From assembly GCF_900188315.1 (NCBI RefSeq), contig NZ_LT897781.1, positions 1,054,001 through 1,118,000 of the forward strand: a stretch of 64,000 nucleotides of DNA, in the 5' to 3' direction. A program made the translations under genes and the position numbers. The stretch comes from Marinobacter sp. es.042 (GTDB taxonomy: Bacteria > Pseudomonadota > Gammaproteobacteria > Pseudomonadales > Oleiphilaceae). The notes below the pieces were generated by a model. It did not search any database. It was not told the DNA's origin and was given only the letters and a program-made list of their open reading frames with translations. How positions within the stretch are numbered: the stretch's first letter is position 1; each line of letters starts with the position of its first letter. This document shows positions 1 through 64,000 of this stretch, piece after piece.

Positions 1-2138
1 TGCTGAATGAGCTCGGCCAGATAAAGCGGGTCTTTATGTCCACCCGGCCGGGCGATGACAAGTCGGCTTCCGGTCATCAATGGCAAGAAGAGTTCGCAAA
101 GGGAGACATCAAAAGTATAGGGAGTTTTCAGCACGACGGAATCGGCTTGATCAAGCGGAAACGTTTCTTTCATCCATAGCATGTGGTTGCATATGGATTG
201 GTGCTCCAACATGACTCCTTTGGGTTTCCCAGTAGAGCCCGAGGTATACATTACATATGCAAGCTGATCTGGTGAGCAGGGCAGATTGGGCCGCGTTTTA
301 CTGAACTGGCTCAAATCGAAAGCATTGCTGTCAATGGCTACGGCTTCGACGTTCCCCGGTACCCGATCTTTCAGAGCCGTCTGGGTCAGGACAAATTTAG
401 CTTTCACCTCGTCAATAATGAAAGCCAACCGATCGTGCGGGTGGTCAGGATCCAATGGCAGGTATGCGCCGCCGGCTTTCAGAACCCCGTTGATTGCCAC
501 CAGCATTGTCAGGGACCGGTCCATTAGAATAGGTACTATGGTTTCAGCCTTTACTCCCTGTGCATTCAACCAGTGCGCCAGGCTGTTAGCCTGTTCGTCC
601 AGCTCCCTATAGCTCAGCTCTTTTCCTTCATAGATCAGTGCGCACCGATCGGGAAATTGATCTACCGCTACTTCGATCAGCCCATGAAGGCTTTTTCTTG
701 TTAGGTCATAGGGGCGGCAGACGGATTCCCACTGCGCCTGGTAGAGGGCCAGATCAGCGCTTCGTAAAATGTTTAGTTGACCTAGTTCTGATTCCGGCTT
801 GGTACTGACGCCTCGTAGCAGCAACAACAACTCGTCCAGTCTACGGTCAATCGTTTCTGTATTCCAAAGGTGAAGGTTGTGTGTGCATTCCATCACTGCC
901 GATTGACTAGAGATGGTGATGTTCAGGTTAAGATCGAAATTCTCGGATACTCTCGGGTTGGACTCGAAGCTCGCATCCAATCCGGTAAATTGAAAATCAG
1001 ATTCATTGGTAAGGTCTACGTTGAACAGGATCGAGACCAATGGTGGCTTGGATGGGTCACGAGATACGCCAAGTGTCTGCAACAAAGTGCCATAGGTTAG
1101 ATATTGGTGCTCGAAGGCATCCAGCATGCACTGTTGTGTTCTATGCAGCAGGGCCCTGAAGGAGTCCTCTCCTGACACTTTGATATGTAGCGGAATGATG
1201 TTGACGCAGTGTCCGACGAGATTATGTTCTTCCTTGGCCATTTGACCGGCGAAGGGAATACCGAGGACGATATCCTCACAGCCGGAAATGCGGTGAATGT
1301 AGCCCGCAAATGCAGCCATCAGTGTTGTGGTAATGGTGCTATTGTTCTTTGCGGAAAGGGCTTTAAGTTCAGCAAGGAGGCTTAAAGGCAAATCTTTGTC
1401 CAGGCGAAAGGCCGAGAAACTGCGACTCAATAGTCGTGGCCTGTCGAACGGTAAATCTAGCGTTGGGATGCCGTCAGCGAACCGCCTTGTCCAGTAATCT
1501 ATGCTCTGCTCCCGTAATGAACGGGTTTCGTCACTGCGTTCCCATTCTGCGTAATCAATGAAGCTGGGCGCGGGTTCGAGTCCCGCTGATAATGAAGGCT
1601 CGCACTCACGCGAGTACAATTCACCCAGTTCACTGGCCAGGATGTATAGCGACCACCCATCACAAACCGAGTGGTGCAATGTCAAAAGCACCCTGGTGTC
1701 GTCTTCGGTGAACCGAATTATGTCGAATTGGGCGAGTGGACCGTTGGCCAGGTCAAAAGGGACGGAGACAGCCCTTTGCGCGAGCAAAGTCAGCTGTTCC
1801 TCTTGGTTTTTAGGCGTCAGTGTTGAAATGTCGTGATGTGTGACAGGGGCGGGTCGATCATAGTAGATAACCATTTCCTTGCCATCATCACTAAAACACC
1901 CTCGAATGGCTTGGTGGCGCTGCCACAGCGCCTCGAGAGCTTTTTTAAGGGCCGGCTGATTGACCCGGCCCTTAAGTCTCAAAAACACCGACTCATTAAA
2001 CGAAGCACTGGCTTCGTCACCGAACTGAGCGGCCAGCCAGACCTCTCGTTGCGATTCGGTAGTCTCAATAGCACCTTCCAGTTCGCCGAACTCGAAGGGA
2101 TCGTGACGGTCAACATTAGACAGTACAGCAGTATTCAT
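1..2138 (-). CDS. Nonribosomal peptide synthetase, C–A module (3' end outside window)
   Basis: This protein adds an amino acid to the chain delivered by the preceding PKS–aminotransferase protein. Translation from the ATG at 2138 gives 712 codons that stay open to the window edge. Residues of about 20–450 form a condensation domain with the active-site motif HHSVCDGWS (HHxxxDG). From about residue 480 an adenylation domain begins, with TSGSTGKPKG and YTFDVS core motifs. The window ends soon after, so only the first three specificity positions (D, V, C) can be read. The start lies 3 bp after the stop of the upstream gene, so translation is probably coupled and the two proteins act in series. 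A carrier domain and a release domain must lie further left. A cytosolic megasynthase is certain; its product is unknown. Confidence 0.93.
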   Translation of the reverse strand, partial: MNTAVLSNVDRHDPFEFGELEGAIETTESQREVWLAAQFGDEASASFNESVFLRLKGRVNQPALKKALEALWQRHQAIRGCFSDDGKEMVIYYDRPAPVTHHDISTLTPKNQEEQLTLLAQRAVSVPFDLANGPLAQFDIIRFTEDDTRVLLTLHHSVCDGWSLYILASELGELYSRECEPSLSAGLEPAPSFIDYAEWERSDETRSLREQSIDYWTRRFADGIPTLDLPFDRPRLLSRSFSAFRLDKDLPLSLLAELKALSAKNNSTITTTLMAAFAGYIHRISGCEDIVLGIPFAGQMAKEEHNLVGHCVNIIPLHIKVSGEDSFRALLHRTQQCMLDAFEHQYLTYGTLLQTLGVSRDPSKPPLVSILFNVDLTNESDFQFTGLDASFESNPRVSENFDLNLNITISSQSAVMECTHNLHLWNTETIDRRLDELLLLLRGVSTKPESELGQLNILRSADLALYQAQWESVCRPYDLTRKSLHGLIEVAVDQFPDRCALIYEGKELSYRELDEQANSLAHWLNAQGVKAETIVPILMDRSLTMLVAINGVLKAGGAYLPLDPDHPHDRLAFIIDEVKAKFVLTQTALKDRVPGNVEAVAIDSNAFDLSQFSKTRPNLPCSPDQLAYVMYTSGSTGKPKGVMLEHQSICNHMLWMKETFPLDQADSVVLKTPYTFDVSLCELFLPLMTGSRLVIARPGGHKDPLYLAELIQ

Positions 2139-2141
2139 GGG

Positions 2142-5100
2142 TCAACCTGTCCATTTCTCAAAATGGTTTTTGTTGTCCTTTGAAGGGACAAACCAGGCGG
2201 ACTTTCCAGATTCGTCTCGCCCAAGGCGGGCACCCTCGACCGGTGGTTTCTGTCCCGGAATGCCTGAAGCGGTATGGGTAACCTGAGTTGTAGGAAAGAA
2301 TCCCATGGTAATCATTTCATCCATTGCTTCTTTGAATGTCTTGACAATTGTGTTGATGTCTTCGTCACCGTGGCTGGTGGTTATAAACATCGGGCGGGCG
2401 TCCCAGACATGAATGCCTTTTTCACGCAGGATGATGTAGATGAGTTCTTCAAAGGCGATATCCTGTGGAATTTTGATCTTGCACATGGACCCGCAATTCT
2501 CGATCTTCAGTGGGGCTCCAACCAGTTGGGCGTATCGGTTGATTTCAGTGACCATCTGTTCAGCACGCTGATTCAGCTGATTCTGAAGGTGCGGCTCGTC
2601 CTGTAGGTGCTGTAAGACGGCAACTGCTGCGGCCAATGTCAGAGGGTGGCGAACAAACGTCCCTGCGAAATAGGTAACACCGACTTCCGGCGTGGAATCA
2701 TCTCCGAATTGCCATTGGCCGCCGTCCAGGGCATCCATGAAACGGGCCTTGCCGGAAATGGCGCCGATGGGGAGCCCGCCCCCTACGATTTTGCCATAAG
2801 TGCAGATATCAGCATGAATATCGTAATACCCCTGAGCCCCTCTTTGGTGAATGCGGAACCCGGTAATGACTTCGTCGAATATCAGAGCAATTTGCTGATC
2901 TGAACAGAGCTTGCGCGCTTCTCTTAGAAAGGCGACAGGTTGTAGGCCCGGATTACGACTCTGAACGGGCTCAACCAATATGGCTGCGATTTCCTCAGCA
3001 TGTTCGCGAATATATTCCAGGGAGGCGTCGGTGCCGTAATCCAGAACGATCATGTTCTCTACAGCGGCATCAGGGATGCCTGCCGCTGCAGGAACGGCAT
3101 AACCCTTGCTGCCCCGCGTAACAATCACGTCGTCGTGGATGCCATGGTAATCGTTTTCGAAGATGACGATTTTTTCCTTGGCGGTTACCGTTCGGGCCAG
3201 CCGCATTGCCCCCAGAACAGCTTCAGAGCCGGTATTACAGAAGGCCACCCGTTCATTACCGGTTACCTGACAAAACAGTCGCGCTGCATCCGCTATCAAG
3301 GGGTGTTGCGGGCCGATCTCGTAACCGATATCCAACTGGCGGGCAATGGCTTCCTTAATAAAGGGGGCAGAGTTACCGAAGAAATTACTGCCAAAACCGC
3401 AGGTCACGTCAATCATTTTACCGCCGTCGATGTCCCAGAGGTATGGCCCCTCTGAGCGTTCCACAACGATCGGGTAGATGACTTCTTTGATGGCATTGCG
3501 AAAGCCGGATACTACTCGCGGGTCCGCTAAATGTTTTCGGTTCTCCTGAGCAAACTGCTTGGATTTACCAAATCGCGTGTTGTAACGCTTTGCGAGTTTC
3601 TCGAAATTCTCGCGCTGTGTGGTTGTCATCTCGTTGCTGCGCTTTACATTGATGCGCGTGCCAGCACCGAAGGGTTTTAGGGTGGCATTCTCCGTGCTAT
3701 GCCCGGCTGGGGAGGTTTTTGCGGGTGGCGAGGCAGGAGTCTGGCCGGCAGGGCCGGATATGGATTGGCCTGGCAATGAAGAAAGCACTGCCAACTGTCC
3801 CTGCATGATTTGCAGTTGTTGTTGGAACAGCGACTGAATGTCATTGGTTGATGTTGATGTTGATGTTGATGTTGCTGCTGGTGAGGGCGTGCCTGCCGTA
3901 ATGGGCGCCACGGACGCAGTCGGAGCGGATGCTGGAGTTGACGCCGGAGCCGGAGCCGTATCTTCCCCTGTGGCACCTTCTTTGATTAGGTAGTCCGCGA
4001 GTTTATTGAGATTGCCATGGTCGTTAAGCAGCTGCTTGAAGGTTATGCTGACCTTGAACTTTTTCTTCAGTTTCAACGTCGACTGTGTGAGTAGCAGCGA
4101 ATCGAGACCGAGTTCGAAAAATGTGGCATCGCCGTCGGCCGCAGATAAGTCGATGCCCGAGATGTCTGTGAATAGTGCGCGCAATTTTTCTAAGGTGACT
4201 TCTTTCATGTTTTCTGGCCTAGCCAAGTTTGGTGTTGTGGGGGGCGTCGGGGCTGTCGAGACTCCAGGCTCAATAACGTGTGTGCGGTGCTGGAATGGAT
4301 ACCCGGGTAGCTTGGCCCTTAATGCTGGGTCTGGGGTGCCGCAGGGCCAGCTAATGGTCAGGCCGCTGGCCCAGGCTTGGCCAAGTCCGCGACTGAAAGA
4401 CTGGACATCCTTTTCAGGCTGCCCGGCCTCTGGCACAAGCGGTATCAGAGCAAGATCGGGCTTTTCGGCCAGAGTCTGCAGAGCCATCCCGGATACCGTG
4501 CCTTGTGGCCCGCACTCCAGCAGGATCAGGTTTTTCAGTGCACCGATGGTTTCTACACCCTTGCGGAACTGAACCGGTTGCCGAATCTGACTAGCCCAGT
4601 ACTGAATATCGGTTGCCTGTTCATCCGTTATCCAATCTCCGGTGACGCAGGAGATAAACGGTATCTGTGGCGGATTTGGCACGACATCCTTCAGTGCCCG
4701 CGCAAAGGCATCACTGGCGGCATCCATGGACGGTGAATGAAAAGCATGTGAGGTATTGAGCGAGCGAAACCGGATAGCGTTCTGTTCCAGTATCTGGCTA
4801 ACGGCCGCGATGCTGTCGTGGCTGCCCGAGAGAGTGCAGGAGTCTGCCGTGTTTTCCGCCGCAACCACGACGTCACTGGTTAGCAATGAGTTAAGTTCTT
4901 CTATGCTTGCACGTACCGCCAGCATAGCCCCGGATGGTTGTGCCTTCATGACCTCACCTCGGGTGATGACTACCCGGATGGCGGTTGGCAGGTCGAACAC
5001 ACCGGCTATGGTGGCGGCAACCAGTTCCCCAATGCTATGGCCGATAGCCGCCTTGGCTCTGACGTCCAAGCTTTCCAAGGCAGAGGCCAGTGCGTATCCC

Positions 5101-8100
5101 ACGCAAAACAGACTGATTTGTGTTTTCTGGGTGTCTTTTAACGGGTCATCGGAAGTGAATATCAGCGACTTGATATCCAGCGAATGGCTTCCCTGCAAAA
5201 TGTCGGCACAGGCATCAAATGACTCACGAAATGCGGGGATGGCGGCATATAGAGATTTACACATGCCGGCAACCTGGCTGCCCTGGCCGGGGAACGCATA
5301 CACGACGGATGGGGCAGTGAAGGCCGCATCCGTATCCTCTGCGTCCTCGATCATTGAGGAGAACTCATGGGCGCTAAAATGGTGTGGCAGCGCCTTCCGA
5401 TAACGGAATTGCCGACGATTTCGAATCAGGAGGCAGGCAATGTCCGCCAGTTTGCCTTCATTACCCTCCACCTCGAGCAGTGACCGATATGATGCTAATA
5501 CAGCAGAAAGAGCTTGTCCGGAATGAGCGCTGAAGCAGAGTGGTACCCAATCAGGGGTCAGTTTCTTGTCGGGCAGCGTTAACGTTCTGGTGCCTTTGAG
5601 CAGGATATGAGCATTAGTACCGCCAATGCCAAAGGAACTGACGCCAGCAATGCGTTCTTCCTTCGGTTCCGGCCAGCCACTGGTGCTATTCGCGATAACA
5701 AAGGGAGTTTGCTCCAGTTTCAGTTCTGGGTTAGGTGACTCAAAATTGATGGATTGGGGGATTTCACCGCGGTCAATAGCTAGTGCGCACTTAACCAGGC
5801 CGACCACACCTGCAGCCGCTGTAAGATGACCGAAATTGCTTTTCACCGACCCCAGTTTACAGAACTGCTTTTTGCTGGTTTGCGTTGCAAAAGCGGCACT
5901 TAACGCCGATACCTCAATCGGATCACCAATCGGGGTTGCGGTTCCGTGGGCCTCGATATAGCGGATTCTTTCGACATCGAGCCGGGCATCACTAATGGCA
6001 GAGAGGATAACGGACTGCTGTCCCTGTACGCTCGGGCCCGAAAAACTGCCTTTCTCGGCACCATCGTTATTGACAGCCAGGCCAGTGATAGACGCATAAA
6101 CGCAGTCTTGATCTTTCTGGGCGTCGTCCAATCGCTTCAAAACGATCATCCCGCCACCATCACTGAATACGGTTCCGGAACTGTCCTTGTCAAAAGGTCG
6201 GGTATGTCCGTCCCGGGTATAAATGCTGCCTTCCTGGTGGGTGTGGGGCTGCTGTTGCGGGAATGTCAGTGAGGCGCCCCCTGCAATAGCGATGTCACAG
6301 CGTCCTTGGCGAATGGCTTCTGCTGCCTCGGCGACCGCTACGAGAGAGGTGGAACACGCGGAGTGGATGCTCAGAGCGGGCCCGACAAGGTTGAGTTTGT
6401 GGGCCAAGCGCGTGGCGGCATAGTCTTTTTCATTAGCGACCATAGCCTGCAGGGCGCCAAAGTCTTCCAGCTTTTCCTCGTTTTTAAGCACGTTGTTGAG
6501 GTAATAGGTATTGTTGCCGACGCCGCAATAGACTCCAATTCGTCCGGCAAACTGTTCTGGGTCATACCCGGCGTTTTCCAGTGCGTGCCAGGCAAGTTCC
6601 AGTAACAACCGCTGCTGGGGATCTATAAACTGCGCTTCAATAGGGTTGATGCCAAAAAACCGCTCATCAAATCCAAGGGGGTCGTCCAAAATGCCGCGCG
6701 CGTTGACGGTGCCGTCGTTGCTGGTTGGTGAGAAAAAGGTAATAGTTTCCTTACCTTCCTTCAGGTTCTGCCAAAAACTATCTAGCGTGTCTGCTCCGGG
6801 AACTCGAACAGACATCCCAATAATGGCTACATCTCTTGAGGAGTTTGCGTTCCTGGCGGGTGTTGAGCCATCGGTCCGGGCGGAGGTCGCAACAGCCTGG
6901 CGTGTTACAACATAGTCAAGAAATTGACCCAAACTCCGGTATTGAAACAGTGAGTAGACTGGGACAGTAAGGCCCTCGTGCTCATAGAGCGCGGCGGCGA
7001 TTCGGTTGGCCGTTAGCGAATCCATACCCTGGTCTTGAAGGTTATCCTCTTCCGACAGGTCAGGGTGATTGAGTTCTGTCCTGATCAGTTCCAACACCCT
7101 TCGTGAAAGAACTTCCTTGTTAATAGGCGTCTCGGCCGCGGGCTGCTCAAGCTTCTCGACCATAGATTTCCGGTCTATTTTTCCAGAGGGAGTCTTTTGG
7201 AGTTCCTCAAGCCAGTGGAATCGACTGGGAATCATGTAGCCTGGAATTGACTTTGCCAGGCTCCGTCTCAAGTCTGCATCTGGTTCGGCGGCGCCTGATT
7301 TCGAGGTTATAAAGGCCACGAGCCTTTTTTGCCCGCGGACCTCTTCTACTGCAACGGCTGCTTCTTTGACCAGTCCTGTGTCGAGTAGTGTCGCTTCCAC
7401 TTCGCTGAGTTCGACACGATAGCCGTTAATTTTCGTCTGATCGTCGATACGGCCAAGGTATAGGAGTTCTCCTTCCCCGTTCTGGCTTACGAGATCGCCG
7501 GTGCGGTAGGCCCTTTTGCTCTCCTCGGTACCCGATAAGTTAACGAAGCGTTGCAGAGTTTGATCCGGGTTGTTGATGTAGCCATGCGCCAATACCGGGC
7601 CGGCAATATAGAGTTCACCAACTTCGCCGGCAGCAACCGGTTGTTGCTGTTCGTCTAGTATCAGTAACTCCGCGTGGTCAATAGGCTTGCCAATTGGGGG
7701 TAGCTTGGGCCAGTGATCGGCAGGCCCGCCCAGCCTATATTCACTGACTACATGGGTCTCACATGGACCGTATTGATTGCTAAGCTTAGCGCCCTTCATG
7801 GCGTTGAAGGCAGTGCGTAGCTCCTCGCTAATAACAAGTTGCTCTCCCGCGGTAATAATGTCCTTAAGTGAAGTGGGATAGAGGTTCAGTTTATTGGCCC
7901 ACATCACCAGTTGAAGCAGCGCAATATAAGGCAGGAAAATCCGTTCTATCTGTTGCTCATTAATAAAGTCGAGCAGTCTGTGAAAATCTTGTTTAAGTTC
8001 ATTGTCGATCAGATAAAGAGTTCCACCCTGGGTCAAGGTGGAAAAGATCTCCTGAAACGACACATCGAAACTCAAGGCAGAAAATTGAAGAGTCCGATAG

Positions 8101-8672
8101 CGCGTGTTTTGCGGATACTGGTTATTTTGCCAGTTGATCAGGTTATCCAGGGTGCCGTGGTTCATCAGGACACCCTTTGGTTTTCCGGTCGAGCCAGAGG
8201 TATAGATTACGTAGGCATTGCTATCTTGTGTTATCGGGAAAGGTTCTGGGCGCTCTTTCGGCGTCTGGTCAAATGAAATCTCGCGTAAATCCAGATGAAT
8301 CCCGACCGGGGACCGAAAATCGTTATTGTCGGTAATGGTCATTGCGACTTCGGCATGGCTGACCATGTAGTTGAGCCGCTCCTTGGGATACACAGGGTCC
8401 AGAGGCAGGTAAGCGCAACCGTGGCGGAGAATGGCGATCATGGCGGTAATCGCGAGTGCTCTATCCTGGGTATGGATGGCGATAGGTGCATCCTGCCCAA
8501 TGCCTGAGTTGGCAATATGCTGCTGTATAAGAAATGCGTTGTTGTTCAACGTTTCATAACGGGTTGTTTTGCCGCCTGACCAAAGGGCTGCACTGTCAGG
8601 AAATGTCAGGACTGTATGTTCAAACTCTTGCAGGAAGCTGGATGCGTGGGAGGGATACTCATTAACATTCAT
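2142..8672 (-). CDS. Hybrid NRPS–PKS with aminotransferase domain (A–T–KS–AT–ACP–AMT)
   Basis: The protein has about 2,176 residues and builds a beta-amino acyl unit. Domains in order: adenylation (about 20–500, with TSGSTGKPKG and YRTGDL), carrier (Ser near 553 in GMDSL), ketosynthase (about 615–1040; Cys774 in SACSTS, His910, His950), acyltransferase (about 1124–1420; GHSIG Ser1214, HAFH motif typical of malonyl-CoA), carrier (Ser1526 in GLDSL), a Ser/Thr/Ala/Pro linker, and a class III PLP aminotransferase (about 1684–2130; Asp1934, Lys1962). There is no ketoreductase, so the beta-keto group is left for transamination, as in the mycosubtilin/iturin and McyE enzymes. ATG 8672 is preferred over the adjacent GTG 8675 because AAGGAAGG lies upstream at good spacing. 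There is no N-terminal C domain, so this A domain probably starts the chain. Domain calls are firm; the product is inferred. Confidence 0.95.
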   Translation of the reverse strand: MNVNEYPSHASSFLQEFEHTVLTFPDSAALWSGGKTTRYETLNNNAFLIQQHIANSGIGQDAPIAIHTQDRALAITAMIAILRHGCAYLPLDPVYPKERLNYMVSHAEVAMTITDNNDFRSPVGIHLDLREISFDQTPKERPEPFPITQDSNAYVIYTSGSTGKPKGVLMNHGTLDNLINWQNNQYPQNTRYRTLQFSALSFDVSFQEIFSTLTQGGTLYLIDNELKQDFHRLLDFINEQQIERIFLPYIALLQLVMWANKLNLYPTSLKDIITAGEQLVISEELRTAFNAMKGAKLSNQYGPCETHVVSEYRLGGPADHWPKLPPIGKPIDHAELLILDEQQQPVAAGEVGELYIAGPVLAHGYINNPDQTLQRFVNLSGTEESKRAYRTGDLVSQNGEGELLYLGRIDDQTKINGYRVELSEVEATLLDTGLVKEAAVAVEEVRGQKRLVAFITSKSGAAEPDADLRRSLAKSIPGYMIPSRFHWLEELQKTPSGKIDRKSMVEKLEQPAAETPINKEVLSRRVLELIRTELNHPDLSEEDNLQDQGMDSLTANRIAAALYEHEGLTVPVYSLFQYRSLGQFLDYVVTRQAVATSARTDGSTPARNANSSRDVAIIGMSVRVPGADTLDSFWQNLKEGKETITFFSPTSNDGTVNARGILDDPLGFDERFFGINPIEAQFIDPQQRLLLELAWHALENAGYDPEQFAGRIGVYCGVGNNTYYLNNVLKNEEKLEDFGALQAMVANEKDYAATRLAHKLNLVGPALSIHSACSTSLVAVAEAAEAIRQGRCDIAIAGGASLTFPQQQPHTHQEGSIYTRDGHTRPFDKDSSGTVFSDGGGMIVLKRLDDAQKDQDCVYASITGLAVNNDGAEKGSFSGPSVQGQQSVILSAISDARLDVERIRYIEAHGTATPIGDPIEVSALSAAFATQTSKKQFCKLGSVKSNFGHLTAAAGVVGLVKCALAIDRGEIPQSINFESPNPELKLEQTPFVIANSTSGWPEPKEERIAGVSSFGIGGTNAHILLKGTRTLTLPDKKLTPDWVPLCFSAHSGQALSAVLASYRSLLEVEGNEGKLADIACLLIRNRRQFRYRKALPHHFSAHEFSSMIEDAEDTDAAFTAPSVVYAFPGQGSQVAGMCKSLYAAIPAFRESFDACADILQGSHSLDIKSLIFTSDDPLKDTQKTQISLFCVGYALASALESLDVRAKAAIGHSIGELVAATIAGVFDLPTAIRVVITRGEVMKAQPSGAMLAVRASIEELNSLLTSDVVVAAENTADSCTLSGSHDSIAAVSQILEQNAIRFRSLNTSHAFHSPSMDAASDAFARALKDVVPNPPQIPFISCVTGDWITDEQATDIQYWASQIRQPVQFRKGVETIGALKNLILLECGPQGTVSGMALQTLAEKPDLALIPLVPEAGQPEKDVQSFSRGLGQAWASGLTISWPCGTPDPALRAKLPGYPFQHRTHVIEPGVSTAPTPPTTPNLARPENMKEVTLEKLRALFTDISGIDLSAADGDATFFELGLDSLLLTQSTLKLKKKFKVSITFKQLLNDHGNLNKLADYLIKEGATGEDTAPAPASTPASAPTASVAPITAGTPSPAATSTSTSTSTNDIQSLFQQQLQIMQGQLAVLSSLPGQSISGPAGQTPASPPAKTSPAGHSTENATLKPFGAGTRINVKRSNEMTTTQRENFEKLAKRYNTRFGKSKQFAQENRKHLADPRVVSGFRNAIKEVIYPIVVERSEGPYLWDIDGGKMIDVTCGFGSNFFGNSAPFIKEAIARQLDIGYEIGPQHPLIADAARLFCQVTGNERVAFCNTGSEAVLGAMRLARTVTAKEKIVIFENDYHGIHDDVIVTRGSKGYAVPAAAGIPDAAVENMIVLDYGTDASLEYIREHAEEIAAILVEPVQSRNPGLQPVAFLREARKLCSDQQIALIFDEVITGFRIHQRGAQGYYDIHADICTYGKIVGGGLPIGAISGKARFMDALDGGQWQFGDDSTPEVGVTYFAGTFVRHPLTLAAAVAVLQHLQDEPHLQNQLNQRAEQMVTEINRYAQLVGAPLKIENCGSMCKIKIPQDIAFEELIYIILREKGIHVWDARPMFITTSHGDEDINTIVKTFKEAMDEMITMGFFPTTQVTHTASGIPGQKPPVEGARLGRDESGKSAWFVPSKDNKNHFEKWTG
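3847..3876. repeat. Hexanucleotide tandem repeat in the PKS linker
   Basis: Four exact copies of GTTGAT and a fifth variant (GTTGCT) lie in the coding sequence for the Ser/Thr linker between the second carrier domain and the aminotransferase. On the coding strand the unit encodes Ser-Thr dipeptides. Loss or gain of a unit keeps the reading frame, so the repeat could change linker length without breaking the enzyme. Confidence 0.85.
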
Positions 8673-8740
8673 CACACTGCCTTCCTTATGCCGTTGTCCA
8701 TAAGTACATCTTGGCTGACTGTCTCGTTTATGGGGCAGTG

Positions 8741-9055
8741 TCAGCCCAGGAAGTTCGCTGCTCGTTTGTTACATTGTGTAAGTGAGCATAGCATCGCAGA
8801 GAACACCGCGCTAATCCACGGGAGCATCCAAAATCGATCGCCATAAATTCGGATTAGGACCTGACACGACATCCGCCGGTCAGACTTACTTAGGCCCAGA
8901 CAGGATAAGTGGCCTGAACCATCTGAATATTCCTGAATGTGTGGTTTCTTCGAAGTATGACTACTGAGGTATTTTATGGCGGCGTTATCGCGGCATTTCT
9001 GAGAAACTTCAATTAAAAGTGGGGGGAGGGTTTGCGCGCTAATGCTTTCGGTCAT
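8741..9055 (-). CDS. Doubtful 104-residue ORF upstream of the megasynthase
   Basis: The ATG at 9055 has an AGGA nine bases upstream, and the frame runs co-directionally into the megasynthase gene with a 68-bp gap. The first 25 residues (TLPPLLIEVSQKCRDNAAI) look faintly like the N-terminus of an AMP-forming acyl ligase. The rest is rich in Cys, Met and Trp and matches no family I recognise. It could be a decayed remnant of an adenylating enzyme, a genuine small protein, or chance. The ribosome-binding site is the best argument for expression. Confidence 0.25.
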   Translation of the reverse strand: MTESISAQTLPPLLIEVSQKCRDNAAIKYLSSHTSKKPHIQEYSDGSGHLSCLGLSKSDRRMSCQVLIRIYGDRFWMLPWISAVFSAMLCSLTQCNKRAANFLG

Positions 9056-9085
9056 GACAAAACATCCTGTTCTATACTGATACCT

Positions 9086-9217
9086 ATGAACCTCAACGAA
9101 ACTGTGAGGCGGTTTTTTGATAACCTTAAGGTATTAAAGCCGTCGGATTTTCTTCTTTTGCTTCCATTCGCTATTAAAAATATAGCAGTCTTTCGAAGGC
9201 TTGGAAAAGCAAATTGA
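9086..9217 (+). CDS. Possible 43-residue small protein
   Basis: A short frame starting MNLNETVRRFFDNLKVL ends 29 bp before the GNAT gene on the same strand. It has a hydrophobic stretch (FLLLLPFAIKNIAVF) between basic ends, which could contact the membrane. No good ribosome-binding site precedes the ATG. It may be a leader peptide for the cassette or a chance ORF. Confidence 0.22.
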   Translation: MNLNETVRRFFDNLKVLKPSDFLLLLPFAIKNIAVFRRLGKAN

Positions 9218-9246
9218 ATCGGGTTTCAGGGAGTGGAGGCCATTAA

Positions 9247-9876
9247 TTGGAAAACTTGAAGCGCTTATTGAAACCACTGGTGCGTTTGTCACGCCGTACT
9301 ATTGAGGCGAAGTCCGGAATTCTGATGGCTCAGGCTGTTTGTGGAGCGCGGAAAGGGGAATCTTGCGATGGCAAGTTGGCACCGCCAGTCAGCAAGGTTG
9401 GCGGGGTAAGGGCCGGCTTCCCTCTCTCTCAATCGGCCTTCGAGAAGAGGGTTGAACAGGGCAACGAACTCTACGAACTGGTGATTGATAACACGCCTGT
9501 ATCCTATGGCTGGGTGGCCGGGGGCGGGGCGCGTGTTGGTGTGCTCCACAACATTGAGTTAACGGTCCCGGATCAGGCTATTTATGTCTGGGACTGCGCC
9601 ACAGCTCCTGCCTTCCGTGGACACGGGCACTTCCAGAGCTTGCTTAAAGCTATTTTGGCCGCCCACGTTAGCGGCACCACAGCGTTAGTCGCCGTAGACA
9701 GCAAAAACGACGCTTCCAGAACAGCCCTCAGGAAGGCAGGATTTCGGCCAATGTTTAGCTATTTTAGTATTCGAATATTCGGCTACGTTATTTTTAGCGC
9801 TGTGGTGGAGGCTGGAGAGTTGAAGAAAGCCCAGCCCCGCTTCGACGTTCTAACTGCTCAGATGAATCAAGCCTGA
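9247..9876 (+). CDS. GNAT-family N-acyltransferase
   Basis: A 209-residue cytosolic acyltransferase, expected to move an acyl group from acyl-CoA (or acyl carrier) to an amine. The acetyl-CoA loop is seen at about residue 124 (RGHGHFQSLL), and the C-terminal GNAT signature at about 154 (NDASRTALRKAGF). The first 60 residues are basic and outside the fold. The start is a TTG at 9247, chosen because GGAGTGGAGG lies just upstream at ideal spacing; no other start fits as well. It opens the rightward cassette beside the assembly line, so its substrate may be the nonribosomal product or a surface glycan. The fold is clear, the substrate is not. Confidence 0.8.
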   Translation: MENLKRLLKPLVRLSRRTIEAKSGILMAQAVCGARKGESCDGKLAPPVSKVGGVRAGFPLSQSAFEKRVEQGNELYELVIDNTPVSYGWVAGGGARVGVLHNIELTVPDQAIYVWDCATAPAFRGHGHFQSLLKAILAAHVSGTTALVAVDSKNDASRTALRKAGFRPMFSYFSIRIFGYVIFSAVVEAGELKKAQPRFDVLTAQMNQA

Positions 9877-9887
9877 TTTATTTTTAC

Positions 9888-9914
9888 GCAGGTCAGAAAC
9901 CTGTTGAGACCTGC
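9888..9914. repeat. Short inverted repeat after the GNAT gene
   Basis: GCAGGTC and GACCTGC face each other across 13 bases in the 164-bp gap between the GNAT and JmjC genes. A T-rich run lies before, not after, the stem, so on the plus strand it is not a standard terminator. It could be an operator or a weak hairpin. Confidence 0.35.
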
Positions 9915-10040
9915 AATGAGTAGTGCTTGCAGCTTCATTGGCCATGGCATATCGTGTTGAAAGGATCACGCATAGGATACGAGTTCTCGCGGGAGGGGAG
10001 TTGGCAGCTATGCCAATAATCGTAGAAAAGGAATGCCACG

Positions 10041-10895
10041 ATGAGTTTATTTGACCTGGCCGGGCCGGACCAGATTGAAACGATCCCGTTTCCCACAGAT
10101 AAAGATGGACTGATCCGTTTTATTCGGCGTCGTCAGCCCCTTTTACTGAGCGGAGTAAGGGAAGCTTTGCCGTTTACCGAAGGCTTGAACTACAGCTATT
10201 TCAAGAGTTCTCTGAAATCCATACGCATCCAAAGACAGTCCGAGGATGGTATTTATCATTATCTCGGGTTCGAGCGTATTCCCATGGAGGATTTTGATGA
10301 GGTAATGAATACCACGGGTAACGGCTATGCTCTGGAACCCCTTCGGGGGCAAGGGGTTTCTGACGATTTGCCAGCTGGCCTTTCTGTTACCTTGCCGTCG
10401 TTCATTCCTGAGTCTGCCTTCCGGGTCTCCAACTTGTATATTGGGCCTGGCAAGAATAAATCCCTCTTGCATTACGATGAGACCCATAGTCTGCTCATGA
10501 TGTTGGAGGGCCGAAAACGATTCGTACTTTTCCCGCCCGATCAGAGCGACTGTATGTATCCATACAGCCCATTCAGTATCAGGGCATTGCTCGAAAACCG
10601 TGTCGTTGACAGCAAAATAGACTGTCAGAACCCGGATGTGAAACGCTTTCCAAAACTCGGCCAGGCGCATGGAATTACGGGCTGGCTGGAAGAAGGGCAG
10701 GCGCTTTTTATTCCCGCAGGCACGTGGCATTTTATTGAGGCCGAGGGACGGAATGTATCGGTGAACTACTTCTGGCTTCAGAACAGTGTTCGTGATTGGT
10801 TGCATCAGCCCTTGCTCGATTTTTGGCTAAAACGCCGCGCAATCGATGTCCTGGACAAACTTCGCAAGATTAAGCACAAGTTGTCTGCAGCCTGA
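10041..10895 (+). CDS. JmjC/cupin-8 Fe(II)/2-oxoglutarate oxygenase
   Basis: A 284-residue protein of the cupin-like/JmjC family, which hydroxylates protein or small-molecule substrates using Fe(II), 2-oxoglutarate and O2. The metal-binding triad is visible: His144 and Asp146 in LLHYDETHS, and His230 in FIPAGTWHF. Length and motif spacing fit the factor-inhibiting-HIF-like bacterial group. AAGGA about ten bases upstream supports ATG 10041. It lies between a GNAT gene and a FemAB-like gene, which suggests a tailoring role on the same product. Hydroxylation of an amino acid side chain is a reasonable inference; the substrate is unknown. Confidence 0.82.
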   Translation: MSLFDLAGPDQIETIPFPTDKDGLIRFIRRRQPLLLSGVREALPFTEGLNYSYFKSSLKSIRIQRQSEDGIYHYLGFERIPMEDFDEVMNTTGNGYALEPLRGQGVSDDLPAGLSVTLPSFIPESAFRVSNLYIGPGKNKSLLHYDETHSLLMMLEGRKRFVLFPPDQSDCMYPYSPFSIRALLENRVVDSKIDCQNPDVKRFPKLGQAHGITGWLEEGQALFIPAGTWHFIEAEGRNVSVNYFWLQNSVRDWLHQPLLDFWLKRRAIDVLDKLRKIKHKLSAA

Positions 10896-10926
10896 CACCT
10901 GTAAATGATCGGGAATCTCTATCATT

Positions 10927-12057
10927 GTGGAATTAAGAGTTCTGAGGACTGAGGACGAGTTCAACCAGATAAAACCACAATGGGATAGCCTCCTGTCCAG
11001 TCTGGACAGCATTCCTCTGCCGTTGACTCATGAATGGTTGCTCGCCTGGTGTCGAGCCTTTTCCCTAAACATGCAAATGGAGTTCAGGTGCGCCTATCTG
11101 GAGGGTGCTCTGGTAGGTTTTGCTCCTCTATGCCGGGTTCGGGAACGATACCGGGGTATACCAGTGACAGTTCTCAAACTCGCGGTTAACGGGCACACGC
11201 CATTTTCGGACGTTATCGTTCATCCCGACCTGGTCGGCGAAGAACGAGGGCAGGCTTATCGTAGGCTTACCAGTCTAGGCGACCACGAACTTGGACAGTT
11301 TTTCAAACTCCACCGGAATGGCGCTCTCCTCCAATTTCTCATTGATGGGCCTGAATCGAGAAATACGTTCGGCGCTCGCCGCATAGGGCTGAAGCCCAGC
11401 CTGAAAACGCCGGTCATAGAAATTGATCAGCCATGGGAGACGTTTTTCAATACGCGGCCTCGTGCGCTAAAGAAAAGCCTGAGACACAAAATGAACCGGT
11501 TTCGGAAGCAACCGGGGTTTTCGATTACTCTGGAGCAGATTAGTGCGCCTGATCAGGCGATTGTTGAGGAACTGATTGATGTTTCAGCAAAGAGCTGGAA
11601 GGCATCAATTGGCAATGATTTGAAGTCTCATCACGGTAGCCGAGTTTTTCTCCTGAATCTGATTGAGTTATTGGGGAAAGAGGGCGTGGTGAGCGCATGG
11701 ATTGCTCGTGATGGCGATCGAGCAATAGCGTTCGAGCTTCATCTGCGATACGACGGTATTGTTTATCCAATTCGGGCCGATTACGACGATTCGTATAAAG
11801 CCTTTTCTCCTGGCTCCCTTCTGGAGTATTCGGCTCTTAAATATCTTTTCGATTCGGGTGCAGCCAAGCAGTATTACACCTGTGCGGATGATTACTGGTA
11901 TCTGAGTAATTGGACGTCCGAATATGAGGAATACTGCAATGTCGAATGTTTTGGAGGCAGTCTCCGATTAAGATGTTTGTACTTTCTGGAGTACCGTCTG
12001 ATACCGCTGGTGAAAAAGTCCATTCGGAAACAGGGAAAGACTGCAAAGGCTGTTTGA
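10927..12057 (+). CDS. FemAB/BcsL-like GNAT acyltransferase
   Basis: A 376-residue protein of the CelD/BcsL group (double GNAT fold, related to FemAB aminoacyl transferases). The conserved C-terminal half, about residues 160–330, has the usual pattern RALKKSLRHKMNRF and a GNAT core (AWIARDGDRAIAFELHLRYDG). The start is GTG at 10927 with a weak GGGAA upstream. Relatives of this family often sit in exosortase and polysaccharide loci, where they are thought to acylate glycans or add amino acids. Here the gene follows the JmjC oxygenase by 31 bp and precedes a formyltransferase by a few bases, so the three are probably one operon. The transferred group cannot be read from the sequence. Confidence 0.78.
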   Translation: MELRVLRTEDEFNQIKPQWDSLLSSLDSIPLPLTHEWLLAWCRAFSLNMQMEFRCAYLEGALVGFAPLCRVRERYRGIPVTVLKLAVNGHTPFSDVIVHPDLVGEERGQAYRRLTSLGDHELGQFFKLHRNGALLQFLIDGPESRNTFGARRIGLKPSLKTPVIEIDQPWETFFNTRPRALKKSLRHKMNRFRKQPGFSITLEQISAPDQAIVEELIDVSAKSWKASIGNDLKSHHGSRVFLLNLIELLGKEGVVSAWIARDGDRAIAFELHLRYDGIVYPIRADYDDSYKAFSPGSLLEYSALKYLFDSGAAKQYYTCADDYWYLSNWTSEYEEYCNVECFGGSLRLRCLYFLEYRLIPLVKKSIRKQGKTAKAV

Positions 12058-12075
12058 AGCATGGAGAAAAAGCGA

Positions 12076-12966
12076 ATGCGAACACTGGTTATCGTCAGTG
12101 GTGACAAGTCCGATATTTTTTTTGCGAATCAGCTGGCGAAGTCTCTTACTGTCGTGGGAATTGTGGTCGAAAACCAGACACCAAAGAGGGATAGCTCACC
12201 GCTGGTTAGCAGGGCTCGCAAATATATTTCAAGGCCAGGGCTTTTTTTCAAGAAGGTCTTTGAGGTACTGGACAGGAAACTTATAGAACCGTATCAGCCC
12301 TACAATGACCCTTCCAATTCATTGGATTTCGGGCAGGAGGGGCTCGCGCTCGAAACTTTCGAAGGCATTGAGATTCTGCATACCAGTGGAGTCAACGCGA
12401 TTAATAGCCCGGAGTACGTGAGCTGGATTCGGGATAGAGAACCAGATGTTATCGCCGTTTGTGGCGCTTCATTACTAAAACGAGACCTGCTTCAGGTGCC
12501 GACGCACGGCGTCCTGAATTTACATGGCGGTCTCTCTCAATTTTATCGAGGTTTATATACCACAGACTGGGCGGTGCACAACGGGGAGCCGGAATGCATT
12601 GGTGCAACTGTTCACTTCGTTGCAGAGGGTGTGGATGATGGTGACGTCGTTTATCAGGGTCGCCCGGTCATTGAGCAGGGTGATAATCCTAACCGGCTCT
12701 ATGAAAAGGTGGTGAGGCTTGGTGTAAAAATGATGATCCGTGCGATCCAGGACATAGAGCAAGGGAACTGCAATTCAGTACGTCTGGAAAGAAAAGGGCG
12801 CCTGTATCTCTACAAGGATTTTGATGTAAAGGCAAAGCGGGCGACATGGCGCGGGATCGAAGGCGGGGTTATAGAGCAGTACCTCTCAGACCAGCAACGC
12901 CGGGATGAGAGAGTAAGGGAAACCCTCATAAATGATTTTAGCCTTTTGAACCAGTCCACCGTCTGA
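12076..12966 (+). CDS. Methionyl-tRNA formyltransferase-like N-formyltransferase
   Basis: A 296-residue enzyme expected to transfer a formyl group from 10-formyl-tetrahydrofolate to an amine. The catalytic Asn–His–Asp set is present: Asn148 and His150 in LNLHGGLSQFYRG, and Asp188 in GVDDGDVV. The motif order matches sugar-amine formyltransferases and NRPS formylation enzymes rather than true Fmt, which has a longer C-terminal OB domain. ATG 12076 has GGAG nine bases upstream and begins directly at the first beta strand; ATG 12061 is the alternative. It ends 5 bp from the converging exosortase gene. It may formylate the nonribosomal product or an amino sugar. Confidence 0.85.
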   Translation: MRTLVIVSGDKSDIFFANQLAKSLTVVGIVVENQTPKRDSSPLVSRARKYISRPGLFFKKVFEVLDRKLIEPYQPYNDPSNSLDFGQEGLALETFEGIEILHTSGVNAINSPEYVSWIRDREPDVIAVCGASLLKRDLLQVPTHGVLNLHGGLSQFYRGLYTTDWAVHNGEPECIGATVHFVAEGVDDGDVVYQGRPVIEQGDNPNRLYEKVVRLGVKMMIRAIQDIEQGNCNSVRLERKGRLYLYKDFDVKAKRATWRGIEGGVIEQYLSDQQRRDERVRETLINDFSLLNQSTV

Positions 12967-12971
12967 CTGAG

Positions 12972-14474
12972 CTATCGATCGGCCTGCTCAAGAAATGCCG
13001 TAAATGCACCTCTTTGGTCGTCGCAGTCGGCAATTTGTTCGCTGTTACATCTGCCCGCCAGCGCCCAGAGGGCACCTCTACTGTCGCCTTTAATTTTGTT
13101 AAGAGCTCCCGTTAGCTTTGCTTCCATCCGAGAATCTGTAAGCGTATCCCCAACCTCATACCAGGACCAGATGATGACCTGTTCGTTGTTCTCACGACGC
13201 TGAATAATAGTCTCGTTCACCGTTGAAAGATTTTGCAGGTAGCCGTTTTCCAATAGCCTTTTCTGCTCTGATACTAATTGCCATTCTTTGCGGTTGAATA
13301 GGGAATTGCCATAGAAAATCAATTCCTTGTTTTGGGTTTGGATGCGATATCCGATGATCTGCAGCTGGACTTGCTGAAGCTCTGGGTTTACGTAGACACC
13401 GCCGAGGTTGATGTCGGGCCTGGTGTATTTCGGAGTCCAGATATTAGCGTGTTGCAGAGGACCACTCCAGCCGGGTACTGCCCGGAACAGAGAGGGGTTC
13501 CACTCTTGGGCAACCCTTTCGGTTTCTGCTTGCAGGGCCAGCGGCAAGATGGCCGGCCAAATCAGTAAGACTGATGCAATGGTCGGCCAGAAGAGGGAGG
13601 GGCGTTTCGGCTGATCTGTCGAAGTATATGTCGATGCTTGTGGGCTATTGCTGTTTGCGTGAGGCTCGATTCGCCCGGAAATGAAGAACAAGGGAACCAA
13701 TGTAAAGATCAGAAAAACAACCCACCCAAAAAGCTCATGATCTTCGACTAGTGACGTCTCCATCTCTGTGTAATGGCCGGCTGCAATGATGCCGAATACC
13801 CGAACCCAGTTGGAGAGCATCGATAGAGCGCCAGCGATAACAACAAGAAAAAAGGTCGAGACATATTTTTGGTAATACAGTTGGCCATAAAAGGCACCCA
13901 GGAACAGGGCAACCATGAGGTAGCGAACACCACTGCAACCGTCCTCTACCAGAAATGTTCCTACATCCAGGATAATGTAAAACTCCTGAATCTTGGCTTG
14001 TATGCCAACTCCTTGCAGAAGCAGATTGTTAAAGAAAACTGTTATGTGCTGAAGGATCGGTGATAGATCATCCCATATGGGTACCGCAAAAATCAGTAGC
14101 ATAATTGGGCCGCCAGCAGTCCTGAGGAAGCCCTTTCCCCAGACTGACCAGCCCCAGAACACAATCATGACGGGGACGAGTAACAATCGGAATACACGGA
14201 TGTCAGCAGCCTGTGAGAGCATTAAGACAATGCTTGCGCCAGCCAGGAAAAAAAGACCCAGTGGCGACCCGCTGATCTTTAGGTTGGCAAGGGTCTTCCT
14301 CCTGAGGAACAGGAGGTAACAGGAGCCGGCGAGAACCAGGAAGCCGTGTGTGTAGATAATGGAATCGGACCAGAGGTAGAAGAAGTCCCTCCACTCAGCC
14401 CACAAACCGACTGCAAAAAGCGGTATCGACAGTAGCCAAAGGTGCTGTCGGTAAAAGCTCGAAGCGTAGTTCAT
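12972..14474 (-). CDS. xrtA: Exosortase fused to an EpsI (DUF3485) domain
   Basis: A 500-residue inner-membrane transpeptidase-like protein that recognises the C-terminal PEP-CTERM signal of exported proteins. About eight membrane segments fill residues 10–270. The catalytic Cys180 (EDGCSGVRYL), Arg225 (LSNWVRVFGI) and His246 (VEDHELFGW) are all present. Residues of about 330–490 form a periplasmic EpsI domain, often a separate gene. ATG 14474 is chosen because it lies 10 bp after the prsT stop with AGGGA overlapping that stop; a longer reading from 14684 would overlap prsT by 200 bp. The neighbours prsT, prsR and prsK fix it as the XrtA type. The usual exopolysaccharide genes are not next to it. 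Confidence 0.93.
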   Translation of the reverse strand: MNYASSFYRQHLWLLSIPLFAVGLWAEWRDFFYLWSDSIIYTHGFLVLAGSCYLLFLRRKTLANLKISGSPLGLFFLAGASIVLMLSQAADIRVFRLLLVPVMIVFWGWSVWGKGFLRTAGGPIMLLIFAVPIWDDLSPILQHITVFFNNLLLQGVGIQAKIQEFYIILDVGTFLVEDGCSGVRYLMVALFLGAFYGQLYYQKYVSTFFLVVIAGALSMLSNWVRVFGIIAAGHYTEMETSLVEDHELFGWVVFLIFTLVPLFFISGRIEPHANSNSPQASTYTSTDQPKRPSLFWPTIASVLLIWPAILPLALQAETERVAQEWNPSLFRAVPGWSGPLQHANIWTPKYTRPDINLGGVYVNPELQQVQLQIIGYRIQTQNKELIFYGNSLFNRKEWQLVSEQKRLLENGYLQNLSTVNETIIQRRENNEQVIIWSWYEVGDTLTDSRMEAKLTGALNKIKGDSRGALWALAGRCNSEQIADCDDQRGAFTAFLEQADR

Positions 14475-14484
14475 ACCCGAATTT

Positions 14485-17181
14485 TTATCCCTGGTCACCG
14501 AACTTTTCGAGCACTCTCTTCGCATCCGCATTCTTTCCAGCGGCTCGGTAAGCTTCTGCGAGGTGCAGGGCGATCTCCTCAGATTCCGGCTCAAGTTTGT
14601 GCGCTTTTTCCAACAGCGGAATACTCTCGCTGGTGTTACCGGATTTGAGTTGAATCCAACCGTAGGTATCGGCGATGGCGCCATTGTCTGGGTTTAGCTC
14701 ATAGGCACGGCGGGCAAGCTCGATGGCTCTGCTATCTCCATCCTCATGATAGATCCAGGCAAGGTTGTTCAGAACAACGACATTTTCGGGGTTCGACTCA
14801 AGCAGTTTTTCATAGCTCGTCCGGGCGGCGCTGTCGTCCCCCTGACTCTGCTGGATAAGAGCTTTGGTGAATAGCAGCTGGTCATTTCCGGCATAACTCT
14901 CAGTGGCAGATTGCAGAAATGTGAGTGCCTCTGCTGGCTGCCCGGCATTCTGTAGATTTCGGGCATAGCTATTTGCCAATTCCGGCGAGGATTCCTTCTC
15001 CAGTGCCAGTCGATAAAGTTCAACTGCTTGCTGATAGTTCTCCTGATTCTCGAAGTAGGCGGCCTCCGTCGCATAGGGTTTGGCGGAATCAGGGTGCTGC
15101 TGCTTTACCTCCTGAAGAATCTTTCGGGCGTCGTTGTCTCTGGCTTCTGAAAAAGCCTCTCTGGCGGCCTGAAGTGCAATATCTTCATTGGCAGGAAACA
15201 GAACGCGAGCTCGCTCCAGAATCTCGGAGGCTCTTTCAGATTGTCCTGCTGACCGCAATGCCATGGGAATGTTGTTGTAGATGCTTGCTACAAGAGAGGA
15301 AGCCGGTGATGGCGTATTCTGTTCTTTTCGTTCCAGCAGCGCCGCAGTCAATTCGTCTGCTTCTTTCTGATCACCATTTCTCAGAGCTGACTCGAGAAGT
15401 AATAGACGAGGTCCCGTTGCCTCGGGCTGGCTCTCGAGAATCTCGCGCATGAATTGGTCTGTTTCCTCACGAGGTTGGCTCGCTGCCAGGCCCTGGAGCG
15501 CCAGACGATTGTCGGGGGAAATGCGTACGGCCTCCCGGAAATGCTCCCGGGCTTGCTTGAGTTGATCCTGTTCTGCTGCGAGTTTTCCCAAGGCTATAGA
15601 AGCTGCAGGGGATTCGGGTTCCACAGATTTTGCTCGGGAAAAGTAATCGCGCGCGGCCTGGAGATTTTGCTCTTGTGCAGCAAGATTGCCTCGGGTGATT
15701 AGTGCGGCACCACTTTCCGGGAGCTCCGCTACCCAGAGATCTGCCGTCTCTATGGCAGCGTCCAGCTGCCCCGACTGGACTTGTGACTGAATGATGATGC
15801 TTCTTGCCTGCTCAATCTGGGGAGCATTCTCGCGCAGATAGCTGGCTTGTTTTATCGCTTTTTGATATTGCCCTCGCTGAACCAGATAGGCAGCGTAACG
15901 TAATCTGAGATCGTGATTCTCGGGATTGCCGGCCAGAGCCTGTTCCATCAGCTCCTCTCCGGACTCGAAATCACCGTTTGTAAGCGCTGCGATAGCCACC
16001 ATTGCCAGGGTGTTGGGGTCGGAGTCCCTGTTCTCCAGCTTGTCCAGAATCTCCTGCGCACCTGCGGGATTTCGCTGCTGGAGTCTGGTTGCGGCAAGGA
16101 GTTTGCTGGCGGTTTCCGACCTTCCGGCTTCTGCGATTGGTGTCAACAGGGCTTCTGCCTCATCGACGCGACCTTGCCTGAATCGCACCAGGCCAAGCAT
16201 AAGCGCTGTTTGCTCATGGTTCGGTGCCTGGTTGAGTACCTCTTCCAGATATCGGGAGGCCTCGTCGAGATCGCCTTGGTCAAGGGCGTCCTGGGCGGCA
16301 ATCAGATTGCTCTTGATTGTGCCCGGACCAGACTTGGCCAGGATCTCCTCGTACACATACGCTTCCGATTGCTTGCCTTGAGCTCGTAGAACACGGATGA
16401 GGGAGGATATCGTGGCGTATTTGCGCTGGGTCATTACATCGTATTGGCCAATGTCCTCGAGAGCGCGAATGTAGGCGTCTTCCGCCTTCTGCCATTCTTC
16501 ATTGGTGTCGGCCAGCTGTGCTTTCCAAAGCCACAGTTCGGTGTTTTCCGCATCGAGGTTTTCGGCTTCGCCAATCAGGGATTGGGCTTTGGCAACATCG
16601 CCTTTGGCGAACGCAGTTTTTGACAGGCCAACCAGGGATTCAACATCCGTGGGGTCAATGTTCTGTGCGTTACTGAAAGCCCTTTCTGCTGCATCAAGTT
16701 GGTTGGCAGCAAGATGCGTCTTGCCCCTGAGCAGCGCGGCTTTCGTTTCCATTGGCCGATCAGAACTTGAGAACTCACTCATTGCGGAGAGTGCGTCTTC
16801 AAATTCACCCTGCAGCAAATTTGCTTCCGCGCGGATCAGCAGGGCCCGGTTCTTGACCTTTGCATCCACGTCGCCTGATCCGAGCTTATCCATGACCTGG
16901 TCTAGTTGGCGTTCCGCATTGAAGGCATCTCCAGCTTGAAGGAGATTATCGAGGATAAGGAAATAAGGCTCGGTTTCTTGCGGTTTGAGCTCGATCGCAC
17001 TTCGTGCCTCCAGAGTGCTGGCTTTGAGCTCGCCCTGGCGTTGGAAAAACCGGGATTGATCAATATGGCTCAGATACTGGATGTCTTCCTGACTCATCTC
17101 ATTCTCTTCGCTGCAACCAGCCAAACCGAAGACGAGGGCAACGGAGAGGATGGTGGCACCTACAAACGAAGTGGACTTCAT
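14485..17181 (-). CDS. prsT: PEP-CTERM system TPR lipoprotein PrsT
   Basis: An 898-residue exported scaffold protein. The N-terminus has a signal peptide ending in the lipobox LAGC (Cys near 23), so it is lipid-anchored. The rest is a long array of tetratricopeptide repeats with canonical pieces such as NPENVVVLNNLAWIYHEDG and ADTYGWIQLKSGNTSESIPL near the C-terminus. Length and position directly before the exosortase are typical of PrsT. It is thought to act in assembly or secretion of the exosortase-linked polysaccharide. It is transcribed after prsR with a 46-bp gap. Confidence 0.93.
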   Translation of the reverse strand: MKSTSFVGATILSVALVFGLAGCSEENEMSQEDIQYLSHIDQSRFFQRQGELKASTLEARSAIELKPQETEPYFLILDNLLQAGDAFNAERQLDQVMDKLGSGDVDAKVKNRALLIRAEANLLQGEFEDALSAMSEFSSSDRPMETKAALLRGKTHLAANQLDAAERAFSNAQNIDPTDVESLVGLSKTAFAKGDVAKAQSLIGEAENLDAENTELWLWKAQLADTNEEWQKAEDAYIRALEDIGQYDVMTQRKYATISSLIRVLRAQGKQSEAYVYEEILAKSGPGTIKSNLIAAQDALDQGDLDEASRYLEEVLNQAPNHEQTALMLGLVRFRQGRVDEAEALLTPIAEAGRSETASKLLAATRLQQRNPAGAQEILDKLENRDSDPNTLAMVAIAALTNGDFESGEELMEQALAGNPENHDLRLRYAAYLVQRGQYQKAIKQASYLRENAPQIEQARSIIIQSQVQSGQLDAAIETADLWVAELPESGAALITRGNLAAQEQNLQAARDYFSRAKSVEPESPAASIALGKLAAEQDQLKQAREHFREAVRISPDNRLALQGLAASQPREETDQFMREILESQPEATGPRLLLLESALRNGDQKEADELTAALLERKEQNTPSPASSLVASIYNNIPMALRSAGQSERASEILERARVLFPANEDIALQAAREAFSEARDNDARKILQEVKQQHPDSAKPYATEAAYFENQENYQQAVELYRLALEKESSPELANSYARNLQNAGQPAEALTFLQSATESYAGNDQLLFTKALIQQSQGDDSAARTSYEKLLESNPENVVVLNNLAWIYHEDGDSRAIELARRAYELNPDNGAIADTYGWIQLKSGNTSESIPLLEKAHKLEPESEEIALHLAEAYRAAGKNADAKRVLEKFGDQG

Positions 17182-17227
17182 GGTCTATTCCTTTTTTATA
17201 AAATCCAGAGAGTTCCTGTGTTCTACC

Positions 17228-18601
17228 TCAAAGACTTGAGTGTTCGGCAGACGTTTCTATGTTGTATTTATCGGTCAGGTTGTAAAGAGTGGGGCGAGTG
17301 ATGCCCAGGAGCCGGGAAGCCCTGGCCATATTGAAGCTACAGGTTCTTAGTGCCTGCACGATTGCCTGGCGCTCTGCCTTCTCCCTGACATGCCTGAGAT
17401 TCAGGTGCTCGCTTTCGCTGGCTGTTTCTCCAGGGAGTTCCAGATCGCTTGCCGTTATGCGCTTCCCTTCGGCCATGATCGTGGCGCGTTTTACTTTGTT
17501 GATCATTTCTCTGACGTTGCCGGGCCAGGGGTAGCTTGTGATTGCACCGATGGCATCTTCAGAAAAAGCAAGATTGGGTCGGTCCATCTGTTTGCCCAAA
17601 GTCTTCAGTAGTGATTGAGCTATAACCAGAGCATCGCCTTCGCGATTGCGAACGGCGGGCACGTCCAGGGTAATTTCGCTGATTCGATAATAGAGGTCTT
17701 CCCGAAATGACCCATTATCGATCAGATCTTTCACGTTCCTGTGTGTAGCGCAAACAACCCGGACGTCTACGGGTACTGGCTCGACCGAACCGACCCTGTC
17801 AACAACCCGCTCTTGCAGAAAACGCAACAATTTGGCCTGTAGTGCCATCGGCATGTCCCCGATCTCATCAAGGAAGAGTGTTCCGCCATTGGCACTTTCG
17901 ATTTTTCCTTTCTTGGCCTGGGTAGCTCCGGTGAAGGAGCCTTTCTCGAAACCAAAGAGTTCGCTTTCCAGCAAATTCTCCGGAATCGCTGCGCAGTTGA
18001 TGGCAGCGAAAGGCTTGCATGCCCGCTGACTGAGTTCGTGAATTCCTCGTGCAAGCAGTTCTTTACCAGTCCCAGTTTCGCCCGTGATAAGCGTGGTGAC
18101 ATCTGTTGGTGCGACCTTTTCCAGGGTGCGGCAGACGGCCAGCATCTGAGGGCTCGCGGCGACTATTCCTCTGACGCTCGTGCCGTTTCCTCGGCGGCTC
18201 AGCTCAAGGTTTTCCCTTTCCAGTTCCGCCAGTCGGAAAGCCCGATTTACAACGAATGTTAAAATGTCGGCATCAAGCGGCTTCTGGTAGAAATCTGATG
18301 CCCCCATGCCAATGGCCTTGACCGCGTTTTCCTTGTCTTCGCGACCGGTTACCACAATTACTTTGGTCATTGGGGAAAGGCGGAGAATTTCCTCAAGCAG
18401 GCTGAACCCTTCAGATGCACCGCCGGGATCGGGCGGCAGCCCAAGGTCCAGTGTGATGACGTCGGGCTCAACTCTTCTGAGCGCTGTCAGCGCCTGCTCG
18501 CGGTCAGACGCAACGGACACCTCAAGGTCGTCACTGAAACACCAGCGCATCTGGCTCTGCAGGCCCGGGTCGTCCTCTACAATCAAGAGTCTTCTAGTCA
18601 C
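17228..18601 (-). CDS. prsR: Sigma-54-dependent response regulator PrsR
   Basis: A 457-residue transcription activator. The receiver domain (about 1–120) has the phosphate-accepting Asp52 (LDLGLPPDP). The AAA+ domain has Walker A GETGTGKE near 173 and the sigma-54 contact loop GSFTGA near 221. The C-terminus carries a Fis-type helix-turn-helix (ARASRLLGITRPTLYNL). GTG 18601 is preferred over longer starts because AAGGA lies ten bases upstream and the receiver fold begins at once. Together with PrsK it should activate RpoN promoters of PEP-CTERM genes; two candidate targets are seen in this window. Confidence 0.93.
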   Translation of the reverse strand: MTRRLLIVEDDPGLQSQMRWCFSDDLEVSVASDREQALTALRRVEPDVITLDLGLPPDPGGASEGFSLLEEILRLSPMTKVIVVTGREDKENAVKAIGMGASDFYQKPLDADILTFVVNRAFRLAELERENLELSRRGNGTSVRGIVAASPQMLAVCRTLEKVAPTDVTTLITGETGTGKELLARGIHELSQRACKPFAAINCAAIPENLLESELFGFEKGSFTGATQAKKGKIESANGGTLFLDEIGDMPMALQAKLLRFLQERVVDRVGSVEPVPVDVRVVCATHRNVKDLIDNGSFREDLYYRISEITLDVPAVRNREGDALVIAQSLLKTLGKQMDRPNLAFSEDAIGAITSYPWPGNVREMINKVKRATIMAEGKRITASDLELPGETASESEHLNLRHVREKAERQAIVQALRTCSFNMARASRLLGITRPTLYNLTDKYNIETSAEHSSL

Positions 18602-18705
18602 GACAGCAGTAAATCCTTTTTTATAGATATGGTTCCTAACCGTGATTCTTAACTGAACATTGGCACTTTGCAATGGTGCTTTTGGAAGATTGCCCCTCGC
18701 GACGG

Positions 18706-20841
18706 TTAATTGGCATTTTCTTGAGGTGCGTCCGCCTCGGTAACCGGCGTCAAAGGTTGATTGGCGATTACCGCGAGATTATCACTTGCCAGCGGTATTC
18801 TGACTGAAAAACAGGAGCCGATTCCGGGCTCGCTTGTCACATCGATACTGCCTGCCAGTCTCTGGATATATTCCCTGGCCTGATAAGCGCCAATGCCCAT
18901 TCCTGTAAGGCCTTTTGTGCTCTCGAATGGCTTGAACAGCTGGGCGCTGATAAATTCCTCGGTCATTCCGCAGCCGGTATCCTGAATAAAGAGTGCGACA
19001 TTTCCTTTTGCGATTTTCAGCGTCAGCACGATCTCCCCGTCTGGCGGCGTTGCGTCCTGTGCATTCTGGATAAGATGGCCTAAAACGCTGCGTAGCTGTT
19101 CCACATCGGCCTTGATCATGGCGTCGGGCGGAGACCCCTCCAGATGAGGTGCGGGCGCTCTGTGCTGGTGATGTATGACCAGTTCCTTGACCAGTTGGGT
19201 AAGATTGATCGGCCCCAGTATGGCGTCGTCTTCACTGGAGGGCTTGCGGATGTGGTCAACAAGGTTCGACATTTTACGCACCGCATGATCGGTGGTGTTT
19301 ATCATGTCATCGATGAATTCCGGATTATTGCGATGTTTGGGTGCGTTCTTTACCAAAAGAGACAGCTGGGCGATGACCGTCTTCAGGTCGTGAACGAGAA
19401 ACGCAGAGGCTTTGCTAACAGCTTCGAATTGCATAGCACGCGACAAACGGTTCTGCGCATCAGCCTGCGCCAGGAGGTTGCAGGTCTGCCGGGCGACGAC
19501 CTTGATCAGGTCAAAGTTTTCCCAGTTCAGCTCGACGCGGGCATAGGGGTTGCCCAAAAGCGCCAAACCATAAAGTTCATTGCCGAGATATAGAGGAATG
19601 ATCAGCCAGCCATCGGGTGTTTTAGTGATGGCGTCCGGAATTTCCAGCAAATCGTAGCTGACAGGGTCAGCGTGGTACTCATGGAGGTCAACGATCCATT
19701 CGCGCTCACGGAAGAATCTGACCAGCTCTGAATTGCTGTCGATCATGGTGTACTTGGGCGTTGACAGATTCACCGCAGCCTTGAGGATGTAAGCATCCTT
19801 TTCACCGACCAGCCAGATCGCGCCGGCATTACTTTCAACCAATCCTGCCAGGATCCGGATTACCCTTTGAGGGAGCGGAGGATCGTCGCTGAGGTCAGCC
19901 AGTTCCTGCGTTATTTTTAGCCATTCTTCCCGGTAATCGTATTTATAATCAAAGAAATTCTGGCTAATCAGAACCATAAGCTTGGAGCGGATGCGCCGGG
20001 AGAGGAGGAGCGTCACTAGGAAAACGAGCGAAATGGTGAAAAACAGGACCTGGAGGGCATTGCCCCATTCCCCGCCCAGCGCACGAACATAGTAGCCGCC
20101 CAATGCCAGAAATAGCAGGTAGCCACCAGCGAATACGAGCGTTCCGGCATAAAAGACAGCCGAGCGGGATAGTTGAAAGTCAACCGGCTGTTTTCGCGTG
20201 TTAATAACGTTGACAGCGAACAACGGCGTCAACAAAGCATTGACGAATCCGCGGGCGTTCCAGAAAGAGTCTGCAATATGCCCGAAAAGCAGGGCATCGG
20301 CGTACATAAAAAAATCGAAACTAAAAATAGTTGCGATGCCGATGCAGATATACTTGATACTGGAGCGACCGAAGCTGGGTGAGTTACGCCAGATTTGCTC
20401 GACCAGGGACAGCCCGATCAAAGATAATCCGATCTGCCCTAACAGCTTTACTTTCCCGGTGGCTATATCAAGGTCGGTTGTATGCTCTATGAGCCCAATG
20501 CCCAGCAAGACGAACAGGAGGGTACCGGCACATGCGCCGAGTATTTTTTTCAGATTGCCGGTGAGCTGTTTTTCCCTGAGACCATCTTTGAGAAGAACGA
20601 AAAGCAGATAGATCCAGCTTGCGTCCCGAACGAGTTCGACAAGGTAGCGAAGGTTGAACCCGGGGTGCCCCCAGACACTCTGACTGACGAGGGTCAGTGC
20701 CCAAACGGACGTCACAGCGGCTGCCAGCGCAAGTGCACGATCTACTCCGCGTCGTAGATACCGCGTTGCTATTAATACGCCAAGTAGTCCGAACGTAATC
20801 GCAGCCAGTGAGTAGCTGAGTACGTCCATGTTACTGAACAT
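18706..20841 (-). CDS. prsK: PEP-CTERM system histidine kinase PrsK
   Basis: A 711-residue inner-membrane sensor kinase, partner of PrsR. The first 290 residues contain about eight membrane segments. A GAF-like sensor region follows (about 310–450). The dimerisation/phosphoacceptor motif is FLVHDLKTVIAQL, and the ATPase domain has the G boxes DTGCGM and GMGIGAY. A GAGG about ten bases before ATG 20841 supports the start. The gene is 104 bp from prsR and likely leads the kinase–regulator–prsT–xrtA operon. The sensed signal is unknown. Confidence 0.93.
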   Translation of the reverse strand: MFSNMDVLSYSLAAITFGLLGVLIATRYLRRGVDRALALAAAVTSVWALTLVSQSVWGHPGFNLRYLVELVRDASWIYLLFVLLKDGLREKQLTGNLKKILGACAGTLLFVLLGIGLIEHTTDLDIATGKVKLLGQIGLSLIGLSLVEQIWRNSPSFGRSSIKYICIGIATIFSFDFFMYADALLFGHIADSFWNARGFVNALLTPLFAVNVINTRKQPVDFQLSRSAVFYAGTLVFAGGYLLFLALGGYYVRALGGEWGNALQVLFFTISLVFLVTLLLSRRIRSKLMVLISQNFFDYKYDYREEWLKITQELADLSDDPPLPQRVIRILAGLVESNAGAIWLVGEKDAYILKAAVNLSTPKYTMIDSNSELVRFFREREWIVDLHEYHADPVSYDLLEIPDAITKTPDGWLIIPLYLGNELYGLALLGNPYARVELNWENFDLIKVVARQTCNLLAQADAQNRLSRAMQFEAVSKASAFLVHDLKTVIAQLSLLVKNAPKHRNNPEFIDDMINTTDHAVRKMSNLVDHIRKPSSEDDAILGPINLTQLVKELVIHHQHRAPAPHLEGSPPDAMIKADVEQLRSVLGHLIQNAQDATPPDGEIVLTLKIAKGNVALFIQDTGCGMTEEFISAQLFKPFESTKGLTGMGIGAYQAREYIQRLAGSIDVTSEPGIGSCFSVRIPLASDNLAVIANQPLTPVTEADAPQENAN

Positions 20842-20916
20842 CTGCTATAGCCTCGAAATGAGAAAACCGTCAGCAGAGAATAGCTGTGTTTATAAGTCTA
20901 TGTAAGCCCGACATGG

Positions 20917-20949
20917 AAAGGCCAGCGGCATTTGACCGCTGGCCTTTTT
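20917..20949 (-). terminator. Intrinsic terminator after the PEP-CTERM gene
   Basis: A perfect 12-bp stem (AAAGGCCAGCGG pairing across a 7-base loop) lies just beyond the stop of the PEP-CTERM gene. Because the stem ends in A·T pairs, it gives a short T run on either strand. It separates the PEP-CTERM gene from prsK. Confidence 0.85.
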
Positions 20950-20965
20950 GTTGAAGCCTGAGTGA

Positions 20966-21589
20966 TCAGCTTCGGCGTCTGCGGGAAAGACCCAATCCGG
21001 CCAAACCAAGGCCGAGCAGAGCCAGTGTTCCAGGCTCTGGTACCTTGGCAACGACGGATACATTGTCGATGAAATTACCAAGAGTTTCAGTTTCTGGATC
21101 AACAGAGGTGAACATCAACCGGGTCAGCTCATCTGTTGCCGTGAACATGCCAGAGTAGATTGTCCACTCGCCAGTGTTGCTGTTGAGAACCTGCTCATCA
21201 AGATCGGCTGCAGAGACGCTGAAGGACTCCTGACCGCTCCTGGCCCTGTAGGCAAAGCTCAGGTCGTAGCTCTCGCCGATCGTAGTAACGATATCCTGGA
21301 ACAGAGTAAACGCGATGCCTGTCTCAGGATGAGCATTAAGCTCTGCAAATTGGTTCCCATCGGCGGCTTGGACACGATTGAAGCCAGATTGCCAGATTTC
21401 AATATTATTGTCGTCGCTATCCCAGCCAGGCACCAGGTTCGGATCGAAGAAACCCCAGCCTCCGCCTGCCTGTGTCAACTTGGGCGAATCCTCGAAACTT
21501 CCGTTCGTCAGAAGGTTGGCCGACGCTACGGGAGAAAGTATCAGCGTGGCGAGGCCAATCGCAGCTCCCAAACTCTTAATTTTAAACAT
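20966..21589 (-). CDS. PEP-CTERM sorting-domain protein (exosortase substrate)
   Basis: A 207-residue exported protein. It has an N-terminal signal peptide (about 1–24, cleavage after ASA), a beta-sandwich body starting LLTNGSFEDSPKL that resembles carbohydrate-binding exported families, and the C-terminal sorting signal: VPEPGTLALLGLGL, a hydrophobic helix, then SRRRRS. XrtA should process it. AGGAAGGG precedes ATG 21589. It sits directly upstream of prsK and has its own terminator and a sigma-54-like promoter. The body's ligand is not known. Confidence 0.9.
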   Translation of the reverse strand: MFKIKSLGAAIGLATLILSPVASANLLTNGSFEDSPKLTQAGGGWGFFDPNLVPGWDSDDNNIEIWQSGFNRVQAADGNQFAELNAHPETGIAFTLFQDIVTTIGESYDLSFAYRARSGQESFSVSAADLDEQVLNSNTGEWTIYSGMFTATDELTRLMFTSVDPETETLGNFIDNVSVVAKVPEPGTLALLGLGLAGLGLSRRRRS

Positions 21590-21634
21590 GGTCTTCCCTT
21601 CCTAAACTTGTAATGTAATGTCGGGAAGATGACA

Positions 21635-21650
21635 TGCATGGAGCATTCCA
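21635..21650 (-). promoter_or_regulatory. Candidate sigma-54 (-24/-12) promoter of the PEP-CTERM gene
   Basis: On the minus strand the sequence TGGAATGCTCCATGCA has the invariant GG and GC separated by exactly ten bases, close to the consensus TGGCAC-N5-TTGC. The predicted start of transcription is about 35 bp upstream of the ATG. The linked regulator PrsR carries the GSFTGA loop needed at such promoters. Confidence 0.6.
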
Positions 21651-21756
21651 TGTTTTCAACTGTCTGTTTAATAATTGATTTTTTGGGGTCGCTGATTTTG
21701 GGTGTAAAGAAACATGACACAATCGACAGGCCGGCGCGATGAGCTGTTCGGAACTG

Positions 21757-22704
21757 CTAAACCGGTCTCTTATTCTCCCGATAAAACCGGAAAATCTCCT
21801 TCAGTGGCCGCTTCGGCTCAAATCCGAACTCATTAACGAACGCCCGCCCATCAATCACCACCGGATACTTGAAGAACGCCATCAGATAGGACGGAAAGCT
21901 CTTCAGTTTCAAGGTGCCGAGTATCATCTTCGGAACCATCGGCGGAATGGAAGGCACCTGGATTCGCTTGCAGCCACAGAGCTTTAGTGCGTGCTGGTAG
22001 GCCACCCAGTCCTGCGGCGCGACGTTGAATACGCCACGTGTCGGTTTTTTATACGCCAGCACAATGGCGTCGGCCATGTCATCGATATGGATAAACTGCA
22101 TCATGGGTGAAAAGCCCGCCAGCACCGGAGCCCGTTCGCTGCCCAGCAGGGTGCTGATGGTGTTGCGCACGCCCGGCCCGACGATATTGCAGGGTCGCAG
22201 AATAGTGATGTTCAGTTCCGGGTAGCGCCACAAATAGATGTTGGCCAGGTTCTCCAGTTCCACGGAGTCAATCAGGTCGGCGCTGAGCCCGGCGCTCTTG
22301 AGCGGTGCCGCTTCGTCGATAAGCGCTGGGTTGTAGGCCACCGCTCCGTAGACATGGAACGTTGAAAGCACGACCACTCGTTTGATGCCGTACTTGTGGC
22401 TCAGGTCCAGAAGCTTCTGGGTGCCGAGCACGTTGGCGTTGTAGCGCCGCATGCGGGTGAGCTGGCTGGACATAATCCGGCCCATGTGGATCACGCCATC
22501 AAACTCATAGCGCCGGAACAGATCCTCGAACACCCTCTTGTTGAAATCGATGCAGTAGCTGGGGATATCGTCGCCCAGGTAGACCTGTTCGCGGAAATCC
22601 ACGGCGACCAGGTCGCAGGTATCTCGGAGCTGTTCGATAACTTTCTGGGCGAGGGCGCCGGCGGCACCGGTGATCAGAATGTGCGGTCTGCGTTGTTCGC
22701 TCAT
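21757..22704 (-). CDS. NAD(P)-dependent nucleotide-sugar epimerase/dehydratase-like protein
   Basis: A 315-residue extended short-chain dehydrogenase. The N-terminal nucleotide-binding loop is ITGAAGALAQK. The expected YxxxK pair is degenerate: in the catalytic region after STFHVYG the usual Tyr-x3-Lys is not seen, and ELENLANIYLW takes its place, so catalysis may differ or be lost. ATG 22704 shares its A with the stop of the acyltransferase gene (TGATG), so the two are coupled. An alternative longer frame back to 22950 would run inside the acyltransferase gene and is not used. The substrate is not identified; sugar or lipid modification fits the neighbours. Confidence 0.75.
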   Translation of the reverse strand: MSEQRRPHILITGAAGALAQKVIEQLRDTCDLVAVDFREQVYLGDDIPSYCIDFNKRVFEDLFRRYEFDGVIHMGRIMSSQLTRMRRYNANVLGTQKLLDLSHKYGIKRVVVLSTFHVYGAVAYNPALIDEAAPLKSAGLSADLIDSVELENLANIYLWRYPELNITILRPCNIVGPGVRNTISTLLGSERAPVLAGFSPMMQFIHIDDMADAIVLAYKKPTRGVFNVAPQDWVAYQHALKLCGCKRIQVPSIPPMVPKMILGTLKLKSFPSYLMAFFKYPVVIDGRAFVNEFGFEPKRPLKEIFRFYRENKRPV

Positions 22705-23519
22705 CAGAAAAGCCTTTTCCTTTCGCTCAGTCCCTTGTCGATCAACCGGCTGATTTCCGCCTTGACCTTCTCTACGCGTTCGGTGACCTTTTCTTCGGGA
22801 ATTTCCAGGTCGTCGAAGTACATCGGGGCTCCGAAGTTCAGGTGTACCTTTGCCGGCAGAACCACGGGCATGGCCACCGGGGCGTAGGGAATGCCCAGGG
22901 CTTTTGCCAGGGGCTTTATGTTGGCGATGGCCGGGATGGTTTCCTCGCAACCCACCACGCCAACGGGCACGATCGGCGCCTTGTATTTCATGGCCAGGTG
23001 CATGAATCCGTTGCCAAACCGTTTGAGCTGGTAGCGGTCGTGGTATAGCTTGCCCGAACCTCGAATGCCTTCGGGGAAAACAATCACGGCTTCGTTATTC
23101 GCGAGCATCTTGGCGCAGTTGACCGGGTCTCCAAGTACGGCGCCAACTTCATTCAGTAAATTGCCCAGCCAGGGCACGGTTGGAAAAAAGCGTTCAATCA
23201 TGGCCCTTGGAATGCGGGCATCTTTTTCCCGGGAGGCAAGGGCATAGCCAATCAGCAGGCCGTCGATAGGAAGCTGGCCGCTGTGATTGGCAATAATGAG
23301 CACCGGTCCCTCGGCGGGAATGTTTTCCACCCCGTGCGCTTGTACCCGGAAGTACTTTTCGTAAATCTGTTTGGTGAGCGAAAGCCCGTACTTCATGGCT
23401 TCGTTGTTATAGCCCCATGGGTCGTAGCCCAGGCTCCCGATGGGTTTGCGGATGCGGTTGATATGTTGATCCAGTTCCGCGGGAACGAGTCGGGATTTCA
23501 GAAACGATGCCAGGCTCAT
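22704..23519 (-). CDS. PlsC-family lysophospholipid acyltransferase
   Basis: A 271-residue membrane-associated acyltransferase. The catalytic motif NHSGQLPID (HX4D type) and the glycerophosphate-binding motif FPEGIRG are both visible, with a later VPVGVVGCEE block. It would acylate a lysophospholipid or related acceptor at the inner membrane. It overlaps the mutarotase gene upstream by 4 bp and the epimerase-like gene downstream by 1 bp, so the three form one leftward operon. The acceptor is not certain, as this branch is distinct from the essential PlsC. Confidence 0.85.
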   Translation of the reverse strand: MSLASFLKSRLVPAELDQHINRIRKPIGSLGYDPWGYNNEAMKYGLSLTKQIYEKYFRVQAHGVENIPAEGPVLIIANHSGQLPIDGLLIGYALASREKDARIPRAMIERFFPTVPWLGNLLNEVGAVLGDPVNCAKMLANNEAVIVFPEGIRGSGKLYHDRYQLKRFGNGFMHLAMKYKAPIVPVGVVGCEETIPAIANIKPLAKALGIPYAPVAMPVVLPAKVHLNFGAPMYFDDLEIPEEKVTERVEKVKAEISRLIDKGLSERKRLF

Positions 23520-24439
23520 GATTTCCTTCCAATGAATACGCCTAATGTGTGGCTTTGCCCGTTATTAAGCACCCGATAATCGCTGGCTGCATTGGCGGTT
23601 TCGACGCACAGCATGGACTGCCAGGCCGACTCGGGAAAATCCGATAGCTTGGCCGCCTTGGCTGGGCCGGGGTTCCAGACCACCGTTGAGTCACTGCCTA
23701 CGGCTGAGAGCTTGCGGCCAATTCGGGGTGTCACAACCGTAAGGGGTTCGCCGCTCTCGTAGATGCGGTCGGTTTCGCCGTCGAAATACACAGGGCCTTC
23801 CTGGTTGTGGTATTCCCAGTTATCCAGGGTGTCGATGTACTGGCTGTTTCCGAGGCCCAGCACTCGAGTGCGGGTTATGTCGCTGGTCGGCAAATAAGTA
23901 TGGAGCGCCTGGGTAAAGGCCAGCGGATCGTTACCCAGGTTCGTGGTTGTCAAAGCCAGTTGGCATCCGCGGATGGAGAAACTGAAGGTGAGCAGGGCGA
24001 GCGCATGGCCGGCCCAGACATCACTGAAATCTTCATTGGCATCCAGGGACAGGCTGATCTCTACCTCGTGGGCGTTCTCCCGGACATCCTCCAGTTTCCA
24101 GAGCGCGGTACGGGCAAACCCGTGGGCTTGGTCGGTCTGGATGCGTTTCCGCACTTCCGGCGCGTTGCGGGCCGGGTCGCCAAACCAGGGCCAGCACACG
24201 GGAATGCCACCGCGGATGGCTCGACCGGGTTCGTACCGGGCCGCTGCGCTCATCCAGAGCCAGTCAGATTCGTTCTGAGGTTTGAAGCTTGCCAGATGAG
24301 CGCCCTGAATAAACACGGTGGCCTGGAACAAAGGATGGTGGACCTCAAGAGCTTCCAGTTGCCCGATCGTTTTCCAGCGCGTGAAGGACCACTGGCCCGG
24401 CGAAAGTGAGAGCGGTGGCCTGTTACTGCTTTCTGACAT
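23516..24439 (-). CDS. D-hexose-6-phosphate mutarotase (aldose 1-epimerase family)
   Basis: A 307-residue enzyme of the YeaD type that interconverts alpha and beta anomers of hexose 6-phosphates. Typical blocks are GAHLASFKPQ, RGGIPVCWPWFGD, AHGFART and TQALHTYL, with the conserved His residues of the active site. Length matches the family. It is the first gene of the leftward operon and lies divergent from the 2OG-oxygenase gene across 118 bp. Confidence 0.9.
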   Translation of the reverse strand: MSESSNRPPLSLSPGQWSFTRWKTIGQLEALEVHHPLFQATVFIQGAHLASFKPQNESDWLWMSAAARYEPGRAIRGGIPVCWPWFGDPARNAPEVRKRIQTDQAHGFARTALWKLEDVRENAHEVEISLSLDANEDFSDVWAGHALALLTFSFSIRGCQLALTTTNLGNDPLAFTQALHTYLPTSDITRTRVLGLGNSQYIDTLDNWEYHNQEGPVYFDGETDRIYESGEPLTVVTPRIGRKLSAVGSDSTVVWNPGPAKAAKLSDFPESAWQSMLCVETANAASDYRVLNNGQSHTLGVFIGRKS

Positions 24440-24557
24440 GGTTAGCTACTGAGTGAAACCGGTTAAGTGTATTTCCCTACACAGAGAGTAAATTAAAACT
24501 GCCGCTGCGGCGAGAATTGCGCCTAAAATACGTTCAAATTCAGTACGAGGTCTGCCG

Positions 24558-25313
24558 ATGGAAACGCCGGTAATCATTCCGATCAATGATCCCCTTATCA
24601 CACCTTTGCACAGCGCCCAGGATGCGGTGGCGGGCAGTGATGTGCAGCCGATGCATCTCTCGCCGGACCAACAGGCGCCGGTGTCTGAGGACTGGCTGGA
24701 TGAACTGGCTTTGGGGCTGAGCGAGCACGGCTGGATGTCGCTGGATGTGAGGGCGCGGCTGGGCGCCAACTTGTTGGCGGCGCTGAAACAGGAAGTGCAG
24801 ATTCTGGATCGTACCGATGCCATGAAAAAAGCCGGCATCGGGCGCGGGAGTGATCTGGTGCGAGACCGGTCGGTGCGGCGCGACAAGATTGCCTGGCTGC
24901 AAGGCATTACAGCTCCTCAGGCCGCGCTGTTCGAGTTTTTCGAGTCCATTCGACAGGGTCTGAATCAAAGGCTGTTTCTGGGGCTGAAGCGATTCGAGAC
25001 TCATTATGCTACCTACCATTCAGGTGATTTCTATAAACAGCATCTGGACAGCTTTAAGGGCAGGGCATCCCGGGTGGTGAGTCTGGTGCTTTATCTGAAT
25101 GAAGATTGGCAGGCAGCCGACGGTGGCGCCCTTCAGGTTTTCAACCGAGACAATGATCAGGAAGTGTGCGGAACCGTGTTGCCCGAGGCAGGACGAATGG
25201 CCTTGTTCATGAGCGAGGAAATTCCTCACGAGGTGTTACCGGCAAACCGCACTCGCTACAGTCTGGCCTGCTGGTTCCGCCAGGATGAAGTGCCGCTGCC
25301 TTTACAAGGATGA
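24558..25313 (+). CDS. Prolyl-4-hydroxylase-like 2OG-Fe(II) oxygenase
   Basis: A 251-residue oxygenase. The iron-binding HxD is in YKQHLDSF, the distal His in EIPHEVLP, and the 2-oxoglutarate-binding Arg in RTRYSLACWF. The N-terminal 50 residues are variable. Bacterial members often hydroxylate a prolyl residue of translation factors or surface proteins; which one applies here cannot be read. It is monocistronic, followed by the ffs promoter. Confidence 0.85.
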   Translation: METPVIIPINDPLITPLHSAQDAVAGSDVQPMHLSPDQQAPVSEDWLDELALGLSEHGWMSLDVRARLGANLLAALKQEVQILDRTDAMKKAGIGRGSDLVRDRSVRRDKIAWLQGITAPQAALFEFFESIRQGLNQRLFLGLKRFETHYATYHSGDFYKQHLDSFKGRASRVVSLVLYLNEDWQAADGGALQVFNRDNDQEVCGTVLPEAGRMALFMSEEIPHEVLPANRTRYSLACWFRQDEVPLPLQG

Positions 25314-25338
25314 TGCTGACGGGCGTGCTGATTTGTCA

Positions 25339-25367
25339 TTGTAGTGTGCAAACCCTTTTGCTAATAT
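25339..25367 (+). promoter_or_regulatory. Sigma-70 promoter of ffs
   Basis: TTGTAG and TAATAT are separated by 17 bp. The expected transcript start falls about 35 bp before the mature SRP RNA, which fits the known RNase P-processed 5' leader of bacterial 4.5S RNA. Confidence 0.6.
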
Positions 25368-25406
25368 GCGCGCCGCTTTCAGGGAATTGTCCTGAAACGC
25401 CGTTAT

Positions 25407-25519
25407 GGTGGCTCCATTGGTGCCTCCGCAACATGAAACCGTGAACCCGGTCAGGCCCGGAAGGGAGCAGCCGCAGCGGTGGAATTGTGTGCCGGGGTGT
25501 CGCTGATGGAGTCACCCCC
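25407..25519 (+). ncRNA. ffs: Signal recognition particle RNA (4.5S)
   Basis: The universally conserved SRP core is present: GTCAGGCCCGGAAGGGAGCA with the GGAA tetraloop, then GTGTGCCGGGGTGT. The ends GGTGGCTCC and GGAGTCACC pair to close a single long hairpin of about 113 nt. The RNA binds Ffh and targets membrane proteins to the translocon. Its place just before dnaX is common in gammaproteobacteria. Confidence 0.95.
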
Positions 25520-25675
25520 AGTATTTTCTCCTCTCCTGTTTTTTCTTCTGATTATCCTTGATAGCCATGAACTTATGTGCGGCACTTGTGCGTGCGCTTC
25601 CGGGATCAAGTCTGCTTCTTATAGATCTTTGTCCGTGCTAAGGTTAAACCCGTTTTTCACTGCAGTTGGCGGAAC

Positions 25676-27538
25676 ATGAGCTACCAGGTACTTGCCCGTA
25701 AATGGCGCCCACGCACTTTCGAGGATATGGTGGGTCAGGAACACGTGCTCCAGGCGTTAATTCACGCCCTGGAAAGCCAGCGTCTTCATCATGCTTATCT
25801 GTTCACGGGGACCCGTGGGGTAGGCAAGACCACTATTGGGCGTCTGCTTGCACGCTGCCTCAACTGCGAAACCGGCGTAACCCCGAACCCCTGTGGTGAA
25901 TGCTCGAGCTGCCAGGAGATTCAGGAAGGCCGATTTGTGGATCTGATTGAAATTGACGCCGCGTCCCGGACCGGCGTTGATGATATGCGTGAGCTGACGG
26001 ATAACGTCCAGTATGCGCCCACGCGTGGCCGCTACAAGGTGTACCTCATTGACGAGGTGCACATGCTGACGAACCAATCGTTCAACGCTTTCCTGAAGAC
26101 CCTTGAAGAACCGCCGGAACACGTCAAGTTCCTGCTGGCAACGACCGATCCCCAGAAACTGCCGGTCACAGTGCTCTCCCGGTGCCTGCAGTTTAATCTC
26201 AAACGCATGACGCCGGAGCACATCGCAGGCCACCTGCGTCATGTACTGGGTGCCGAGGAAATTCCATTTGAGGAACCGGCCCTGTGGCTCCTGGCCCGGG
26301 CTGCGGACGGCAGTATGCGCGATGCCCTGAGCCTGACCGATCAGGCCATCGCCTTTGGCAACCAGAAGCTGTCCGCCAGTGATGTCAGTAATATGCTGGG
26401 GACCATTGATCAGCGGGATATTGAGCGCATTGTGAATGCACTCGTTGAAGGCGACGGCCCGGCCTTGCTGGCGGAAATCAGCCGGATTTCGGACTTTGCA
26501 CCGGATTACAGTGTGATCCTCGCCGATCTGCTATCGCTCTTTCACCGGGTGACCATGGAACAGGTGGTTCCGGGCAGTGCCGATAACGCCCTGGGTGATG
26601 CCGAGCAGGTTCAGGCTCTGGCTCGCAAGCTGAGTGCCGAGGATGCCCAGCTTTTTTACCAGTCTGCGCTGATCGGGAGGAAAGACCTTACCATCACGCC
26701 GGATGCCCGGATGGGGTTCGAAATGACCCTGCTCCGGATGCTTGCCTTCCGCCCAGGTGCTGACCGTCGAGAGCCGCCGGCCATAAGCTCCGGTGGTCAG
26801 TCTGATGCCTCCGAGCCACGGGATGAGCCCGACCCGGCGCCGACCCCACAGGTAGAGCAAAAACAGCCGGAACCCGAATCCACACCTGAGCCTGAACCCG
26901 AGATCCCGGCCGCTCCGCCCGTTGCGGATGAGGATGCGTCCTGGCTGGCCAGTCTGGATGCACAGGCCGAGGCGGCTGGAGAGTATGAGGAAAGCTATCC
27001 TTTAAGCGACGAAGCTCCAGTTACCGAAGAGCCAGCACCTGTAGTTGCCGCGGAGCCAGTTGAACAGCCGGCCCCGGCTCCGGAACCCGCATTTGTGGAG
27101 CCCGATCCAGCGATGGAACCAGCAGTTGAGCAGGCGCCCGAGCCTGAGGGCGAATTCGTGTGGCACCGGGATTTTCGAAGTCTTGGCATTGTGGGCATGC
27201 CCGGTAATCTTGCCAGTCACGGCGCCATGTCCCGCGATGGCGATGTGATTACCCTGGCCATTGATGAGGGGCACGCCCGGCTGTTGAACAGCAGGCACGA
27301 GGAAAAGATTCTGGCTGCCTTGAGAAACCGCTTTGGCGACTCCATTCAGTTACGCACAGAGCAGGGCAATCCCGGGCCAGACACCCCTGCGGCTTATGAG
27401 GAACGCCAGAGAAAGGCGCGCCAGGAAGCCGCCGAGGCGTCCATTCGCAAGGATCCCGTCGTAAAGTCTATTGTTGAACGATTCGAGGCGCGGGTAGTGG
27501 AAGACAGTATCCGGCCGGCTGAGACAAGCAGGAGATAA
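25676..27538 (+). CDS. dnaX: DNA polymerase III subunits gamma/tau
   Basis: A 620-residue clamp-loader ATPase. Walker A is GTRGVGKTT near 45, followed by the zinc-binding cysteines (CLNC, CGEC, C). Walker B is LIDEVHML, and the SRC sensor is in LSRCLQF. After the clamp-loader domains (about 1–370) comes a Pro/Glu-rich linker (about 370–490) and then the tau-specific C-terminal domain that binds the polymerase alpha subunit. No in-frame A-AAA-AAG slippery site was found in the linker, so a separate gamma product is not evident. ybaB follows after 3 bp. Confidence 0.97.
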   Translation: MSYQVLARKWRPRTFEDMVGQEHVLQALIHALESQRLHHAYLFTGTRGVGKTTIGRLLARCLNCETGVTPNPCGECSSCQEIQEGRFVDLIEIDAASRTGVDDMRELTDNVQYAPTRGRYKVYLIDEVHMLTNQSFNAFLKTLEEPPEHVKFLLATTDPQKLPVTVLSRCLQFNLKRMTPEHIAGHLRHVLGAEEIPFEEPALWLLARAADGSMRDALSLTDQAIAFGNQKLSASDVSNMLGTIDQRDIERIVNALVEGDGPALLAEISRISDFAPDYSVILADLLSLFHRVTMEQVVPGSADNALGDAEQVQALARKLSAEDAQLFYQSALIGRKDLTITPDARMGFEMTLLRMLAFRPGADRREPPAISSGGQSDASEPRDEPDPAPTPQVEQKQPEPESTPEPEPEIPAAPPVADEDASWLASLDAQAEAAGEYEESYPLSDEAPVTEEPAPVVAAEPVEQPAPAPEPAFVEPDPAMEPAVEQAPEPEGEFVWHRDFRSLGIVGMPGNLASHGAMSRDGDVITLAIDEGHARLLNSRHEEKILAALRNRFGDSIQLRTEQGNPGPDTPAAYEERQRKARQEAAEASIRKDPVVKSIVERFEARVVEDSIRPAETSRR

Positions 27539-27541
27539 GCT

Positions 27542-27865
27542 ATGATGAATAATATGGGCGACATGATGAAAAAAGCCCAGAAAATGCAGGAAGAGATGCA
27601 GAAGGCCCAGGAAGAAATCGCCAAGGCAGAAGTGATTGGCGAAGCCGGAGCCGGCCTGGTCAAAGTCACCATGAACGGTCGTCACGACGTTCGTAAAGTG
27701 GACATAGACTCCTCCCTGATGACTGAGGAAAAAGATATTCTGGAAGACCTTCTGGCTGCTGCGGTGAACGATGCCGTGCGGCGCGTCGAGGAAAACCAGA
27801 AAGAGAAAATGTCCGGTATGATGTCCGGCATGGGCTTGCCGCCCGGTTTCAAGATGCCGTTCTGA
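27542..27865 (+). CDS. ybaB: YbaB/EbfC nucleoid-associated protein
   Basis: A 107-residue DNA-binding protein with the usual Met/Lys/Gln-rich N-terminal helix ([19 protein letters not shown]) and the conserved core [21 protein letters not shown]. It acts as a dimer on DNA. It lies between dnaX and recR, the standard arrangement, and shares their operon. Confidence 0.96.
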
Positions 27866-27896
27866 ATTCCATCCCGCAGCCGTTCGAGGACCTTTC

Positions 27897-28499
27897 ATGG
27901 CGTTCAGCCCGCTGGTTGATGAGCTTGTAGAATCCCTTCGTTGTCTTCCCGGAGTCGGCCAGAAAACGGCCCAGCGCATGGCTTTCCATCTGCTGGAGCG
28001 TGGTCGTTCCGGCGGCACCCGACTTTCCGAGGCGCTGAGCCAGGCCATGAGCGGCGTCCGGCGGTGTGAAAGCTGCCAGAACTTTGCCGATACCGAGATC
28101 TGCGGGATCTGTGAAAATCCCCAGCGGCGCACGGGTACCCTGTGCGTAGTGGAAAGCCCTTCAGATCTTCTGGCCATTGAGCAGGCGGGTGACTATCGCG
28201 GCGGCTATTTCGTCCTGATGGGGCATCTCTCACCGATTGATGGCGTTGGACCGGAGGAAATCGGCATTGAGCGTCTGCTGAAGCGGATCCGCGACGAAGG
28301 CGTGATTGAGCTGATTCTGGCGACCAACCCGACCGTGGAGGGTGAGGCTACGGCTCACTACATCGCCGATCGCCTTGATGGCCAGGGCATCCTGATAACC
28401 CGTCTGGCCCATGGCATACCGGTGGGTGGAGAGCTCGGTTACGTCGATGGCTTTACCCTGACTCACGCATTCCGCGGTCGCAAACCACTGTCCGATTGA
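27897..28499 (+). CDS. recR: Recombination mediator RecR
   Basis: A 200-residue DNA repair protein that works with RecF and RecO to load RecA. The helix-hairpin-helix ([17 protein letters not shown]), the four-Cys zinc finger (CESCQNF...ICGIC) and the Toprim domain ([12 protein letters not shown]) are in order. GAGGA precedes ATG 27897. Length is normal. Confidence 0.97.
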
Positions 28500-28530
28500 A
28501 TCTGACCGAATAAACCTACCAGGCACGTTT

Positions 28531-29688
28531 ATGGATATTTCCGCCCAGGCCGCTATGGCAGTTGACGTTCCCCCGGCTCCGACCAGTATTGACTGGATCC
28601 GGGAACCGCAAGCACTGGACAAATGGCTGGATCGGGCACCGGGCAAGCCTCTGGCGCTGGACACCGAATTTGAGCGGGTAAACACCTTTTACCCGATTCC
28701 GGGGTTGGTTCAGTTGGGCCTCGACGGCGAGTTTTGCCTGGTGGACCCTTCCGTTGCCGAGCAGTCCAGACGATTCCGGGAAGTCCTGGCGGACCCGGAT
28801 ACTCCAAAGCTTCTTTACGCCATGAGCGAAGATCTGGAACTGTTTCGCCAGTGGCTGAATCTTCAACCTGCCGGTGTCATTGATCTTCAAATCGGGGCCG
28901 CGATGGCCGGCGCAGGGTTCTCCCTGGGTTACGCGAGGCTGGTGGAAACCCTGTTCGGTGAGACTCTGGATAAGTCCGCCACTCGCTCTGACTGGCTGGC
29001 GAGACCGCTGAGCGATGCTCAGCAACGCTACGCGATTGACGATATCCGTTTTCTGGAGCCGATGTATCAGTGGGTCAGTTCATTACTTCGCGATCGCGGT
29101 CTGGAAGCGGCTCTGGTTGAGGAATCGGCGCGCTTTGCCAATGAACTGGCAGGGCAGGAGGATCCCGATAACCATTACCTGAAACTGCGGGCCGGATGGA
29201 CCCTCTCGGCTCAGCAACAGGGTGTTCTCAAGGAACTGGTCCGCTGGCGTGAGCTGGAATGCCAGCGTCGGGACCGGCCAAGGAACCGTGTGCTGGCGGA
29301 TGCACTGTTGATTGCGATCGCGGAAAGACTGCCAGCGTCTCTGAAGGAACTTTCCAACATTCAGGGAGTACCATCCGGCGCAGTTCGTCGGTACGGCGAT
29401 AGCCTGATTGAACTTGTTAGCCGGGGATCGACCGCGGATAATTCGTCCCTTGAGAGGATTGCGCCACCGTTGTCTCGGGATCAGCAGGGATTCTTTAAAC
29501 AGTTAAAGCGTCTTTTCAGGAATGCGGCCGAACATGCTGATATTCCAATGGAGTTGCTGGCACCGAGAAAGCGTTTGGAAAAGGTTGTACAGCAACCGAA
29601 CCTGGCGCAACACGATTTTTTCCAGGGCTGGCGGGCGCAGATTCTTGCTCCGGTTCGCGCTGATATCGAGGAATTGTTGAAGTCATGA
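28531..29688 (+). CDS. rnd: Ribonuclease D
   Basis: A 385-residue 3'-to-5' exoribonuclease that trims tRNA and other stable RNAs. The DEDD exonuclease motifs are visible (LALDTEFERV; YAMSEDLEL; and the late YAIDDIRFLEPMY). An HRDC domain follows at about 220–300. The last four bases overlap the ycgL start. Confidence 0.95.
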   Translation: MDISAQAAMAVDVPPAPTSIDWIREPQALDKWLDRAPGKPLALDTEFERVNTFYPIPGLVQLGLDGEFCLVDPSVAEQSRRFREVLADPDTPKLLYAMSEDLELFRQWLNLQPAGVIDLQIGAAMAGAGFSLGYARLVETLFGETLDKSATRSDWLARPLSDAQQRYAIDDIRFLEPMYQWVSSLLRDRGLEAALVEESARFANELAGQEDPDNHYLKLRAGWTLSAQQQGVLKELVRWRELECQRRDRPRNRVLADALLIAIAERLPASLKELSNIQGVPSGAVRRYGDSLIELVSRGSTADNSSLERIAPPLSRDQQGFFKQLKRLFRNAAEHADIPMELLAPRKRLEKVVQQPNLAQHDFFQGWRAQILAPVRADIEELLKS

Positions 29689-29978
29689 AAGAGCGGGAAT
29701 TTGTCTCTGTTTTCCGGAGCAGCAAAAAGAATGACACCTACCTTTTTGTTCGGCGCGGACAGAAGTGGGAGGAGCTTCCCGAGAGCCTCCGGGGCATTTT
29801 CGGTCAGCCGGTTCATTCCATGGATCTGGTTCTGACACCCGACCGCAAGCTTGCGAGAACTACCGGAAAGCAGGTTCTGGACGCCATTGGCGAGAAGGAC
29901 TTTTTTCTGCAAATGCCGGAAGAGCAGGAAGGTTACGTGGTGGACTTCAAGCGCAAACTGGATCAGCGCAATCCATGA
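29685..29978 (+). CDS. ycgL: YcgL-domain protein
   Basis: A 97-residue protein of the YcgL family (DUF709), marked by YLFVRRGQKWEELPESL and MDLVLTPDRKLAR. The function of the family is not established. It overlaps rnd by 4 bp and ycgN by 4 bp, an order seen in many gammaproteobacteria. Confidence 0.93.
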   Translation: MKEREFVSVFRSSKKNDTYLFVRRGQKWEELPESLRGIFGQPVHSMDLVLTPDRKLARTTGKQVLDAIGEKDFFLQMPEEQEGYVVDFKRKLDQRNP

Positions 29979-30421
29979 TTGCCCAGGTGCCGTTCTGGCA
30001 ACGCAAGCGCCTGCATGAGATGACGCCTGAGGAATGGGAGTCTCTTTGCGACGGTTGCGGAAAATGTTGCCTGAATAAACTGGAAGATGAAGATACCGGA
30101 GAGGTCTACCACACCGATCTGGTGTGTCGTTATATGGACGAAGAAACCTGCCAGTGCACCGTTTACGAAGAGCGGCTTAAGAAGGTGCCGGGCTGCACGG
30201 TACTGACACCCGGTACCGTCAACGACTACCATTGGTTGCCGTACACCTGCGCCTACCGGACCCTGGCTGAAGACCGGCCGCTGGCCGATTGGCATCCCTT
30301 GCGAAGCGGGGATCCGGATTCGGTGCACGAGGCCGGCGTTTCGATCCGTCACAAGGTGATTTCAGAAGACCGCGTGCCGGAAGAAGACTGGGAAGAACAT
30401 ATCATTCACTGGATCCTGTAA
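29975..30421 (+). CDS. ycgN: YcgN-family cysteine-cluster protein (UPF0260)
   Basis: A 148-residue protein with the conserved cysteine cluster CDGCGKCC, a further CRYMDEETCQCTVYEERLKK-type block and a late TCAYR, typical of the UPF0260 group, which likely binds a metal or Fe–S cluster. ATG 29975 is inside the ycgL stop (ATGA). A longer frame to 29765 is only a shadow of ycgL. Its stop shares bases with the next start. Confidence 0.93.
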   Translation: MIAQVPFWQRKRLHEMTPEEWESLCDGCGKCCLNKLEDEDTGEVYHTDLVCRYMDEETCQCTVYEERLKKVPGCTVLTPGTVNDYHWLPYTCAYRTLAEDRPLADWHPLRSGDPDSVHEAGVSIRHKVISEDRVPEEDWEEHIIHWIL

Positions 30422-30765
30422 TGATTGATACCGATGCACAAATGGCCTACGGGATTTTCTGGGCCGCTTACGCTATAGCCTTTGTCGTGTTCTTTTACAT
30501 GATGAAGAGCCTGATCCGTTTTCTACCTTTTTATGGAGTGCGGACCCTGATTCTCGCCGCCCTGGTGGCTTTGCTGCTCACGCCGGTTGAATCACCTGAT
30601 CTGGCCAGTTGGTGGATTCCGGCCTGGCTGTTCGGCGGCTATGAAATGATTCTTGGCGACGCCGACGCTTCAGGTCGGGCCCTGTTTAACCTGGGGCTCG
30701 CCGGCTTGGTCATGCTGCTGGTCTGGGTGTTGGATCTGGTTCGCTATCGTCTTGTTCGTAAATAG
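30421..30765 (+). CDS. Small inner-membrane protein
   Basis: A 114-residue protein with about three membrane segments (IFWAAYAIAFVVFFYMM; TLILAALVALLLTPV; LGLAGLVMLLVWVLDLV). The start codon overlaps the ycgN stop (TAATG), so it is translated with it. The following gene, 24 bp on, is a VWA protein. Its function is not recognised. Confidence 0.85.
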   Translation: MIDTDAQMAYGIFWAAYAIAFVVFFYMMKSLIRFLPFYGVRTLILAALVALLLTPVESPDLASWWIPAWLFGGYEMILGDADASGRALFNLGLAGLVMLLVWVLDLVRYRLVRK

Positions 30766-30789
30766 CGCGAAAAAGAAAAAAAGATAAGG

Positions 30790-32919
30790 ATGGATGCCTT
30801 GAGAGAGATGACATCGAGATGGTTTGGGCTGGTTGCACTTTGTTTCGTGCTCAGTCTGCCAGTCGGGCTGAATGCCCAGGAGAGCGACGATGTTCAATTG
30901 CCGGAGCAGTCTGACGTCCGGATCATAGTCGACATCTCGGGCTCCATGAAAGACACCGATCCGGAAAACCTGCGTCAGCCCGCCGTGCGTTTGCTGGCCC
31001 GGCTTTTGCCAGAGGGGGCCTCGGCGGGTGTCTGGACCTTCGGGCAGTATGTCAACATGCTGGTGCCGCACCGTGAGGTGACCAACGCATGGCGGGAAAT
31101 GGCCATTGAGCGCTCGGCTCAGATTAACTCGGTCGCACTCCGAACAAACCTTGGCGCGGCTATCGAGACAGCCAGCGATGATTATTTCACGGACGGCGAT
31201 CTGAGCCGGACCCACTTCATACTGCTGACCGACGGCAAGGTCGATATCTCCGACGATCCTGCAAAGAATACCGCAGAGGAAGCTCGTATTCTGGATACGA
31301 TTGTCGCTGATCTCATCGAAAGGGGTGCTACCTTTCATCCCGTGGCTCTCTCTGAGGCCGCCGATACCGACTTTCTGAAAGCGTTGGCGACAGACTCCGG
31401 CGGTCGTTTCCAGGTGGCGGATACAGCAGATGCGCTGAACCTGGCGTTTCTTCAGGCATTGAATACCGCGGTTCCACAGGAGCAGATTCCCATTGAGGGC
31501 AATGGCTTTACCGTGGACGAGGGCGTTCGTGAGTTTACTGCCCTGATTTTCTGGGGCGAGTCTGAAACCTCTGCCACCCGGGAGCTTGCCCTCGTGCGCC
31601 CGGACGATCAGGTCGTTAATCTTTCGGAGTTTCCCGACAACGTCCGCTGGGCCAGGGAAGCCGGTTACGACCTTATTACGGTCGATGAGCCGTTGGCAGG
31701 ACAGTGGCGCATTGATGGCGAGCTCGGAGAGGGCAGCCGGGTTACGGTCGTTAGCGATCTGAGAATGGTGGTCAATCCTCTACCTCCTTCATTCACATTG
31801 CAGGAGCCCCTCAAGCTCCGGGTCGGCTTTTTCGAAGAAGGGGAGAAAATCACTAATCCCGATTTTCTGGGTGTGATTGAGGTCAGCCTCAGTATCACCT
31901 CCGAGGATGGCAGAAGTGGAACCAAGGTATTGTCGGGAGAGCTGCCGCCGGAAGACGGCACCTACCGGGATACGGTCAGTCGTTTGCCAGCCGCGGGCCT
32001 CTACAGTTTTGATGTGGTGGCCGATGGCCAGACCTTCAGCCGCAAGTTCAGCGCCACCGTCGGGTTTACGATGCCTGAAGGGGCTAAGCCCGTTGATCAG
32101 CCGGCTGAATCGCCGGAGCCGGAGGTGACAGAACCGGCACTCGCTCCTGAGCAGTCTGAACCGGTGCCGCCGGTGTCTGAGCCGGAGCAATCCGGGCCGG
32201 AACCGGCGATTACATCACCCATCGACGTAAGCGAGGTGGAGGAGCCAGAGGCGCCAGCGGTCCAGGAGCCTGAATCGGCCCCTGAGGAGCCGGAAGCAGC
32301 GGAACCTGCTTTTGCCGTGCCTTTGTGGATGGTCGGCGCAGCCGGCGGCGGGCTGCTCATTCTTGGCGGCCTGGTCTGGTTTGCCATCCGTAAGCGTAAA
32401 CAGGATCAGCAGGCGCAAGAGAAAGCAGCAGCAGAGCGGGAAACACTTGAGGATCTGCAGGACGAGCCCGAACCAGAACCCGAGCCGGAGGCAGTCTCAG
32501 AGCCGGAAGAGGATGTCGAAGCCGAGGAAATCCCTGAGGTAACCGAGGAGGCATTTGAAGACGATATGTCTGAGCTGGAGGCCGTCATTGATGAACATGA
32601 GGCCGCTCTGAAGTCGGAAGATGCAGCGCTTACGGAACCAGAAGTTGAGCCGACCGACGAACTGGAAGAGGAAATCCCGGTAGCGGATACCCCGGTGGAG
32701 GACGAGCCTCCCGAGTTGGATGAGGATATTCCGGAGCTGGAGGATGTTGCCGATCCTTCCGACGCTGATGGGCCGGAAGGTGATGATGAGGAGGAGTTCG
32801 GGCTTGAAGATTTCGATCTGTCCGAATTCGACGATTTACCCGATTATGATCAGGACGAGTCCGGATTGCCCGAAGACGATTCGAAGAAAAAACCTGATCA
32901 GAAATACCAGAAAAAGTAA
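30790..32919 (+). CDS. VWA-domain membrane protein (TIGR03503-like)
   Basis: A protein of about 709 residues. A signal peptide (about 1–30) is followed by a von Willebrand A domain with the metal-site motif DISGSM near 48, a beta-rich middle, a Pro/Glu linker, one membrane helix (about 515–535) and a very acidic cytoplasmic tail of about 165 residues. The ATG at 30790 directly abuts AAGG, so TTG 30799 or ATG 30808 may be the true start. It precedes a MoxR ATPase and a second VWA protein, so it may be the membrane partner of that chaperone-like pair. Confidence 0.88.
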   Translation: MDALREMTSRWFGLVALCFVLSLPVGLNAQESDDVQLPEQSDVRIIVDISGSMKDTDPENLRQPAVRLLARLLPEGASAGVWTFGQYVNMLVPHREVTNAWREMAIERSAQINSVALRTNLGAAIETASDDYFTDGDLSRTHFILLTDGKVDISDDPAKNTAEEARILDTIVADLIERGATFHPVALSEAADTDFLKALATDSGGRFQVADTADALNLAFLQALNTAVPQEQIPIEGNGFTVDEGVREFTALIFWGESETSATRELALVRPDDQVVNLSEFPDNVRWAREAGYDLITVDEPLAGQWRIDGELGEGSRVTVVSDLRMVVNPLPPSFTLQEPLKLRVGFFEEGEKITNPDFLGVIEVSLSITSEDGRSGTKVLSGELPPEDGTYRDTVSRLPAAGLYSFDVVADGQTFSRKFSATVGFTMPEGAKPVDQPAESPEPEVTEPALAPEQSEPVPPVSEPEQSGPEPAITSPIDVSEVEEPEAPAVQEPESAPEEPEAAEPAFAVPLWMVGAAGGGLLILGGLVWFAIRKRKQDQQAQEKAAAERETLEDLQDEPEPEPEPEAVSEPEEDVEAEEIPEVTEEAFEDDMSELEAVIDEHEAALKSEDAALTEPEVEPTDELEEEIPVADTPVEDEPPELDEDIPELEDVADPSDADGPEGDDEEEFGLEDFDLSEFDDLPDYDQDESGLPEDDSKKKPDQKYQKK

Positions 32920-32936
32920 CCAACAGGAACCAGACC

Positions 32937-33779
32937 ATGAAGTTTACCGGTACCGAGAAGTACGTAGCCACCGATGACCTGCAAATGGCCGTCAACGCAG
33001 CGATTGCGCTTCAGCGCCCGCTGTTGATCAAGGGCGAGCCGGGCACCGGGAAAACCCTGCTGGCCGAGGAAATGGCCGCCGCCCTTGGGATGAGGCTGAT
33101 TCCCTGGCACATCAAGTCCACCACCAAGGCTCAGCAGGGGCTGTACGAGTACGATGCGGTTTCCCGTCTGCGGGACTCCCAGTTGGGTGATGAAAAGGTC
33201 AAGGACATCAGCAACTACATCGTAAAGGGCAAGCTCTGGGAGGCCTTTGAGGCTGACGAGCAGGTTGTGTTACTGATTGATGAAATCGACAAAGCGGATA
33301 TCGAATTCCCCAACGACCTTTTGCTGGAACTCGACCGGATGGAGTTCTTTGTCTATGAGACTCAGAAGTTGGTTAAGGCAAAGAAACGCCCGATCGTGGT
33401 GATCACCAGTAACAACGAAAAAGAACTGCCGGATGCCTTCCTGCGCCGGTGCTTCTTCCACTACATCAGTTTCCCCGACCATGACACCATGCAGAATATC
33501 GTGGACGTGCATTTCCCGGGCCTTCAGCAGGAAATCGTTCGTGATGCCCTGGAAGTTTTCTTCGATGTGCGCAAGGTACCTGGCCTGAAGAAGAAACCGT
33601 CCACCTCGGAGCTGATTGATTGGCTGAAGCTGCTGATGGCTGATGAGCTGTCTGCAAAAATGTTGCAGGAAAAGGATTCCAGTTCGGCGCTGCCGCCTCT
33701 TTATGGTGCTCTGGTGAAGAACGAGCAGGATGTTCACCTGTTGCAGAAGCTCGCGTTCATGGCCCGTCGTCGCAGCTGA
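32937..33779 (+). CDS. MoxR-family AAA+ ATPase
   Basis: A 280-residue ATPase. Walker A is GEPGTGKT (about 33–40), Walker B is LLIDEIDKAD, and the sensor region is TSNNEKELPDAFLRRC. MoxR proteins act with VWA partners to insert metals or remodel protein complexes. The next gene, 34 bp on, encodes such a VWA protein. The target is not evident. Confidence 0.94.
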   Translation: MKFTGTEKYVATDDLQMAVNAAIALQRPLLIKGEPGTGKTLLAEEMAAALGMRLIPWHIKSTTKAQQGLYEYDAVSRLRDSQLGDEKVKDISNYIVKGKLWEAFEADEQVVLLIDEIDKADIEFPNDLLLELDRMEFFVYETQKLVKAKKRPIVVITSNNEKELPDAFLRRCFFHYISFPDHDTMQNIVDVHFPGLQQEIVRDALEVFFDVRKVPGLKKKPSTSELIDWLKLLMADELSAKMLQEKDSSSALPPLYGALVKNEQDVHLLQKLAFMARRRS

Positions 33780-33813
33780 TTCTCGGCAAGAACACTGGCA
33801 AGAGTCACGTTTT

Positions 33814-34992
33814 ATGTTGATTGATTTTTTTCTTGAAGTTCGGCGCGCGAGGGTGCCTGCCAGTCTGAGGGAATTCCTGGATCTTCTGGAAGCCCTGCAG
33901 AAAAGGCTCGCCTTTGCGGATATGGAAGAGTTCTACTACCTCGCTCGCCTCTGCCTGGTTAAGGACGAGCGCCACTTCGACAAGTTTGACCGTGCCTTTC
34001 AGGCTTACTTTGAAGGTATCGAGAACCTCGACGACCTGCTGGAAGCCCTGATTCCGGACGACTGGTTGAGGGCCGAGTTCGAGAAGCACCTGTCTGAGGA
34101 AGAGAAGGCTAAGATTGATTCTCTGGGAGGTCTTGAGGAGCTTATCGAGACCTTCAAGAAGCGAATGGAAGAGCAGGAAGAGCGCCACGCCGGTGGCAAC
34201 AAATGGATCGGAACCGGCGGCACTTCACCATTCGGGGCGAACGGCTATAACCCCGAAGGCTTCCGTATTGGCCAGAAGAATGGCCGCCACGGCAGGGCCG
34301 TTAAAGTCTGGGAAAAACGCGAGTTCAAGGATCTGGACGACAGCGTGACCCTGGGCATACGGAACATCAAGGTGGCGCTGCGTCGGTTACGTAAGTTCGC
34401 CCGCCAGGGTGCGGCAGACCAGCTGGATATGGACGACACGATTCGTTCCACGGCCCGCAACGCCGGTTATCTGGATCTGAAGATGGTGCCCGAACGGCAT
34501 AACGCTGTGAAAGTGCTGATCTTCTTCGATGTGGGCGGCTCCATGGATCCCCACGTTCGTGTCTGTGAGGAGCTGTTTTCGGCCGCACGGCTCGAATTCA
34601 AGCACATGGAATATTTCTATTTCCACAATTTCGTTTATGAAAGTGTCTGGAAAAACAATATTCGCCGTATGAATGAAACCACCAGCACCTGGGACATTCT
34701 TCACAAGTACACGCCCGACTACAAAGTGATCTTTGTCGGCGATGCGACCATGGCGCCTTACGAGATTTCCCATCCCGGTGGTTCAATTGAGCACTGGAAT
34801 GAGGAAGCGGGCGCTACCTGGTTTCAACGTATCAATGAGCACTTTCGCAAGGTTGTCTGGATCAACCCGCTTCCGGAAAGTTACTGGGGTAGCGGAGGTT
34901 CGTTGGGCATGACCAAGCAGCTCGTCAACGACCACATGTATCCGCTGACCGTCGAGGGCCTTGAGTCGGCCATGAAACAGCTGAGCAAGTGA
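33814..34992 (+). CDS. CoxE-like VWA protein, partner of MoxR
   Basis: A 392-residue cytosolic protein. The C-terminal half is a VWA domain whose metal-site motif reads DVGGSM (Gly in place of the usual Ser at the third position). The N-terminal half is helical and charged. It has no signal peptide. ATG 33814 has only a weak AAGAG upstream. The pair with the preceding ATPase is a standard MoxR/CoxE-like unit. Confidence 0.88.
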   Translation: MLIDFFLEVRRARVPASLREFLDLLEALQKRLAFADMEEFYYLARLCLVKDERHFDKFDRAFQAYFEGIENLDDLLEALIPDDWLRAEFEKHLSEEEKAKIDSLGGLEELIETFKKRMEEQEERHAGGNKWIGTGGTSPFGANGYNPEGFRIGQKNGRHGRAVKVWEKREFKDLDDSVTLGIRNIKVALRRLRKFARQGAADQLDMDDTIRSTARNAGYLDLKMVPERHNAVKVLIFFDVGGSMDPHVRVCEELFSAARLEFKHMEYFYFHNFVYESVWKNNIRRMNETTSTWDILHKYTPDYKVIFVGDATMAPYEISHPGGSIEHWNEEAGATWFQRINEHFRKVVWINPLPESYWGSGGSLGMTKQLVNDHMYPLTVEGLESAMKQLSK

Positions 34993-35144
34993 TCAGATTC
35001 CTGCACCTGCGAAAGAGTGTTCTGAAGTCATAGAGGACTTCGGTCGGCGAAGGTTCCCTCGCAACGTCGATCCTTTTTACACTATTTAAATTGAAGAGGG
35101 TCGATGTTCTTTCAGGTGCTTGTTTTCGCGGGAAACTCAGTTTT

Positions 35145-35160
35145 TGGTATTTTTTGTGCT
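35145..35160 (+). promoter_or_regulatory. Candidate sigma-54 (-24/-12) promoter of the second PEP-CTERM gene
   Basis: TGGTATTTTTTGTGCT has GG and GC separated by exactly ten bases, the same layout as the site before the PEP-CTERM gene at 21589. The transcript start would fall near 35171, about 45 bp before the ATG. Confidence 0.55.
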
Positions 35161-35217
35161 GCGTTTAAATTGCTAGGAATAGCAAAATTCAATATGAAAC
35201 TATGGAGAGTGCGCGCA

Positions 35218-35742
35218 ATGAAAATACTGGCGAAAATCTTTGCTGCAGCCCTGGCATTGGGAATGGCTTCCTCTGCGTCAGCGTTGATTATTACCGACCA
35301 AAACAACCCCGGTGTCTATCTGAAGAATGGTGAATCCAAAACGATTACCCATGACCTGACTGATAGTGGGGTACCTGCAGATTATTCCGTTATTTCTGCT
35401 GAATTAAAACTCGGCTTCTCTGACGGCGTGTTCGCTGGAGACTGGTGGAGTGACTGGGCGAAAGTTTCTGGTGATGGCGTAAGCGGTGTATACGAGGTAG
35501 ACGGCACTCACTTGTTTGGCTATGACTTCCGCTGGCTGACTGTTGGCGCGGGTGGTGTTGGCAGCCTGAATACCACAGGTTTGCTGGAAGTTACTGTCAC
35601 CGCCCTGTCTGGATGGACGAACGATTTCTACTGGAAGACTTCTGAGCTGAAGGCGAATGTAGCCGCTGTGCCGGAGCCGGGAACCCTTGCCTTGATTGGC
35701 CTGGGATTGCTTGGTTTGGGGGTTGCTCGCCGACGCGCGTGA
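35218..35742 (+). CDS. PEP-CTERM sorting-domain protein (second exosortase substrate)
   Basis: A 174-residue exported protein with a signal peptide (about 1–22, ends SASA), a beta-rich body of about 120 residues with no recognised family, and the sorting signal VPEPGTLALIGLGLLGLG followed by VARRRA. ATG 35218 is chosen because GGAGAG lies ten bases upstream and a clean signal peptide starts there. Frames extended to 35104 would contain the sigma-54 site. It is 14 kb from the exosortase operon but should be an XrtA target. Confidence 0.88.
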   Translation: MKILAKIFAAALALGMASSASALIITDQNNPGVYLKNGESKTITHDLTDSGVPADYSVISAELKLGFSDGVFAGDWWSDWAKVSGDGVSGVYEVDGTHLFGYDFRWLTVGAGGVGSLNTTGLLEVTVTALSGWTNDFYWKTSELKANVAAVPEPGTLALIGLGLLGLGVARRRA

Positions 35743-35757
35743 CTTAAGGTTCGTCTT

Positions 35758-35787
35758 GAAAACCTCCGGTTCGCTGGAGGTTTTTTT
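35758..35787 (+). terminator. Intrinsic terminator of the second PEP-CTERM gene
   Basis: AAAACCTCC and GGAGG pair across an 8-base loop and are followed by seven T residues, 15 bp after the stop. Confidence 0.85.
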
Positions 35788-35830
35788 ATGACTGTTCAGA
35801 ATCTGAAATGCTGGGTTTGGCGTTTGACGT

Positions 35831-35862
35831 AAAAAAAAGCCGATGCGGTTGAGGGCATCGGC
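35831..35862 (-). terminator. Strong intrinsic terminator for an unseen leftward transcript
   Basis: On the minus strand GCCGATGC and GCATCGGC form a perfect 8-bp stem across 8 bases, followed by eight T residues. On the plus strand no T run follows, so the direction is clear. No convincing minus-strand gene lies upstream, which points to a short non-coding RNA. Confidence 0.75.
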
Positions 35863-35995
35863 AAAGCTCGGCATATCAAGCGGGGTTGCCCGAAGGCACT
35901 CCCGCCGCTTTTCGTAGAGCAAATACAGGGCCAGTTGAATTAAATGCCGACAAAACAGTCGTTTGAGATTCAACTTATCTGCAGAATCCTGTTCC
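35831..35995 (-). ncRNA. Candidate small RNA, about 165 nt
   Basis: A strong minus-strand terminator ends a stretch with no credible gene. About 160 bp upstream is TTGACA (36019–36024, minus strand), a perfect -35 box, although the -10 at the expected distance is poor. The predicted RNA has an internal hairpin around CGGGAGTGCCTTCGGGCAAC and ends in the terminator stem. A TTG-started frame (LNLKRLFCRH...) runs through the terminator and is unlikely to be the product. The 5' end is a guess. Confidence 0.35.
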
Positions 35996-36101
35996 CGTAA
36001 CGATACCCTCTACGGCCCTGTCAAATAACTCGACACTCTCCAGCTTGTTTTATTCTCCGCCATGCGTTTTCCAATTGGTGATCTGGATACCGTTCTTGTC
36101 G

Positions 36102-36155
36102 GTTACCAAGTGTTACGCTTTCTGCCGATCTGTTACAGAAGTTTGCATTAGTTAC
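36102..36155 (+). repeat. Four helically spaced GTTAC repeats before the motor operon
   Basis: GTTAC occurs in the same orientation at 36102, 36112, 36132 and 36151, with steps of 10, 20 and 19 bp, so all copies face nearly the same side of the helix. Two read CTGTTACAG and AGTTACAG. They end 23 bp before the first gene of the TonB/ExbBD operon and could bind a regulator. Confidence 0.5.
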
Positions 36156-36178
36156 AGACGCTACAGGGCAGGAGGCTT

Positions 36179-36727
36179 ATGTTCGGCACACAAAAATCAC
36201 AAAGGCGCCGGATAGCACACAAAAGGTTAGTTGGCTTCGGTGCGGTGGTTCTGTCATTGCTGGCTGCCTCGGCTGCAGCCGCCGACGGGCTTGACGAGGA
36301 ACTCGAACGCTTGAGTGCCGAGGTCGGCAGTCATTCCGAACGCGTCTTCGCCCTTGAACAGAAGGTCCTGCATCCAGCCAATACCAGATTGGCAGTTTTC
36401 CTGACACTTCAAAGCCGGGATGCCCTCGATCTTGATTCCGTCGAGCTCTTCGTGAATGGCCAGCCTGTCGCTTCCCACCTGTATTCCCGTAGAGAGCGGA
36501 CATCGCTTGAACGCGGCGGAATCCAGCAGTTGTTCACCGGGAACCTGGAAAACGGCGAGCATGAGTTGAAAACGGTGATTACCGCTCGCTCTGCCGATGA
36601 TGATTTCGTGCGGCGGGAATCCACCCATAGGTTCAGAAAGCGCCCCGGCGTACTCCGTTTGCAGATGAGTCTGGAAGCCCGGGCGCCCGATTACGAACCT
36701 CGGGTTTCTTTCCTGGAGTGGGAGTAG
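36179..36727 (+). CDS. Periplasmic protein, first gene of the motor operon
   Basis: A 182-residue protein with a basic N-terminus and a signal segment (about 16–36, ends SAAAADG), a short coiled-coil region and a beta-rich domain (LAVFLTLQSRDALDLDSVELFVNG). GGCAGGAGG just upstream supports ATG 36179. I do not recognise a named family. It is 6 bp before the next gene, so it belongs to the same envelope complex, perhaps as a soluble or anchored periplasmic part. Confidence 0.78.
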   Translation: MFGTQKSQRRRIAHKRLVGFGAVVLSLLAASAAAADGLDEELERLSAEVGSHSERVFALEQKVLHPANTRLAVFLTLQSRDALDLDSVELFVNGQPVASHLYSRRERTSLERGGIQQLFTGNLENGEHELKTVITARSADDDFVRRESTHRFRKRPGVLRLQMSLEARAPDYEPRVSFLEWE

Positions 36728-36733
36728 GGCGCC

Positions 36734-38140
36734 ATGATGCTCCGGGTCCTCCTGTTTGTGTTGCCTTTGACTTTGCCCGGCTTTTCCGGGGCGGCCACGC
36801 CGGTAATGCCGGATGATGTCCTTTCTGGTCTCAAGCAATTCCGGCAGGCGGGAGAAGTCGGCGTGGATCTTGGGGACGGACGACAGCAAGCGCTCTATGA
36901 AGATGCCGAGAAGGCGCGAGCCGACGGCCGCACTGATGAAGCCGGGCGCATCCTGGCCAGCATGAAAGAGGGCTACTGGGCGGCTCTGGGATACCTCAAT
37001 CTTGCCAGTGATTACGCTAAATCCGACCTTAACCCGGCCAGAGCGCTGGTTGCTCTGCGAGTTGCGTTAGCCATGTCTGAGGGTGACGCCGATTCAGAGC
37101 GTAGCCAGCATCTGGAGAATAATCTGTTGGTACGTGCGGGCTACCTTGCCTACCAGCATGGCGAATTCGATAAAGCGATCGGCTTTCTGGAGAAGGTCGA
37201 TCTCGACAGTTTCAACACGCCGCGGGCCCTTTACCTGCAAGGCTTGGCGCTGACAGAAAAAGGCAATCACAGGGCCGCTATGCAGAGCTGGCATCGAGCC
37301 AGGAAATATCCTTTGGCCTACCCGGGAGTTGCCGACGCATGGATAGGGATGGGGCGCGGCTACGATCTCTCCGGCTATCTCGGGCAGGCTGGAGAAGCCT
37401 ACCTTGCGGCCAACGCTGCGTTCGAGAGTGAACGGGTCACGCTTCGTAAACTTGCCGGCAAGATTCGCGAACAGGGCGCCTACAAAACCCTGGTGGAAGA
37501 TGCCAGGGAAACCGGGGTTGACTGGTTTCTTGCCGACAGCCGCACCTTGACTCAACCGAGAATGGCCTATCTTTTGGGCTTCATGGAGGGGCCGGAGGCG
37601 CAGAGGGCGGCGGGGCGTGTCGTGGCTCTTCGCACCATGGCGGCAAAACTGGATCGTCACGGTCATGATCTGCAGGTGTTCGGGGGAGCGCTTGAAGACA
37701 AGCTCGCCGGCATGCAGAACCCGTTCGCCGATCAAAGCAACATGGATCTCTCCGCGCGGGGCAAGGATCTGAGTGCCAGCCTAGAGAGTTTGGCCAACCA
37801 AGCCGATCCCGACCAGCAAGCCCGTATTCGCTCCCTTCAGAAAACACTGGCCGACACACAGGCCAGACTGGAACAGGTCCAAGCTAGGGGATCCCGGCAG
37901 CCGGAAACGCTGGATCGATTGCGTCGTGAAGCCCTGACGCTGGAAAGGCGAAACGAGGTGCTGCTATCGGCTGTTCGTCAGTTGCTTGAAAGGTGCGAGT
38001 CGGCGCTGGACAAATTGGCACTTGAGTATGTCGAAGCCAGAGATCAGCAGATGGCCTTTGCGCTGGACAAAACCGAACAGCAAATTGCGCATCTTTACGA
38101 ATATCTCGCCCTCCAAAGCCTGGAGGAGACGCAGCCATGA
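36734..38140 (+). CDS. Exported TPR/coiled-coil protein of the motor operon
   Basis: A 468-residue protein with a signal peptide (about 1–20), TPR-like helices in the first 230 residues (YLNLASDYAKSDLNPARALVALR; YLQGLALTEKGNHRAAMQSW), and a C-terminal coiled coil (about 350–460) rich in Gln, Arg and Leu. It overlaps the next gene by 4 bp. It probably acts as a periplasmic scaffold. Confidence 0.82.
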   Translation: MMLRVLLFVLPLTLPGFSGAATPVMPDDVLSGLKQFRQAGEVGVDLGDGRQQALYEDAEKARADGRTDEAGRILASMKEGYWAALGYLNLASDYAKSDLNPARALVALRVALAMSEGDADSERSQHLENNLLVRAGYLAYQHGEFDKAIGFLEKVDLDSFNTPRALYLQGLALTEKGNHRAAMQSWHRARKYPLAYPGVADAWIGMGRGYDLSGYLGQAGEAYLAANAAFESERVTLRKLAGKIREQGAYKTLVEDARETGVDWFLADSRTLTQPRMAYLLGFMEGPEAQRAAGRVVALRTMAAKLDRHGHDLQVFGGALEDKLAGMQNPFADQSNMDLSARGKDLSASLESLANQADPDQQARIRSLQKTLADTQARLEQVQARGSRQPETLDRLRREALTLERRNEVLLSAVRQLLERCESALDKLALEYVEARDQQMAFALDKTEQQIAHLYEYLALQSLEETQP

Positions 38141-40944
38141 TGAAACCAGTCGCGGGCTTGTGCATCTGCTTGCTGTTGGTGATGCCGGCTGCAGCCCAGG
38201 AAGCCTTTCGCGTAGAGCTTGGGCGGGACGGAGAGACGATCGGGGACATGCGACCGGTGTTTCTTACTTTTGAAAGCAGGCCTATGCCGGCGATCTCGCC
38301 TTCGGAAGTGGCCCGGCGCTACCATCGCCTGTTCAGGACATCGGACGAGCCTGAGGTTCGGATCGATGCCCTCAACCGGCTGAGCAACATCAGGGATCGG
38401 TCAGGATCAGACGTTGGCTTGTCGGCGTCTGAAGAAGAACAGGTCTACCGCGAGGCCATCAGAAGCTATGAGTCTATTCTCGAGCGAGGTTCCTATGGCG
38501 GGAGGCTTGACGAGCTGCTGTACCAGATGGCCAAGGCCCATGCTCTGACGGGGCAGCAGGATGCTTCAATCCAGAGGTTGAAACAGCTGGTCGGGTTATA
38601 TCCGAAATCCCCTCTTGTGCCAGAGGCCAGGTTCCGATTGGCTGAATCCGCCTTCGCAGCCGGACACTACACAGAAGCGGAAGCCGGCTATCTGCACCTG
38701 GTTAATTCAGACGCTGGTGGAGAGCTGGGCATCAAGGCCAGATACATGCTTGGTTGGAGCCAGTTCAAACAAGGGCCGTCTGCGTGGAGCAGGGCCGCAG
38801 CAACCTTTATCAGAGTTCTGGATGAGTTCCTGCCGAGCGCACAGAGCCTGGGGTCAGTCAGCGATTCGAGCGTTGATACCATCGATGACACGTTTCGAGT
38901 GCTTGCCCTGATGGCTGCCCGAAACAGCGGTACGGAAACCCTTATTGCCTGGCTGGATGGGAGCCGGTCCCACCACTGGGAACATCTCCTGTTCGATCGG
39001 CTGGCCGATTACTACGCGGTGAAGGGCGAGACCATCGCAAGTGTTGCTGCCAATCAGGCCTTTATTGACTATTCGCCCAGTCACCGTGCTGTGCCTGCCT
39101 TCCGGTTACAGATAGTGGATGTGTGGCAAGCGGCTGGTGATCCGGAGCAGGTTCGCAATGCCCGTGCGCACTTCGTCGCCAGCTACAGCCAGGATTCCGC
39201 TTACGCGGCTCTGACTGGTGAACAGAAGAATAAATGGCTGAGTTACAGCAAACGGTTGGCCGATTACCACTATGACCTGGCCACACGATTGGTGGAACAG
39301 GGCCGGGTGGCGAAGGCTGAATCCGCTTTTGCTGAGGCAGCGGTTTATTACGCAGATCTGGCTCCGAGGATTGATCAGAGCGGTGAAATGCTTCGCCTTG
39401 CTGGTGATGCCTGGCTGCAGGCGAGGGATTTTCCGAAAGCGTTGACGAATTTTCGCAGAGCAGCCTATGAGTCGCCCGGTTACAGCGAGGCTGCCGATGC
39501 TGCCTGGGCCGCTGTTGCTCTGTTGAGAAACAGTCTTGACCGGCCGACCACTGTGCCTGCCTTTCAACCCGAACTGAAGGATCTTTCCAGGGAGGCCAAC
39601 CGCTTTAGTGGACGTTTCGCAGGGGATAGCCGAATTCCCGGCCTGATGGCAGATCTCGCCGCCCGGTGGCTGGCCGCCGGCGATCATCAGCTGGCGTTGG
39701 ATTATGGTTCGCGAGTATTGACTGCGCCCACGGCGTCTCCGGCAGAGCGATACGCGGCATGGCAGGTTATGGCCCGGATACGCCAGGAAGAGGGCGACTA
39801 TGGTCTGGCGGAGCGTGCCTGGGGCCGGGCGCTGAATCTTGCCGAAAGTGAACGGCTCGCAAACGTGACCGAAGAGCAGGTCTCAGCCATTCGGAAGCAA
39901 CTGGCAACGACCGTCTATCGGCAGGCAGAGCTCGCGGTATCCAGTGGCAGGCTCGGAGAGGCCGTTGGGCACTTCCGACGGGTTGATTCGGTGCTACCAG
40001 GTTCGGACGTTGCCATCCGTGCGCGCTACGACGCGGCCAACACCTTACTCAAAGCATCAGACTGGAGCGCTGCCGTCGGCGACCTGCAGAGTTTTCGCGC
40101 CGATTTTCCCCAGCACGAGCTGACTGCCGGGATCAGTGAAAAGCTGGTACATGCCTGGATTCAGTCTGATGAACCCACCCGCGCGGCGTCAGAATTATTG
40201 CAGGCCGCCGACAATCACGCTAACCCATGGAACCTGAAGTTGCGGGCTGCGGAATTGTTGAATCAAGCCGGGAATGTAGCGGAACGAAATGCCCTTTACA
40301 GGGATTACCTTGCAACGGCTCCGAAGGCAGCGAGCGGGGCCGAACATGAACAGCTCCAGACATTCCGGCATCGCCTGATAGAAACCGGCGACAATCCCGA
40401 TGCCTGGAGGGAAGTACTGGTCCAGTCAGAGCTGGACAGCACCTGGCACACCGCCGACACCCTTGAGTGGGCCTCCCGGTCGTCACTGGTGCTCGGTGCC
40501 CGTGCGGCTGCAGTGTTTACCGGCATCAGACTGAGCCAGCCGCTGGAACATTCTCTGGCGCGCAAGCAAAAGGCGCTGGAATCGGCTCGACAGAGATTCC
40601 TGGATGCCGAAGCCCTGGGCGGCGAGCGAGTTCTGTCTGAATCGCTGTTCCGACGGGCCGAACTCTATCGTGGTCTGGCCAAAGACCTGATGGCATCCAC
40701 GGTTCCGGCGGATTTGAATGAACTGGAGGCGTTGCAGTATCAGATGTTACTGGAGGAAGAAGCTTTCCCATTCGAAGACAAAGCCATTCAACTGCATACG
40801 GAGAACCATCGCCGGATTACGGCCGAGGTGTATGACCCCTGGATAGGACGCAGCCTTGGTATTCTTGCGGAGCTGCACCCGGGACGTTACGAGCGGAGTG
40901 TTAAGTGGCTTGGCTGGAATATGGAGATCAGGGATGGCGTGTAA
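38137..40944 (+). CDS. Large exported TPR protein of the motor operon
   Basis: A 935-residue protein with a signal peptide (about 1–20, AAAQEAF) and many TPR-type repeats through most of its length (LYQMAKAHALTGQQDASIQRLKQ; PLVPEARFRLAESAFAAGHY). It resembles the large TPR proteins found with ExbB/ExbD-type motors. It overlaps the following lipoprotein gene by 11 bp. It may span the periplasm or hold outer-membrane parts. Confidence 0.85.
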   Translation: MMKPVAGLCICLLLVMPAAAQEAFRVELGRDGETIGDMRPVFLTFESRPMPAISPSEVARRYHRLFRTSDEPEVRIDALNRLSNIRDRSGSDVGLSASEEEQVYREAIRSYESILERGSYGGRLDELLYQMAKAHALTGQQDASIQRLKQLVGLYPKSPLVPEARFRLAESAFAAGHYTEAEAGYLHLVNSDAGGELGIKARYMLGWSQFKQGPSAWSRAAATFIRVLDEFLPSAQSLGSVSDSSVDTIDDTFRVLALMAARNSGTETLIAWLDGSRSHHWEHLLFDRLADYYAVKGETIASVAANQAFIDYSPSHRAVPAFRLQIVDVWQAAGDPEQVRNARAHFVASYSQDSAYAALTGEQKNKWLSYSKRLADYHYDLATRLVEQGRVAKAESAFAEAAVYYADLAPRIDQSGEMLRLAGDAWLQARDFPKALTNFRRAAYESPGYSEAADAAWAAVALLRNSLDRPTTVPAFQPELKDLSREANRFSGRFAGDSRIPGLMADLAARWLAAGDHQLALDYGSRVLTAPTASPAERYAAWQVMARIRQEEGDYGLAERAWGRALNLAESERLANVTEEQVSAIRKQLATTVYRQAELAVSSGRLGEAVGHFRRVDSVLPGSDVAIRARYDAANTLLKASDWSAAVGDLQSFRADFPQHELTAGISEKLVHAWIQSDEPTRAASELLQAADNHANPWNLKLRAAELLNQAGNVAERNALYRDYLATAPKAASGAEHEQLQTFRHRLIETGDNPDAWREVLVQSELDSTWHTADTLEWASRSSLVLGARAAAVFTGIRLSQPLEHSLARKQKALESARQRFLDAEALGGERVLSESLFRRAELYRGLAKDLMASTVPADLNELEALQYQMLLEEEAFPFEDKAIQLHTENHRRITAEVYDPWIGRSLGILAELHPGRYERSVKWLGWNMEIRDGV

Positions 40945-41416
40945 TTCAACGGGGAAAACGGGCCTGCCACTGGCGGCGCTTCTGGTGTTGCTCGTCGGCT
41001 GCGCCGGGCAGGAAGTCCGGCAGCCGGAGAAGCCCATCGGAAAGGATCCGGAACTGGCAGCAAGTTATGAACAGGAGGGGCGGGTGGCCTTCGAAGAAGG
41101 TCGCAAAGGCGCGGCTGTGGATGCATGGCAAAAAGCCGTGGAGCTGGATCCGACCAGGGCGGTGACAGTCAACAACCTGGCGCTCGTTCTAAAGGACCAG
41201 TACCGATTCGCCGAAGCGGCCAGGCTACTGGAACTGGGCATCAGCCATTCGCCGGATGTGGCCGAGCTGCATTTTAATCTGGCGGTGATTGCCGAGCTCT
41301 ATTTGCTGGATCTTCAGACTGCCCTTGAGCATTACAACCGCTACCGGCAGCTGACGGATAAAGAAGACCAGCAGGTGGCTGGCTGGATAGCAGATCTGGA
41401 ACGGAGGCTGCAATAA
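40934..41416 (+). CDS. TPR lipoprotein of the motor operon
   Basis: A 160-residue lipoprotein: the signal ends in the lipobox LVGC (Cys near 22), followed by about three TPRs (VDAWQKAVELDPTRAVTVNN; AARLLELGISHSPDVAELH). ATG 40934 lies inside the end of the preceding gene with GGAG upstream. It is like small pilotin-type TPR lipoproteins and is probably anchored in the outer membrane. Confidence 0.85.
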   Translation: MACNSTGKTGLPLAALLVLLVGCAGQEVRQPEKPIGKDPELAASYEQEGRVAFEEGRKGAAVDAWQKAVELDPTRAVTVNNLALVLKDQYRFAEAARLLELGISHSPDVAELHFNLAVIAELYLLDLQTALEHYNRYRQLTDKEDQQVAGWIADLERRLQ

Positions 41417-41764
41417 ATGGCTGATATCCGCAAAACTGCCAAAGTCGTCTTACGCTTACTGGCGCTGGTTGGCCTCCAGTTAATGCTCCTCAACCCGGCG
41501 CAGGCGGATCAGGAAGAAGCGAACCGGCTGGCTGTTGAGGGTATATCCGCCAGCCTCGGCGAAGACGAGCCGCGGGTACTCTACATACTGCCCTGGCAAG
41601 CCCCAAGCCTGCCAAAACGATCAAGGGCGGACCTGAACGACGAGGCGCCGGAACTGGTCCGGCCGGTGGATCCAGTCGTCCTCGAGCGTCACCGTCTGTT
41701 TCGTGAAAACCTTAACCCACTCATCCTGAGCCCTGTTGGAGACTCAGGCCTGGCTGAGCAATAA
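41417..41764 (+). CDS. Small exported protein of the motor operon
   Basis: A 115-residue protein with a signal peptide (about 1–30, ending NPAQA) and a mature part of about 85 residues with no recognised domain. GGAGG precedes ATG 41417, which abuts the preceding stop. It lies directly before the ExbB-like gene. Its function is unknown. Confidence 0.8.
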   Translation: MADIRKTAKVVLRLLALVGLQLMLLNPAQADQEEANRLAVEGISASLGEDEPRVLYILPWQAPSLPKRSRADLNDEAPELVRPVDPVVLERHRLFRENLNPLILSPVGDSGLAEQ

Positions 41765-41777
41765 CCGGAGAACAATC

Positions 41778-42404
41778 ATGCTGGACACGATCGTACGTTT
41801 TTTCCAGGAAGGTGGGCCCTTCATGTACCCCATCGCCATTGTCCTGGCATTGGGGTTGGCGATTACTCTGGAGCGGTTCTTCTATCTCTCTGCGGTACGG
41901 CGGCGAAACCGGATTGCCTTTGAGCGGGGCATCCTGCCGCTGCTGAGGAAGCGGGACTACCAGCGGGCCATGAAAGCAGCCACAAACTCAGACAGTGCGA
42001 TTGCCTCAATCATGGGGGCAGGCATCGGCCGTCTGCTTAGCAACAGCCGTAGGGAGGATATTGAGTACGCCATGGAAGAAGGCTTGATGGAAGTGCTGCC
42101 GCGCCTGGAAAAGCGTACCCAATATCTGGCAACCCTGGCCAACATCGCCACGTTGCTCGGCCTGCTGGGAACCATTATTGGTCTGATTGCTGCGTTTACT
42201 GCGGTGGCGGCGGCAGATCCTTCCCAGAAGGCCAGTCTGTTGTCCGAAAGTATTTCCGTGGCCATGAATACCACGGCTTTCGGCCTGATGTCGGCCATTC
42301 CGTTGCTCATGTTTCATGCGGTACTACAGACCCGAACCAATGAGATTGTCGACAGCTTTGAAATGGCCGGCGTCAAGTTGCTGAACATTGTGTCTGAAGC
42401 ATGA
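41778..42404 (+). CDS. MotA/TolQ/ExbB proton-channel protein
   Basis: A 208-residue inner-membrane protein with three membrane segments (about 14–32, 120–142, 158–178). The conserved stretches TLANIATLLGLLGTIIGLIAAF and AMNTTAFGLMSAIP mark the TolQ/ExbB channel. It should form a proton-driven stator with the two ExbD-like proteins that follow. ATG 41778 has GGAG upstream; the frame upstream of it is a shadow of the previous gene. Confidence 0.93.
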   Translation: MLDTIVRFFQEGGPFMYPIAIVLALGLAITLERFFYLSAVRRRNRIAFERGILPLLRKRDYQRAMKAATNSDSAIASIMGAGIGRLLSNSRREDIEYAMEEGLMEVLPRLEKRTQYLATLANIATLLGLLGTIIGLIAAFTAVAAADPSQKASLLSESISVAMNTTAFGLMSAIPLLMFHAVLQTRTNEIVDSFEMAGVKLLNIVSEA

Positions 42405-42931
42405 GACGCCGTCATCGCAGGTTAGGCGTATCGCCGGAGCTGGATATTACCGCCTTTCTCAATCTGATGATTGTGCTGGTACCAGTCCTGTTGCTTGGCA
42501 TGGTGTTCAGTCAAGTTCGAATGATCGAGCTGAATTTTCCCGGTATGGACGCTGGAGAAGCGCCTGCGCCCGAAGAGTTCCGTCTCGTGGTTACTTTGAT
42601 TCCTGAGGGTATTGAAATCGCCGACAGTGATCGCGGCTTGATCCGTGTGTTGCCGACAGAGGAGGCAGTTCAAGACTTCGAAGGCCTGCATGAGGTACTT
42701 CGGCAGATAAAAAACCGGGTTCCCGAGAAGACCGATGTGGTTCTGGAAGTCGGGCCAGACATCGATTACCAGACACTGATCACGGCCATGGATACTGTCC
42801 GTTCTTATCCGGCTGTGATTGCGGCCAGCGTGGTTGAGGGAGAGCTGTTTCCTGATATCTCACTGATGGATGCGCCGCCAGACAGAAAGCTTGCGGCGAA
42901 TGCCAGGCTTGAATCCGGGGAGGGCGCATGA
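42401..42931 (+). CDS. ExbD/TolR-like protein 1
   Basis: A 176-residue inner-membrane protein with a short cytoplasmic start, one membrane helix carrying the key Asp (LDITAFLNLMIVLVPVLLL) and a periplasmic domain of about 120 residues with the TolR-like fold (TDVVLEVGPDIDYQTLITAM). It overlaps the ExbB-like gene by 4 bp and the second ExbD by 4 bp. Confidence 0.92.
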   Translation: MRRRHRRLGVSPELDITAFLNLMIVLVPVLLLGMVFSQVRMIELNFPGMDAGEAPAPEEFRLVVTLIPEGIEIADSDRGLIRVLPTEEAVQDFEGLHEVLRQIKNRVPEKTDVVLEVGPDIDYQTLITAMDTVRSYPAVIAASVVEGELFPDISLMDAPPDRKLAANARLESGEGA

Positions 42932-43416
42932 AGACCTCGCGTAAGGCCAAAAGAATTCGTCGACATTACGGCCGTATGAAGAAGCCTGGGGGCCTGAACC
43001 TGGTGTCCCTGATGGACATCTTCACGATCCTGGTTTTCTTCCTGATGGTGAATTCGTCGGATGTGAAAGTGATGCAGAACACCGCGGACGTGCCACTGCC
43101 AAAGTCCACGGCGCAACAGGAGGCCGTAGAGAGCCTGACAGTCCAGATAACGGGCAATGCCATTCTCGTCCAGGGCAGCGAAGTTGCAAGACTGGAGGGT
43201 ATCGAGATTGGTGATACCTATATCGCTGGGCTTTCGGAAGAGCTTTCCTGGCGTCGCAGTCGCTGGTCTGAAATTCCCGAGGAGGGGCTTGACGTAACCA
43301 TCATGGCGGGTCGCGACACCGATTACCGATTGCTTCGCAAGGTCATGCAGACCTGTGTTGATGAGCAATACCGGCAGGTGCGGCTTGCTGTGGAACGGGA
43401 GGTCCGAAATGGCTGA
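42928..43416 (+). CDS. ExbD/TolR-like protein 2
   Basis: A 162-residue inner-membrane protein with a basic cytoplasmic start, one helix with the conserved Asp (LVSLMDIFTILVFFLMV) and a periplasmic TolR-like domain. With the first ExbD copy it makes a two-ExbD motor, as in Myxococcus AglQ/AglS and some TonB2 systems. It overlaps the next gene by 8 bp. Confidence 0.92.
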   Translation: MKTSRKAKRIRRHYGRMKKPGGLNLVSLMDIFTILVFFLMVNSSDVKVMQNTADVPLPKSTAQQEAVESLTVQITGNAILVQGSEVARLEGIEIGDTYIAGLSEELSWRRSRWSEIPEEGLDVTIMAGRDTDYRLLRKVMQTCVDEQYRQVRLAVEREVRNG

Positions 43417-44398
43417 CAGTGGATGGTCTCGAATGGGCGATTCAGGGCTGCCATGGAGTCGTGATCTGGGCGAGAGTCGACGATTTACGGGTATCGTCTT
43501 GTTGGTAATGGCGCTGTTTTTGCCGCCTGCGTTGCTAATTCCCATTCAGGATGTGCCGGAGATCGAGCGCAGCGAAGCCGAGACGATTCCCCCAAGGCTG
43601 GCTCGCCTGGTGGAGAAGCCGCAACCGGTGGTGACACCGGAGCCGGTGAAGCCCGAGGCGGAACCCGAGCCCGAGACGGAAGTGCAGCCCGAAAAGCCTG
43701 AAAAGCCGGAGCCGGAAGTGGCCGAGGTTGAACCCGCTCCGGAACCAGAAGTAAAACCTCAGGTAGCTTCGGAGCCAAAGCCGAAGGCAACGCAGACCAT
43801 CGAGCAGGCGAGGGAGAAAGCGTCCAGATCGGGGCTGCTGTCGATGAAGGACAAGCTGGCGTCACTCAGGTCCCCCGAACCAGCGCCGGCTCGAAAATTT
43901 TCGGTCAACACGGAGGCCAGCGTCCCGGATCGAACCCGGGTGAGTGAGGAATCGACGGAAGTCCTCGCTGGCAGTGGCGGTGTTGACGATACGGTTGCTC
44001 CTGAAACAACCGTCGCTGTGGCTGAGCACGAGGTCAAAACAGTTGCGGCCCCCGTTGAAGAAACCAGGCAAGTGGCTGCTAAACCTGCCGAGACAGCCTC
44101 GTCCGCTGGTGAGCGGGCAATGAGCAATATTCGGAAAGTCTTCGATGCCCAGAAAACGGCACTCTATTCCATGTATCGGAGGGAACTCCGCCAGGACCCG
44201 ACCCTGGAAGGCAAGGTTCTGCTGGAGCTGGTCATAGAGCCGGATGGCTCGGTTTCCGCCTGCGAGGTAGTCAGCTCGGAGCTTGGGCATGCCACCCTGG
44301 AGCAACGGATTGCCATGCGGGTACGGCTCTTCAATTTCGGGGCCGACAATGTTGAGCCCCGCAAGGTCAGGTTCCCGATTGATTTTCTGCCCGGGTGA
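43409..44398 (+). CDS. TonB-like protein with AgmX/PglI C-terminal domain
   Basis: A 329-residue protein with one N-terminal membrane helix (about 25–45), a long Pro/Glu-rich periplasm-spanning stretch (EPVKPEAEPEPETEVQPEKP), and a C-terminal domain (about 245–329; LYSMYRRELRQDPTLEGKV, ELVIEPDGSVSACEV) typical of the AgmX/PglI family rather than classical TonB. GGGAGG supports ATG 43409. It probably transmits energy from the ExbB/ExbD motor to the outer membrane. It ends the operon. Confidence 0.88.
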   Translation: MADSGWSRMGDSGLPWSRDLGESRRFTGIVLLVMALFLPPALLIPIQDVPEIERSEAETIPPRLARLVEKPQPVVTPEPVKPEAEPEPETEVQPEKPEKPEPEVAEVEPAPEPEVKPQVASEPKPKATQTIEQAREKASRSGLLSMKDKLASLRSPEPAPARKFSVNTEASVPDRTRVSEESTEVLAGSGGVDDTVAPETTVAVAEHEVKTVAAPVEETRQVAAKPAETASSAGERAMSNIRKVFDAQKTALYSMYRRELRQDPTLEGKVLLELVIEPDGSVSACEVVSSELGHATLEQRIAMRVRLFNFGADNVEPRKVRFPIDFLPG

Positions 44399-44406
44399 AG
44401 CGTGCG

Positions 44407-44440
44407 ATCGGGCGGCCATAAAAATGGCTGCCCGATTTCG
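44407..44440. terminator. Bidirectional terminator hairpin
   Basis: A 13-bp near-perfect stem (ATCGGGC..CCAT pairing with ATGG..GCCCGAT) with an A4 loop sits between the converging TonB-like and MaoC genes. The T run on the plus strand is short, so efficiency is uncertain. Confidence 0.6.
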
Positions 44441-44445
44441 AGTTC

Positions 44446-44931
44446 TCAGTGTTCGATGGCGATTTTCGGCAGTCGCGGTTTGTGCAGAGACACCTTTTCC
44501 GTCGGGGCGATCACCTTCGCTTCCCCGATGACCACCTTCTGTTCGTTCTGATTGCGCACGTCGCACTCCACCACAACCCGGCCTTTCGGCTCCTTGCGAA
44601 GGACTTTGAGATGAACGGTCAGGGTGTCGTCCAGTTTAACCGGCCGCTTGAACGAAAGACTCTGCTCCAGGTAAATGGTCCCAGGGCCTGGCATCACTGT
44701 TGCCAGGGCCGCCGAAATCAGCGAGCCGCTCCACATACCGTGGGCGATGCGTTCCTTGAACATGGAGCCTGCGGCAAATTCAGAGTCCAGGTGTACCGGG
44801 TTTACATCGCCGGAGACCGCTGCAAACAGCACCAGTTCGTCCTCGGTAAGGGTGCGTGTGAAGGTCGCGGTATCGCCTTCGTTCAGCTCGTCGTAGGTGA
44901 TATTTTCCAGGGTATCAAGGGTATCGCTCAT
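44446..44931 (-). CDS. MaoC-like (R)-hydratase
   Basis: A 161-residue hot-dog enzyme. The catalytic Asp and His are in VSGDVNPVHLDSEFA, and the second half of the motif is RIAHGMWSGSLISA. This pattern is typical of (R)-specific enoyl-CoA hydratases that feed beta-oxidation intermediates to other uses. It is divergent from fadD, which fits fatty acid metabolism. Confidence 0.9.
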   Translation of the reverse strand: MSDTLDTLENITYDELNEGDTATFTRTLTEDELVLFAAVSGDVNPVHLDSEFAAGSMFKERIAHGMWSGSLISAALATVMPGPGTIYLEQSLSFKRPVKLDDTLTVHLKVLRKEPKGRVVVECDVRNQNEQKVVIGEAKVIAPTEKVSLHKPRLPKIAIEH

Positions 44932-45131
44932 CGCGTGCTCCGCACTGTTGTCATTTGAGTACAGGTGTTCTGGTTGTTGTTCGGGTAAGAGTTCCGAAAA
45001 CTACCTCATCGGTTACAAAACTGCTATTCTCTCCCCACTTTTTTGAGGCTGATACTTTTGTAGGGTTGATTTTTTGAGCAACCTGACATCGGTAAATCAT
45101 TACAATCAAAAGCGCCAAACAGGAGATGGTG

Positions 45132-46808
45132 ATGGATTTTGAGCAGTTCTATCAGGATAAATACCCCGCCGGCGTACCCCGCGAGGTGGACCTGAACAAG
45201 TACAAAAGCATGGTGGATGTGTTCGAACAGTCGGTCAAAAAATTTGCCGACCGTCCAGCTTTCAGTGCTGTTGGTGCAACTCTCACTTACCGTGACCTCG
45301 ACACCCAGAGCCGCAACTTTGCAGCCTGGCTGCAAAACAAGACAGACCTGAAACCTGGCGACCGCATCGCGGTGCAGATGCCTAACGTCAGCCAGTACCC
45401 GGTCGTTGTGTTTGGCGCAATGCGAGCTGGCCTGATTGTAGTTAATACCAACCCGCTTTATACCACGCGGGAAATGGAACATCAGTTCAACGATTCCGGA
45501 GCCAAGGCGCTGGTGGTGCTGGCGAACATGGCCGAGAACGCCGAGAAGGTGTTGCCGCACACTGGCATTGAGCACGTGATTGTTACCGAAATCGCGGATA
45601 TGCACTCGCCAATCAAGCGCACGCTGATGAATGCCGTGGTCAAGCATGTCAAAAAGATGGTGCCGCCGTTCAATCTGCCCCAGGCCCACAAGCTGCCTGC
45701 TGTTCTGAGTGCCGGCGCCCGTGAAAAATTCACCCCGGTAGAGTGCAAGCAGGACGACATTGCCGTGCTTCAGTACACCGGCGGAACGACCGGTGTGGCG
45801 AAAGGCGCGATGCTGACTCACGGCAACCTGGTAGCCAATCTGCTGCAGACCCGTCCTATGATGGAAGACATGGTGGTTGAAGGTCAGGAGGTTGTTATCG
45901 CGCCGCTGCCGCTCTACCACATTTATTCCTTTACCCTGAACTGCGGCATCATGCTCGAGGCCGGCGCGCACAACGTGCTGATTCCGAACCCGCGTGATAT
46001 CCCGGGCTTTGTGAAAGAGCTGAAGAACCACAAGTTTACCGCGTTCCTGGGCCTGAACACTCTCTTTGTTGCGCTTTGCAATAACGAAGACTTCCAGGAT
46101 CTGGACTTCAGCAGCCTGAAGCTGACGTCCTCGGGCGGCATGGCACTGACAAGCGACACCGCCAAGATGTGGGAGCGGGTCACCGGATGCGAGATCTGTG
46201 AGGGCTTCGGTATGACCGAAACCTCCCCGGTTGTGACCTTTAACCCCCATAGCGCCATTCAGATCGGCACCATCGGCCTGCCGATTCCGTCCACCCAGGT
46301 CATAACCCTCGATGAAGAAGGCAATGAGACGCCCCTGGGCGAGCCGGGCGAACTCTGCGTAAAAGGACCGCAGGTTATGCGCGGTTACTGGCAGCGCCCT
46401 GAGGACACCCAGAAATCTTTCACCGACGACGGCTACCTGCGTACCGGCGATATCGCCCTGATTCAGGAAGACGGCTATATCCGCATTGTTGATCGCAAGA
46501 AAGACATGATCATTGTCTCTGGCTTTAACGTGTTCCCGAATGAGATCGAAGATGTGGTCAGCAGCCATCCGAAAGTTGTCGAGTGCGCCGCAGTTGGCGT
46601 GCCCGATGCCAAGAGCGGTGAGGCGGTCAAGGTTTACCTGGTGCCGACGGCTGAAGGCGTGACGGAAAACGAGCTCAAGGAGTTTTGTCGCGAGCGGCTC
46701 ACCGCCTACAAGGTTCCCAAGAAGTTTGAGTTCCGGGACGAGCTGCCCAAGACCAATGTCGGCAAGATCCTGCGCCGTGAACTGCGGGACGAGGCGAACA
46801 ACAAGTAA
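45132..46808 (+). CDS. fadD: Long-chain acyl-CoA synthetase
   Basis: A 558-residue AMP-forming ligase that activates fatty acids with ATP and CoA. The AMP-binding motif is YTGGTTGVAKGAMLTH, followed by EGFGMTETSP, the hinge TGDIALI...DRKKDMI and the catalytic Lys in TNVGKILRRELR. Length matches FadD. ATG 45132 is preferred to the ATG 6 bp earlier because AGGAG is then seven bases away. A terminator follows. Confidence 0.95.
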   Translation: MDFEQFYQDKYPAGVPREVDLNKYKSMVDVFEQSVKKFADRPAFSAVGATLTYRDLDTQSRNFAAWLQNKTDLKPGDRIAVQMPNVSQYPVVVFGAMRAGLIVVNTNPLYTTREMEHQFNDSGAKALVVLANMAENAEKVLPHTGIEHVIVTEIADMHSPIKRTLMNAVVKHVKKMVPPFNLPQAHKLPAVLSAGAREKFTPVECKQDDIAVLQYTGGTTGVAKGAMLTHGNLVANLLQTRPMMEDMVVEGQEVVIAPLPLYHIYSFTLNCGIMLEAGAHNVLIPNPRDIPGFVKELKNHKFTAFLGLNTLFVALCNNEDFQDLDFSSLKLTSSGGMALTSDTAKMWERVTGCEICEGFGMTETSPVVTFNPHSAIQIGTIGLPIPSTQVITLDEEGNETPLGEPGELCVKGPQVMRGYWQRPEDTQKSFTDDGYLRTGDIALIQEDGYIRIVDRKKDMIIVSGFNVFPNEIEDVVSSHPKVVECAAVGVPDAKSGEAVKVYLVPTAEGVTENELKEFCRERLTAYKVPKKFEFRDELPKTNVGKILRRELRDEANNK

Positions 46809-46831
46809 GCCTTTCTGGCAGTTGATCAAGG

Positions 46832-46856
46832 AAAACCCTGCTTCGGCGGGGTTTTT
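46832..46856 (+). terminator. Intrinsic terminator of fadD
   Basis: AAAACCCTGC pairs with GCGGGGTTTT around a TTCG tetraloop, followed by a T run, 24 bp after the stop. Confidence 0.9.
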
Positions 46857-46931
46857 CCGTTTTTAAGAAACCGACTTTCCCGATAGACTGTCGCCCAATC
46901 GAATCCGAGTGAGCGCTATTCCGGCAATTCA

Positions 46932-49900
46932 ATGACAGACACCCGTTCCGATACTCCGAGCACACCGAAACCCAAGCCCGATGGCGAAGCCGCCGTTAAA
47001 GCGATGATGGAGCAGCTGGACGCCTGCAATCAGCAGGAAGCCGCCCGCATTGTGAAAACGGTTGCCCGAACGAAGGGAAAGCCGGGCCAGAAAGACCTGG
47101 AGAAAATGGGCAACTGGCTGGAGCGCGGGCTTGAAAAGGTTCAGCAGCGCCATGCCCTGCACAAGCCGGCCAGCTTCCCCGAGGGCCTTCCGGTCTCCGA
47201 GCGTGTGGGTGATATCCGTGAGGCCATCGAAAACCATCAGGTGGTGATCATTGCGGGTGAAACCGGTTCTGGCAAAACCACCCAGATACCCAAAATCTGC
47301 ATGGACAGTGGCCGTGGTATTCGTGGCCTGATCGGTCATACCCAGCCCCGCCGGATTGCCGCCCGCAGTGTGGCTGCCCGCATTGCCGAGGAGATCGGGG
47401 AGCAGACCGGTCAGCAGATCGGGTATCAGGTTCGTTTTACCGATAACACCTCCGAGCAATCCCGTGTAAAGGTGATGACCGACGGCATCCTGCTGGCGGA
47501 GGTTCAGCACGACCGGTTTCTGGACCGGTACGATACGATCATCATCGATGAAGCCCACGAGCGCAGTCTCAACATCGATTTTCTGCTGGGCTACCTGCGC
47601 CAGCTTTTGCCCAAACGCCCGGATCTGAAGGTCATCGTCACGTCGGCCACCATTGAGGTTGAGCGCTTCAGCGAGTTCTTCGACAAGGCGCCCGTGATCG
47701 AGGTGAGCGGCCGAACCTATCCGGTGGACGTGCGCTATCGGCCACTGACCGGAGATGAAGACGACCGGGATCAGGGTTGGACGGATGGCGTGCTGGGTGC
47801 CCTTGATGAAATCGAACAGCACGAGCGTAGCCAGAAACAGCCGCCGGGAGATATTCTGGTTTTTCTGCCCGGCGAGCGCGAGATCCGCAACCTCAGCAAG
47901 GTTCTTCGCCATGTCGACCTGCGCCATACCGAAGTGCTTCCGCTGTACTCCCGATTGAGCAACGCCGAGCAGAATCGGGTTTTCCAGTCCCACAAGGGGC
48001 GACGGATCGTGTTATCCACCAACGTGGCGGAGACCTCGCTGACGGTGCCGGGTATTCGATACGTGATCGATACCGGTGTTGCCAGGATCAGTCGTTACAG
48101 CGTGCGCTCGAAGATCCAGCGCCTGCCGGTGGAACCCATTTCCCAGGCGAGTGCCAACCAGAGGGCTGGCCGTTGCGGTCGTGTGGCACCGGGCATCTGC
48201 TTTCGGCTATACGACGAAACCGATTTCATCAACCGACCGGAATACACCGATCCGGAAATCCTGCGAACCAACCTGGCGTCCGTCATTCTGCAGATGGCCA
48301 CTTCAGGTTTGGGGGAGATTCGCCAGTTCCCATTTCTTGAGGCGCCGGATAAGCGCCAGGTAAACGACGGCTATAAGCTCCTTGAAGAGTTGGGCGCGGT
48401 AGACGACAAGCGCCGCGTCACCCGCCTTGGTCGAACCATGGCACGGCTGCCTTTGGACCCGCGCCTGGCCAGGATGCTGGTTACCGCCGCCGAGCTGGGG
48501 AGTCTTTCGGAAACGCTGGTGATCATTGCCGGGCTGAGTATTCAGGACCCCCGGGAGCGCCCCCAGGACAAGCAGCAGGCTGCGGATCAGGCCCACGCGC
48601 CTTTCAATGACAAAGAATCCGATTTTCTGACGCTACTGAATGTTTGGAACTTCTACGAAGAACAGCGTCAGGAATTGTCCCAGAATCAGCTCAAGAAGGT
48701 CTGCCAGAAGAGTTTCCTGAGTTGGATGCGGATGCGGGAATGGCGGGATATCCATCGCCAACTCACCTTGATCTGCCGCGAACAAAAATTGATGGTCAAC
48801 AAGGATGCCGCCAGTTACGAGGCTCTGCATAAGGCTATACTGGCCGGTCTTCTGGGCCAGGTAGCGGTGAAAGTGGAGAAGAAGGAATACCTGGCGACGC
48901 GAAACCGCAAAGTGCTAATTTTTCCAGGCTCAAAGGTCGCCAAGAGTGGCCCAAAGTGGATTGTGGCCACCGAGATCGTGGAAACCAGTCGGGTGTTTGC
49001 CCGGGTGGTGGCCTCCATTCAACCGGAGTGGATTGAGCCCCTCGCCGGACATATCGTCAAGCACCACTACTTTGAGCCCCACTGGGAGCAGAAGCGGGCC
49101 CAGGTGATGGGCTATGAAAAGGTGACGCTGTACGGCCTCGATATCGTAGCCAAGCGCCGCATTCCGTACGCCAAAGTGGATCCGGCGGAATGCCGAAATC
49201 TGTTTATCCGGCGAGCCCTGGTGGAGGGGGATTACCGATCAAAGGCGCCTTTTATCGCCCGTAACAGGGAAATGCTCGACACGGTTGATAATCTGGAGAA
49301 GAAGACCCGGCGGCGTGACCTGCTCGTTGACGATGAAGTGCTGGTGGCCTTCTATGATGAACGCCTGCCCGCCGACATCATCAGTGGCCGGCACTTCGAG
49401 ACCTGGTGGAAAGGGCTACCGGCGGAGCAGTTGAAACAACTCGAGCTGACTGAATCCGATATTCTTCAGCGCCCGGTTGATGCCCAGGCCGCTGACCTGT
49501 ACCCGGACTATCTGGAGTGGGAGGGTGTTCGTTACCCGCTGAGCTATGAGTTCGAACCCACCAGTGAAAAGGACGGCGTGACGCTTCAGGTGCCCTTGAT
49601 GGCGCTCAAGCAGATACCGTCCCGTCGCCTGGAATGGCTGGTTCCGGGACTGTTGAGGGAAAAGTGCATTGCCCTGGTGAAATCCCTGCCCAAGGCCTTG
49701 CGCCGGAATTTCGTGCCGGTGCCGGATTTCGTGGATGCCGCTCTCGAAAATCTTCAGCCTTCCAACGAACCGCTGACGCTTCAGCTTGGCGAGCAGTTGC
49801 GGCGTATGACCGGCGTGCAGATTGATCCTGATGCCTGGACCGATAGCGAATTGCCAAAGCACTTGCGGATGAACCTTCGCGTTATGGGTGACGGCGGTCG

Positions 49901-50867
49901 CGCCATTGCAGAGAGCCGGGAAACGACAGAGCTTCAGCACCAACTTGAGGGTCAGGCCGAGCAGGCACTGGCCTCGGCAACTCAGGATGATGCGGCAACG
50001 GAACCGAGTGGCGAGTACACGGAATGGCAGTTCGGCGCATTGCCTGAACAGGTACAGACAGAAAAAGGCGGTATGCAGGTTACTGTGTATCCCGCCCTTG
50101 AGGACCTGGGTAACCAGGTACGCCAGATCCGTTGTCTTGATCGGCTGACCGCTGAAGATACGACTCGGAAGGCTATCGCCCGCTTGATCATTAACCGGTT
50201 TGGCCGAACTCTTGATGATCTGGAGCGCAAGCTCCCCCGGTTTAAACAGTCTGCGCTGATGTTTGCTCCGGTGGGTCAGTCGAAAGTGTTGTTGGATGAT
50301 CTGCTGTTGGCGACCGCCATGCAGCACTTTCTTGCGGACGAAATTCCGAGGACAGCAGAGGGCTTCGACAAGGTGTTTGATGCTCACCGAGGGGATTTCA
50401 TTCCTGCACTGGAGCAGGCAGACGAACGGCTGTATCAGGCCATGTCCGGTTACCAGAAAGTGGCGAAACAGTTAAAAGGTAAGATCAATCTGGCCATGGC
50501 CAACAGCATGGCAGATCTCAAGTTTCAGCTGCAGAACCTGGTGTATCCGGGATTCCTGGTTGAGACGCCGCCTGAGTGGCTGGCGGAATTCGGGCGCTAT
50601 TTTGAGGCGGCTCTGGTTCGGCTCGAGAAGATGCCCCGGGAAATGGGCCGGGAACGGGAATTTCTCCACACCATTGAGCCGCTCTGGTCCCGGTATGCTG
50701 TCAAGCGGGACGAACAGCAGCGGCAGGGCGTTCGAGACCCCGAGCTGGTGTTATACCGCTGGATGCTGGAAGAATTCCGGGTGTCGTTTTTTGCACAGCA
50801 ACTGGGCACGGTGATGACTGTGTCCGTAAAACGATTGGACCGGCAGTGGGAGAAAACGAAGGTCTGA
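46932..50867 (+). CDS. hrpA: ATP-dependent RNA helicase HrpA
   Basis: A 1,311-residue DEAH-box helicase. Walker A is GETGSGKTTQIPK, the DEAH box is IIDEAHERSLN, motif III is SAT, and motif VI is QRAGRCGR. The helicase-associated and OB regions follow, then the long DUF3418 C-terminus specific to HrpA. Full length. E. coli HrpA rescues stalled ribosomes by pulling mRNA. No strong ribosome-binding site precedes ATG 46932, but no better start is seen. Confidence 0.96.
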   Translation: MTDTRSDTPSTPKPKPDGEAAVKAMMEQLDACNQQEAARIVKTVARTKGKPGQKDLEKMGNWLERGLEKVQQRHALHKPASFPEGLPVSERVGDIREAIENHQVVIIAGETGSGKTTQIPKICMDSGRGIRGLIGHTQPRRIAARSVAARIAEEIGEQTGQQIGYQVRFTDNTSEQSRVKVMTDGILLAEVQHDRFLDRYDTIIIDEAHERSLNIDFLLGYLRQLLPKRPDLKVIVTSATIEVERFSEFFDKAPVIEVSGRTYPVDVRYRPLTGDEDDRDQGWTDGVLGALDEIEQHERSQKQPPGDILVFLPGEREIRNLSKVLRHVDLRHTEVLPLYSRLSNAEQNRVFQSHKGRRIVLSTNVAETSLTVPGIRYVIDTGVARISRYSVRSKIQRLPVEPISQASANQRAGRCGRVAPGICFRLYDETDFINRPEYTDPEILRTNLASVILQMATSGLGEIRQFPFLEAPDKRQVNDGYKLLEELGAVDDKRRVTRLGRTMARLPLDPRLARMLVTAAELGSLSETLVIIAGLSIQDPRERPQDKQQAADQAHAPFNDKESDFLTLLNVWNFYEEQRQELSQNQLKKVCQKSFLSWMRMREWRDIHRQLTLICREQKLMVNKDAASYEALHKAILAGLLGQVAVKVEKKEYLATRNRKVLIFPGSKVAKSGPKWIVATEIVETSRVFARVVASIQPEWIEPLAGHIVKHHYFEPHWEQKRAQVMGYEKVTLYGLDIVAKRRIPYAKVDPAECRNLFIRRALVEGDYRSKAPFIARNREMLDTVDNLEKKTRRRDLLVDDEVLVAFYDERLPADIISGRHFETWWKGLPAEQLKQLELTESDILQRPVDAQAADLYPDYLEWEGVRYPLSYEFEPTSEKDGVTLQVPLMALKQIPSRRLEWLVPGLLREKCIALVKSLPKALRRNFVPVPDFVDAALENLQPSNEPLTLQLGEQLRRMTGVQIDPDAWTDSELPKHLRMNLRVMGDGGRAIAESRETTELQHQLEGQAEQALASATQDDAATEPSGEYTEWQFGALPEQVQTEKGGMQVTVYPALEDLGNQVRQIRCLDRLTAEDTTRKAIARLIINRFGRTLDDLERKLPRFKQSALMFAPVGQSKVLLDDLLLATAMQHFLADEIPRTAEGFDKVFDAHRGDFIPALEQADERLYQAMSGYQKVAKQLKGKINLAMANSMADLKFQLQNLVYPGFLVETPPEWLAEFGRYFEAALVRLEKMPREMGREREFLHTIEPLWSRYAVKRDEQQRQGVRDPELVLYRWMLEEFRVSFFAQQLGTVMTVSVKRLDRQWEKTKV

Positions 50868-51017
50868 GGGAGTAACGAGCGCACCAATCCGGTGCCCATG
50901 ACTGATACCCGACGGGCAAAAGCCCGATACTGTGTTAGTATTTCCGACAGTAGGTCAACGAATTAACAAAACGGGATGTCTGGTGTCCTGTTTTCACAAT
51001 CATGACGTGGGGTTAGC

Positions 51018-52139
51018 GTGATTAAAGCCGTTATTAGCGGGACCGGTCTCTACACACCGCCAGCAACCATTAGTAATGACGAACTGGTCGAAGCCTTTAA
51101 CCAGTATGTTGAACTGTTCAACGCCGAGAACGCAGACGCCATCGCCAGCGGCGATGTAACGCCACTGCAGCCTTCTTCCTCTTCGTTCATTGAAAAAGCG
51201 TCGGGCATCAAACGTCGCCATGTCATCGACAAGGATGGCATTCTCGATCCGCATCGCATGAAACCCTACATCCCGGATCGCAGCAACGAAGAGCCCTCGG
51301 TTCAATGCGATATGGCTGTGACGGCCTGCCGTGAGGCGCTGGAACAAGCGGGCAAGTCGGCTGAGGATGTTGATGCGGTGATTGTTGCCTGCTCTAATCT
51401 GCAGCGAGCCTACCCAGCCGTTTCTATCGAGGTCCAGGAGGCGTTGGGTATCGACGGGTTTGCCTATGACATGAATGTAGCCTGCAGCTCCGCTACGTTC
51501 GGTCTCCAGGCCGCCGTAAACTCTGTCGAGAATGGCAGTGCCCGTGCCGTTCTGGTGGTCAGCCCGGAGATCTGTTCGGGGCACCTGAACTTCCGCGATC
51601 GGGACAGTCACTTTATTTTCGGCGACGCCTGTACGGCTATTCTGGTTGAGCGAGAAGAAGATACACGCGAAGGCCAGGGCTTCGAGATCCTCGGTACCAG
51701 CCTGAAAACCAAATTCTCGAATAACATCCGGAACAATTTCGGGTTTCTGAACCGCGCCGACGATTCCGGTGTCGGAAAACCGGACAAACTCTTCGTTCAA
51801 CAAGGCCGCAAGGTATTCAAAGAGGTGTCGCCACTGGTTGCCGAGACAATCCAGAAACAGCTGCAGAGCCTTTCTCTGGCCCCGGATGATCTCCGTCGCA
51901 TGTGGCTGCACCAGGCCAACCTGAACATGAACCAGCTGATAGCGCGAAAGGTACTGGGTCGGGATGCCACCGAAGAAGAGGCCCCGGTCATCCTGGATGA
52001 GTACGCCAACACCAGCTCTGCCGGTTCGATCATCGCCTTCCACAAGAACAAGGATGACCTTGTCAGTGGTGACCTGGGGGTAATCTGTTCGTTCGGGGCA
52101 GGCTATTCCATCGGCAGCGTGGTGGTTCGCCGCCGATAG
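51018..52139 (+). CDS. Beta-ketoacyl-ACP synthase III-like enzyme
   Basis: A 373-residue thiolase-fold enzyme that condenses an acyl-CoA with malonyl-ACP or a similar donor. The Cys–His–Asn triad is Cys156 (VACSSATF), His298 (WLHQANLNM) and Asn331 (EYANTSSAG). The long insertion at about 35–55 (ELFNAENADAIASGDV) separates it from classical FabH. The start is GTG 51018 with GGGG upstream. A hot-dog thioesterase converges on it, 12 bp away. Confidence 0.9.
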   Translation: MIKAVISGTGLYTPPATISNDELVEAFNQYVELFNAENADAIASGDVTPLQPSSSSFIEKASGIKRRHVIDKDGILDPHRMKPYIPDRSNEEPSVQCDMAVTACREALEQAGKSAEDVDAVIVACSNLQRAYPAVSIEVQEALGIDGFAYDMNVACSSATFGLQAAVNSVENGSARAVLVVSPEICSGHLNFRDRDSHFIFGDACTAILVEREEDTREGQGFEILGTSLKTKFSNNIRNNFGFLNRADDSGVGKPDKLFVQQGRKVFKEVSPLVAETIQKQLQSLSLAPDDLRRMWLHQANLNMNQLIARKVLGRDATEEEAPVILDEYANTSSAGSIIAFHKNKDDLVSGDLGVICSFGAGYSIGSVVVRRR

Positions 52140-52151
52140 GAGTGAGCTGGG

Positions 52152-52559
52152 TCAAGACGTTGCCAGTGCCCTGAGGGTGTCTGGCAGTGGAGCCGATGAG
52201 CGCGTCTTTCGGTCGAACCAGACGATTTTTGCATAGCCTTCCGCATAGACGGCGCCGGTGTCGACATCTGTCAGCAAATGGTAGGTGTCGAGACTGGTGT
52301 TACCTGCCTTGTCAGCGTATGTTTTCACCTCAACCGTTGCCGGGTGGTTCAATTCCTTTAGAAAGGTAGCGCTGGTCTTTATAATGACGGGGCCGGTCGG
52401 CTCGTCAGGCCCGCCCAGCTCCAGTGAAGCCAGCCACACAATGCGCGCTTCCTCAAAGAATCGGAAGTAGACTGTATTATTGGCGTGGCCGTATGCATCC
52501 ATGTCTCCCCACCGGAGGGGCATGGTGATTGTGTTTACAAGATTTCCCGGTACTGACAT
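52152..52559 (-). CDS. Hot-dog acyl-CoA thioesterase (4-hydroxybenzoyl-CoA type)
   Basis: A 135-residue hydrolase with the catalytic Asp in the family motif RWGDMDAYGHANNTVYFRFFEE. It should hydrolyse an acyl-CoA or acyl-ACP. It converges on the KAS III-like gene and diverges from mlaA. Confidence 0.9.
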   Translation of the reverse strand: MSVPGNLVNTITMPLRWGDMDAYGHANNTVYFRFFEEARIVWLASLELGGPDEPTGPVIIKTSATFLKELNHPATVEVKTYADKAGNTSLDTYHLLTDVDTGAVYAEGYAKIVWFDRKTRSSAPLPDTLRALATS

Positions 52560-52645
52560 CGGTTTCTCCGGAACAACGGTTTAATAATAAAAAGTAGCGC
52601 CGGTATTTTCGACGAATTGAAACGAATTAAACAACCCAAGAGCAG

Positions 52646-53437
52646 ATGATGAACTACTTTTTTATCCGGCGCCGGCTTTTTACCCTGGCCATGTTGTTGT
52701 CCCTGTCTGCACTTCTGCCAGCGGGCCAGGCTATCGCCCAGAACATGCAGGAACCCGCTCCAGAGGGATCTGTTCCGGTTGATCCTGCAGATCCCTGGGA
52801 GAACTGGAACCGCAAGGTGTACACCTTCAACGAGACCATCGACCGCTGGTTCCTGAAACCGGTAGCACAGGCTTATCGGACCTTTACGCCGCAAATTGTC
52901 GACCGCGGCGTTACCAATTTTTTCAATAATCTGACAGAACTGAGGAACTTCACCAACAGTGTCCTTCAGCTGAAAGGGGAGTCTGCGGTGGTAGCCGTGG
53001 GACGCTTCACCTACAACACCACCTTTGGACTGGGTGGTTTGTTCGATGTGGCAACCGCTTTTGACCTGCCGGAACGGCCTGAGGATTTTGCCCAGACTCT
53101 GGGATACTGGGGGGCGGGTTCAGGGCCTTATCTGATGCTGCCTTTCCTTGGCCCTTCCACACCGCGGCATTTTACCGGGTTTGTGACCGACGGCTTCGCG
53201 TTGCCTTCCGCGTGGGATGAAGTGGAAAGTCCTGAAGTTTACTACGCCAGGGCTCTGCAAATAGTCGACCGCCGGGCGGATCTGATTCCCGCAGAAAGTT
53301 TCATCTCTGGCGACAGCTACGTGTTTGTGCGGAATGCCTTTCTGCAACGTCGCGAATTCCTGATTAATGACGGGAAGGTGGTTAACGATCCGTTTGCCAG
53401 CGATGATAATGAGGACTTGATGCTTGATGATTTCTAA
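52646..53437 (+). CDS. mlaA: MlaA (VacJ)-like phospholipid-retrieval protein without lipobox
   Basis: A 263-residue exported protein of the VacJ family, which removes phospholipids from the outer leaflet of the outer membrane. The family core is clear: DPWENWNRKVYTFNETIDRW, RGVTNFFNNLTELRNF and TFGLGGLFDVA. The signal peptide ends ...AIAQNM, a signal peptidase I site, and no Cys is present, so it is not a lipoprotein as in E. coli. Start ATG 52646 or 52649. The patatin gene follows after 29 bp. Confidence 0.9.
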   Translation: MMNYFFIRRRLFTLAMLLSLSALLPAGQAIAQNMQEPAPEGSVPVDPADPWENWNRKVYTFNETIDRWFLKPVAQAYRTFTPQIVDRGVTNFFNNLTELRNFTNSVLQLKGESAVVAVGRFTYNTTFGLGGLFDVATAFDLPERPEDFAQTLGYWGAGSGPYLMLPFLGPSTPRHFTGFVTDGFALPSAWDEVESPEVYYARALQIVDRRADLIPAESFISGDSYVFVRNAFLQRREFLINDGKVVNDPFASDDNEDLMLDDF

Positions 53438-53466
53438 GCGTCAGCCGGATTGAAAGGAGATCAACG

Positions 53467-54954
53467 GTGCTCAAGGACCCAAGAATAGCCAAGTTCCGGA
53501 AAATGCTCGCCGACGCGCCCAACTACGAGGTGTGGAAAGCAGCAGCCCTGGAACTGGACTTTTTGGAGGGCAACGCCGAGTGGAAAGAGGATTTTGCCTC
53601 CGACCTTTATCATTATGAAGTCATCTACGACCGGCTGAGCAACCTCAAGCAGTATCGCCAGCAGAATGACGTGGAACGCCTCAAACGCGCCCTCCGTGAA
53701 GGCTTGCACCATGACCTGGGCAATATGGGCAATCCCGCGCTTTATACCCGATCGCGCGTCGGCACCAAGCATTTGATCGAGGAGTACATCACGCAGATCT
53801 GTGAAGCGCTGGACTATCTTTGTGATCAACCGGTTCCGGGTTTTCCAGTTTCAGATAAGCTCCAGTTCTTCCGCGACACCCTCACAAGTTACGGTCGCCC
53901 GGCACTTTTGCTCAGTGGCGGCGCCACCCTTGGTGTGTTCCATTTCGGCGTGATCAAGGCGCTCTGGGAAAAGGGGCTTCTGCCGCAGGTTATTGCCGGC
54001 TCGAGTATCGGGGCCATCATCGCAGGCATTCTTGGTGTGCATACGGATGCCGAAATTCCGGAAATGCTTATTCCGGAGAACCACAACCTGAAGGCCTGGA
54101 AATGGCGAGGTCTTCTCAGCGCGGTGCGTGGCGACGGGCTCATGGATCAGGAGGAGCTTCGGAACTGTCTGCGGGGCAATGTCGGTGAGTACACCTTCGA
54201 GGAAGCGTATCAGCGTACCGGACGTTCAATCAACGTAAGCGTGTCCCCGGTGCAGGCGCACCAGAAGGCCCGATTGCTTTGCGGATACACTTCGCCCTAT
54301 TTGATGGTGTGGAGCGCGGTGTTGGCCAGCGCGGCGGTTCCCGGTATTTTCCCGCCAGTTACCCTGATGAAAAAAGACATTCAGGGTAATACGCTACCGT
54401 ATATGCCCCGCCTGAAGTTTGTGGATGGCTCGGTCGTCAGTGATCTTCCGATCGAGCGTTTGATGCACCTGTACGATGTTAATTACACCATTGTGAGCCA
54501 GACCAACCCCCACGTAGTCCCTTTCCTGAACCAGTGGGGGCGGGATGAAAAACTGTCCCTCGGAAATCTGCCCATGCATCTGTTGAAATCCGAGATCCAG
54601 TTTCATGGCCAGGGCGTGTTCGATTACCTGCGAAAACGGGTAAGGCCCGAACTTCTACGGCAGATGTCCGGTCAGTTGTACACCATTATGGCCCAGCGTT
54701 ACTCGGGAGACGTGACCATAGCTCCGTCCTACTCCTTCAGGGATTACAGCAGGATGCTGGCGAATCCGGATCCTGCCTACGTGCGGCAGATGATTCTGGC
54801 TGGCGAGCGGGCAACCTGGCCGAAGATCTCCATGATCCGCTCCCACGCCCGTATATCGAAAACCCTGGAGCGCTGCGTGCGAAGGCTGAAGCAACAGAAC
54901 CGGCGCACGGCCGAGCTCAGGCTGATCAGCAACGCGGATTCCGGTACGTCCTGA
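53467..54954 (+). CDS. DUF3336-containing patatin-like phospholipase
   Basis: A 495-residue lipase. The N-terminal 130 residues are the DUF3336 region. The patatin domain has the glycine-rich oxyanion loop SGGATLGVFHFG, nucleophile Ser180 in GSSIG and catalytic Asp320 in DGSVVSDLP. It hydrolyses acyl esters of lipids. GTG 53467 is preceded by a perfect AAGGAG. Its place after mlaA suggests envelope lipid turnover. Confidence 0.92.
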   Translation: MLKDPRIAKFRKMLADAPNYEVWKAAALELDFLEGNAEWKEDFASDLYHYEVIYDRLSNLKQYRQQNDVERLKRALREGLHHDLGNMGNPALYTRSRVGTKHLIEEYITQICEALDYLCDQPVPGFPVSDKLQFFRDTLTSYGRPALLLSGGATLGVFHFGVIKALWEKGLLPQVIAGSSIGAIIAGILGVHTDAEIPEMLIPENHNLKAWKWRGLLSAVRGDGLMDQEELRNCLRGNVGEYTFEEAYQRTGRSINVSVSPVQAHQKARLLCGYTSPYLMVWSAVLASAAVPGIFPPVTLMKKDIQGNTLPYMPRLKFVDGSVVSDLPIERLMHLYDVNYTIVSQTNPHVVPFLNQWGRDEKLSLGNLPMHLLKSEIQFHGQGVFDYLRKRVRPELLRQMSGQLYTIMAQRYSGDVTIAPSYSFRDYSRMLANPDPAYVRQMILAGERATWPKISMIRSHARISKTLERCVRRLKQQNRRTAELRLISNADSGTS

Positions 54955-54955
54955 T

Positions 54956-56644
54956 ATGTATTACGATTTTTTCGGCTTTCGCGAACCGCCGTTTTCCATT
55001 GCTCCCGACCCTCGTTACCTGTATCTCAGCGACCGCCATAAGGAGGCCTTGGCGCACCTGATGTACGGAGTCCAGGGGCAGGGCGGTTTCATCGTGATCA
55101 CTGGTGAGGTGGGAACCGGAAAAACAACGGTTTCCCGGTGTTTTATCGAGAATGTTCCCGATCATGTGGATATCGCGCTGATCCTTAACCCGAGGCTTTC
55201 TGCGCGGGAGTTACTGTCCTCCATCTGCGATGAGCTGGAAATCCCCCACGATATCAGCGCCACCATCAAGGAACTGGTTGATCTGATTAACCGGGATTTG
55301 CTCAAGGCCCATGCAGCCGGGCGACACAAGGTTCTGATGATTGATGAGGCCCAGAACCTTTCGGCCGAGGTGCTGGAACAGTTAAGGCTGTTGACCAATC
55401 TCGAGACGGCAGAGAAGAAGCTGCTGCAGATTGTCTTGCTTGGCCAGCCTGAACTTCAGGAAATGCTGGCACTTCCGGAACTGAGGCAGCTGAATCAGCG
55501 GGTTACAGCACGTTATCACCTGGACGCGATTGGTCGGGAAGAGCTGGCGGCCTACCTGAAATACCGCCTCAGTGTTGCAGGCATGCGGGGTGACATCTTT
55601 TCGCAGCGGGCGGTGAATCGCCTCTATCGCGAGAGCCAGGGCATACCCCGCCTGATCAACCTGATCAGTGACCGCGCGTTGTTGGGCGCCTATGCCGAGG
55701 GTGAGCATGAGATCACGCCCGAGCATATCCGCCAGGCGGCAAAAGAAGTACGTGGACAATCCCTCGGCCCCACGCCCTCACGAGCGCGCCAGTCACCAGA
55801 CAGATCCCAGTACCTTATCGTTGTGGCGTCGATTCTGGTGGCCATCATCGGCACCGCCTGGCTTTTTGAGCGTTGGTCACCCGGCGGAGCGTTTCTCACC
55901 GATCCCTCCCCAGCAGAACCTTTGCAGGGGGCTGTTGAGCGAGTCGACGAGGAGGAACAGCAACCATTGCAAGAGATTCAGGAAACCGGGTCCGGAGAGC
56001 CGTCAGCACCCGTTGAACTTGCCGTGCCGGGCCAGCTTCTGGATTCCGTGGAGGCTTTCCAGGTACTTTTCGGGATCTGGGGGCGCGAATATGAACCTTC
56101 GGAAGCGCCCGTTGCCTGCGACTGGGCCAACGAGGAGGGTCTTGGATGCCTGAGTCGTCAGGGTAGCCGCCGAAGCCTGGAGTTTCTCAACCGCCCGGCA
56201 ATGCTTCAGCTCCAGGACGAGGCAGGCAATACGGGATTCATTGTCCTCCGCTACCTGAACGGCGATGAAGCAGAGGTGGCCTCATCGTCGGGCAGTCAGA
56301 CCGTTTCCTTTGCCAGCATCGAGCGATACTGGTTTGGAGAATATCGGGTATTGTGGCGCTTGCCGGAATACCTTACAGGGGACGGTTTGTACAGAAATGG
56401 CGGCGGTGAACAGCTCTGGATTGGCGCCAGGATGATGGATCTGGCGGATCTGCACAGTAGTTCCCTTGCCGAGAGCGACCGTGTCAAACGCATGGGTACC
56501 GAAGAGCAGGTTCGGTGGTATCAGTCGTTGCGAGGGCTGACTGTGGACGGCATTGCCGGAGCCATGACCATCATCCAGATCAACAACGATCTTGAGGCAT
56601 CCATCCCCCGTTTGACGCCATTGAAGTCTGAAGGTCGAGAATAA
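54956..56644 (+). CDS. gspA: GspA/ExeA-like ATPase with peptidoglycan-binding domain
   Basis: A 562-residue inner-membrane protein. The N-terminal AAA ATPase has Walker A GEVGTGKTT (about 50–58), Walker B LMIDEAQNLS and NQRVTARYHL. One membrane helix (about 283–303) is followed by a periplasmic part ending in a peptidoglycan-binding repeat (about 505–545; YQSLRGLTVDGIAGAMTI). It helps place the type II secretion outer-membrane ring through the cell wall. gspB follows after 2 bp. Confidence 0.92.
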   Translation: MYYDFFGFREPPFSIAPDPRYLYLSDRHKEALAHLMYGVQGQGGFIVITGEVGTGKTTVSRCFIENVPDHVDIALILNPRLSARELLSSICDELEIPHDISATIKELVDLINRDLLKAHAAGRHKVLMIDEAQNLSAEVLEQLRLLTNLETAEKKLLQIVLLGQPELQEMLALPELRQLNQRVTARYHLDAIGREELAAYLKYRLSVAGMRGDIFSQRAVNRLYRESQGIPRLINLISDRALLGAYAEGEHEITPEHIRQAAKEVRGQSLGPTPSRARQSPDRSQYLIVVASILVAIIGTAWLFERWSPGGAFLTDPSPAEPLQGAVERVDEEEQQPLQEIQETGSGEPSAPVELAVPGQLLDSVEAFQVLFGIWGREYEPSEAPVACDWANEEGLGCLSRQGSRRSLEFLNRPAMLQLQDEAGNTGFIVLRYLNGDEAEVASSSGSQTVSFASIERYWFGEYRVLWRLPEYLTGDGLYRNGGGEQLWIGARMMDLADLHSSSLAESDRVKRMGTEEQVRWYQSLRGLTVDGIAGAMTIIQINNDLEASIPRLTPLKSEGRE

Positions 56645-56646
56645 TC

Positions 56647-57372
56647 ATGTCTTACATTCTTGACGCATTGCGAAAATCGGAGACGGAGCGGCGCCAGGGG
56701 CGCGTTCCGGACCTTGGCCAGCAAGTGCAGCTGATTCACCGGCCGAAGAAAAAGCGGGTGTCACCAGCTATCTGGGTGTCGGTGGCACTGCTGCTAAACG
56801 CCGGCGTCCTGGCCTTTGTATTCTGGCCGGGAGCGCCGTTGCCCTGGGTTTCCGAGTCGCAATCCGAGACATCTGCGGCCTCGGCCAGAACGACAGCTCC
56901 TGAACCTGATGCGGTGGCGCCTGCGACAGAGCCAGCACCGACATTGGAAGATCCCGTTGCACAAACGGGGACCATCCCTGAGCCCGATACGGGCGAGGCG
57001 ACTCCAGCGCCGATCGCTTCGGAACCTTCCCCATCACAAAGCCGGGAGCGAGCGACCGTTATCGTTCCCTCATCCGCAAATTCCGAAACTGCTGCACCAA
57101 TGGTGCAGCCCGAGCAGGCAGGCAGAGTGCCACATCTGGTAGAGTTGCCGCTCTCATTTCAGAAGAGCGTTCCCGATTTGACCTTTAACAGCCATATCTA
57201 CTCGTCATCCCCTGCATCGCGCCGGGTCATGATTAACAACACCTACCTGCGAGTGGGCGACGTCTTCGATGGCCTGCGGGTAGACGACATAACAGAAGAA
57301 GGGGTGGTTCTGAGTCGTGACGGCCGGCGTTTTCGGGTTGGCGTTGTTCGGGACTGGGTGAGCCCTCGCTGA
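56647..57372 (+). CDS. gspB: General secretion pathway protein B
   Basis: A 241-residue inner-membrane protein. It starts with the family signature MSYILDALRKSETERRQG, then one helix (about 40–58), a Pro/Ala/Thr-rich periplasmic linker and a C-terminal domain (LTFNSHIYSSSPASRRVMI). It partners GspA in secretin assembly. It overlaps dinG by 1 bp. Confidence 0.92.
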   Translation: MSYILDALRKSETERRQGRVPDLGQQVQLIHRPKKKRVSPAIWVSVALLLNAGVLAFVFWPGAPLPWVSESQSETSAASARTTAPEPDAVAPATEPAPTLEDPVAQTGTIPEPDTGEATPAPIASEPSPSQSRERATVIVPSSANSETAAPMVQPEQAGRVPHLVELPLSFQKSVPDLTFNSHIYSSSPASRRVMINNTYLRVGDVFDGLRVDDITEEGVVLSRDGRRFRVGVVRDWVSPR

Positions 57373-59576
57373 TGGCGCTGACCGACGAGATCAAGCAATC
57401 GATCCAGCAGGGATATCGGGATGTGCTGGCAGGCAAGGATATTCGGGCGCGCTATGGGCAGCGCCTGATGATTGCGGAAATCGCCAGATACATGGGCGAA
57501 ATCACCGAGAACGATGGCCAGCGAACGTCCCCGGCCTCCGCCTGTGTGGTCGAAGCCGGGACTGGGACAGGCAAAACCCTGGCCTATCTGATCGCCGCCA
57601 TCCCGGTGGCCAAGGCCCTCGGCAAAACCCTGGTTATCTCCACCGCAACCGTGGCCCTTCAGGACCAGATTGTGCTTAAAGATCTCCCGGACCTGAAAAA
57701 GCACAGCAAGATGGATTTCAACTGGACTCTGGCCAAAGGGCGGGGGCGCTACCTCTGCATGTCACGGTTGGAAGCCCGACTGCACGATGAAGGCAATACC
57801 GACAGCGACACCATGCCCCTGTTCCTTTTGGATGGGCCGAAAAATGAAGAACCGGGCACCCGGGCCTTTTTCGAGGAAATGCTCGCCAGTTATGGCTCCC
57901 GCGAGTGGGACGGTGACCGTGACCACTGGCCGGAACAGATACCGGACGACGTCTGGCGACAGGTAACCACGGACCACCGGCAGTGCACCAACCGCCACTG
58001 CAGCTATTTCGACAGTTGCGCTTTTTTTGATGCCCGTAAAGACCTTGATGATGCCGATATCGTGGTGGCTAACCATGACCTGGTTCTGGCCGACCTTGCC
58101 CTGGGCGGCGGTGCCATTCTGCCGGAGCCGGAGAACGCCCTCTATATTTTCGACGAGGCTCATCACCTTCCGGACAAGGCCCTGAATCACTTTGCCGCGT
58201 CGCTGCCACTCAATGCTACCCGGCAATGGCTGAAGCAGCTTTCCCAGGCGCTTGTGAAAATGCAGCCTTACCTGGCAGCCGGCACCCAGGCGGCCAAGTC
58301 CCTGGATCGCATCAGTTCTGCGTCGAGAGAGGTAGACCTGGTCCTCAACCGGGTTTACGAAGAAGCCGAGCAGAATACCGGCTGGGAGTTCAACGAAGAG
58401 CGCCGGACGGCGCAGTGGCGTTATCCGGAAGGCGAGTTGCCGGAGGCGATGGCCGAGCTTGCAGCCGAAAGCCGGATTGCTACCGCTAACATGGTCCGGC
58501 AACTGGGCGTTCTGGCGGACGAGTTGCAGGGCGCCTTTGATGAGCGCAAGGAGCATGAGATCGACCGGGAAACCGCCGAAGCCTGGTATCCGGTGATAGG
58601 CTCCTTTCACGCCCGGGCAGAGGACCAGTTGCGGCTCTGGACAGCCTGGTGCGACCCGGGCAATGCCAGCCCCCCCTTGGAAGCTGAAACTAACAGCGAG
58701 ACAGGTGAGGAGCCTGAAGCCAGGCCGAAAACGCAGAAAAGCCCGCCCCCAGCCCGATGGGCAGTACGCCAGCGCTGGGACCACGCCGAGGACATCACCC
58801 TTTACAGTTCACCGGTACTGGCAGACAACCTGTTGTACTCCAGACTTTGGTCTCGCGCTTATGGCGCCGTGCTCACAAGTGCCACCCTGACCGCACTTGG
58901 TCGATTCGATCGCCTGAACGCGCGGGCTGGATTGCCCCAGGGCAGCCGCTTCCTCGTGGTTCCCAGCTCTTTCCGTTACGGCGAAATGGCAACGGTGGAG
59001 GTGCCTGCAATGTCTGCCATGCCCACGGATGACGGCTTCGCCGATGAGCTTGTAAAACGACTACCGGACCTCTGGGCAGGCGAGAAGGCGACTCTGGTGT
59101 TGTTTACGTCCCGTCGTCAAATGCAGCAAGTGCGAGACGCGTTGGCCCCGGATTACCCGGACCTGATCATCACCCAGGACGATATGGCCAAGGGCGAAGT
59201 GCTGAGGCAGCATTGCAGCAGGGTGGATGAAGGCCGGCCGAGTGTCCTGTTCGGCGTTGCCAGTTTTGCAGAGGGTATCGACCTTCCAGGCAAGTACCTG
59301 CACCACGTCGTGATTACCCGTTTGCCATTTTCGGTGCCGGATGATCCCATTGAGGCGAGCCTGGCCGAGTGGGTGACGCAGCGAGGCGGCAATCCGTTTA
59401 TGGAAATCACCGTTCCGGACGCATCCATCAAACTCGTCCAGGCGGTTGGTAGGCTGCTGCGGACCGAGCAGGACACTGGAAGAGTGACCATCCTGGATCG
59501 CCGCATTATTGCCCGCCGGTATGGTCAGCTGTTGCTGGATGCATTGCCACCCTTCCGCCGGATCATCGAACACTGA
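57372..59576 (+). CDS. dinG: ATP-dependent DNA helicase DinG
   Basis: A 734-residue XPD-type helicase. Walker A is EAGTGTGKTLAYLI, the DEAH box is FDEAHHL, and the late motif is QAVGRLLRTEQD. Four cysteines that hold the Fe–S cluster are seen (YLCM, RQC, RHC, DSC, between about 125 and 217). It unwinds D-loops and R-loops in repair. It overlaps gspB by 1 bp (TGATG), so co-translation is likely. Confidence 0.95.
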   Translation: MALTDEIKQSIQQGYRDVLAGKDIRARYGQRLMIAEIARYMGEITENDGQRTSPASACVVEAGTGTGKTLAYLIAAIPVAKALGKTLVISTATVALQDQIVLKDLPDLKKHSKMDFNWTLAKGRGRYLCMSRLEARLHDEGNTDSDTMPLFLLDGPKNEEPGTRAFFEEMLASYGSREWDGDRDHWPEQIPDDVWRQVTTDHRQCTNRHCSYFDSCAFFDARKDLDDADIVVANHDLVLADLALGGGAILPEPENALYIFDEAHHLPDKALNHFAASLPLNATRQWLKQLSQALVKMQPYLAAGTQAAKSLDRISSASREVDLVLNRVYEEAEQNTGWEFNEERRTAQWRYPEGELPEAMAELAAESRIATANMVRQLGVLADELQGAFDERKEHEIDRETAEAWYPVIGSFHARAEDQLRLWTAWCDPGNASPPLEAETNSETGEEPEARPKTQKSPPPARWAVRQRWDHAEDITLYSSPVLADNLLYSRLWSRAYGAVLTSATLTALGRFDRLNARAGLPQGSRFLVVPSSFRYGEMATVEVPAMSAMPTDDGFADELVKRLPDLWAGEKATLVLFTSRRQMQQVRDALAPDYPDLIITQDDMAKGEVLRQHCSRVDEGRPSVLFGVASFAEGIDLPGKYLHHVVITRLPFSVPDDPIEASLAEWVTQRGGNPFMEITVPDASIKLVQAVGRLLRTEQDTGRVTILDRRIIARRYGQLLLDALPPFRRIIEH

Positions 59577-59600
59577 ATCCCACCAGAACCGTTCAGCCAT

Positions 59601-59632
59601 AAAAAAAGAGCCAGCCCTTTCGGGTTGGCTCT
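59601..59632 (-). terminator. Intrinsic terminator after the MalT-like gene
   Basis: On the minus strand an 11-bp stem (AGAGCCAACCC paired with GGGCTGGCTCT, TTTC-type loop) is followed by seven T residues. It ends the leftward MalT-like transcript about 210 bp past its stop. Between lies only a short direct repeat of GGGCGTAGC (59754, 59778). Confidence 0.85.
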
Positions 59633-59841
59633 CATCAAGGGGTTCTTTCGAACCCGGGCGTCGAAACAACGCGGAACAAGAAATCTGAAGGCCTGAAGTT
59701 TCAGAATTCCTGGTGAGGTTGCCCTCACCGTTGAAAATATAATAGGGGATTAGAGGGCGTAGCCGGATCGTCCAAAGGGCGTAGCGGGCTTAAATTGTGG
59801 GTGCAAAGTGTGATGCGCGTCACGCTTCTGGGGGCTCGAAA

Positions 59842-62562
59842 TCAGCCTTGCAGCAACCCCAGTTCCCGGCCCCTGGCCAGAGCCTCGGTTCTGCGGCCCA
59901 CGCCGAGCTTTCCATAAAGGTTGCGAATGTGGGCCTTCACCGTAGCCGGGGCAACGGCCATCTTTGCGGCAATTTCCTTGTTGGCATGGCCCGCATGGAT
60001 CAGCGCAAGCACTTCAAGTTCTCGCTGGCTGAGAGGTTCAGGCAGTGTTTCGGCGTTGCGTGTCGTACGGCCACGCTCACCAGAAATGGCACTGGCTTTT
60101 GTTTCAGAATGGCCCTCGCCAGACCGGCGTTGATCGAGAAGCATTTTCCTGACGCTCGCGTTCCTGCTTCCCGGTTCATCCAGCGCTGGCAAACCAAGGA
60201 GCAGGGCACGCAGATCCGGGCTTTCCTCCGCAAAAAGCCGCATGAAGCCGGCCTCGCCGGCCAGTTTTATCGCACGGGTCAGCATTTGCTCCGATTCATC
60301 GGTCCGTTCCTGCTTTGCCAGGGCCTCGCCATAGACCAACAGAATTTCCACAAGGTGTCGGTTGTGGGCGTTGCGTTCAGCCGGTTGCAAAAGAGCGCTG
60401 AGTATCTCCTGGGCCCGCTCGGGCTGATCCAGTGCCACCAGCACTCGCGCCTCGCTAATACGGCTTTGTTCAAGGTGAAGCGGATTGGTGAACGCGGCAT
60501 CGGCTCGGAAATCCAGGCAGGCCCGGGCTTTTTCCGGATGGCCTGAAGCCAGGTAGCAGCGTGCCAGAAGGGCAGTGCTTGCGGGTGGCTCGAACACGAT
60601 TTGCTCTCGTCGCTTGCGGGCGATCTGGGATGCGTCTTCGAGCGCGTCAATCGCGTCCTGCAGCCGGCCTTCGCTGAAAGCCAGGTGACCACGCACGTAC
60701 TGAATGATCACGTGCTGGCCCGGTTCGGTGCCCCGCTCAACATGTTCGAGCAACGGTTTCAGGTGCGTGGCTGCTAGCTGGGGGTGATTTCGTTCGCGAT
60801 GAATCTCACAGAGTGTACTGTTCTGCCAGCATGAAATGAGTCTTGGCTGGGTTGGGTCCGCATAGTGTTTGTCCACCCATTGCCTTATCTCGGTGCAGGT
60901 TTCCAAAGCCAGATCGATATCGCCGCGATTGTACTGAATCCACGCCAGCAGGCCGCCACTGGAAAGGACCGTACTGGGTTTATGTTCGACCTGTCCGTAA
61001 CGGACTGCCGACTGGAGCGCGTCTTCGGCTTCGGTGAGTTCACCCTTGCCGTAGTAATCCAGCCCCAGGCCGTAATAGGTCACCGACTTTAACGGAATAC
61101 GAGTGTGATCAATCTCCCTGAGCACCTGTCTTGTGAGATCTGCGGCGCTCTTGTCGTCACTCCGGGTGCGAGCCAGATAGGAGCGCATCAGTGAGATCTC
61201 ACTTTGCAGCCCGAGGGCCCCTTCGGCATCCGGATGGGAGTCCGCCACCTGCCGGTCCAGAAGATCCTCCAGGCCGGACAGCAGCGGCTCCAGACTATCG
61301 ATGCGGTTGGCAAAGAACAGCCCCCAGATCCGGAGCATCTGGAGTTGCGGATTGTCGATGACAAGATCCTGTGGCAAGGCATCAATCCAGTCCAGTACGG
61401 GGAGGTGATAACCGCCATGGATCAGGTTGTTGCCGTGTTCTGCGAGCACCCGGGCAAGCCGGGACCAGTCCTCCTGTCGGACGATCTGGGCAATGGCTTC
61501 CTGCACGTGGCCATGGGCCAATAACCAGTCCACGGTGCGGTGCCAGAGTCGCGCGGCCGAGTCGGGATCTGAGTGACTTATCCTGAGTTGCAACGCATCC
61601 CGAAACAGGTCGTGATAGCGGAACCACTCGTTCCGGGTATCCAGCGGGATCAGGAACAGATTCTGGCTGAGAAGTTTTTCAAGCAGCTCCTGACTGTTGT
61701 CGGACCCACGGATCGAATCACAGAGGGATGCACACAGCCGGGGGCAACAGGCCGTTTCAAGCAGAAATTCCGAAAGCTCCCGGGGTTGCTGCTCAAGTAC
61801 TTCGCTCAGCACATAATCGCTGATGTGGCGCTCATCCAGATTTAACTGGTTTCCACTGGTGCTGGCGTCCTTTCCGGATAATGCGGACAGCTGCATGGCA
61901 GCGACCCAGCCTTCGGTTTTGCGGTAGATCGCGTGGACATCCTCGTCGGCGATATCAAGGCCCATGGTGTCTTGAAAGAACTGGCGGCATTCGTCTTCAG
62001 AAAAGGCCAGCAGGCCGGGGTGAATGTCCTGGATCCACCGACGGACGCGCCAGCGGGCCAGGGGCAGTGGCGGTTCGGTTCTGGACGCCAGGGTTATCAG
62101 AACGCCCGGCGGAACATAATCAATGAAATAGGCGAACTGCCTGTGGATGGCCGGGTTGCCAATAAAGTGGAAATCGTCCAGCACCAGCGACCACGGGCTG
62201 TCATCACGAGCCAGCGTGTTGATCAGGCCGGTAATGGCTTCGGTAAACGTGTCATCTGACTGGTGGGCTAATTGTTTGCGCAAATCGGACGCGCCGGTCA
62301 GGCCGGCTTGCTCAAAAGCACCTATCAGGTACTGCCAGAATCGCCGAGGCTCATCATCGTGTTCATCCAGAGAGAGCCAGGCGGTGGGGGAGGAAACCCT
62401 TGAACACCATTGCGCAACCAGCGTGGTCTTGCCAAAACCGGCCGGAGCAATCACGAGATTCAGTCTTTTCGGAGCCCGGGACTCAAGCAAGGCACTCAGC
62501 CGCTCACGTTTAACTGCGCGCGAGTCTGACGTTGGCCGAAGAAACTTTGTGGTGAGCAGCAT
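59842..62562 (-). CDS. MalT-like LuxR-family regulator (LAL type)
   Basis: A 906-residue transcription activator. The N-terminal ATPase has Walker A APAGFGKTT near 40 and a long TPR-like sensor region (about 350–790). The C-terminal LuxR helix-turn-helix (SQRELEVLALIHAGHANKEI) is intact. ATG 62562 has AGGGA six bases upstream and gives the usual MLLTTKFLRP start; a TTG 72 bp earlier lacks a ribosome-binding site. It is monocistronic between dinG and the divergent cysB, so its target genes cannot be told from context. Confidence 0.9.
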   Translation of the reverse strand: MLLTTKFLRPTSDSRAVKRERLSALLESRAPKRLNLVIAPAGFGKTTLVAQWCSRVSSPTAWLSLDEHDDEPRRFWQYLIGAFEQAGLTGASDLRKQLAHQSDDTFTEAITGLINTLARDDSPWSLVLDDFHFIGNPAIHRQFAYFIDYVPPGVLITLASRTEPPLPLARWRVRRWIQDIHPGLLAFSEDECRQFFQDTMGLDIADEDVHAIYRKTEGWVAAMQLSALSGKDASTSGNQLNLDERHISDYVLSEVLEQQPRELSEFLLETACCPRLCASLCDSIRGSDNSQELLEKLLSQNLFLIPLDTRNEWFRYHDLFRDALQLRISHSDPDSAARLWHRTVDWLLAHGHVQEAIAQIVRQEDWSRLARVLAEHGNNLIHGGYHLPVLDWIDALPQDLVIDNPQLQMLRIWGLFFANRIDSLEPLLSGLEDLLDRQVADSHPDAEGALGLQSEISLMRSYLARTRSDDKSAADLTRQVLREIDHTRIPLKSVTYYGLGLDYYGKGELTEAEDALQSAVRYGQVEHKPSTVLSSGGLLAWIQYNRGDIDLALETCTEIRQWVDKHYADPTQPRLISCWQNSTLCEIHRERNHPQLAATHLKPLLEHVERGTEPGQHVIIQYVRGHLAFSEGRLQDAIDALEDASQIARKRREQIVFEPPASTALLARCYLASGHPEKARACLDFRADAAFTNPLHLEQSRISEARVLVALDQPERAQEILSALLQPAERNAHNRHLVEILLVYGEALAKQERTDESEQMLTRAIKLAGEAGFMRLFAEESPDLRALLLGLPALDEPGSRNASVRKMLLDQRRSGEGHSETKASAISGERGRTTRNAETLPEPLSQRELEVLALIHAGHANKEIAAKMAVAPATVKAHIRNLYGKLGVGRRTEALARGRELGLLQG

Positions 62563-62715
62563 GGGTTCCCTGAGAACTGGAATTTTGATGTGCCCAGACA
62601 GGGCTTTACGGATTGTGTCCTTTGTATTGGCCAAGTCAAGGGTTGGAGGGGCTTTTCATAGCCTCAGGGTTTTACCAGGGGCTGCGCAAATGCGATTTTG
62701 GTCTAAACTGTGTAA

Positions 62716-63786
<1,071 letters not shown>

Positions 63787-63803
63787 GAGGTGAGCGGGCA
63801 AGA

Positions 63804-63828
63804 GCCGCCCGGGTTATTCCCGGGCGAT
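63804..63828. terminator. Hairpin between cysB and cysH
   Basis: CGCCCGGG and CCCGGGCG flank TTATT, which includes the cysH stop codon. The stem is strong but no T run follows on either strand, so it may be a Rho-aided or bidirectional terminator, or only protect the mRNA end. Confidence 0.4.
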
Positions 63829-64000
63829 CAGGTTGCCGGCATGGAGGCCGCATTCTTTCTGGGTAGCTTCTTCCCACCACCAGCGGCCTTCACGCTCATG
63901 TTGACCGGGCAGGACAGGGCGGGTGCAGGGCTGGCAGCCGATGCTGACAAAGCCTTTCTCATGCAGTTTGTTGTAGGGCGCCTCTGACATACGGATGTAA
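63814..64000 (-). CDS. cysH: Phosphoadenylyl/adenylyl-sulfate reductase, C-terminal part
   Basis: The last 61 codons of a sulfate-assimilation reductase; the gene enters from the right edge. The C-terminal signature [20 protein letters not shown] and the redox Cys in KECGLH are exact. A second pair of cysteines (GCQPC) is also present, the mark of the Fe–S, APS-using type found in Pseudomonas. It converges on cysB. Confidence 0.93.

Follow-up and report, generated by a model that had tools for sequence, protein, structure and literature searches.

A PKS–aminotransferase and NRPS gene pair as a candidate exchangeable cassette of the exosortase A exopolysaccharide locus in Marinobacter

The DNA that we analysed, hereafter the window, is a stretch of 64,000 nucleotides (G000:C1:1054001-1118000) from the 3.94 Mb genome of Marinobacter sp. 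es.042. At its left end lie a PKS–aminotransferase (PKS-AMT) gene and the beginning of an NRPS gene, which runs past the window edge and, read genome-wide, encodes a 2150-aa C-A-T-C-A-T protein. Genes of an exosortase A (XrtA)/PEP-CTERM locus follow to the right, and the features are, in window coordinates:

1..2138, minus strand: 5' part (C-A of C-A-T-C-A-T) of the 2150-aa NRPS, from ORF and Pfam; whole gene at G000:C1:1049686-1056138
756..2072, minus strand: C1 condensation domain with HHSVCDG intact, from Pfam and motif reading
2142..8675, minus strand: PKS-AMT gene, 2177 aa, A-T-KS-AT-ACP-AMT, from ORF and Pfam, motifs intact
2145..2234, minus strand: C-terminal tail of the PKS protein, conserved as GARLGRDxxGxxAWFVP, in 33/33 split loci and missing in 4 fused ones
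2391..3476, minus strand: AMT domain, class III, MycA-like, from Pfam, structure match and motifs
3987..4190, minus strand: ACP domain, from Pfam and motif
4365..5303, minus strand: AT domain with HAFH motif, from Pfam and motifs
5472..6836, minus strand: KS domain with C-terminal extension, from Pfam and motifs
6891..7115, minus strand: T1 carrier domain, ends approximate, from Pfam and motif
7179..8624, minus strand: A1 adenylation domain, code DVQFIAQVV (proline-like), from Pfam and code reading
9247..9876, plus strand: GNAT-family protein (PF00583), divergent to the PKS, in 9/15 PKS loci
10041..10895, plus strand: Cupin_8/JmjC_2 protein, going with PKS-AMT cassettes (14/15 vs 0/15)
10927..12057, plus strand: GNAT (PF13480) protein, going with PKS-AMT cassettes (14/15 vs 0/15)
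12061..12966, plus strand: formyltransferase (PF00551), going with PKS-AMT cassettes (14/15 vs 0/15)
12972..14684, minus strand: exosortase A (XrtA) with EpsI domain, given as the longest ORF, true start probably further down (TIGR03109, 223.8 bits, cut-off 208)
14485..17181, minus strand: PrsT, XrtA/PEP-CTERM TPR protein (TIGR02917, over cut-off)
17228..18673, minus strand: PEP-CTERM-box response regulator (TIGR02915, over cut-off)
18706..20841, minus strand: PrsK histidine kinase (TIGR02916, over cut-off)

The initial annotation had read the gene pair as A-T-KS-AT-ACP-AMT followed by C-A, opened by an amino-acid-loading A domain and without a ketoreductase, and this reading is borne out by the ORFs, Pfam and the active-site motifs. 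The PKS-AMT frame opens with GTG at 8675, the ATG at 8672 being the next codon. Pfam matches on the protein comprise AMP-binding (residues 18-366) and AMP-binding_C (425-499), ketoacyl-synt with its C-terminal domain (614-979), Acyl_transf_1 (1125-1437), two PP-binding domains (the best at 1496-1563, the first with its carrier Ser near residue 551) and Aminotran_3 (1734-2095). KR is not among the ten Pfam families reported for the protein, and KS-AT-ACP stands directly N-terminal of the AMT with no KR in the module. The A1 domain aligns with amino-acid A domains and has Asp235; the KS keeps ACSTSL/HGT/NFGH, the AT keeps GHSIG with HAFH, both carrier serines are present, and the AMT retains YGK (YGKIVGGG), which includes the PLP-lysine motif, and DE. 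The nearest solved structure to the AMT is that of MycA (6kfm/6kfr first) at 371 bits, compared with 198 bits for the best glutamate-semialdehyde aminomutase, which upholds the earlier proposal of a MycA-type beta-amino-acid module. The genome contains no frameshift that would break the line. The same gene pair recurs, with 69-76% identity in relatives within Marinobacter and some 40% in other phyla, and is therefore not a chance arrangement; the nearest named PKS relatives are five Marinobacter loci (69-73% identity). The assembly line is thus real, intact-looking and of a known kind. In one relative (G128; L095, about 8140) the PKS is divided between T and KS into two overlapping frames. A 104-aa ORF occupies 8741-9055 (minus strand) of the window, between the GNAT gene and the PKS.

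With the mycosubtilin synthase MycA and its kind (iturin, McyE) the line shares the KS-AT-ACP-AMT order, the closest AMT structure and a beta-amine formed before a C domain. The MycA line presumably starts with an acyl ligase, whereas here the first domain is an amino-acid-loading A domain and not an acyl or fatty-acid ligase; moreover, AMT and C are on separate proteins and a ketoreductase is lacking. The PKS stop codon (TGA, 2144-2142) is followed by a 3 nt gap and the ATG of the NRPS gene at 2138, exactly the 3 bp spacing first noted. Two other early claims found no support in the loci examined, namely that the split between AMT and C is peculiar and that ARLGRDESGKSAWFVP is an AMT–C linker; nor is the domain order rare. 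AMT and C lie on separate genes in 33 of the 37 loci examined and are fused in 4, and ARLGRDESGKSAWFVP belongs to a GARLGxDxxGxPAWFV-like tail that, read by eye, forms the PKS C-terminus in 33/33 split loci and is missing from 4/4 fused ones. When an ACP-AMT query was used (7157 of 7999 candidates scored), A, KS, AT, carrier and AMT models were carried by 108 of the best 120 of these 7157 homologues (our own count, the window's protein included). Since the order is common and the gene break is old, neither is special to this line. The conserved tail may be a docking element.

Downstream of the NRPS, on the same strand, the operon continues with hyd2, hyd1, Acyl_transf_3, Cupin_8 and 4'-phosphopantetheinyl transferase genes (gaps of 80, -35, 5, 55 and 60 bp). 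The operon Cupin_8 protein (L022 10375-11196, L037 1837-2703) is 50% identical to a Calothrix cluster protein and only 23-27% identical to those matched in other Marinobacter cassettes, which suggests a separate exchange of this gene. Beyond the operon lie genes for a glycosyltransferase, an ABC protein, a DegT protein, more glycosyltransferases, a polysaccharide deacetylase and a Wzy_C protein, with Wzy_C, glycosyltransferases, deacetylase and DegT all within 20 kb of the operon. On the other side of the PKS, XrtA, PrsT, the response regulator, PrsK and a PEP-CTERM protein (PEP_CTERM domain, 29.6 bits, cut-off 16) all exceed their curated cut-offs in one locus. The region resembles the XrtA/PEP-CTERM loci with ligase, decarboxylase and hydrolases 1/2 (TIGR03098-TIGR03101) in having XrtA, PrsT, the regulator, PrsK and homologues of both hydrolases. 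It differs from them in that the hydrolases score below the curated cut-offs, the decarboxylase TIGR03099 is not over its cut-off anywhere in the genome, and a PKS-NRPS stands with the hydrolases.

To place this arrangement in the genus, we searched 124 Marinobacter genomes, in which XrtA exceeded the family cut-off in 30 and a PKS homologue was found at E<=1e-200 in 18. PKS and XrtA shared a contig in 15 genomes and were 1.1-5.6 kb apart in 15/15; the remaining three PKS genomes (G134, G136, G138) are fragmented, with a completeness of 82-88%. When the sample was restricted to a completeness of 90% or more and a contamination of 5% or less, the PKS was present in 15/29 genomes with XrtA vs 0/81 without (Fisher p 7e-11, relatedness not corrected). 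We then read the slot up to 20 kb downstream of XrtA in 29/30 genomes, and in G000 by way of the loci L010 and L037; L011, L013, L014, L020 and L012 share coordinates with G094, G160, G016, G154 and G138 and were counted once. Across the 30 XrtA loci, the slot held a type I PKS in 11 (69-76% identity, the window's own included), a type II PKS in 4 (38-39% identity), a C-A-T-C-A-T protein with hyd2 and hyd1 but no PKS in 2, and another NRPS further on in 4, while in 9 there was no NRPS within the stretch read (in one of these the contig ends). Hyd2 and hyd1 come after the PKS-NRPS in 15/15 PKS loci, so that a cassette of this NRPS type plus the hydrolase pair occupies 17/30 XrtA loci. By comparison, cassette-type domains were found beside 0/20 weaker exosortases (downstream side only), one of which, L096, resembles XrtA and narrowly misses the cut-off of 208 with 206.8 bits. 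The far border of the slot read DegT-GT-deacetylase-GT in all 11 second stretches fetched. In four cassette-less XrtA loci (L077, L078, L082, L083) a different NRPS lies past the DegT genes; one of its codes is of valine type, and the other is of glycine type in L078 and L082 and glycine-like in L077 and L083.

Formyltransferase, PF13480 GNAT and cupin occur in 14/15 PKS loci (missing in G151) and in 0/15 other XrtA stretches, the two PKS-less cassettes included, and this distribution suggests that their substrate is the part derived from the PKS. G154 and the four type II stretches gave no match to the acyltransferase. In addition, the C1 motif is intact in 15/15 PKS loci (11 type I and 4 type II) and altered in both PKS-less cassettes, to HHSVCDH in G021 and HQSVCDG in G152; such alteration would be expected if C1 served only to accept the PKS product, although the cases are few (n=2). 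At the place of the PKS, the G021 cassette (L088 2467-3879) encodes, on the opposite strand, a 470-aa protein whose ATP-grasp match is weak and does not reach the Pfam cut-off.

The type I and type II PKSs that share the slot are 38% identical. In an AMT tree of 50 sequences, type I grouped with Cellvibrio, Oleiphilus and Aliikangiella proteins (100/100) and type II with G219, G307, G056 and G047 of other families (100/100). A single clade uniting both types was rejected (p-AU 0.0007), from which it follows that the slot was filled at least twice. In the C-like domain that ends type II lines, no HHxxxDG was found in the matched part. Taken together, these patterns suggest that the XrtA exopolysaccharide locus harbours the assembly line as an exchangeable cassette. 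The line is of a known kind, but for its context in the XrtA locus, with the associated tailoring genes and the Cys/Arg pair of hydrolases, we found no description; nor did any account of a cluster with the same order of domains stand out in the open-licence literature.

Across the order (381 genomes), an AMT match at E<=1e-100 was found in 12 genomes, of which 10 lie outside Marinobacter (the two genome draws of the order differ slightly). Four of these 10 (G166, G167, G219, G307) carry PKS and exosortase on one contig at a distance of 13-40 kb, with exosortase scores of 185-197 bits that fall short of the XrtA cut-off. In G056, G047 and G170 the two are on different contigs (the PKS contigs being short in G047 and G170), and no exosortase is listed for G207, G295 and G418. 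Conversely, 42 genomes of the order outside Marinobacter have XrtA over the cut-off; condensation domains are present in 20 and absent from 22, and none lies near XrtA among the matches listed for those 42, the nearest being 171 kb away (G269).

Of the two alpha/beta-hydrolases, hyd1 carries Cys at its nucleophile elbow, as GLCSG or GLCAG, in 120/120 listed of 252 homologues and in 22/22 locus rows, and hyd2 has an Arg there in 120/120 listed of 859 homologues and in 19/19 locus rows. Both have the alpha/beta-hydrolase fold of the exosortase A-associated hydrolases 1 and 2 (TIGR03100, TIGR03101), scoring below those cut-offs (84.6 vs 168.45 and 110.7 vs 202.75 bits). A structural model of hyd1 (pLDDT 86.6) is alpha/beta-hydrolase-like, with Cys115 between strand and helix and His256 after a late strand; it fits lipases, esterases and some thioesterases, lipases and esterases leading the fold matches. 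Cys-nucleophile NRPS thioesterases are known from obafluorin and sulfazecin. Hyd1 is alike in having a Cys at the elbow of an alpha/beta-hydrolase tied to an NRPS, but hyd1 and hyd2 are separate proteins, and the Cys-type enzyme is paired with an Arg-type partner. The pair also follows a PKS-NRPS in two Corallococcus genomes and another myxococcote, none of which showed an exosortase, and thus goes with the assembly line and not with XrtA. No hyd1/hyd2 match was found in the stretches of G166, G167, Parapedobacter, Calothrix and the plasmid loci, so the pair is not the only way out. In G307 (L154-L156) one exosortase region has two PKS-NRPS sets and two hyd2-hyd1 pairs. No thioesterase is among the Pfam matches of the 2150-aa NRPS, and we propose that hyd1 releases or transfers the peptide.

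What the line makes can be predicted from its adenylation codes, which were read with GrsA numbering (checked as identical to 1amu 234-335) as DVQFIAQVV for A1, DVCHLTLVH for A2 and DILQLGMVW for A3. A1 is one position off the DVQxxAHVV type, with Gln and not His at position 322, while A1 of distant relatives (myxobacteria, two Bacteroidota, Calothrix) reads DVQF[IV]AHVV. Other relatives differ: Parapedobacter has DAQFTGVIW, and the codes of the plasmid loci resemble those for valine or threonine. In the PDB, the code region of one Corallococcus A1 matches only TycB and GrsB at E<=1e-15, whose first modules we take to be proline-activating. We likewise take DILQLGMVW for a glycine code and DALWLGGTF for a valine code, and type II lines have codes of the valine and glycine type. 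In a published table, valine is predicted for DALFIGGTFK (PMC3547906). The A1 code is thus predicted to be near-proline and that of the last A domain (A3) of glycine type. The HAFH motif of the AT is, we assume, the mark of a malonyl-specific enzyme, and with the proline-like A1 code it leads to 3-amino-3-(pyrrolidin-2-yl)propanoyl as the predicted first unit. Of the two products initially offered, a 3,4-diamino acid or, from a cyclic starter, a ring-bearing beta-amino acid, the A1 code favours the cyclic option.

The pathway that best explains these genes would, as we infer it, begin with A1 loading proline or a close analogue on T1. KS-AT-ACP would add one malonate, and the AMT would turn the beta-keto group into an amine, giving the 3-amino-3-(pyrrolidin-2-yl)propanoyl thioester. 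C1 of the NRPS would join this diamino-acyl unit to a residue X, set by A2, and C2 would join glycine, after which Cys-type hyd1 with its Arg-type partner hyd2 would take the peptide off the thioesterase-less NRPS. Formyltransferase, GNAT and cupin may tailor the PKS-derived part. If the line is an exchangeable insert in a biofilm polysaccharide region, the peptide may belong to the biofilm and not be an ordinary free antibiotic; it would then enter the XrtA matrix, where its most probable form is an acyl group on the polysaccharide that the flanking glycosyltransferases make. That an exchangeable PKS-NRPS cassette makes a proline-derived diamino-acyl peptide for this purpose is our tentative reading, to which we give slightly less than an even chance. 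Within it, decoration of the polysaccharide is favoured, although no gene is known here that would join peptide to sugar, and a free matrix-associated peptide is nearly as likely. Our reading is also weakened by the 22/42 XrtA genomes elsewhere in the order that have no condensation domain, by the nine Marinobacter XrtA loci with no NRPS in the stretch read, by the relatives in which the hydrolase pair had no match, by the exosortase-less myxobacteria that have PKS-NRPS and hydrolases, by the lack of an acyltransferase match in G154 and the type II stretches, by Gln at A1 position 322 with an A2 code that has no assignment, and by the sub-cut-off scores of hyd1 and hyd2.

Alternatively, the cassette may make a free secreted peptide, be it a signal, a metallophore or a competition factor, whose only tie to the matrix genes is shared regulation, for instance via PrsK and the response regulator; this is a serious contender that we nonetheless consider doubtful. 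It would agree with the PKS-NRPS and hydrolase pair of the exosortase-less myxobacteria, but the seven-gene operon contains no peptide exporter, and the ABC protein next to it has as its best NCBIfam match PglK (a lipid-linked-glycan flippase), below its cut-off. Craig et al. (2011), as cited in PMC7293339, reportedly linked N-acyl amino acid synthases to PEP-CTERM/exosortase systems. There, too, an amino-acid-derived small molecule is made beside exosortase and exopolysaccharide genes, by an acyl synthase and not by a multi-module PKS-NRPS as here. According to the citing report (PMC7293339), N-acyl amino acid synthase genes adjoin PEP-CTERM/exosortase genes and stieleriacines act in biofilms, which also speaks for a free peptide.

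Returning to decoration of the polysaccharide, it is conceivable, if somewhat unlikely, that cassettes are swapped like serotype genes, each making a different beta,gamma-diamino-acyl-(X)-Gly, proline- or valine-derived, that the hydrolase pair (one Cys-type, one without an elbow nucleophile) moves to the polysaccharide. The chemistry itself could also differ, with another A1 substrate or a diamino thioester that cyclises on the line, so that the product would be something other than a linear diamino-acyl peptide derived from proline. This would be in line with position 322 being off the proline-type code in the Marinobacter type I A1 domains read and with the A2 code having no residue assignment; we regard it as unlikely, since 8/9 A1 code positions agree with the code of the relatives and C1 keeps its motif wherever the PKS is present. 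Finally, that the XrtA-DegT slot is a recombination hot spot for unrelated clusters, with no functional tie to the polysaccharide, would account for the varied contents and the pair of PKS lineages found at one place but is improbable, as the contents are not arbitrary (NRPS type and hydrolase pair in 17/30, none beside 20 other exosortases) and PKS and exosortase share a stretch in four genomes of other families too.

If the peptide ends on the polysaccharide, as we favour, modular peptide synthesis would be linked with biofilm-matrix chemistry, the charge of the matrix could be varied by swapping assembly lines, and the exosortase-associated hydrolase families would gain a suggested function. 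A peptide that stays free would still be one of diamine type for which we found no description, with a clear genetic handle, and the two natural cassettes that lack the PKS and have an altered C1 motif offer a ready test of the mutual dependence of both halves of the line.
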